DNA of 32,831 bases from a bacterium (GTDB lineage: Bacteria; Electryoneota; AABM5-125-24; Hatepunaeales; Hatepunaeaceae), in contig JALGVR010000026.1 in the NCBI GenBank assembly GCA_025774605.1, positions 1-32,831 of the forward strand, read 5' to 3'. The translations under genes were made by a program, and so were the position numbers. Shown here in pieces: positions 1 through 32,831 of this stretch. The notes beneath the pieces are model-generated. The model made no database searches, had not been told where the DNA came from, and saw only the letters and a list, made by a program, of their open reading frames with translations. Position 1 is the first letter of the stretch; every line of letters starts with the position of its first letter.

Positions 1-13
1 ATAGAGAGAAACC

Positions 14-1975
14 ATGAAAAAGATCTGTACGGCGCTTTTCATACTGTTGTCAGTCTCCTTGAATCCAGTCAATTCAGCTCCTTTGCCTCGCATGCTCGAT
101 CAGTTCCCCGGTCAAAAGACGTTTTTCACACCGTTGGACATCGATGCCGACAGCAGCCACAGTTACGACGCGCTGCATCTTGCCGTCGAGCTGGTACCGG
201 ATCTGGAGGGGATGTCCTTCACCGCGGAAGTAACCATGACCGCCCGGATCATGGAGGATGATCTCGAGACCCTGCCGATGGACCATCTGATGCTGACCAT
301 CGACTCGGTTTGGGTGGACGGTGAAAACGCGGATTTTTCAGCAAACGCTTCAAGCCTCACGATCACGCTTCCCGAAGCAGCAGCGGAGGGGGACACGTTG
401 TCAGTCAGGGTGGCATATCATGGTCGGATTCGAGCCGACAACAGCTTCGGCGGCATGATGTACAACGAGGGCAGCGACGTCCTGTTCACCTTCGGCGAAC
501 CGTACCGAACCCGAGCCTGGATCGTCTGCTACGACAAGCCCTTTGACAAGGTTACCAGCGAGATCGCCGTCACCATGGACAACTCCTACCATGTAGTATC
601 CAACGGTTCCCTGAGCGAGGTGGAGGATGCCGGCGATGATCTCAGCCGCACCGTCTGGTCAAACGATTACCCCATCTCCACATATCTTATCAGCGTCTGT
701 GCGCATCCCTATCTGGTAATCGATCTCGGCGGCGCGGGTCGGAACGACACGCCGGTTAACCTCTGGGTCTATCCGCAGGATTCGGCTGCAGCCATGTCCA
801 GCATGGGGCGCACACCCGATATGATCGAATACTTCGAAGATCGTTTCGGCCCCTTTCCCTTTGATAAATACGACGCGGCCGAGGCATCCATCGCCGCCAA
901 CATGGAGCACCAGACCGCAACGACCATGACCGAAGGCGTAATCAGAAGCGGTCCGGTTAACGAATGGGTCGTCGCCCACGAACTCGCCCACCAGTGGTGG
1001 GGCGACATGGTCGGACCGTTGACATTCAAGGAGATATGGCTCAACGAGGGGCTGGCTTCCTACAGCCACATGCTTTGGTTCGGACACGAGGACGAGGAGC
1101 TGTTCCGCCGCGGGATGGACCAGATTGCGCTGGCGTACTTTCAGGAGGATCGGAGCAGACGGTACCCCATCTGGGATCCGCCGGTGCGATACCTCTTCGG
1201 GACCGCCGTCTATTACAAGGGCGCCTGGGTGATGCACATGCTGCGCGGGTTGATCGGCGACGAGGATTTCTTCACCGGCTGGCGGAGTTACGGCGAGGCG
1301 CACGCCTACGGCAGCGCGGTTACGCCGGAGCTGCAGGAAGCCATGGAGGACGCTTCGGGAATGGATCTGTCCGATTTCTTCCAGCAGTGGGTATACAGTG
1401 CGGGTTATCCCGAATACAGCGCGACCAACTTCACGGTCTCCGGCGATGGGAACGATGGTTATTCAGCTCAGTTGGATCTTGCCCAGGTCCAGGAACACGC
1501 GCCGATCTTCACAATTCCCGTACCGATACGATTCTATGGCGATGATGGCGATACAACGGTTCGCTTCGAGATCGCGGCGGAACCTTCGCAGACGCTGGTT
1601 GTTGATAATTTAAGCTTTGAACCGGCAGGTTTTGAATTCGATCCCGGTGGCTGGATTCTCTGTGTATTCGATGACAACACAACCGTGAAGGAAGACCGGC
1701 GCGCGGCGCCGGGTGACTTCACCATGCTGTCAGTATACCCCAATCCCTTCAACTCAACCGCCGTCATCAGGTATGCGCTGCCCCATCCGGGTCAGGTATC
1801 ACTACATGTTTGTGATCCGACGGGCAGGCGAATGGGCGCCTTGTTTGAAGGCTACATGTATTCGGGCATCCACACCGCGAGATTGAACGACGCCAGGATG
1901 CCGTCAGGTTTGTATTTCATCCGTTTGGAGACTCCCGGAGAGGTTCTGTTCAGGCAGGCGGTACTGATAAAATAG
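14..1975 (+). CDS. Secreted M1-family zinc aminopeptidase with T9SS sorting domain
   Basis: The 653-residue product should remove N-terminal amino acids from peptides outside the cell. Residues 1-21 form a signal peptide (KK, then a hydrophobic run). The N-terminal beta domain covers about 45-250. The exopeptidase motif appears as NMEHQ (296-300) in place of GAMEN. The zinc site is HELAH (His322, Glu323, His326) plus Glu345 in NEGLASY. Tyr400, before KGA, matches the transition-state tyrosine. After the catalytic domain comes a short beta domain, so the helical C-terminal domain of long M1 enzymes is absent. Residues 571-653 are a T9SS sorting domain with PNPFN at 576-580 and the ending SGLYFIRLE. 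The start is the first ATG, 13 bases into the window, after a purine-rich GAGAG. The downstream gap is over 1.1 kb, so it is probably not co-transcribed with the next gene. Family assignment is secure; substrate is unknown. Confidence 0.95.
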   Translation: MKKICTALFILLSVSLNPVNSAPLPRMLDQFPGQKTFFTPLDIDADSSHSYDALHLAVELVPDLEGMSFTAEVTMTARIMEDDLETLPMDHLMLTIDSVWVDGENADFSANASSLTITLPEAAAEGDTLSVRVAYHGRIRADNSFGGMMYNEGSDVLFTFGEPYRTRAWIVCYDKPFDKVTSEIAVTMDNSYHVVSNGSLSEVEDAGDDLSRTVWSNDYPISTYLISVCAHPYLVIDLGGAGRNDTPVNLWVYPQDSAAAMSSMGRTPDMIEYFEDRFGPFPFDKYDAAEASIAANMEHQTATTMTEGVIRSGPVNEWVVAHELAHQWWGDMVGPLTFKEIWLNEGLASYSHMLWFGHEDEELFRRGMDQIALAYFQEDRSRRYPIWDPPVRYLFGTAVYYKGAWVMHMLRGLIGDEDFFTGWRSYGEAHAYGSAVTPELQEAMEDASGMDLSDFFQQWVYSAGYPEYSATNFTVSGDGNDGYSAQLDLAQVQEHAPIFTIPVPIRFYGDDGDTTVRFEIAAEPSQTLVVDNLSFEPAGFEFDPGGWILCVFDDNTTVKEDRRAAPGDFTMLSVYPNPFNSTAVIRYALPHPGQVSLHVCDPTGRRMGALFEGYMYSGIHTARLNDARMPSGLYFIRLETPGEVLFRQAVLIK

Positions 1976-2510
1976 GCATGGTTTTTACAACTCCGCTCAA
2001 TCCGGCTCATTCGGCCGTCACATCGATAGCGGCACTGGGGTCTTTTGCGTGGATCGTCGGAAGGGCGGTCCGCTGTGAAGAAAGGGAAATTGCAGCTCCT
2101 GGGGTGCTGACCCCCAACGAGGCTATCATCTCGTGTCGCCGGACAGAGCTGTGTTAAAAAAACTACACAAATATAACTGAAATTGTTTGACAATTCTTTG
2201 AGTTACGCCGTTAAGAAACAGCTTCTTAAATTAATTCATAATTTCCCGGAATTTTTGCGACAGCAATCCGAGTTTTACTGTCATTTCCGTCGTATTATCT
2301 TTCAAGGTAACAGTTAACCTGGTTTGGTTGACGTTTTACTTGACCAAAACCGTGGAATATCCCGGTTCCGGTTGTTTGGAAAAGCTTTCCTGTTATTCAT
2401 TCAAGGCATTTTGGATTTTCAAGATTCAAGTCGTATATTCCAAGACGTTTTCAGATGCTCTTCTTAAATTTGCGCCTGATGAAAAAATACTCCATTTCCT
2501 GGGCTAAATC
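1976..2510. other. AT-rich intergenic stretch without a recognisable gene
   Basis: No convincing gene is seen. Small structures are present. A 5-bp stem with a 7-base loop lies at 2100-2116 (TGGGG/CCCCA); it could be a weak terminator for the aminopeptidase, but no T-run follows. A bulged inverted repeat (GGTAAC/GTTAACC) lies at 2306-2319. A second bulged inverted repeat lies at 2321-2351 (GGTTTGGT against ACCAAAACC). A TTGACA hexamer at 2187-2192 has no good -10 partner at the usual spacing. None of these is strong enough to name. Confidence 0.5.
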
Positions 2511-2517
2511 CTGCGCT

Positions 2518-2637
2518 GTCATTATCCCTGATGTTATTTCTTGCATTGCCATTATTTCTGAAGATATATCGCGCATTGTCATTATCTTTGAAGTCATATT
2601 TTGCGCTGTCATTGTCTTTGAAGTTATATCACGCATT
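2518..2637. repeat. Degenerate 30-bp tandem array (GTCATT-anchored)
   Basis: GTC/GCC followed by ATT recurs at exactly 30-base steps (2518, 2548, 2578, 2608, 2638). The units are AT-rich and diverged, but share the GTCATTATC-like start and a GCATT or GCGCT end. The period equals that of the GC-rich hairpin array at 2865-3000, which carries the complementary ATGAC anchor on the + strand. The two arrays may be decayed and fresh versions of one element in opposite orientations; this is inference. Confidence 0.7.
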
Positions 2638-2816
2638 GTCATTGTTTTTAATTGCATTGTCATTGTTTTTGATTGCATTGTCATTGTTTTTGATTGCATT
2701 GTCATTGTTTTTGATTGCATTGTCATTGTTTTTGATTGCATTGTCATTGTTTTGTTATATCACGCATTGTCATTGTTTTTAATTGCATTGTCATTGTTTT
2801 TGATTGCATTGTCATT
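2638..2816. repeat. 21-bp tandem array with a 131-bp segmental duplication
   Basis: The GTCATT anchor now recurs at 21-base steps (2638, 2659, 2680, 2701, 2722, 2743, then 2769, 2790, 2811). Most units are identical apart from one base, with core GTCATTGTTTTTGATTG. The 63 bases at 2623-2685 recur exactly at 2754-2816, an offset of 131, which points to recent slippage or unequal exchange. The periods 21 and 30 are multiples of three, which keeps spurious frames open on both strands. Confidence 0.9.
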
Positions 2817-2833
2817 CCTGCGAAGGCAGGAAT
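2814..2833. repeat. Palindromic GTCATTCC-type repeat head
   Basis: A perfect 8-bp stem (ATTCCTGC and GCAGGAAT) encloses the loop GAAG. GTC precedes it and CC follows, giving the layout of the dispersed inverted repeats found in many bacteria, such as the Neisseria dRS3-like elements. It is fused directly to the 3' end of the 21-bp array. The likeness to dRS3 is from memory of the family consensus. Confidence 0.8.
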
Positions 2834-2864
2834 CCACTGTTTACAGGCAGAAATCTCTCTGGAT

Positions 2865-3004
2865 ACCTGCCTTCGCAGGTATGACAAGCCGGTTACCTGT
2901 ATCCGCAGGTATGACAAGCCGGTTACCTGTATCCGCAGGTATGACAATTTGGATACCTGCCTTCGCAGGTATGACAAGCCGGATACCTGTATCCGCAGGT
3001 ATGA
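2865..3004. repeat. Five 30-bp hairpin units
   Basis: Five 16-base inverted repeats sit at 2865, 2895, 2925, 2955 and 2985, exactly 30 apart, joined by an ATGACAAGCCGGTT-like spacer. Units 1 and 4 read ACCTGCCTTCGCAGGT, a perfect 6-bp stem with a CTTC loop. Units 2, 3 and 5 read ACCTGTATCCGCAGGT, where the sixth pair becomes T-G and the loop ATCC. The array ends about 140 bases before the giant gene, so it could lie in its leader or promoter region. Confidence 0.9.
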
Positions 3005-3130
3005 CACCTGGCGGACTTTTTCAACAGGCGCCAATTATAGAACAGACTTGTTTGGATAAATTGCACTGAAGGGCTTGCCTGCTTCACCACACATCGATTC
3101 ACAGCCTTTCATTCTTTCCATAAACTCCTG

Positions 3131-3135
3131 AAGGA
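3131..3135 (+). promoter_or_regulatory. Ribosome binding site of the giant gene
   Basis: AAGGA lies 7 bases upstream of the ATG at 3143. The protein begins with a typical signal peptide at that ATG, so the two signals agree on the start. Confidence 0.7.
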
Positions 3136-3142
3136 TCTTATC

Positions 3143-6100
3143 ATGAAAAGAATCCAGCGCAATACTGTTTTCTCTAAAGGTCTTTTGTGCATTTTGACTG
3201 TTTTTTTTATTACCGCAGGTGCGCAAAGCCAATCAGCTCAGAAACCATCGACGGTAAAGAGATACGACCAACGGCCGGATCGCGTTCAGAGTGACCCATT
3301 AACCGTCCACTCAAGCAATGTGGAACTGGAGGATAATCACCCGATCGAACCCTTTGACGCTGACGACGACCCGCCGGTTCTGGTTGTGGAGCCGGATACT
3401 GTTGAATCCGACCTTGATATACCGGACAGCGAAGCGCATACGTTGACGGTCACCAACGACGGCGTTGAAGACCTGACCTTCGAGATCGAACACGAGATCA
3501 CCGGTGAACCGGGTCGTGACGCCGTCTCGCGCTCGATGCGCAGGATGAATGATCAGACGGGGCCTCGGCGCGATGATGCGGGCGATGTGCTGGAAACCTT
3601 CGATGTCCCATACAATTCGAGCACCGGCCTGGCTTGGGACGGCGGCCTTATGTGGGGCTGTTTCTATTCAAATGACCGTTTGATCGCACTTGATCCCGAC
3701 AACGGTGAAGTTGTTCATAACCTGGCAATTCACGACATGCCCCTGGGAATGACGTTCGACGGCGAGCTGCTGTGGATCGGCGGTTGGAGCGGCAACCGGG
3801 TAAGTCTGTACGACCTTGACGGCGACCTCGTCGACCAGGTGGACATGCCGTTCAGCCAGATCAAGGGCATTGCCTTTGACGGCGACCGGTACCTGCTGAT
3901 GAACTCCGGAGGGGACAGCCGGATGCACGTGATTTCACTGGAAAGCCGCGAACAGGTCACTGCCTTCGACTTTGCCGGCGCCATGGGAAACGCGGATATC
4001 TGGGCGATCGTCTGGGTTCCCGAACATCCGGACGGTCAGCTCTGGGGATTGGATCGCGGGCACGTTTACCAGGCTCATGTGGACGACGAATGGAACTGCG
4101 AAGCGGTTCAGAATTTCGGTTGCGGCGCCGACTTCCAATATGCCTTGTGTCACGACGGCGACGACCTCTGGCACGGCATGTGGGGCGAGCAGAGATGGTA
4201 TGTTTTCGACGACGGTGTTGAGGAGTTGCACTGGCTGACATACGATCCGACCGGAGGAACGCTCGGAACAGATGAATCGATGGATGTTGAAGTAACGTTG
4301 ATCTCCGAGGGATTGATCGAAGGTACGTATGAAGCCGACCTGATATTCTGGTCAAATGATCCGGAACTCGAGGAGGGATTCCGCGTTCCCGTAACGTTGA
4401 ACACCACCGGCGAAGCGCAGATCGACGCCGAATGGGTGCCGGGATTCGGCGGCGAACCGCCGACCGTCGATTTCAACGAAGAATTTGATCCTGACCTGTA
4501 TACAGGCACACCTTACTCGATACCGATCACGATAGAGAACACCGGTACAGCAGTGCTTGAAATCTCGGACATCGCTTCCGACGAGGAGGGCGACCCGGTC
4601 TTCACCGCCGAGCCGACCGAGCTGACGATTCCGCCCGGTGAGGAGCGGAACGTCGATTTCATCTTTGAAGCTCCCGAAGACATGGTTATCCATAACAACG
4701 ACGCCGACGAGGAGGACCGGGAATACCATGTCCCGCTTCATGCCGATGCCGGCGACCCGCCGGTTGCGGCGATCAACCCGGATGAGATCCTTGACGAACT
4801 GGCTACGGGTGAAGCGTCTCATCATGATATTACTGTTGAAAACGAGGGGGATGCCCAACTTCGCTTTACAACCGACATTGTGGTTACAGACGAACCGGAA
4901 CGGGACGCTCGTCCGCGAACACTGCGCGCTGTCGACCGCGGCGCGGGACCGGCTCGCGATCGAAGCGGCGGTCCGCAGGAGGGTGATCCGGACGAATATA
5001 TTTTCCTCGACAGTAACGAGCCGAACGGTCCGGTGTTCAACTGGATCGATGTCAGCGGCTTCGAGGGTGTCATCAACATCAACATGGGCGACGACACCAA
5101 CCACGGACCATACGATCTCGGCTTTGACTTTCCCTTTTACGGCAACAGTTACGGAACCGTCCGCATCTGTTCCAACGGCTGGGCTTCTTTTACCAGCTCT
5201 TCCACCGATTACGGCTGGGGCGGGGCATTGCCCGGCGGCAGCGATCCCGAAAACCTCCTCGCGGTCTGTTTCACGGATTTCTACCCGCCGGACGGCGGCA
5301 GTTACATGTACTGGGCGGGCGACGACATGGCTGTCATGACCTGGGAAAATGTTCCTCATATAGACGATGACAGCTGGATCTGGAGTTTCCAGATTATCCT
5401 CACCCCTGACGGCTTCATCAAGTACCAATATGCCCGGACCGATGAGGATTCCGACGATGACGTCCTGGTCGGCTGCCAGAACTCGGATCGCGATCTGGGG
5501 TTAACCGTGTGTGTCGGTGAAGACGGCTATCTGGTGGACGAATTAGCCGTCGGCATAGGTCCGTCGAGCGCCTGGTTCAACTGGATCACCCTCGATCCGA
5601 CCGAAGGAGCGATCGATCCCGGCGGCGATCCGGCCGTGCTGGACTTGACTTTGGATGCCTACGGTTGTGATGAAGGCGACTACGTGGCGGAAGTTCATTT
5701 CTTGAACAACGATCCGCAGTCGCCTGACGTGGTGGTCGACGTGACCATGAATGTCGCCGGCGCGCCGGATATAAGGCTCGAATGGGAAATCGGTTATGTT
5801 GACGATCCCTTTGAAGACAGCGTTCTTGACTGGAACTCGTACTTTGATCCGAACTTCTTCACCGGCTATGGATACGATATTCCGGTAACCGTTTCGAACG
5901 TGGGTTCAACCACCCTTGAAATCTCCGATGTCTCGTCCACCGAAGAGGGCGATCCTCGCTTTACCTCCGACGTGGAAGACCCGCTCCAGATAGCGCCGGG
6001 GGAGGAAGGCGTCGTCACGCTGACGTTTTATTCCGAGGACGCCGAGGAGTACGGGGGCGAAGGCAACGAGCTCGATATGATCTTCCACTCCAACGATCCG

Positions 6101-9100
6101 CTGGACGGAGAGATCTCCGTGCCCATACATGCGCACCCGATACTTCCGCCGCTACTGCTCGTTGAACCGGATGGGATCGAGACCGAGATCGCCATTCCCG
6201 GGAGCGAACAGCACACCCTGACCGCCACCAACGACGGTGATTCGGAACTGGATATCATCATCGACCACGAGATCCTGCGGGAACCCGGCCGCGATAGCCG
6301 GGCGCGCATCATGCGCCGCACCAGCGCCCCAGGACCGCGCCGGGATGACGCCGGCGATGTGCTTTACACCGCCCAGTCCCCGATCGGCGTCAACCAGTAT
6401 AAGAATCTCGGCTATGACGCGGACAACAACTGGATGTGGCATAACCAGTACTTCGCACCGAAACGCATGGTGGCGCTCGATCTCGACGACGACATGAACA
6501 TCATCGCCGACTGGAACATAAACGTCGACAATCCGATGGATATCGCCGTCTACAACGGCACGATCTACGTAATGACACTGTGGGAGGCGTTCTTAAGCCG
6601 ATTTGACGCTGACGGTCAGAACCTCGGCAACCTTGCCCTGAATCTGGACGGCGGCAACGCCAACGGCGTGGCGGTGGACACCGGGGAAGAGCTGTTGGTC
6701 GTCGGTGGGACGAACAACAACCTCTACGTCTTCGACTTTGACGGCAACCGCGTCGCCCGGCTCGGCAACGGCAACTTAAGCTCGAGGGTGGAAAACAGAA
6801 CCTGGCGCTCGATCGAATGGGTATCGCAACACACGGACGGACAACTGTGGGTGAACACAAATGGAAGAGTCTATCAGGTCGCCGTCGATACGGACAGCTG
6901 GGAGTTCATCGGCGACCAGGCCGTGCTGAGCTTCCCGACCCACACCAGCACCGACTGGGACGGGTTGGCGCATGACGGTCTTGACCTGTGGATCTGCGCC
7001 TACAACAGCACCACCATCAACATATACGATGACGGCATGGCTGAAATGTACTGGTTGATGTACGAGCCGGATGAGGGAACACTCGAACCAGACGCACAGA
7101 TGGATGTCGATGTCACGCTCAACACGGAGAGTCTGATCGAAGGAACGTACGAAGCCGATCTGATCTTCCACTCGAACGATCCGCAATACGCCGAGGAGGA
7201 TCTCCGCGTCAACGTGCTGCTGACCACGGTCGGCGAAGCGCAGATCGACGCCGAATGGGTGCCGGGATTCGGCGGCGAACCGCCGACCGTCGATTTCAAC
7301 GAAGAATTTGACCCCGACCTGTTTACCGGCGTGGAATACCGCATTCCGGTGACCATAATGAACCTCGGCACGGCCGCGCTTGAGGTTTCGGACATCGCTT
7401 CCGACGAGGAGGGCGACCCGGTCTTCACCGCCGAGCCGACCGAGCTGACGATTCCGCCCGGTGAGGAGCGGAACGTCGATTTCATCTTTGAAGCTCCCGA
7501 AGCGGACATGGTTATCCATAACAACGACGGCGACGAGGAGGACCGGGAATACCATATTCCGGTATTCGCGGACGCGAGTAATCCTCCGCTGGTGACGGTC
7601 GATCCGGACGAGGTGAGCGACGAGCTGTTCACCGGCGAGGCGGCTCATCATGACGTTTCGGTCGGCAACGACGGTGAATCGCAACTGCGGTTCACGACGG
7701 ATATTGAGATCACCGCCGAACCCGGACGAGACGCGGCGGCGCGATCCCTGCGCGACATCTCACCTCAGAATGGTCCCCGCCGCGATCAGCCGGAGGGCTC
7801 CTTCGCCCTGTTCCAGCAGACAAATCCATGGAGCTTCAACCTGGAGACGATCTTTTCCGGCGTTGAGGGACTCGACTACGATCGTTACCAGGACCTCGGC
7901 GCGCTTGACGGGGGGGTAAGTCTGAACGATTATTCCGCCATCTGGGTTGCCAACTTCCAGAGCGATCAGTGGAACACCGTCTATAACGAACATCTTGCCC
8001 AGGTCGAGGGCTTCGTTTCAGAAGGCGGAGCCTATTACATGTGCACCGGCACGAATAACTGGGGCGTGGCGCCAGTTCATCCCGGTGGCGTCATTCGTGA
8101 ACGGGGCGGCAACTCCAACGTCGGTTTCACTGTAGTACCGCCGGATGAATGCCTGCTCTTCGAGCTGATGGAGTGGGAGGAGGGCACACAGTTGACGGGT
8201 AACTCCTTCAACCATGCCCACTACCCCGAAAACCGCTTTGCGGACAACGAAGATGTCGGCGAATACCAGATCCTCGTTGAAACCGACATCGGTTTACCGG
8301 TTGTAGTCAGATATGAATACGGCGCCGGCAACTGTGTCGTGTCCGGCACCACCGACGGCTTCCTGCACAACAATCCTGGATCCTATATCTGGGGTCGGAC
8401 CGGTGAAGCGATGCTCTACTACCTCAGCTCACTGGCCGGCAACCGTTGGATCTCCGTTGAGCCTGAAGACGGCCAGATCGCGCCGGGCGGCGATCCCGTC
8501 CTACTCGATCTTACCCTCGACGCTCACGGTCTCGATGAGGGCGGTTATGAAGCCGAGCTGCACATCCTGTCCAATGACCCGGCTGCGCCCGATGCGGTCG
8601 TGAATGTCACACTCAGCGTGGTCGGCGCGCCGGATCTGACGCTCGAATGGGAGCTCGGTTACGTTGAGGATCCCTTTGAGGAGAGCATCCTCGACTGGAA
8701 CCTCTATTACAATCCGGACCTCTTCACCGGTCACGAGTATAATATCCCCGTCACGTTAAAAAACGAGGGAGTGAATACGCTGGAGGTCTCCGAGGTGTCC
8801 TCAACCGAGGAGGGCGAACCCCGCTTCACCTCCGACCTCGAAGGGACGATCGAGATCGCCCCGGGTGAGGAGTCGGTCGTCACCCTGACCTTCCTCTCGG
8901 ATGATGCCGGTGAGTATCCGAGCGGTGAGGACGAGCTGTTCATGGTCTTTCACTCGAACGACCCACTGGAGGAGGAGTTGTCAGTGCCGGTGCATGCGCT
9001 GGTCACCGCTCCGCCCGATATCGCGGTCGATCCCGGGGAGATCGAGGACGATCTGTTGACCTTTGAAGCCGCCAATCATCTCATCACCATCGACAACTCC

Positions 9101-12100
9101 GGCGGTTCCGTGCTGCGGCTCGAAACCGGGATCGAGTGGATTGAGGGTGAGGGGGGCGGCCGGGATCTCGCCGCCCGTCAACTCGCCCCTGTCCGCGGTC
9201 CACACAACCCCCGGCGTGATGAAGCGGGCGACTTGATCCACCAGTTTACGCCGCCGAACGGTCGGGGGGGCTTTTACAACGCCGGGCTTGCGTGGGATAA
9301 TGTCAACGAATGGATGTGGATTACCGAATGGAGCAGCCCTTACCGGGTGGTGGCTGTCGATCCCAGCGACGACTACAGCTCGCCGCGATCCTTCAACGCC
9401 GCCGGTGGCTGCATGGGCGCCGGCTGGTACGACGGCGTTCTATATATCGTCAACTGGTCAAACTGGCATCTCCTCCGCTACGACACCGAGGGCAACCGAC
9501 TCGACAACCTGGACATCGGGATCCAGCCGACGGCTTGCACGGTCAGCGCCGAAAATGGCTGGCTGTTCGCTATGAACGCCGCAGGCAATCGAGACATACA
9601 CGTATTCGATATCAACAATGATTTCCAACAGATCGGCATTATTGATAATTACCGCGGCATGATCAATAACTACTGGTCGCGCAGTTTACTGTGGGTCGAC
9701 CAGCACCCCGGCGGACAGCTCTGGCTCAACACCCAGCGCGGCGCACAGAACAACAACGGCAACACCGCCTGGCAGATTTCGGTCGACACCGGTGATTGGA
9801 GCGCTGTTGAGCAGGTGCAGAGCATCGACACGTGGACGGAAGGCAGCGGGTATGAATGGGATGGTCTCGGGCACGACGGTCACAACCTCTGGTCAACGCA
9901 GTACGGTTCCGCCGACATCCGCGTGATCGACGACGGTGTTGCCGAGTATTATTGGTTGATCTTGTGGGAAGGTGATATCGGAGAACAGAATCCCGAAGAC
10001 TGGGTCATGGTCCGGGGGCAGTACGAGATTGAGCCGGACGATCAAATGCTCATGACCGCCCGTCTGGATGCATCAACCATCGAACGCGGCGATTACCAGG
10101 CGATTATTCACTACCTCAGCAACGATCCGAACGAGGGCGAAGACGACCTTGAATTGCCGGTTCTGCTGCACGTAACAGACGCCCAGGACATCGAAGTCGC
10201 CTGGGAGGCGGAATACGGCTACCCCGACCTGCTCGACTGGAACCTGGCCTACGATAACGTACTCGTCGCCCAGCCCTATGAGATGACGATCACTGTCGAG
10301 AACGCCAGCATGGACGTTTCGGACCTGGTCGTCAGCGATATTGTTTCAGACGACGAGGACTTCAGCGTCGATCCGACTGAATTCACCCTCGAACCGGGAG
10401 CATCCCAGGAGGTGATCATCACCTTCGAAGCGGATGCCGACGCCGCAGGCGAATACGACGCCCTGCTTACGATCTACTCCGACGATCCCGACGAGGACGA
10501 GTGGCCGATCCCCCTGCATGCCGCGGCGGTGTATGACCTGCAGATTGCGCCCGCGCCCGAATCGATCGCCTCGGAACTGATGACCGGCGAGACCGACGAG
10601 ATAACATTGAACCTGTCAAACGAGAGCGGCGATCTCCGCCGTTTCCGGATCGACCGTGAAATCCTGAGCGAACCGGAGCGCGATGATCAGCAGCGTGCGC
10701 TGCGCTGCATCGACAGGTCTCGGGGACCGGGCCGTGACGCGGCGGGCGATCTGGTCGATGCCTTCGACGAACCGGTCGGCGGCATCAACCGATACAAGGG
10801 TCTTATCTGGGACGCCGACAACGACTGGATGTGGATATCGCATTACTCAAGTCCCTACCAGTGCTGGCCCGTCGATCCAGACAACGATTACCAGCGGGTC
10901 GATGGCCAGGGATGGAACGGATTTGCAGGACAGATGTCCGGAGTCATGGCTGACAATGAACTCTATATCGTCACCTTCAGCGGCGGGTGGTACGTATACC
11001 GCTACAGCCGGCAGGGGCAGAATCTCGGTCGCGTGAATACCCCGTTCCAGGTCAACGGCGTCGCCTACAGCGCTGAAATGGAGCTGATGTTCTTCATGAA
11101 CAGCCAGGACAATATGAACATTCACGTCTACGAGTTCAACGGAGAAGGCAGTTTGGGCGGGCGCGTCGGGATCATCAGCAACTACCGCCAGCTGTTCAAC
11201 AACTGGTGGAGCCGCAGCATGTGCTGGGTGGACAAGCACCCCGACGGTCAACTCTGGGTTAACACTCAAGCGTCCGGTGGCGGAGGTCAGGGCAACACGG
11301 TTCACCAGATCCTGATCGATACGGACGACTGGAGCGCGGCTCTGCGGGTGCAGAACTTCGACACGTATGTCGGTGTCAACGGTCAGCCGTGGGACGGCAT
11401 CGCTCACGACGGCTACAATCTCTGGACGTCGAGCTACGCGTCCGAGGAAATACGCATCTACGACGACGGTGTTTTCGAGAAGAATTGGATTTCATACGAT
11501 CCGACCGAGGGTGAGCTCCAGGGTGGCGAGGACATGGATGTAACCGTTACACTTGACGCCTCAGGGCTTCATGGAGGCAGGTACGAAGCAGAGTTGCGGA
11601 TATCTTCGCCCGACCCGGATTTCAGCGCATTCACGGTGCCGGTTACATTAGACGTGACCGCCGCGGCTGACATCGCCGTCCGCTGGCTCGATCAATACGG
11701 TTATCCGGATGTTGTCGACTGGAACGCCCAGGAGGCGTACGGCGACCAGGTCTTCAGCGGACTCTCTTACGAGCTTGTGGTGACCGTGGAGAACAGCGGT
11801 GTGCTGCCGCTCGACGTCGATGAGATATCCTCCGACCTGGAAATCTTCAGCGTCGATCCGGCGGTGATTGAAGCGCTTGACCCGGACGAGGAGGTCGACA
11901 TCGTCGTTACCCTCGAAGCCGATGAAGCCGGCGACTACGATGCCGTTCTCAGGTTCGTCAGCAACTCCGAAGCGAACCCGGTTGTGGAGGCGGCTCTTCA
12001 TGCGGATGTATTGGCGCCGCCGACGATTCAACTCGATCCGGAAAGCGTGGAAACGACACTGAACTTTGGTGACAAGGAGGATTATACCGTTACAGTGAGC

Positions 12101-15100
12101 AACGCCGGTGGAGCGGATCTGATCTGGGAAACCGATATTGATGTCGCCGGTGAGCCGGAGCGCGACGCCGGCGCACGGACGCTTCGGAGTACCAAACGCG
12201 CCGTCGGTCCCCGCCGCGACGAGCCCGGCGACCTGATTGCGGAGTTCGTCGGGCCCAACCAGCAGAATATATACTGTTCGCCGGTCGGCTGGGATCCCGA
12301 CGACGAGGTGATGTTCTTCACCAAGTACAACAACAGCCAGATCTCCGTGTGGAGACACGACAACTACGAGGATTTCGAGCAGGTGCGCCAATTCGGCACG
12401 CCGAACCCGATGGACGGCGGCTGGTACGAGGGCCTGCTCTACATCTGCACATTGAACAACACCCAGGTTCTGCGGCGGTTCGACGTCGAAGGCAACCAGG
12501 TCGGTGAAATCGGTATGGGCTTCACCGTTTACGGCGTTGCATTTGACAGCGAAGAGGGTTTGATGTTCGCCCGCAACCAGAACGCCGGCGGCGCCATCCA
12601 GGTTTACGAGATGGACGGAAACGACCGCGGCGGGCAGATCGGGACGATCAATAACTGGTCTCAGTTCAACGGCAACAACGTCAACGTGTATAACGTCGAG
12701 TGGGTTCCCGCGCACACGGACGGTCAGCTCTGGATGGTGAATAACCAAACCCACAACATCTACGAGATCGCTGTCGACACGGACGAATGGCAGGCGACCG
12801 GCGCGGTTCAGAACTTCCCCGCCAACATCACGCAGCCGTGGGATGCCATAACCCATGACGGGGAAAACATGTGGGTCGGCGGCTGGGGAGCCGCCAACAT
12901 CCGCATCTACGACGACGGCGTCGCCGAGATGCGCTGGATTGCTGTTGATCCGAGGGAGGGTATTACCGAACCGGAGGGTTCAACCGAAGTCACCCTGACG
13001 CTGGACGCCGGCAATCTTGCCGCCGGAGACTACAGCGCCGATCTGCACTTTATATCGAACGATCCCGAGAGCGGCGATGTGATACTGAATGTCACGTTGC
13101 ACATTCATGAGCTGAGGGATATTGTCCTGACGCCCGACCCGCTTGATTTCGGCGAAGTCTTCATCGACGAATCGACCGATCTGCCGATCAATGTCGCCAA
13201 CGCGGGGAACGCAGACCTGACGGTGTCGGAAATGGCAGTTGAAGGGGACTGGTTCAGCGTCGATTTCCCGGGCGAATTCGCGCTTGAACCCGGAGATGAT
13301 CTGGACGTGATGCTGACCTTCGCGCCCGAAGAGGGCGGTCTCTTCGAGGGAACCTTGAGCGTTACATCGGACGCCACCGGCGAGGATGTGGTGACGGTCG
13401 ACCTGATCGGCAGGAGCCGCGAACGGATGCCGAATATCTACGTGGAGCCGGTTTCACTCGACTTCGGTGATGTTTTCGTCGGTGCCGCCGAGGATTTGAT
13501 CTTCAGCATCGGTAATGACGGCGATGGTCCCCTCAGGGTGACCGACATCGGTGTCGAAGGCGATTACCTGAGCGTCGATTTCGAGGGTGAATTCACCGTC
13601 GACCCGGGCGAAAGTCACGATGTGACCGCGACCTTCGCACCGGAGGCAACCGGAGAGGTCAACGGCTTGATCACCATCGTCTCGCTCTACGAGGAGCAGG
13701 AGGACGAGTATTACGTCGAAGCCTTCGGCGTCGGCATTGAGCCGCCGGAGATCATGGTTGCGCCGACCGATGTCGCCGTCAGCCTGGAATACGGGGAGAG
13801 CGAAGATCATGTTCTTGAGATCATCAACCAGGGCGAATCCGACCTGGTCTGGGATTCGGAACTCGACATAACCCAGCAGCCCGGACGGGACCGCCGCGTC
13901 GCGCGTCAAAGCCGCCGGGTCCGCCGCGCGGGACCGGCGAGGGGGAGGCCGGGACCCACGATTAACGTCCCGAGCGAAATTGTCCAGTTGGCGGTGAAAA
14001 ACGGCAATGCAACCGCCGCCGAGACAGCCGAATGGGATTTATACGTTGCTGAAATTGAGCGGGACGCGGGTCAACCTCGCCGGGACAGGCGCGGCGCGGC
14101 GGACGATTACGGCTACGAGTGGCGCGACAACGAGGAGGATGACGGGCCCGACTATGAATGGATCGACATCACGCAGGGACAGGGCCAGCGCCTCAACGCC
14201 TGGGATGACTGGAACAGCGGCGTACTCGAACTCGGCTGGGACTTCCCCTGGTACGACCAGCAGTATGATGCGATACGTGTATGCTCCAACGGCTGGGTAA
14301 CCCTCGACCGCAATTACGGCGGCAGAGACATCTACCCGCCCCGGCCGCCGAGCTCGAACAATCCCAACGCCCTGTTCCTGGTCAACAACTACGATCTGAA
14401 CCCGGGCGCCGGAGGTTCGATATACTTCTGGTCGAACGACGAAGACCTGGCGGTCGTCAGTTGGATCGAGGTGCCGCGCTACGGCGATCAACAGGTGCGG
14501 TCGACCTTCCAGATCGTGATGTTCGGCAACGGCATGGTCAAGTACCAGTACGGCTTTCAGCAGAACGTCGACGGCTCGCAGAGCAATGTCGGCTACGAGG
14601 ATCCCGGCGGCGAAATGGGGGCAAGCATTATCTACCGCGAGGCTGACCGCATCCACGAAGGATTGGCTGTCGGCATCGGCACGGAGAACATGCTCTGTCC
14701 CTGGCTGTCGTGGCAACCGGTCGACGGTGTGGTTGCCCCCGCGGATACGATGGACGTCACCTTGACGCTGGAAGCCGCCGATCTTGCCGCGGGCGTTTAC
14801 GCGGCGGACCTGCACATTCTCTCCAACGATCCCCAGTCGCCAGATGTCGAGGTGCATATCGAGCTGACGATCGAGGAGTTGATCGACATCGCCGTATCTC
14901 CGGCTGAGCTTGACTTTGAAGAGATCCTTGTGGACACCGAGAGGGACCTGATCCTCACCATCATCAACGACGGAAACGTTGATCTCACGGTCTCCAGCAT
15001 CTCGGTCGACAATTACGACAACTTCAGCACGGACTTTGAGGGGGAATTCAACGTTGAACGACGCGGAGAGACCGATGTAACGGTCACGTTCGCGCCTCAT

Positions 15101-18100
15101 GACGAGGGCGAGTTCTCCGGCCGGCTGACCGTCACGTCGAACGATCCGGATGAGGGTGAGCTGCCCGTCGACCTGATCGGCAGAGCCCGCTATCCGGTTC
15201 CCGACATGACCGTCATCCCCGACAGTCTCGACTTCGGCGTGGTTTTCGTCGGACAGAGCAGCGATCTGACGCTGACCATCGGCAACATGGGCGAGGACGA
15301 CCTGACCGTGTCGGATGTAAGCGTCGAAGGCGATTACCTGAGTACCGACTTCGAGGAGCAGTTCGTCGTTGCGCCGGCTGACAGCCATATCGTAACCGTA
15401 ACGTTTGCTCCGGAGGATGAGATCACGTTAGTGGGAACCGTAACCGTGATATCGAACGATCCCCAATGGGACGACGGTTTCCCGGTAAGCGTCAGCGGCT
15501 CCAGCTTCAATCCGCCGCTGATGGTTCTGGACGACGACCCGATCCGAATGGACCTGGCCTACGGCGAGAGCGGTGAAGACCGCGCCGCGCTGGCGAATGA
15601 CGGCGGCTATGATCTGGTCTGGGATACGGAGCTGGAGATTATCCGCGAGCCCGTTCCCGGCAGGGAGTGGGTGTCCTGGGAGCCTCAGGAGGGTGAAATT
15701 GAACCCGGCGCCGACGTGGATATAGTCGTTACATTCGACACCGACAGCCTCGAGGAGGGGCTCTATGACGCGAACCTCCATGTCCTGTCCAATGATCCCG
15801 AAAACCTCGACCGGACAATCTACGTCCGGCTTAACGTCACCGAAGTGCCGGATATCGCGTTCTCGCCCGATATTCTGGACTTCGGCGAAGTCGAGGTCGG
15901 GCAAAGCGATGACATCCTGTTGACTGTATACAACCGGGGCGGCGGTGATCTGGTTATCTCCGACATGACAGTGGGGGGAGACAACTTCAGCGTGGACTTC
16001 GAGTGGGAACTCACCATCGCGGCGGGAGACAGCGAGGAGATCACAACGTCATTTGCGCCGTTGCGGCTGGGCGAGATAAATGATACGTTGACCATATCCT
16101 CCAACGATCCCGGCGAAGGGCAGGCGGAGATACCCATGACAGGCACGGGGCTGGGGGCGGTGATCGCGGTGACGCCCGATGCGCTCAACTTCGGCGAGAC
16201 CTTCGTCGGGGAAGAGGAAGAGCTGACCCTCCGCGTACACAACCTGGGCAACAGCGACCTGATCGTGTCCGATATCACGGTTGCCGGCGACTATTTCGAC
16301 GTCGATTTCGAGCACGGTTTCAGCGTCGCACCCGGAGACAGCCAGGACGTGCCGGTCACCTTCGCGCCCGAAGAGTCGGGTGAACAGCGGGGGATCGTAA
16401 CCGTTGTCAGCAACGACCCGTTCCGCCGGGAGGACTTACGGCTCCAAACAGACGGCATCGGCGTCGAACCGCCGCTGCTCAGCGTCGATCCCGACGCCAT
16501 TGAGACCCACCTGACCTTTGACGAACAGCATGATTATCCGATCACCCTCTCCAACGAAGGCGGCTCCAGCCTGATCTGGTCGACTGAATTCGATCTGATC
16601 CGTGAACCCGGTCGGTTTATGGGGCGGGACTTCGGCGCGCGCGCGCTGCGCCGCATCGGTCCGGTGCGGGCGATTGAGGCTCCCGGCGCCGTCATTCAGC
16701 GCGCCGTCAAGTCGGGAGCGGCGTCAAATCTCGATCTTATGAAGTGGAACAATTATCTGAGACGGCTGGAGCAGGACGGCAACCGGCCGCGCCGCGACCG
16801 CCGCAGCTCGCCCGACGAGTTCGGCTACTTCTGGATCGACAGCGACGAGTACGGCGATCCCGACTATGAATGGATCGACATCACCCATACCGGACAGCGT
16901 CTCGACGCCGGCGATGACTGGATCAGCGACATCCAGTGGCTGAGGTGGAACTTCCCCTGGTACGAACACGACTACGGCACGATCCGTATCGATTCCGACG
17001 GCTGGCTCACCTTCGACCGCGATTACAATGAAAGCCCTTCGGTCCTGCCGCGGCCGCCCAACGAGGGACAGCCCAACCCGACGCTGCTGGTCAACAACTT
17101 CGATCTCGATCCGTCCGCCGCCGGTGCGGTCTATTTCTGGACAAACCGCGAGGACATGGCGGTCATCAGTTGGATCGACGTCCCGATGTACCATAACGAA
17201 CATGTGGCGACGACGTTCCAGGCAATACTGTACGGAAGCGGGATCGTCAAGTACCAGTTCGGACCGCAGCGGCATTACGACGGTTCACTCAGCAACGTGG
17301 GTTACGAGAGCCATGAAGGGCGGTTCGGTTCGAGCATAATTTACCGCGAAGCCGGCCGCATCCACGAAGGACTGGCGATAGCCATTATCCCGTCGGGCGG
17401 ATGGGGCGAAGGCTGGATTACGCTCGATCCCGCCGGAGGCTTGATCGAGCCGCACGACGAGCAGGTGATGACGGTCTCCCTGGACGCCGGTCTCATGCAG
17501 GAGGGCGACTACGCCGCCGAACTGCACATCCTGTCTAACGACCTGGAGAACAGTGATTTCGTCGTGGACATCGCGGTGACCGTCGGCAACGTGCCGGATA
17601 TCGCGGTTGCCCCCGAAAGTCTTGATTTCGGCGAGGTCGAGGTCGACAGAAACGCCCGTCGGAATTTCACCATCAGCAACGTCGGCGACGAAGACCTGAC
17701 CGTCTCGAATATCCATGTCGAAGGCGATGATTTCAGCGTCGAGTTCGACGGCGAATTTATCGTCAGACCCGATGAAGAGAGGGATGTATCGGTTGTCTTC
17801 TCGCCGGAGAGCATCGGCGAGATCGAAGCTTTCGCGGTTATCCTTTCGGACGACCCGAACGAGGAGGAAAGCTACGTCGCACTGTCGGGCATCGGTCTCG
17901 GCGAGGGTTGGTTCCGCTACGACGACGGGGAGCCCGAGGGCATCACATCTGACCTGCGCTATTATTATTCCCGCACGACCTTCACCTCGGCGGGGACGTT
18001 CGAACTGCGCTCGGTCCGCGTCATGCCGTTCAACGACGGACCGAACCCCAACGCGCCGTGTTATGTCTATGTTTTCACTGAAGACGAAGAGCACAACCTC

Positions 18101-21100
18101 GATGATGTGATATGGGGGACAAGGATTATTTCGCTTGATCCCTGGGATGAACGGGACTTTGAAGCCAACTGGATCGAACTGCGGCTTCCAGAGGAGCGGT
18201 GGAGCAGATTCGGCCCGGGAGAGCATTTCAGCATCATATACGGACCGGCTCCGGGAGGTCCCTACCGCCAGGAGGAGGGCGCCGGCTGGTGGAACCTGTT
18301 CGATGTCGAATCGCAGAGCGGTCGCAGTTTCGTGTCCACGGCGCTGACGAGCGACCATCGCCGCTGGGATGACGGCGGGCTGGAGGGCGATCTCTTCATC
18401 CGCGCCGGCGGTGAGTATATCTATACCGAGCCGAACCAGCCGCCTGAATGGACCGACACTCCAGAACCGGTCATCGCCGAGGACGGAGACCTGATCGAGT
18501 TCACCGTCGCCGGCAGTGACCCCGACGAGGATGATGAACTCGAGATCCGGTACTATTCCTTAAACCTGCCCAACGCGGTTGAGTTCACCGACAACGGCGA
18601 CGGCAGCGGAACCTTCAGCTGGCCGATCGCCTACAATACGTCGGGCAGTTACACGGCGCGTTTCACGCTGACCGACGGCGACCTCGAAGATGTCGCCTAC
18701 GTCCTCATCCGGGTGAACGACGTCAACCATCCGCCGGTATGGGTTGATGCGCCCGACACGGTGGAGGTCGACGAGGGCGGTGAACTCGAGTTGATGGTCG
18801 CCGCCACCGATCCCGACCGTGATCGGATCCGGATTCGATTCAGTTCGGACGACCTGCCCGAGGATGTTGATTTCACCGATTTCGGCTGGGGCAGAGCCGG
18901 CCTGACCTGGGAGACGGATTTCGAAGATGCGGGGGAGTATTCCGCAACATTCGCCGTCTCCGACGGGGAGAGCGAAACAGACACCTCGTTGACGATCATC
19001 GTCAACGAGGTCAACCGCGCACCGGTGTGGACGGATTATCCGGCTCACCGTCTGGTCGTCGGTTACATTGACCAGGAGGTCGCCTTCGACGTGGCGGCGG
19101 TGGACCCGGAGGACGGGGAGGTCGAGCTCAGTTGGGAATACGGCGGAGAACCTCCTCACGAGCCCGAGGTTGAAGTGACGATCGACGGGGGAAGGGCACA
19201 CTTCGCCATGAGCCCGGACAGGTTCGAACACGGCGACTACCTCGTGAGGTTCAACGCCTCGGACGGCGAAGCTGAATCCGACCTCGAAATCACGGTTCGG
19301 GTCTATCCCTATCATTACCTCTCCATGAACACCGGCAACGCACACATAATTCGTCTCGACCGCGTAATGCTCTTCGGCTACGACCTGATGGATGAGGGGG
19401 ACGGAGACGACGGCGGCGGCCAGCTGGAAGCCGAGCCCAGCTATGACGAGATCGGCGTGTTGACTCCGGACGGAATCGTGGCGGGGCAATATCGTTTCAA
19501 CGACCCCGACCAGCATGGGACAATGATCGCCTGGGGCGACATACGTTATACCGGGGAGATCGAGGGCTTCAGGTACCGGGAGGATTTCAGGTTCGTATAC
19601 TGGGATCATGACGAGGGCGTCGAGTACCCGGTGCGGTGCGAGATCCGCGCCGGCGCGACCAGATGGCGCTGGAACGGTTTCACGATTGTGCGCCTGTTCA
19701 TCGGACCTGACCTGGACGCCGATGCCTATCAACACGACTTCGGTGAGGCGTTCGTCGATCAGCAGGTCGCCTGGGACGTTACCTTCACATCCACCGGTTC
19801 AGAAGCGGCTGAAGGCGTTGAACTTGAAATCGAGGGCGAAGGGTTCAGCGTTGATGACAGCGGCCCGGTCGACTTGGACATCGACGAGGAATGGACGGTC
19901 ACGGTAACGTTTGCACCCTGGAGCGTCGAGGATTATGCCGGACGCCTCACCGCGCACAGCGACGAACTGGAGTTCCTCGCCGTCGATCTGACCGGTACCG
20001 GCATACACGTCGATCATTTCGAATTCGACATCACCGGCAGGCGTCACCTGATCGAGGTGCTGCAAGCCGCGCTCGACGGAGAACCGCTCGCCGACGACGA
20101 CGAGATAGGCGTCTTCACGCCGGACGGACTCTGCGCCGGCGCGGCGGTCGTCAGCGGCGAAGGCCCCTATATGCTCTCCGCCTGGGGCGATGACCCGGAC
20201 ACCGAACCTATGGACGGTTTCCGCGAGGATGAGGGATTTTTCTTCAGATTCTGGGACGCGGACGCCGAACGTGAATATACGGCCTCGGCGGTGTTCTTCG
20301 GCGGACTGTATTCCTGGCGGGAGAACGCATATTCACAGGTGATCCTCCAGGCCGGTGACAGGCATTTTGACTGGATCGAGACCGAATATGCCCACCACCT
20401 GCAGGTGGACGGCGTTGATCTTGGCGAGATCGGTGAGCGCGAAGCCGAATGGCTGGAAGCCGGCGACGAGATCGCCGTGGTCACCAGGCGCGGACTGGTC
20501 GCCGGAGGCTATAGCGTCACCGGAGACGAGGGACCGTACGAGTTCGACGCTTTCGGAGACGATCCGCAGACCGGGAATACCATTGAGGGTTTCCTTGAAG
20601 GGGAACCGATATATTTCCGGATCTGGAGAGGCGCCGACGAGAGAGAATACCTGGCTCGAGCCGAATGGGACGACGGGAATGTCACCTGGACACCAGGCGG
20701 CCGAGACAGGTTGAGGCTGCGTGTGGCGGGGGACAACCGCACACCTCTCTGGAGACCGGTCGGACGGATGACCGGCCGGGAGAACGACGAGCTCTCCTTC
20801 ACTGTTGTGGCGATCGATCCCAACGAAGACCCGGTAAGCCTCAAGCTTGACCAGACCGATCTTCCGCCGGGCATCAGCTTCACCGAAACCGGCGACGGCG
20901 AGGGTCTTTTCACATGGACGCCCGGTTACGATGAGGCGGGACGGTACAGCGCTCGATTTGACGCGTATGACGGCTGGGGGTTTTCCGGTATCGAAGTGTG
21001 GATATTCATCCGGAACGTCAACCGTCCGCCGACCCTGGCGGATATCGGCGACATTGAAATCATGGAAGGTGAACGGTTCGCGCTGATACTGGAATTGGCC

Positions 21101-24100
21101 CGGGAGGAACCGGACGGCGACCGGGTGGCGTTCTCCGCTGAAGATCTGCCCTACGGCGCTTCGCTTGAGGACAACCTGTTCCACTGGACGCCGAACTTCG
21201 ACCAGGCGGGCGATTACGATGTGACCTTCCGCGTCACCGACTTCGGACAGCCGCCGCTCTCCGACGAGGAAACCGTCACCATCACAGTATATAATTCAAA
21301 CCATCCGCCGTACTGGCGTGCGGTTCCGCCGATCACCGCACGCGAGGGAATGCGCGTGCAGTTCCCGCTACATGCCTATGACCGGGATGAATTGGGCGGG
21401 AGAGGTGAGGGAGACCTGGAGCTCACCTCCGGCGACCTGCCGGAAGGCGCCGGGTTCAGAGACCTCGGAGACGGCTCCGGGGCGTTCCTCTGGCAGACCG
21501 ACCGCCGCTCCGCCGGCGAGTATCATCCGTACTTCGTTGCCTTCGACGGCGAACTGCGGGATACGCTGGTGGTGGACATCACAATCAGAAACGCCAACCG
21601 GCCGCCAAGACTGGAGCACGTTGAGGACCAGACGGTTATGGTCGGCGATACGCTTGACTTGCCGATCCACGCCACCGACAGCGATCCGGGTGACCAGGAG
21701 GATCTCGAGCTTGCCGCGGGCAACCTGCCGGAAGGCGCCGAGTTTGAGGATCTTGGTGAGGGCGAAGGCAGGCTGCACTGGATACCGTCGTTTGACGAAC
21801 GGGGCGTTTATCCGGACGTGATCTTTACCGCCACCGATCCGCTTGGCGCCAGCGACCGCGAAACGGTTGTGCTGACGGCGCGCGTGATCGACGGCGATCC
21901 CCCGCAGTTCACCGATGTATATCCGGACGTTGACGACACCGTCCGATCGAACCTTCCCTGCATCCACGCTAATATAGTCGATGAACTGAGCGAAGTCGTC
22001 GCTGTCCGGTTCTCATTCGACAACACTGATTATGATGATTTTGAATATGACCGTGAGAGTGGTGAATTCGAGTGGTGGCTGGATGAACATGTATCGCAGG
22101 GCGAACATCACTTCATGATTCGCGCCGTTGACACATACCGCAACACCACTGTTTACACCGTCCGGTATATCGTCGACAGCAACGCGGGCGTCATCGAGAT
22201 CGATGATCTCCCGGCATACACGAGGCATTCACTGATCTATATCGGCGGATCGTGCGAACCGCTGCTGTACGTCCAGTTGTGGCGGGATGATGAAATGCTG
22301 CAGCAGGGTCGAGCCAATCCCGCCGGCAGATTCCTGTTCCGCGACATCGAGCTGAATATAACGAATACATTCACGGTGACCGGTTATGATCTAATGAACA
22401 ACGCCGCCACGCCGGACTGGGCTAATGTAATGCTTGATGTTTTTCCGCCGGAAGTTCAGATGGTCTCACCGCTCGAGTACAGTTCGTCGAATACCCCTGA
22501 GATCATCGTCCATGTTGAGGATTACGGCGTGGGCATCAACATCGAAGGGGGAGGTTTCGAGCGACAGGGGATTGTTCTGTTCCTGGACAACGAGCGGATC
22601 TTCGACTGGGATTACGAAGACGGCCTGCTTCATTACCAGGTGGAGGAAGCGCTTGACGAGGGTGAGCATCTCGTCACTGTGGTCGCCGTCGACCGACTGG
22701 GGAACATGCGGGACGACCCCTTCTGGCATATCTTCCTGGTTGACAGCGAGCCGCCTTCGGCCGAGCACCTGTTCTTCGGGGAGCATGTATATGCCATCGG
22801 CAACCGCAGGCCTCCGATCACCATCCCCGTCTTCGACCCGCTTCCCTCCAGCGGCATCGAATCCGATTCCATCCGGTTGATACTGGATGATGAGGAGCTC
22901 GACTTCACCTGGCACGAGGTGGACAAGGCGGTAACCTATGAGTTCCCTGAGGATGATACGCTTGATCTCGGTGAACACGACCTCTACTTCACGGTCTGGG
23001 ATCAAGCCGGCAACAGCTTCGAAGCTTCGGGGCAGTTCATTGTCGAGGACGTGGAGGACGGCGATCCGCCCTTCTTTGACAACTTCTTCCCGCCGCCGTT
23101 CGGCGTAGCCGGCTGGGGCGGGGACGAAGGCGGTGATGCGGTCATGCATCGCGCCGATATCACCGGCGACACGGTCTCCTTCGTCATCGGCGACATCGAT
23201 GCCGGCGTGGACTGGGAATCAGTCCGCATGCAGATCATCGCCCTCAACGATCCTGATGATCCCGATGATAACGACACGACGGAGATATTCTGGGATGACA
23301 TGGTCGCCCGCGTACCACCCGGGCGGATGATGGCGCCTATGCCGCACCGGCAGCCGGGCGTTGAGCTGGCGCCCGAGGAGATGCCGGGGCTCGAGGAGGG
23401 GATAAACCAGGTGAACGTATTCGGCGCCGACGACGACGGCAACGACGGCGAAGACGGATGGGAGTTCTTCTACGACGTCCACAACCCCGATCCGCCCGAG
23501 CTCGACGCACCTGAATCGGCGTACGTGAGCGAGACCGAAGTAACAGTCGCCGGAACCACGGGCAGCGACGATCCGGAATACGAGGAGGGATACGAAAACA
23601 ATCCGACCCTGAGAATATACGTCAACGGTGAAATGGTCGTTGAAGCCGACGTGGGCTACGATTCCGAATTCAGCGTCGAGGAAGTTCCGCTCGCCGAAGG
23701 TGAAAACGTCATCGAGGCGACGATCGTCGACGGCGCCGACAACGAGTCCGATCTCAGCAACCAGATTGAGCTGTTCGTAGATGTAACCGACCCCGAGATC
23801 GACGGCTTTGAGGCGACCGGCGGACCTCACCTGGCGACCGGGACCCCTGAATTCACCGCCGCGCTGATCGATGTTGACAGCGGGATCGATGCCGACAATA
23901 TCAGTCTGACAATAGGTGAGCTCGCGGTGCCGGCGGAGTATAACGAGGAGGAAGAGCTGATGACCGCCCAGGTGAGCGGGGATGACGCGCTGGAGAGCGG
24001 GGATTACACCGCGCGTCTCGTCGTCCTTGACCTGGCGGGCAATTCGGACACGTCATATTACGAGTTCGACGTGGACCTGAGTGCCGTCGCCCCCCCCGAA

Positions 24101-27100
24101 ATACTGACCTTCAATTACTATACGAGCATCAGCCGCATAAACCTGAGCGGTGAGGGCCAGGTCGGCACCGATATAGTAGTATTCCTGAACGACGAGGAGA
24201 TCAGCAGGTTCAGCCTCGCCGATTCGGCACGGTTCGTGTTCGAATACACGGCTCAGGGTTTGCCGGATACTTCTTTTGTTGACCTGACGGCTGTCAATCC
24301 CGCTGGAACCGAGAGCGAGCATACCGAGGCGGAGACGCTGGTCGTCGACAATGATCCGCCCACATACGCGGGCAGTGATCCTGGTGACGGTGTCATTGTC
24401 GATCTTGAAGACCTGGAGCAGGTTCGCGTGTTCGTCTCCGACCCGATTTCCGGAGTTGAACCCGACAGCCTGACGTTGCGGTTGCGGGGTGAACCGTTCG
24501 AGTTCGAACTCACTGAAACCGACAGCGGTTACTGGCTAACGGTCGATGTCAGCGAGGAGGAATTTGATGAGGATGAAGCAGTCGAGGTAATGGTCGGGAG
24601 TTATGACCGGTCTCTGCCGCCAAACGAGGGAGAAACCGTATGGGAGTTCGTCACCTCCAGGAGTCACCCGCCGGTGGTGGATCTGCCCGACACCAGCTTC
24701 AACGAGGACGAACAACTGACACTCGATCTCAGCGGCTTCATAACCGATGACGACAACTCCTTTGATGAACTGGACTTATCCGAAGAGCTCCTCCAGGGTG
24801 GGGACAACGCCGAACTTCAGTACGACGCGGAGGAAGGCTTCCTGCACCTGACTGCGGACGAGAACTGGTTCGGTGACCTGCAGCTTGCCGTGGAAGCTGT
24901 CGATCCGGATGATCAGTCCGACGCGGACACCGCCATGGTCGATGTGCTGGCGGTGAACGATCCGCCTGTAATCGGACGCATACCCGATGATACGACCGCT
25001 TATGTCGACAGGGAGTTCACCATGGAAGTTACCGCCGAGGACATCGATCCCGACGACGAACTGACCTTCAGCGACAACAGCGATCTGTTCGAGATCAGCC
25101 AAGACGGTGAAATCTCCTGGACGCCGACCGAGGAGGAGCTCGGCCAGCACGTAATCGAAATTTACGTAACCGACAGCGGAGACGCCGGCGATACGGCAAT
25201 GTTCCGCCTGTTCGTCGCCGCCGAGAACGAGCCGATCGAACTGGTCGATCCGATCGACGACGTGACGCTGAACGAAGATCACGAACCGGTTGTAATCACC
25301 GACCTGGACGATGTCTTCAATGATCCCGAAGGCGCCGAAATCAACTACAGCATGGAATACGGGGAAGGGATCACGATCGAAATCGACCAGGAGACGAATG
25401 AGGCCGAGCTCCGGCTCGACAACGACTTCTTCGGTGAGGTCGAGGTGATCGTAACCGCCGACGATCTGGCTGGGTCGCAGCTCGCCGACACCTTTATGGT
25501 CGATGTTTCACCGGTGAACGATCCGCCCCGCCAGGTCGGACTGCTGCCCTATGAAGTCATGACGCGGGAGAACCTGGGCAGGTTGGAGATCGCCGGTCTG
25601 GACACGGTGTTCATCGACGTCGATGAGGGTGAGATCGAGTACGACTGGGAGGGCGGTGAACACCTGGGCGTGGACATCGACGAAGAGCTGGTGTTGAGCA
25701 TAACCCCCGATGAAGGATTCCAGGGCGAGGAGACGTTCACGCTGATCGTGGAGGATGGGATAGAAGACGAAGGGCGCACCCCGCGCAGGTTCGCCTTCGA
25801 GGGCTGGCGGTTCGATCCGGGGCATAATCGCAACGGGCTCGATCCGCGCCGGGATGAAGCCACCCGGATCGAAATCACCGTCGAAGTCAGGCGAATAAAC
25901 CACCCGCCCGTCGCCGCGGTCGATGATCCTTATGTAATTGATATGGAAGAGGATCAGGATCCGCTGGTCATCGATCCTCCGATTGACGAGATGTTCACTG
26001 ATCCCGACCCTGATGAGATACTCGAAGTCACCTGGGAGGAGATCGAGGGGCCGATCGAGCTGTCGCTCGACGAGGCGGAGGAGCAGATCATCGCCACCAT
26101 CGTCGAGGAGAACTGGAACGGTGAATTCGACTACCCGATCGTCTGCCGGGATTACGAGGGCGAGGAGGCTGAACTGACGCTTGCCTTCCACGTCGCATCG
26201 GTCAATGATCCTCCGGAGGTCGTCGGTCAGATCGGCGACGTTGAAGTTGACGAGGACGCCGATCCGCGCCGCGCGGACATCGTCGATCTCGATGACGTAT
26301 TCTCCGACATCGATGACGATGATCTCACGTACGGCGTCGCGGACGCGCCGGAGATGCTGAACATCGCGGTCGACGAACAGGATAACATGTTGTACATCGA
26401 CCCCGAGGACAACTACAACATCCCCGACGGCGTTGAGATCACGGTCTTCGCCGATGACGGTCACGATGGTCGGGTAATGGTCGGATTCCGCACCGCGCGG
26501 AACACACCGGCCGAAGCGGTCTCGCATGATGCCGGTCCCGTACGCCGGTTGAGATCCATAAGTCAACCGGGGACAGTCGGTCGGTCATCACGGTCGGCAA
26601 GGCGGTTGCGCACCACTTCAGACGCCTGGCGGCTGCCTGAAACCAACGATCGACCTTCAATCAACGCATCCGGCGCGCCGCGCCGTGACGATGCGGCGGA
26701 AGCCTCGTTCACGCTGACGATAGCTGCCGTAAATGATCCGCCCTACTGGCTCGAATGGGAGGATCCGATGGTGGATGAAGGGCAACTCTGCGAGCTGATC
26801 TTAACCGCCGACGATATTGACCTTCACTTCGAGGGTGACGAGTTGACCGCGACTGTGTTCGATGACGACGGGCTCTTCGACCGCGGCGCTGAATTCACGG
26901 CTAACGGCGACAATACATTTACGTTCAGCTGGGAGACCGGTTACGAGGACGCGGGGACCTATCATCCGGTGTTCGATGTGGAGGATCAGCAGGGGGCTGC
27001 CGACCGGTTGACGGCTGAAATCGCGGTCGACAACGTCAACCGCGCACCCGTCTGGGACGACATTCCCGATACGGTTGAGGTCGACGAAGCCGCGGAACTG

Positions 27101-29857
27101 GTGTTCACCGTTACGGGCTCCGATCCCGACGGGGACGAGGTGACCGTTGAGGCCGCGTCCGATGATCTTCCCGAAGGCTGGGAGTTCGCCGACAACGGAG
27201 ACGGTACGGGCGAATTCAGCTGGACTCCCACCTATTTCGATTCGGGTGAATACTCGATTCAATTCACCATCAGCGACCATGAATACGACGTTGATGAGGA
27301 TGTGGTAGTCGTCGTAAATCAGGTCAATGCCCCGCCATACTGGGTTGACATCCCGGACGAGGTTACGGCCGCCGAAGGCGAAGAGATCGAGTTTACGGTC
27401 AGCGGCGAGGACATCGACGAGGTTGGAGACCTTGAAATCTTCACCGGCGATTTGGGTGGAATATTCAATGATGACAACCTGCCTGAGTTTGAAGATCATG
27501 GCGACGGTTCAGGCGCTTTCCGCTGGGATCCCGATTACGACGCCGCCGGAGAATATACGGTTACGTTCTATCTCTCCGACGGCGAGTACGAGGTCGATCA
27601 CGACGTCGTAATCACGGTCACCGATGTCAACCGTCCGCCTGTCTGGGATGACATTCCCGATACGGTGGAGGTCGACGAAGCCGCGGAACTGGTGTTCACC
27701 GTTACGGGCTCCGATCCCGACGGGGACGACGTGACCATTGGAGCCGCGTCCGGCGATCTTCCCGAAGGCTGGGAGTTCACCGACAACGGAGACGGTACGG
27801 GCGAATTCAACTGGACGCCCGGGTACGAGGATTCAGGAAGTTACACCGCCACCTTCACGATCGGCGATGACGAGTTCGAGGTCTCTGAGGATGTCCGGAT
27901 CGACGTCAGCAACGTGAATCGTCCGCCGGTTGTCGCCCGGCCGATCGACGACGTTGAAATCGACGAGGATTCGGGATCACTTGAGGTCGCCGACCTGGAC
28001 AGCGTGTTCGAGGATCCGGACGGCGACGAGCTGAGCTATGAGATCGCATCGGGCATCGAGGAGTTAAACCTGAACATCGACGGGGAAACCCACATCCTGA
28101 CGCTCGAACCGGCGTTAAACTACTGCGGCGAGTCCGAGGTCCTGATCACAGCCGATGACGGTCAGGACGACGGGGACGGCAGATTTATGTCGCCGATGAC
28201 CGATCGCTTCAGGGAAGTGAGCGGGAGCCCGACCGATGAGCGTCCGGCTTACCGCTTCCTGAGATCAATGAGGGATGCGCTGTCTCGACCGCTGCCGCAG
28301 CGCGATCTTAGCGCGGAACTGAGGTTCACGGTGACCGTTCTTGCCGTCAACGACGAACCGGTCTGGGAGGAAACCCCCGAAGACAGCCTGACCTATGCGG
28401 TTTACGACGATGTAACCTTTGAACTGACAGCTTCCGACGTCGACGAAGCTGACGAGTTGACGATCGAGTTCGTTGATCGGGGCGGTCTGCCGGAAGCCGC
28501 CGGGCTTGAGGATCGCGGCGACGGCGTCGCACTGTTCGACTGGATGCCGACCATCGATGACATGGGTGAATATAATCCGGTCTTCTCGGTTTCGGACGGT
28601 GAAGCGGTCGTAGAGCTCGAACTGACATTCTTCATCGGCAACGAGAGGGAGCAGGTTGTCTTTCTGCATGAAGGCTGGAGCCTTATGTCGATCAACGTCT
28701 CGCCCGGAGAGGAATACTATATTGAGGGCGAGGATCGCGGCCCGGACTGCAGACTGATGCTTGAAGCGCTGCGAAACGATGAAGGAGAACAGCTCTTCCT
28801 CATCCTGAAGGACAACCGGGGCGATTTCTGCTCGGTTCGCTGGGGATATTACGGCATCCGGTACTGGAATCTGCAGGAGGGTTACTGGATCAAGACAGCC
28901 GCCGACTGGGATGCCCACTGGTCCGGCGAGCCTATCGCGCCCGACGAACCGATCGATATCGCTGAGGGCTGGAGCGTCATCCCGTACTACCCGGCATACG
29001 AGTTGCCGGCGGATTGCGAGAGCGATTTTTACGCCTTCTCACCGATCATCGACAACGTGATCCGGATCAAGAACGGATACGGTGAATTCCTGGCGCCGGA
29101 GTTCGGCTTCTCGAACATGCGTCCCTGCGCGCCGGGAATGGGCTTCCAGATCAGCCTCGACGAGGACGTCACCTTCGAATACCCCGAGCCGTTGAATCAG
29201 GACGCGGTCGCCGCGACGGTTATTCCCCGTGCGGATCACTGGTCGGCGCCGGTTTCAACCGGTGAGAACATGAGCGTTCTGATCACAGCGTTCCGCGGCA
29301 TCGAAGCTGTCGACGGCGACCAGGTTGCGGCATTCAGTGAAGGCTCAGGTGATCTGGTCGGTGTCGGCACGGTCGTCAACTCCGTCTGCGGTCTGGCGGT
29401 CTGGGGTGATGACCCGTACACTGAAACCATGGACGGACTGGTTGAAGGCGATGGTTTCCGCCTCAGGTGGTGGGATCAAGAGATGAATACCGAACTGAAT
29501 CTCGTTCCGGGCGTGTACGTGCAGGGTGTGGATCTCGTTTACGTCCAGAATGGTTTCGTGGCGCTGACCGTAACGGCTGAAGCGATGATTCCCGAAAAAT
29601 ATTTCCTGTCTCAGAATTACCCCAACCCGTTCAACGCGGTGACCAGTATCGAGTACGCCCTTCCGGTGGCGTCGCATGTGAAGCTGGCGGTTTACAACAT
29701 CTCCGGGCGAATCGTGGGAACATTGGTTGATGACGATCTGTCGGCGGGACGCTATTCCTGTAGGTTCGACGGGAGTGAGTTGGCGGCGGGGCTTTACTTC
29801 ATCAGGCTGGAAGCGGGAAGTAACGTGTTGACAAGAAAGGTTGTTGTTGTCAAGTGA
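3143..29857 (+). CDS. Giant secreted multidomain protein with T9SS sorting domain
   Basis: The 8,904-residue frame has no interruption. Residues 1-30 are a signal peptide (MKRIQRN, hydrophobic run, AGAQS). Residues 75-4920 hold ten copies of a beta-sandwich scaffold, mostly split by an insert. Each scaffold is followed by a DWN..FTG..IPVT module (first six) or by one or two LDFGEV..SNDP (ASH/choice-of-anchor-D-like) domains (last four). A single beta-sandwich follows (4921-5097). Next come three Ig/cadherin-like domains, three DEIGVF-type modules with one ASH domain, four more cadherin-like domains and several bacterial Ig-like domains. A cadherin-like chain occupies 7176-8502. The C-terminus has a GWSLMSI domain (8503-8685), a fourth DEIGVF module (8687-8813) and a T9SS sorting domain (8816-8904, with YPNPFN). 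The composition is strongly acidic (many D-x-D-x-D loops suited to calcium), broken by Arg-rich linkers. No catalytic site is recognised. Adhesion or matrix function is inference. Confidence 0.95.
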   Translation: MKRIQRNTVFSKGLLCILTVFFITAGAQSQSAQKPSTVKRYDQRPDRVQSDPLTVHSSNVELEDNHPIEPFDADDDPPVLVVEPDTVESDLDIPDSEAHTLTVTNDGVEDLTFEIEHEITGEPGRDAVSRSMRRMNDQTGPRRDDAGDVLETFDVPYNSSTGLAWDGGLMWGCFYSNDRLIALDPDNGEVVHNLAIHDMPLGMTFDGELLWIGGWSGNRVSLYDLDGDLVDQVDMPFSQIKGIAFDGDRYLLMNSGGDSRMHVISLESREQVTAFDFAGAMGNADIWAIVWVPEHPDGQLWGLDRGHVYQAHVDDEWNCEAVQNFGCGADFQYALCHDGDDLWHGMWGEQRWYVFDDGVEELHWLTYDPTGGTLGTDESMDVEVTLISEGLIEGTYEADLIFWSNDPELEEGFRVPVTLNTTGEAQIDAEWVPGFGGEPPTVDFNEEFDPDLYTGTPYSIPITIENTGTAVLEISDIASDEEGDPVFTAEPTELTIPPGEERNVDFIFEAPEDMVIHNNDADEEDREYHVPLHADAGDPPVAAINPDEILDELATGEASHHDITVENEGDAQLRFTTDIVVTDEPERDARPRTLRAVDRGAGPARDRSGGPQEGDPDEYIFLDSNEPNGPVFNWIDVSGFEGVININMGDDTNHGPYDLGFDFPFYGNSYGTVRICSNGWASFTSSSTDYGWGGALPGGSDPENLLAVCFTDFYPPDGGSYMYWAGDDMAVMTWENVPHIDDDSWIWSFQIILTPDGFIKYQYARTDEDSDDDVLVGCQNSDRDLGLTVCVGEDGYLVDELAVGIGPSSAWFNWITLDPTEGAIDPGGDPAVLDLTLDAYGCDEGDYVAEVHFLNNDPQSPDVVVDVTMNVAGAPDIRLEWEIGYVDDPFEDSVLDWNSYFDPNFFTGYGYDIPVTVSNVGSTTLEISDVSSTEEGDPRFTSDVEDPLQIAPGEEGVVTLTFYSEDAEEYGGEGNELDMIFHSNDPLDGEISVPIHAHPILPPLLLVEPDGIETEIAIPGSEQHTLTATNDGDSELDIIIDHEILREPGRDSRARIMRRTSAPGPRRDDAGDVLYTAQSPIGVNQYKNLGYDADNNWMWHNQYFAPKRMVALDLDDDMNIIADWNINVDNPMDIAVYNGTIYVMTLWEAFLSRFDADGQNLGNLALNLDGGNANGVAVDTGEELLVVGGTNNNLYVFDFDGNRVARLGNGNLSSRVENRTWRSIEWVSQHTDGQLWVNTNGRVYQVAVDTDSWEFIGDQAVLSFPTHTSTDWDGLAHDGLDLWICAYNSTTINIYDDGMAEMYWLMYEPDEGTLEPDAQMDVDVTLNTESLIEGTYEADLIFHSNDPQYAEEDLRVNVLLTTVGEAQIDAEWVPGFGGEPPTVDFNEEFDPDLFTGVEYRIPVTIMNLGTAALEVSDIASDEEGDPVFTAEPTELTIPPGEERNVDFIFEAPEADMVIHNNDGDEEDREYHIPVFADASNPPLVTVDPDEVSDELFTGEAAHHDVSVGNDGESQLRFTTDIEITAEPGRDAAARSLRDISPQNGPRRDQPEGSFALFQQTNPWSFNLETIFSGVEGLDYDRYQDLGALDGGVSLNDYSAIWVANFQSDQWNTVYNEHLAQVEGFVSEGGAYYMCTGTNNWGVAPVHPGGVIRERGGNSNVGFTVVPPDECLLFELMEWEEGTQLTGNSFNHAHYPENRFADNEDVGEYQILVETDIGLPVVVRYEYGAGNCVVSGTTDGFLHNNPGSYIWGRTGEAMLYYLSSLAGNRWISVEPEDGQIAPGGDPVLLDLTLDAHGLDEGGYEAELHILSNDPAAPDAVVNVTLSVVGAPDLTLEWELGYVEDPFEESILDWNLYYNPDLFTGHEYNIPVTLKNEGVNTLEVSEVSSTEEGEPRFTSDLEGTIEIAPGEESVVTLTFLSDDAGEYPSGEDELFMVFHSNDPLEEELSVPVHALVTAPPDIAVDPGEIEDDLLTFEAANHLITIDNSGGSVLRLETGIEWIEGEGGGRDLAARQLAPVRGPHNPRRDEAGDLIHQFTPPNGRGGFYNAGLAWDNVNEWMWITEWSSPYRVVAVDPSDDYSSPRSFNAAGGCMGAGWYDGVLYIVNWSNWHLLRYDTEGNRLDNLDIGIQPTACTVSAENGWLFAMNAAGNRDIHVFDINNDFQQIGIIDNYRGMINNYWSRSLLWVDQHPGGQLWLNTQRGAQNNNGNTAWQISVDTGDWSAVEQVQSIDTWTEGSGYEWDGLGHDGHNLWSTQYGSADIRVIDDGVAEYYWLILWEGDIGEQNPEDWVMVRGQYEIEPDDQMLMTARLDASTIERGDYQAIIHYLSNDPNEGEDDLELPVLLHVTDAQDIEVAWEAEYGYPDLLDWNLAYDNVLVAQPYEMTITVENASMDVSDLVVSDIVSDDEDFSVDPTEFTLEPGASQEVIITFEADADAAGEYDALLTIYSDDPDEDEWPIPLHAAAVYDLQIAPAPESIASELMTGETDEITLNLSNESGDLRRFRIDREILSEPERDDQQRALRCIDRSRGPGRDAAGDLVDAFDEPVGGINRYKGLIWDADNDWMWISHYSSPYQCWPVDPDNDYQRVDGQGWNGFAGQMSGVMADNELYIVTFSGGWYVYRYSRQGQNLGRVNTPFQVNGVAYSAEMELMFFMNSQDNMNIHVYEFNGEGSLGGRVGIISNYRQLFNNWWSRSMCWVDKHPDGQLWVNTQASGGGGQGNTVHQILIDTDDWSAALRVQNFDTYVGVNGQPWDGIAHDGYNLWTSSYASEEIRIYDDGVFEKNWISYDPTEGELQGGEDMDVTVTLDASGLHGGRYEAELRISSPDPDFSAFTVPVTLDVTAAADIAVRWLDQYGYPDVVDWNAQEAYGDQVFSGLSYELVVTVENSGVLPLDVDEISSDLEIFSVDPAVIEALDPDEEVDIVVTLEADEAGDYDAVLRFVSNSEANPVVEAALHADVLAPPTIQLDPESVETTLNFGDKEDYTVTVSNAGGADLIWETDIDVAGEPERDAGARTLRSTKRAVGPRRDEPGDLIAEFVGPNQQNIYCSPVGWDPDDEVMFFTKYNNSQISVWRHDNYEDFEQVRQFGTPNPMDGGWYEGLLYICTLNNTQVLRRFDVEGNQVGEIGMGFTVYGVAFDSEEGLMFARNQNAGGAIQVYEMDGNDRGGQIGTINNWSQFNGNNVNVYNVEWVPAHTDGQLWMVNNQTHNIYEIAVDTDEWQATGAVQNFPANITQPWDAITHDGENMWVGGWGAANIRIYDDGVAEMRWIAVDPREGITEPEGSTEVTLTLDAGNLAAGDYSADLHFISNDPESGDVILNVTLHIHELRDIVLTPDPLDFGEVFIDESTDLPINVANAGNADLTVSEMAVEGDWFSVDFPGEFALEPGDDLDVMLTFAPEEGGLFEGTLSVTSDATGEDVVTVDLIGRSRERMPNIYVEPVSLDFGDVFVGAAEDLIFSIGNDGDGPLRVTDIGVEGDYLSVDFEGEFTVDPGESHDVTATFAPEATGEVNGLITIVSLYEEQEDEYYVEAFGVGIEPPEIMVAPTDVAVSLEYGESEDHVLEIINQGESDLVWDSELDITQQPGRDRRVARQSRRVRRAGPARGRPGPTINVPSEIVQLAVKNGNATAAETAEWDLYVAEIERDAGQPRRDRRGAADDYGYEWRDNEEDDGPDYEWIDITQGQGQRLNAWDDWNSGVLELGWDFPWYDQQYDAIRVCSNGWVTLDRNYGGRDIYPPRPPSSNNPNALFLVNNYDLNPGAGGSIYFWSNDEDLAVVSWIEVPRYGDQQVRSTFQIVMFGNGMVKYQYGFQQNVDGSQSNVGYEDPGGEMGASIIYREADRIHEGLAVGIGTENMLCPWLSWQPVDGVVAPADTMDVTLTLEAADLAAGVYAADLHILSNDPQSPDVEVHIELTIEELIDIAVSPAELDFEEILVDTERDLILTIINDGNVDLTVSSISVDNYDNFSTDFEGEFNVERRGETDVTVTFAPHDEGEFSGRLTVTSNDPDEGELPVDLIGRARYPVPDMTVIPDSLDFGVVFVGQSSDLTLTIGNMGEDDLTVSDVSVEGDYLSTDFEEQFVVAPADSHIVTVTFAPEDEITLVGTVTVISNDPQWDDGFPVSVSGSSFNPPLMVLDDDPIRMDLAYGESGEDRAALANDGGYDLVWDTELEIIREPVPGREWVSWEPQEGEIEPGADVDIVVTFDTDSLEEGLYDANLHVLSNDPENLDRTIYVRLNVTEVPDIAFSPDILDFGEVEVGQSDDILLTVYNRGGGDLVISDMTVGGDNFSVDFEWELTIAAGDSEEITTSFAPLRLGEINDTLTISSNDPGEGQAEIPMTGTGLGAVIAVTPDALNFGETFVGEEEELTLRVHNLGNSDLIVSDITVAGDYFDVDFEHGFSVAPGDSQDVPVTFAPEESGEQRGIVTVVSNDPFRREDLRLQTDGIGVEPPLLSVDPDAIETHLTFDEQHDYPITLSNEGGSSLIWSTEFDLIREPGRFMGRDFGARALRRIGPVRAIEAPGAVIQRAVKSGAASNLDLMKWNNYLRRLEQDGNRPRRDRRSSPDEFGYFWIDSDEYGDPDYEWIDITHTGQRLDAGDDWISDIQWLRWNFPWYEHDYGTIRIDSDGWLTFDRDYNESPSVLPRPPNEGQPNPTLLVNNFDLDPSAAGAVYFWTNREDMAVISWIDVPMYHNEHVATTFQAILYGSGIVKYQFGPQRHYDGSLSNVGYESHEGRFGSSIIYREAGRIHEGLAIAIIPSGGWGEGWITLDPAGGLIEPHDEQVMTVSLDAGLMQEGDYAAELHILSNDLENSDFVVDIAVTVGNVPDIAVAPESLDFGEVEVDRNARRNFTISNVGDEDLTVSNIHVEGDDFSVEFDGEFIVRPDEERDVSVVFSPESIGEIEAFAVILSDDPNEEESYVALSGIGLGEGWFRYDDGEPEGITSDLRYYYSRTTFTSAGTFELRSVRVMPFNDGPNPNAPCYVYVFTEDEEHNLDDVIWGTRIISLDPWDERDFEANWIELRLPEERWSRFGPGEHFSIIYGPAPGGPYRQEEGAGWWNLFDVESQSGRSFVSTALTSDHRRWDDGGLEGDLFIRAGGEYIYTEPNQPPEWTDTPEPVIAEDGDLIEFTVAGSDPDEDDELEIRYYSLNLPNAVEFTDNGDGSGTFSWPIAYNTSGSYTARFTLTDGDLEDVAYVLIRVNDVNHPPVWVDAPDTVEVDEGGELELMVAATDPDRDRIRIRFSSDDLPEDVDFTDFGWGRAGLTWETDFEDAGEYSATFAVSDGESETDTSLTIIVNEVNRAPVWTDYPAHRLVVGYIDQEVAFDVAAVDPEDGEVELSWEYGGEPPHEPEVEVTIDGGRAHFAMSPDRFEHGDYLVRFNASDGEAESDLEITVRVYPYHYLSMNTGNAHIIRLDRVMLFGYDLMDEGDGDDGGGQLEAEPSYDEIGVLTPDGIVAGQYRFNDPDQHGTMIAWGDIRYTGEIEGFRYREDFRFVYWDHDEGVEYPVRCEIRAGATRWRWNGFTIVRLFIGPDLDADAYQHDFGEAFVDQQVAWDVTFTSTGSEAAEGVELEIEGEGFSVDDSGPVDLDIDEEWTVTVTFAPWSVEDYAGRLTAHSDELEFLAVDLTGTGIHVDHFEFDITGRRHLIEVLQAALDGEPLADDDEIGVFTPDGLCAGAAVVSGEGPYMLSAWGDDPDTEPMDGFREDEGFFFRFWDADAEREYTASAVFFGGLYSWRENAYSQVILQAGDRHFDWIETEYAHHLQVDGVDLGEIGEREAEWLEAGDEIAVVTRRGLVAGGYSVTGDEGPYEFDAFGDDPQTGNTIEGFLEGEPIYFRIWRGADEREYLARAEWDDGNVTWTPGGRDRLRLRVAGDNRTPLWRPVGRMTGRENDELSFTVVAIDPNEDPVSLKLDQTDLPPGISFTETGDGEGLFTWTPGYDEAGRYSARFDAYDGWGFSGIEVWIFIRNVNRPPTLADIGDIEIMEGERFALILELAREEPDGDRVAFSAEDLPYGASLEDNLFHWTPNFDQAGDYDVTFRVTDFGQPPLSDEETVTITVYNSNHPPYWRAVPPITAREGMRVQFPLHAYDRDELGGRGEGDLELTSGDLPEGAGFRDLGDGSGAFLWQTDRRSAGEYHPYFVAFDGELRDTLVVDITIRNANRPPRLEHVEDQTVMVGDTLDLPIHATDSDPGDQEDLELAAGNLPEGAEFEDLGEGEGRLHWIPSFDERGVYPDVIFTATDPLGASDRETVVLTARVIDGDPPQFTDVYPDVDDTVRSNLPCIHANIVDELSEVVAVRFSFDNTDYDDFEYDRESGEFEWWLDEHVSQGEHHFMIRAVDTYRNTTVYTVRYIVDSNAGVIEIDDLPAYTRHSLIYIGGSCEPLLYVQLWRDDEMLQQGRANPAGRFLFRDIELNITNTFTVTGYDLMNNAATPDWANVMLDVFPPEVQMVSPLEYSSSNTPEIIVHVEDYGVGINIEGGGFERQGIVLFLDNERIFDWDYEDGLLHYQVEEALDEGEHLVTVVAVDRLGNMRDDPFWHIFLVDSEPPSAEHLFFGEHVYAIGNRRPPITIPVFDPLPSSGIESDSIRLILDDEELDFTWHEVDKAVTYEFPEDDTLDLGEHDLYFTVWDQAGNSFEASGQFIVEDVEDGDPPFFDNFFPPPFGVAGWGGDEGGDAVMHRADITGDTVSFVIGDIDAGVDWESVRMQIIALNDPDDPDDNDTTEIFWDDMVARVPPGRMMAPMPHRQPGVELAPEEMPGLEEGINQVNVFGADDDGNDGEDGWEFFYDVHNPDPPELDAPESAYVSETEVTVAGTTGSDDPEYEEGYENNPTLRIYVNGEMVVEADVGYDSEFSVEEVPLAEGENVIEATIVDGADNESDLSNQIELFVDVTDPEIDGFEATGGPHLATGTPEFTAALIDVDSGIDADNISLTIGELAVPAEYNEEEELMTAQVSGDDALESGDYTARLVVLDLAGNSDTSYYEFDVDLSAVAPPEILTFNYYTSISRINLSGEGQVGTDIVVFLNDEEISRFSLADSARFVFEYTAQGLPDTSFVDLTAVNPAGTESEHTEAETLVVDNDPPTYAGSDPGDGVIVDLEDLEQVRVFVSDPISGVEPDSLTLRLRGEPFEFELTETDSGYWLTVDVSEEEFDEDEAVEVMVGSYDRSLPPNEGETVWEFVTSRSHPPVVDLPDTSFNEDEQLTLDLSGFITDDDNSFDELDLSEELLQGGDNAELQYDAEEGFLHLTADENWFGDLQLAVEAVDPDDQSDADTAMVDVLAVNDPPVIGRIPDDTTAYVDREFTMEVTAEDIDPDDELTFSDNSDLFEISQDGEISWTPTEEELGQHVIEIYVTDSGDAGDTAMFRLFVAAENEPIELVDPIDDVTLNEDHEPVVITDLDDVFNDPEGAEINYSMEYGEGITIEIDQETNEAELRLDNDFFGEVEVIVTADDLAGSQLADTFMVDVSPVNDPPRQVGLLPYEVMTRENLGRLEIAGLDTVFIDVDEGEIEYDWEGGEHLGVDIDEELVLSITPDEGFQGEETFTLIVEDGIEDEGRTPRRFAFEGWRFDPGHNRNGLDPRRDEATRIEITVEVRRINHPPVAAVDDPYVIDMEEDQDPLVIDPPIDEMFTDPDPDEILEVTWEEIEGPIELSLDEAEEQIIATIVEENWNGEFDYPIVCRDYEGEEAELTLAFHVASVNDPPEVVGQIGDVEVDEDADPRRADIVDLDDVFSDIDDDDLTYGVADAPEMLNIAVDEQDNMLYIDPEDNYNIPDGVEITVFADDGHDGRVMVGFRTARNTPAEAVSHDAGPVRRLRSISQPGTVGRSSRSARRLRTTSDAWRLPETNDRPSINASGAPRRDDAAEASFTLTIAAVNDPPYWLEWEDPMVDEGQLCELILTADDIDLHFEGDELTATVFDDDGLFDRGAEFTANGDNTFTFSWETGYEDAGTYHPVFDVEDQQGAADRLTAEIAVDNVNRAPVWDDIPDTVEVDEAAELVFTVTGSDPDGDEVTVEAASDDLPEGWEFADNGDGTGEFSWTPTYFDSGEYSIQFTISDHEYDVDEDVVVVVNQVNAPPYWVDIPDEVTAAEGEEIEFTVSGEDIDEVGDLEIFTGDLGGIFNDDNLPEFEDHGDGSGAFRWDPDYDAAGEYTVTFYLSDGEYEVDHDVVITVTDVNRPPVWDDIPDTVEVDEAAELVFTVTGSDPDGDDVTIGAASGDLPEGWEFTDNGDGTGEFNWTPGYEDSGSYTATFTIGDDEFEVSEDVRIDVSNVNRPPVVARPIDDVEIDEDSGSLEVADLDSVFEDPDGDELSYEIASGIEELNLNIDGETHILTLEPALNYCGESEVLITADDGQDDGDGRFMSPMTDRFREVSGSPTDERPAYRFLRSMRDALSRPLPQRDLSAELRFTVTVLAVNDEPVWEETPEDSLTYAVYDDVTFELTASDVDEADELTIEFVDRGGLPEAAGLEDRGDGVALFDWMPTIDDMGEYNPVFSVSDGEAVVELELTFFIGNEREQVVFLHEGWSLMSINVSPGEEYYIEGEDRGPDCRLMLEALRNDEGEQLFLILKDNRGDFCSVRWGYYGIRYWNLQEGYWIKTAADWDAHWSGEPIAPDEPIDIAEGWSVIPYYPAYELPADCESDFYAFSPIIDNVIRIKNGYGEFLAPEFGFSNMRPCAPGMGFQISLDEDVTFEYPEPLNQDAVAATVIPRADHWSAPVSTGENMSVLITAFRGIEAVDGDQVAAFSEGSGDLVGVGTVVNSVCGLAVWGDDPYTETMDGLVEGDGFRLRWWDQEMNTELNLVPGVYVQGVDLVYVQNGFVALTVTAEAMIPEKYFLSQNYPNPFNAVTSIEYALPVASHVKLAVYNISGRIVGTLVDDDLSAGRYSCRFDGSELAAGLYFIRLEAGSNVLTRKVVVVK
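3581..4225 (+). other. Beta-propeller insert 1 of giant protein
   Basis: Residues 147-361 form a WD/NHL-like propeller inserted in scaffold 1. Repeated blade signatures include LAWDGGLMWG, GMTFDGELLWIGG and GIAFDGDRYLL. It closes with the FDDGVEE strand shared by all five propellers. The scaffold then resumes at WLTYDPTGG. The family is inferred from blade-like repetition. Confidence 0.75.
4408..4729 (+). repeat. Near-identical internal DNA duplication, copy 1
   Basis: The 81 bases 4408-4488 are identical to 7231-7311. The block 4565-4729 matches 7388-7555 with a single substitution and a 3-base (one codon) indel. The stretch between these blocks is diverged. It encodes most of the DWN-type module after scaffold 1. 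Confidence 0.95.
4985..5560 (+). other. Nidogen-like insert 1 of giant protein
   Basis: Residues 615-806 hold the pattern FNWIDVSG, LGFDFPFYG, VRICSNGWASF, a SFQIILTPDGFIKYQY strand and ELAVGIG. This resembles the extracellular nidogen-like domain that is common in FCB secreted proteins, with the aromatic NGW core. It interrupts scaffold 2, which resumes at WITLDPTEG. Confidence 0.75.
6353..7048 (+). other. Beta-propeller insert 2 of giant protein
   Basis: Residues 1071-1302 lie inside scaffold 3. Blade signatures are YDADNNWMW, YNGTIYV, VDTGEELLV and HTDGQLWVNTNG, closing with IYDDGMAEM. The scaffold resumes at WLMYEPDEG. Confidence 0.75.
7231..7555 (+). repeat. Near-identical internal DNA duplication, copy 2
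   Basis: This is the partner of 4408-4729, in direct orientation at an offset of 2,823 bases (941 codons), rising to 2,826 after the one-codon insertion near 7503. It follows scaffold 3. Confidence 0.95.
7796..8443 (+). other. Glutamine-amidotransferase/ThuA-like insert of giant protein
   Basis: Residues 1552-1767 lie inside scaffold 4, where neighbouring scaffolds carry a propeller or nidogen-like domain. The pattern is alpha/beta: LNDYSAIWVANF, a helix ending EGFVSEGGAYYM, PPDECLLFELM, then GLPVVVRYEYGAGNCVVSG and a terminal helix. It recalls ThuA-like or class I GATase-like domains of secreted proteins. A catalytic Cys-His pair cannot be assigned, so a binding role is more likely. The scaffold resumes at WISVEPEDG. 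Confidence 0.55.
9227..9952 (+). other. Beta-propeller insert 3 of giant protein
   Basis: Residues 2029-2270 lie in scaffold 5. Blades include LAWDNVNEWMWI, YDGVLYIVNWS, HPGGQLWLNTQ and HDGHNLWSTQYG, closing with VIDDGVAEY. The scaffold re-entry is unusual: about 25 extra residues separate YYWLI from the next scaffold strand. The closest relative within the protein is propeller 4. Confidence 0.75.
10745..11485 (+). other. Beta-propeller insert 4 of giant protein
   Basis: Residues 2535-2781 lie in scaffold 6. They share with propeller 3 the blade signatures LIWDADNDWMWIS, NNWWSRSMCWVDKHPDGQ and HDGYNLWTSSY, and close with IYDDGVFE. This suggests that scaffolds 5 and 6 arose by tandem duplication. 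Confidence 0.75.
12227..12934 (+). other. Beta-propeller insert 5 of giant protein
   Basis: Residues 3029-3264 lie in scaffold 7. Blades include VGWDPDDEVMFF, YEGLLYICTLN, AFDSEEGLMFARN and HTDGQLWMVNNQ, closing with IYDDGVAEM. The scaffold resumes at WIAVDPREG. Two ASH-like domains follow, instead of the DWN-type module seen after scaffolds 1-6. Confidence 0.75.
14102..14680 (+). other. Nidogen-like insert 2 of giant protein
   Basis: Residues 3654-3846 in scaffold 8 show YEWIDI, LELGWDFPWYDQQYD, VCSNGWVTLD, STFQIVMFGNG and IHEGLAVGIG. A predicted helix (residues about 3610-3640, EIVQLAVKNG..EWDLYVAEIE) precedes it, which is unusual in this all-beta protein. It is clearly paralogous to insert 3. 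Confidence 0.75.
15512..15841 (+). other. Uninterrupted ('empty') scaffold 9 of giant protein
   Basis: Residues 4124-4233 form the only complete scaffold without an insert. The first half (NDGGYDLVWDTELEI) runs through the short joint REPVPGRE straight into the second half (WVSWEPQEGEIEPG..LSNDP). This fixes the insertion point used by the other nine units. Confidence 0.8.
16811..17389 (+). other. Nidogen-like insert 3 of giant protein
   Basis: Residues 4557-4749 in scaffold 10 match insert 2 closely: YEWIDI, LRWNFPWYEHDYG, TTFQAILYGSG and IHEGLAIAI. The usual SNGW appears as DSDGW. An amphipathic helix-like stretch (AVIQRAVKSG..LRRLEQ) precedes it, as in insert 2. Confidence 0.75.
17903..18433 (+). 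other. Single-copy beta-sandwich between scaffold and Ig halves
   Basis: Residues 4921-5097 (EGWFRYDDG ... RAGGEYIY) occur once. Alternating hydrophobic strands (ELRSVRVMPF, CYVYVFTED, HFSIIYGPAP) and a GDLFIRAGG end resemble jelly-roll C-terminal domains of secreted peptidases. The family is not named with confidence. It marks the boundary between the scaffold half and the Ig/cadherin half. Confidence 0.5.
19304..19705 (+). other. DEIGVF-type module 1 of giant protein
   Basis: The pattern is YDEIGVLTPDGIVAGQY, IAWGD, GFRYREDFRFVYWD, then a WNGF end. This module recurs four times here. I recall it from many T9SS cargo proteins of candidate FCB phyla, usually near the C-terminus; its function is unknown. 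Confidence 0.65.
20006..20356 (+). other. DEIGVF-type module 2 of giant protein
   Basis: The pattern is DDEIGVFTPDGLCAGAAVV, SAWGDDPDTEPMDGF, FFFRFWDAD, then REN. It follows an ASH-like domain (19.72-20.00 kb) and is joined head to tail to module 3. Confidence 0.65.
20357..20731 (+). other. DEIGVF-type module 3 of giant protein
   Basis: The pattern is GDEIAVVTRRGLVAGGY, DAFGDDPQTGNTIEGF, IYFRIWRGADEREY, then LRLRVAG. It is the third consecutive copy of this module type, after which the cadherin-like chain resumes. Confidence 0.65.
27050..27225 (+). repeat. Duplicated Ig-like domain DNA, copy 1
   Basis: These 176 bases match 27641-27816 with about ten substitutions and no gaps, at an offset of 591 bases (197 codons). 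They encode a domain with IPDTVEVDEAAELVF. The domain between the two copies is diverged. Confidence 0.9.
27641..27816 (+). repeat. Duplicated Ig-like domain DNA, copy 2
   Basis: Partner of 27050-27225 in direct orientation. Several of the differences change the protein, for example VEAASDD against IGAASGD. Confidence 0.9.
28649..29197 (+). other. GWSLMSI-type C-terminal domain of giant protein
   Basis: Residues 8503-8685 contain two related halves: EGWSLMSINVSP ... LKDNRGDF ... YWNLQEGYWIK, and EGWSVIPYYPAY ... FSPIIDNVIRIK ... FSNMRPCAPGMGFQI. I recall this repeat-in-tandem domain just before the T9SS signal in secreted proteins of candidate FCB phyla. Its role is not known. Confidence 0.65.
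29201..29581 (+). other. DEIGVF-type module 4 of giant protein
   Basis: Residues 8687-8813 show NMSVLITAF, DGDQVAAFSEGSGDLVG, GLAVWGDDPYTETMDGL, FRLRWWDQE, then a VQNGFVALTV end. It is paired with the GWSLMSI domain and leads directly into the sorting domain. Confidence 0.7.
29588..29854 (+). other. T9SS type A sorting domain of giant protein
   Basis: Residues 8816-8904 show the canonical order: SQNYPNPFNAVTSIEYALP, a KLAVYNISG strand, LSAGRYSCRFDG, LAAGLYFIRLE and the basic tail LTRKVVVVK. In known systems this domain directs the cargo through the outer-membrane translocon and is then removed or anchored. Confidence 0.95.
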
Positions 29858-30022
29858 GCGAGGGAGCGAGGAAGCGAGGAAGCGAGTGGTGTAGCCCGTA
29901 CGTTTCTTCCCCCCCTGCGCCAGCAAGAGGGAACGCCCAACTCCCCCCCCTGCGAAGTAGGGGGAACTGCCTCCCTTCCCCCCCTGCGAAGTAGGGGGGG
30001 ACAAAGGGGGGGTCGCAGGTCA
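29828..30022 (+). repeat. 195-bp tandem unit, copy 1 (overlaps gene end)
   Basis: The unit begins in the last nine codons of the giant gene and continues through the stop (29855-29857). It then has a GCGAGGRA-type octamer run (to about 29889) and C-rich/G-rich hairpins at 29943-29964 and 29977-30000 (CCCCC TGCGAAGTA GGGGG). It ends with two G7 runs around ACAAA. Copy 2 aligns without gaps at an offset of 195. No T-tract follows the hairpins, so a terminator role is possible but not shown. Confidence 0.85.
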
Positions 30023-30217
30023 TTGACACGGAAGGCGGTGGTGGTGAAGTGAGCGAGGAAGCGAGGGAGCGAGTGAGCGAGTGACGTAGCCCGGACGTTT
30101 CTTCCCCCCCTGCGCCAGTAGGGAGACTGCCTCCCATCCCCCCCCTGCGAAGTAGGGGGAACTGCCTGCCTTCCCCCCCTGCGAAGTAGGGGGGGACAAA
30201 GGGGGGGTCGCCAAACC
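30023..30217 (+). repeat. 195-bp tandem unit, copy 2 (carries a second sorting tail end)
   Basis: Bases 30023-30052 read ttg aca cgg aag gcg gtg ... tga, encoding LTRKAVVVK-stop, against LTRKVVVVK-stop in the gene. The octamer run (30051-30085) and hairpins (30138-30159 and 30173-30195) are in the same register as copy 1. The two G7 runs are at 30189-30195 and 30201-30207. There is no upstream coding frame for this tail. Confidence 0.85.
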
Positions 30218-30227
30218 ATATGATAAA

Positions 30228-30289
30228 CCCGCCCAGCAATCCCCGCATTCGCGAGGACAAGGCTGTCCGGGCCACACATTCAGGGCGGG
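30228..30289. other. Nested inverted repeats between convergent genes
   Basis: CCCGCCC (30228-30234) faces GGGCGGG (30283-30289). Inside, GGACA-AGGC-TGTCC (30255-30268) forms a 5-bp stem with a 4-base loop. This lies 25 bases past the stop of the protease gene on the - strand, so it could end transcription there, or it may be a dispersed palindromic repeat. No T-run is present. Confidence 0.45.
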
Positions 30290-30313
30290 CAAGGAGTAAC
30301 GCAAGCCCGGTCG

Positions 30314-31498
30314 TCAGCGGATAAGCGTCACCGGCACCGTCAAACCCCGGTCATTGTACTGGAAACGCACCATGTACCGCCCCGACGGCAACCCTAAAGC
30401 GTTGATCGGCAGAGTAAACCGACCCGCTCCGGCATCAAAACCACCACCCGGCAAGACAAGCCGTCCGGCGGGATCGTACAGCGACCAGTGCACGGATCCT
30501 TGAACATCGACGCGGCAAAGGATGTTAACACTGCTGTTGAACGGATTGGGATACGCCGCAATGAGCCGGAATCCCGACGGCACAGGATCAAACCGGACCT
30601 GATCCTCAAACGCTCTCCACCTGTCCCGGGCGGCGGCGATATTGGCGAACAGGTCGTCCGTGTCGTCGCCCGCCAGAACGGCGAAGGTGACCGTGATCGA
30701 TTCCTGAGAACCGAGGCTGAGAGGCCCGGAACCGACAAGATGCGCCCAGTCGGCGGTCTCCCCGCCGTTCGCCTCGGCAAACCCGCCCAATATCTTGTTC
30801 ATCTTGGTCAGGTCACTCCAGCCTCGACTGCCGCGTGCGGTCAGGTGACTCTCGACCGCCACATGGAAATCGGTGGGCATGTCCAGCACTCCCGCACCGA
30901 AAACGGGCCAACCCGGTTGAAGATATTCGACCCAGCCGACCCGATTGGTTTCATCCCACCGGCAGCGGTTGGCGTCGGACTGAACGATGTCCCAATCGAG
31001 AAACAGACCGACGTAAAGGCTGTCAATCCGTGCACCGCGGTTGGCGATCGCATAGCTCAGTATCACGTAGTCATCGTCCGGCGCGTCGGCAAAGCTGTAG
31101 CTGTTTTGCGTGATCGAGACATCCAGCGGCTGCTCGGCGCGGTCGTCGGTGAAGTCCACATGCCCCTCCACGCCGCCCGACAGCCCCTCTCCCAGGAGAA
31201 TGCCCGATCCCGTGGTAATGAAGTCGAAGCGCGAACGCATGGAGTCACCGTATGCACAATCTGAAACGCGATCGGGTGGCGCGGCGACCATCAACGAACC
31301 GTGATACAGAGCCGGGAAGCTGCGCGGGGAATAGCGGAAACTGCTGCCGACGTCATATCCGTGACGATAGTCCCAATACCCCAGCGCGCCGAAGTTGGTC
31401 ACCGTCAGTGTGACCGAGCCGTTGTTATGATCGGCGTAGGGCGCCCTGGCTGTCATCCTGAACGGAATCGACTGACCAGCCATGTTCGAGCCGGACAA
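30314..31498 (-). CDS. C-terminal part of frameshifted S8 protease (T9SS tail)
   Basis: This frame encodes the part of the protease downstream of the frameshift. It is open back to about 31684, so the ATG at 31498 is only the first internal Met. The extended translation (CDDNHITIES, FDFGEIGPGE, then AGHIFKCELELSG) is the C-terminal half of the DPGE-type beta domain that begins in the other frame. A beta-rich domain follows (YDVGSSFRYSP ... DDDYVILSYAIANRG ... SITVTFAVLAGDD), and residues 311-394 are a T9SS sorting domain with YPNPFNSS and PSGRYMVRFQ. It has no signal peptide or start signal of its own, so it is unlikely to be secreted unless the frame is restored. Confidence 0.8.
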   Translation of the reverse strand: MSGSNMAGQSIPFRMTARAPYADHNNGSVTLTVTNFGALGYWDYRHGYDVGSSFRYSPRSFPALYHGSLMVAAPPDRVSDCAYGDSMRSRFDFITTGSGILLGEGLSGGVEGHVDFTDDRAEQPLDVSITQNSYSFADAPDDDYVILSYAIANRGARIDSLYVGLFLDWDIVQSDANRCRWDETNRVGWVEYLQPGWPVFGAGVLDMPTDFHVAVESHLTARGSRGWSDLTKMNKILGGFAEANGGETADWAHLVGSGPLSLGSQESITVTFAVLAGDDTDDLFANIAAARDRWRAFEDQVRFDPVPSGFRLIAAYPNPFNSSVNILCRVDVQGSVHWSLYDPAGRLVLPGGGFDAGAGRFTLPINALGLPSGRYMVRFQYNDRGLTVPVTLIR

Positions 31499-32831
31499 CT
31501 CAAGCTCGCATTTGAATATGTGCCCCGCCGGAACAGACCTGCCGATGTAAACCCGGAAAGGATCATCAACGTTGCCGGCGGTTTCGCCGGGACCGATCTC
31601 ACCAAAATCGAACGGACCGGATTCGATCGTAATATGGTTGTCATCGCAGACAATAGCATATTGGTTATGGAAAGCTTGATGAGAATGTCTTCAGCGGGAT
31701 CGATGACGCCGTTGGCGTTTCCTTCAGTAGAGTCATCAAGCACCAGCGTTGTCAATCCAAAACCGGATCTGTCTTCATAAAGAGCCCTGAATACGTTCAA
31801 CCTGCCTGAGCCCAACATCCCCGCGTGTTCCGGGTTGTGATTGTCAACGGGGTCCGCCGAATTCATGAGCTGCAGCGTGAGCTGCGCCGGCGACCAGTCG
31901 GGATGAACGGCCTTCAGCAATCCAGCGGCACCGGCAACGAGAGGGGTTGCCATGGAAGTCCCGCTCAGCAAGCCGAAATTGCCGGATCCCCCGGGCGTCG
32001 TTGAAAGAATAGTATCGCCGGGCGCGCAGATGTCGACGAACTCCCCGTAATTGCTGAAATGCGCGAGCCGGTCGCCTTCGGTAACGGCCGCCACCCCCAT
32101 AACCTTTGGATACGCGCTGGGATAATGCACGAAACTGTGGTTTGTGATGTTCCCCGCGGCGCCGACCACCAGTGCGCCCTGTTCGACGGCGTAATCCACC
32201 GTCAACCGTTCGACGTTCGACGCATCATCGCTACCCCAGGAGAGATTAATGATGTCTGCGCCAGACGCGGCGGCGTAAACCACACCCTCGTAGCCATGGG
32301 TTATGATGGTGCCGAAACCGGATCGCACCGCCATGAAACGGCAGTCCCATCCCATTCCGGCTATTCCGTACCCATTGTCGGTGGCGGCGGCGGCAATGCC
32401 CGCGACATGGGTGCCGTGCGGATCTGATTCACTTCCGGGACGGGGATCCGCGTCGTTGTCGACGAAATCCCAGCCGTACACGTCATCGATGAACCCGTTG
32501 CCGTCGTCGTCCACTCCCGGTTCGCCGTCCGCTTCAGCACGATTCACCCAGCTCTTCCCGCGGAGATCGCCGTGGTCAATATCCACCCCGACATCGACGA
32601 TTGCGATGACAACAGCGCCGTCACCGTGCGTTATGTCCCACGCCGCCGGCGCGCCGACCTTGTTCAGCGCCCATTGCAGCGAATAGTAGGGGTCGTTGGG
32701 GGGAGCGTCCGGGCTGTCGCGCCCGCCGACACCAACGGCGCACGTATACCTGACCGGCGCCGGCTCAGCCCAGGCGACGCCGGCGGTCGCCTCCAGCCGC
32801 CTCAACCACTCATCCACCGACTCCTCATCCG
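31453..32831 (-). CDS. S8 subtilisin-like serine protease, catalytic part (5' end outside window)
   Basis: An extracellular endopeptidase. The frame runs off the right edge; the GTG at 32817 is internal, since EES precedes it in frame. Counting from that GTG, residues 1-25 look like the end of an I9-type propeptide. The triad is Asp75 (IVDVGVD), His134 (DPHGTHVAG) and Ser288 (LSGTSMATP), with the oxyanion Asn223 in GAAGN. A DDDGNGFIDD loop (103-112) resembles a calcium site. After the catalytic domain comes a beta domain starting STEGNANGVIDPAEDILIKL. Translation then leaves the conserved pattern at about residue 386 and ends at 31453 after some 70 residues that match nothing expected. The gene is convergent with the giant gene. 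Confidence 0.9.
   Translation of the reverse strand, partial: DEESVDEWLRRLEATAGVAWAEPAPVRYTCAVGVGGRDSPDAPPNDPYYSLQWALNKVGAPAAWDITHGDGAVVIAIVDVGVDIDHGDLRGKSWVNRAEADGEPGVDDDGNGFIDDVYGWDFVDNDADPRPGSESDPHGTHVAGIAAAATDNGYGIAGMGWDCRFMAVRSGFGTIITHGYEGVVYAAASGADIINLSWGSDDASNVERLTVDYAVEQGALVVGAAGNITNHSFVHYPSAYPKVMGVAAVTEGDRLAHFSNYGEFVDICAPGDTILSTTPGGSGNFGLLSGTSMATPLVAGAAGLLKAVHPDWSPAQLTLQLMNSADPVDNHNPEHAGMLGSGRLNVFRALYEDRSGFGLTTLVLDDSTEGNANGVIDPAEDILIKLSITNMLLSAMTTILRSNPVRSILVRSVPAKPPATLMILSGFTSAGLFRRGTYSNASLSCPARTWLVSRFRSG
31650..31675 (-). other. Frameshift junction in the S8 protease gene
   Basis: Upstream the frame reads EDILIKLSITN. Downstream the conserved pattern continues one frame back as QYAIVCDDNHITIES. 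The strand usually found between these segments seems short by roughly eight residues, which fits a small deletion of about 23-26 bases. A single-base error with a naturally short loop is the alternative. Confidence 0.75.

Follow-up and report, generated by a model that had tools for sequence, protein, structure and literature searches.

The window (the whole 32,831-nucleotide stretch of DNA that was analysed, from a member of Candidatus Electryoneota) encodes a giant protein that is best read as a T9SS-exported fibre in which ASH/BACON-type Ig domains act as sockets displaying exchangeable, most likely ligand-binding heads; we place the probability of this reading at about 0.7. Ten such sockets occur in the chain, nine of them split around a larger domain and one empty. 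With its nine split copies, and the exchange of inserts in evolution, the protein has the look of a surface fibre whose heads can be swapped in sockets of one standard kind. In essence, an ASH/BACON-type Ig domain would be used repeatedly along the fibre, the chain leaving it between strands C and D through a disordered Arg-rich joint, folding into a larger independent domain and re-entering directly at strand D. A long, slack joint on one side would allow domains with differing end-to-end distances to fit, and the inserted domain should protrude laterally from the row of Ig domains. The homologous stretches flanking each socket would permit units to be duplicated and inserts replaced by recombination, such that one scaffold carries a changing set of heads.

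The giant protein and its sockets

The open reading frame is complete and codes for 8904 residues, with a signal sequence at the N terminus as judged by eye (Table 1). Its C terminus carries the sorting domain Por_Secre_tail and the host genome encodes the translocon component SprA (3.6e-37), the two marks by which a T9SS cargo is recognized; from these sequence signals, the protein is predicted to be exported by this route. A Pfam search of the 8904-residue protein gave no RTX match. An open reading frame at 2455-3069 (P0003) was rejected as a gene, being a translated tandem repeat.

The preliminary description placed ten beta-sandwich scaffolds within 3361-17590, and all were located there, the first N-half starting at 3371 and the last C-half ending at about 17584. 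Its order of inserts (propeller, nidogen, propeller, GATase-like, three propellers, nidogen, none, nidogen) is also correct. One ASH-type linker follows each of units 1-6, and two follow each of units 7-9.

Table 1. Features of the giant gene, in window coordinates (N and C denote scaffold halves)
Feature	Position	Strand	Remarks
Giant gene	3143..29857	+	complete ORF, 8904 aa
Unit 1 N	3371..3511	+	strands A-C
Unit 1 Arg-rich joint, beta-propeller insert	3512..4231	+	SGL 6.8e-6
Unit 1 C	4232..4402	+	strands D-G
ASH-type linker (example)	4403..4756	+	between sockets
Unit 2 N	4757..4897	+	
Unit 2 joint, nidogen-like insert	4898..5581	+	
Unit 2 C	5582..5755	+	
Unit 3 N	6146..6286	+	strands modelled
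Unit 3 joint, propeller insert	6287..7051	+	joint pLDDT <50
Unit 3 C	7052..7222	+	
Unit 4 N	7583..7723	+	
Unit 4 joint, GATase-like alpha/beta insert	7724..8446	+	
Unit 4 C	8447..8620	+	
Unit 5 N	9011..9151	+	
Unit 5 joint, propeller insert	9152..9952	+	
Unit 5 C	9953..10189	+	first strand irregular; partial match 10025-10153
Unit 6 N	10529..10675	+	
Unit 6 joint, propeller insert	10676..11485	+	orthologous socket of L099 holds LamG
Unit 6 C	11486..11656	+	
Unit 7 N	12017..12157	+	
Unit 7 joint, propeller insert	12158..12934	+	
Unit 7 C	12935..13105	+	
Unit 8 N	13742..13882	+	
Unit 8 joint, helical stretch, nidogen-like insert	13883..14701	+	
Unit 8 C	14702..14872	+	
Unit 9 (empty) N	15512..15652	+	
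Unit 9 empty socket	15653..15667	+	five residues, VPGRE; empty in three other genera too
Unit 9 C	15668..15838	+	
Unit 10 N	16469..16609	+	
Unit 10 disordered joint, helix pair, nidogen-like insert	16610..17413	+	
Unit 10 C	17414..17584	+	
C-terminal stalk	17585..29617	+	Ig repeats without sockets: ASH, He_PIG, Big_9, cadherin-like, Big_13
Por_Secre_tail (PF18962), T9SS C-terminal sorting domain	29618..29848	+	E 3.9e-9; 37.1 bits, cut-off 27

In nine of the ten units the scaffold is interrupted after its fourth strand, and the chain resumes at a W-x3-P-x2-G strand. The motif W[IVL]xxxPxxG occurs nine times in the whole protein, every time at a socket joint (0.23 occurrences expected; maximum of 3 in 2000 shuffles), and the joint core R[DE]..R.[LM]R matches seven units (0.04 expected; maximum of 2 in 1000 shuffles). 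Arginine and lysine make up 22% of the joints compared with 4.8% of the protein as a whole, which is very acidic. The motif statistics thus bear out the fixed break, Arg-rich joint and W-strand restart claimed at the outset, with two departures: the C-half of unit 5 restarts irregularly ('YYWLILWEGDIGEQNPEDWVMV...EIEPDDQ'), off the motif, and unit 9 has lost its joint apart from a 'REPVPGRE' remnant.

Socket contents in the window and beyond

Searched alone, the window inserts give only weak Pfam matches, such as that of unit 1 to SGL and that of the nidogen-like insert of unit 8 to NIDO (PF06119; 0.026, 15.0 bits, below the cut-off of 25), and the unit 4 insert has no library match. Pfam and NCBIfam searches of whole units likewise left most inserts unmatched. 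The inserts were identified because of family profiles and relatives, and that of unit 4 because of its alpha/beta model and GATase-like relatives. The propeller family profile finds the Pizza6 and TRIM-NHL propellers at 1e-7 to 1e-5 (Pizza6 at 1e-7), and a propeller insert is modelled as all-beta (pLDDT 92-96), matching YncE and an integrin propeller; a beta-propeller fold is predicted for this class on both grounds. The nidogen profile finds RemA (8gl6) at 3.4e-5, and NIDO scores 22.4 bits (1.3e-4; cut-off 25) with the insert of a distant relative. In the model of the unit 4 insert, strands and helices alternate, and inserts of other sockets match DUF4350 (9.7e-10) and ThuA (1e-4). The nucleophilic Cys of class I GATases is not conserved, there being no invariant Cys in nine GATase-like members, and a PDB profile search with these inserts gave chance nanobody matches only. 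Profiles, models and relatives together support the original proposal that propeller, nidogen and GATase-like folds occupy one type of socket.

Pairing of N- and C-halves in nine related genomes yielded 194 units in 52 ORFs. The gap between halves is bimodal, with 14 units at ≤100 residues and 179 at 101-350. Propellers fill 124 of the 194, nidogen-like domains 30 and GATase-like domains of the unit 4 type 23; rarer contents are one other GATase-like domain, one PA14 (4e-23) and one LamG (3e-15), and a MAM-like insert is also found among the relatives. A possible subtilase insert in L252 was dropped, as no N-half lies upstream within 500 residues. Sockets of this kind, some empty and others filled by several types of fold, are found throughout the family and also in other bacterial families and phyla, and are therefore not peculiar to this chain. 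Within the host genome, the same head types recur in many proteins.

Nesting, exchange and competing explanations

We took strand patterns, profile matches across the junction and covariation as the test of a single domain. With the insert excised, scaffolds match PF22544 across the junction (up to 6.5e-8, over the cut-off), four of them scoring 30.9, 26.0, 33.2 and 33.1 bits against a cut-off of 25.5, with window units 4 (23.3) and 9 (19.5) below it; BACON_2 is matched across the junction in the same way. AlphaFold gives an identical 4+5 strand pattern for empty unit 9 and filled units 3, 4 and 10, with mean pLDDT values of 83 and 81 and a value below 50 for the joint, which is modelled as disordered. 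Among 223 filled units, covariation between the halves tracks Ig strand pairing, reaching 0.95 for the antiparallel B-E pair against a maximum of 0.40 in 60 shuffles, and 0.31 against 0.21 in shuffles for the antiparallel C-F pair. Profiles, strand patterns and covariation show the halves to be one Ig domain with the insert nested in it, in line with the interrupted sandwich of the preliminary description; of the two outcomes named there as fatal, halves that do not pack together and inserts that are serial, neither was found. On the intact chain Pfam matches mostly C-halves alone, as would be expected if the inserts were ordinary serial domains between small independent ones, with no split at all. 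That reading is very improbable, and we rejected it on the cross-junction matches to a single Pfam domain and the covariation; it is also contradicted by contiguous empty copies, which occur in the window chain, at 13 further sockets of the catalogued set and, arranged in tandem, in G017. Replacement of inserts is evident from the duplicated units 2 and 4, whose scaffolds are 61% identical yet hold unrelated inserts (nidogen versus GATase-like), and from orthologous sockets, that of unit 6 holding a propeller or LamG by genus (scaffolds 78% identical) and that of unit 1 either a propeller or PA14 (59%). Clade support for these scaffolds is 94-95; the tree was built from about 105 columns, and insert changes were judged by raw count and well-supported small clades. 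Similarity ends within the joint and restarts at the W. Between units 1 and 3 the linkers are 87% identical and the inserts 33% (81.5% and 51% as DNA), the latter pattern also being expected if inserts were never exchanged and gene conversion had homogenized scaffolds and linkers, so that old units mimic recent duplicates. We regard this as unlikely, because conversion within a gene cannot account for different folds at the same position in different genera (LamG versus propeller, support 94). Under exchange or conversion alike, scaffold and insert would recombine as separate parts. Sequence comparison shows the inserts to be interchangeable in evolution, as first proposed. Exchange is not uniform, since some are stably inherited: the nidogen-empty-nidogen end of the array is kept across genera, with inserts 57-64% identical between them.

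Two further alternatives concern the role of the parts. The basic, disordered joints might be processing sites, at which gingipain-type C25 peptidases nick the heads on one side or release them, as happens with the haemagglutinin-adhesin domains of gingipains, and the host genome has 20 C25 matches, 19 over the cut-off. C25 also covers the PorU sortase, however, any specificity of the host's members for such joints is putative, and the joints behave as mere spacers would, being variable, enlarged by repeats and missing from some of the empty sockets; we consider processing doubtful, and it would be compatible with the socket reading in any case. The heads might instead be structural, holding neighboring fibres together as a matrix or sheath, or else spacing the Ig stalk, with no outside ligand. 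Matrix assembly commonly involves propellers, nidogen and LamG domains, many head copies occur per chain, and the same heads are reused across the genome's proteins. This, too, is rather improbable, as recognition would better explain why folds are exchanged at a single socket and why sugar-binding types (PA14, LamG) are among them, and split domains of RTX adhesins carry tested binding domains, as far as described in PMC12077191. By analogy with those adhesins, the heads most likely bind glycans or proteins of particles or other cells.

Relation to known systems and meaning

Like the window protein, the gingipain RgpA is a T9SS giant; its haemagglutinin-adhesin arrays likewise repeat a beta-sandwich domain and have Arg-rich linkers, which in RgpA are cleavable. 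They differ in that the RgpA domains are serial and the window inserts nested, and the link to C25 is here a mere possibility. In fold and sequence the scaffold is like ASH/HYDIN-type Ig domains (PF22544, PF15780), BACON_2 (PF19190) and the bacterial structure 2qsv; the ASH/HYDIN and BACON_2 models describe uninterrupted domains, and the library holds none whose C-D loop takes up whole domains. Literature searches on Ig domains interrupted by a nidogen or propeller domain, on BACON with nidogen and on Electryoneota giants found nothing relevant.

The closest parallel is provided by RTX adhesins (MpIBP, FrhA and AhLap), in which split Ig-like domains project ligand-binding domains (PMC10865825, PMC12077191). 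As those sources describe them, a sequence-discontinuous Ig-like sandwich hosts a whole sideways-projecting domain in a giant fibre, with several folds hosted (a PA14-type CBM, a peptide-binding domain and an RTX roll); the sandwich of the window units is likewise discontinuous around its guest. The expectation that the architecture was new therefore stands for this variant, and not for the split-Ig principle or for a socket so widespread. RTX adhesins are T1SS substrates, and the window protein is a T9SS candidate lacking a C-terminal RTX match; the RTX hosts described are other Ig domains, with no sequence match to the window scaffold. In the accounts of AhLap, a single strand of the host precedes the exit point, compared with four strands before and five after the insert here, and two of its three ligand-binding domains project from split Ig domains, compared with ten sockets in the window protein. 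The same descriptions mention no empty copies, fold swaps between orthologues or Arg-rich joint, all of which are found here. Relative to what they cover, the Ig family, secretion system, insertion point, greater number of fold types and documented swapping appear new. A survey of domain insertions (PMC13114784) describes the same A1-B-A2 topology, in which the insert is the smaller partner in 77% of events (median 115 residues, versus 199 for the host); here, in contrast, inserts of 190-250 residues exceed a host of about 105, and a disordered joint flanks them on one side.

These proteins offer natural material for testing how a small domain can take in, at a single site, a variety of larger domains unrelated to one another, with pairs available at orthologous positions, both empty versus filled and one socket with different folds. 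The scaffold is also a ready means of displaying inserted domains. Such proteins are poorly annotated because library models see half the scaffold, and the socket rule helps to locate heads when T9SS giants of uncultured FCB bacteria are analysed. More tentatively, the C-D loop of such Ig domains may be a general bacterial socket, old and widely shared, that takes up unrelated folds and exchanges them, and Electryoneota family f1 may possess in it a large, recombination-fed system for the renewal of surface recognition.

A giant protein of interrupted Ig scaffolds

The window is one entire contig of a 2.83-Mb genome bin, whose relatives, Candidatus Hatepunaea and the Calditrichaeota AABM5.125.24 bins, have been placed in the phylum Candidatus Electryoneota (PMC10439189). 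Its giant protein ends in a Por_Secre_tail (37.1 bits against a cut-off of 27), and SprA, a translocon protein of the type IX secretion system (T9SS), is present in the same genome (3.6e-37) and was found in none of 14 control genomes. The preliminary description, made from the sequence alone, had proposed ten scaffolds interrupted at one fixed point, the socket, by interchangeable inserts. Both halves were located for every unit at the place described, and the inserts follow the order that it gave. The N-half measures about 47 residues, and its start lies 275-320 residues from that of the C-half except in unit 9, where the distance is 52. The motif with which the scaffold resumes occurs nine times in the whole chain, always at the start of a C-half (0.23 in shuffles), and the core of the Arg-rich joint preceding the insert matches seven units (0.04 expected from shuffles).

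Features of the window (nucleotides) and of the giant protein (residues)
Feature	Nucleotides	Strand	N-half from	C-half from	Insert or remark
M1 aminopeptidase-like gene	14-1975				weak T9SS tail; directly upstream of giant gene
AT-rich stretch	2455-3069				21-base and 30-base tandem repeats, 28-base inverted repeat; just 5' of giant gene
Giant gene	3143-29857	+			8904 residues, signal sequence to T9SS sorting tail
Unit 1			77	W364	propeller
Unit 2			539	W814	nidogen
Unit 3			1002	W1304	propeller
Unit 4			1481	W1769	GATase-like
Unit 5			1957	2271	propeller; first C-half strand irregular
Unit 6			2463	W2782	propeller
Unit 7			2959	W3265	propeller
Unit 8			3534	W3854	nidogen
Unit 9			4124	W4176	none; no joint
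Unit 10			4443	W4758	nidogen
Joint-like stretch, stalk	about 25745-25870				residue about 7536
Joint-like stretch, stalk	about 26480-26605				residue about 7781
Joint-like stretch, stalk	about 28165-28290				residue about 8343
Subtilase and following ORF	30314-32829	-			PF00082, 1.9e-49; ORF with weak T9SS tail

An ORF coinciding with the AT-rich stretch was rejected as a gene, being a translated tandem repeat. The subtilase and the ORF that follows it look like a single gene interrupted near 31453-31498, either by a frameshift or by a fault in the assembly.

Two halves of one domain

With the insert excised, the joined scaffolds match the HYDIN-type Ig domain of Pfam from residue 13 to 99 (6.5e-8, 33.2 bits, cut-off 25.5) and BACON_2 from 4 to 82; both matches run across the junction, and an uninterrupted relative gives equivalent matches. 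AlphaFold2 models of units 3+4 (mean pLDDT 83.3, pTM 0.52) and 9+10 (81.3 and 0.42), from alignments that excluded separate empty copies from relatives, place four strands before the gap and five after it in every unit, the pattern of the contiguous unit 9, with pLDDT below 50 in the joint and above 90 in the propeller. Foldseek matched the models to ASH arrays of the ciliary central apparatus, Cep192 and P. gingivalis 2qsv. Couplings between the halves of 223 filled units form antiparallel bands B-E (0.95; null mean 0.19, maximum 0.40) and C-F (0.31; null maximum 0.21), the pairing expected of an Ig sandwich, although their geometry weighs more than their size because the null, 60 shuffles of half partners, does not preserve relatedness. 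The Pfam matches, strand pattern and couplings bear out the proposal of a single sandwich, and the two halves are accordingly predicted, from sequence and models, to be one domain.

Catalogue and exchange of inserts

Pairing of half profiles across 60 regions from this genome and eight others of its family returned 194 units in 52 ORFs, with several fold classes and empty sockets. Gaps between halves have a bimodal distribution: 14 measure 100 residues or fewer, 179 measure 101-350 and one is longer. Propellers fill 124 of the 194 units, nidogen-like domains 30, inserts of the unit 4 type 23, and another GATase-like domain, a PA14 domain (locus L093, 4e-23) and a laminin-G/ConA domain (L099, 3.2e-15) one each, proportions that are biased since regions were picked mainly by propeller matches. 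Empty sockets take two forms. Those of the window, L093, L099 and L109 have no joint and sit in orthologous positions, with a nidogen unit on either side; those of L087, L088, L090 and L092 keep the joint alone, so the joint is part of the socket and not of the insert. GATase/ThuA-like inserts at L077 and L208 resemble unit 4 slightly or not at all in sequence, which suggests that this fold class entered the socket more than once. Beyond this family, nidogen occupies the same socket in several of the phylum's families and also in another phylum, where propellers are found in it as well (6e-19, 7e-20); one further family has GATase-like folds there, and more distant genomes have MAM-like folds (InhA-like MAM, 6.6e-13; DUF4350, 9.7e-10). 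Plain empty copies in tandem also occur. L143, L159 and L160 (Calditrichaeota co234_bin30) hold genes in tandem, each encoding about 1170-1200 residues, and most of these have just one propeller socket, close to residue 460; the same socket is found in many small proteins.

A block of two units has been duplicated, giving units 1-2 and 3-4. Scaffold identity is 61% in each pair and linker identity 87% (1/3) and 66% (2/4), but inserts 1 and 3 share only 33% identity, no higher than any propeller pair here, while insert 2 is nidogen-like and insert 4 GATase-like. The scaffold of the L099 laminin-G unit is 78% identical to that of an L109 propeller unit, and both fall in a clade (support 94) with unit 6 and propeller units of L093 and L090; in the window, L093, L099 and L109 the unit occupies an identical array place. 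The PA14 unit of L093 groups with unit 1 (59% identity, support 84). Similarity wanes inside the joint, past its EPxRDxxxRxLR start, and returns at the W of strand D. A scaffold tree of 191 units needs at least 38 insert-class changes against 65 (59-69) with labels shuffled, so inserts have in part been passed down and have frequently been replaced. Stability is seen in the last three sockets (nidogen, empty, nidogen), whose inserts are 57-64% identical between genera, a higher figure than for the scaffolds. Interchangeability is thus upheld by the different folds in duplicated units and in orthologous sockets of other genera, and inserts have, on these sequence comparisons, been exchanged.

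Joints and the proposed display of inserts

Joints are mostly 20-35 residues long, are modelled as disordered and contain 22% Arg+Lys (4.8% overall). A joint of L101 in a related genome contains, in frame, a palindromic repeat twice over (G006:C325:6924-6983); this interspersed repeat is present about 100 times across that genome (reversed control, 0), and L099 joints carry other interspersed repeats. The joint tolerates added DNA. Because it is slack on one side, inserts would be freed from the usual need for close termini. Surveyed insertions are smaller than their hosts in 77% of events (PMC13114784); socket inserts are the opposite, at about twice host size. Joint-like Arg-rich stretches also occur within Big_9/cadherin-like domains of the socket-free stalk.

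The 2.8-Mb genome has 20 matches to Peptidase_C25, the gingipain family, 19 above cut-off (for example L257 and L258), and several of the contigs concerned also contain a scaffold C-half. Cutting of the joints by such proteases is a reading complementary to a role in display.

RTX adhesins offer the closest working analogue: their split Ig-like domains hold tested ligand-binding domains out from the axis of the fibre (PMC10865825, PMC12077191). The sockets are not members of that class, since secretion system, departure point and host sequence all differ. The initial observation is confirmed and its interpretation supported; its impression of novelty is strengthened by the demonstrated exchange of folds and weakened by the existence of split domains in RTX adhesins and by how widely the socket occurs. 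Most likely, the T9SS exports the chain, in which nine heads stand to the side of a row of Ig domains and a long Ig/cadherin-like stalk follows. The GATase-like heads compared lack a conserved nucleophilic Cys, which fits binding over catalysis, and by analogy with the RTX domains the inserted heads are probably ligand-binding domains projected off the fibre axis.
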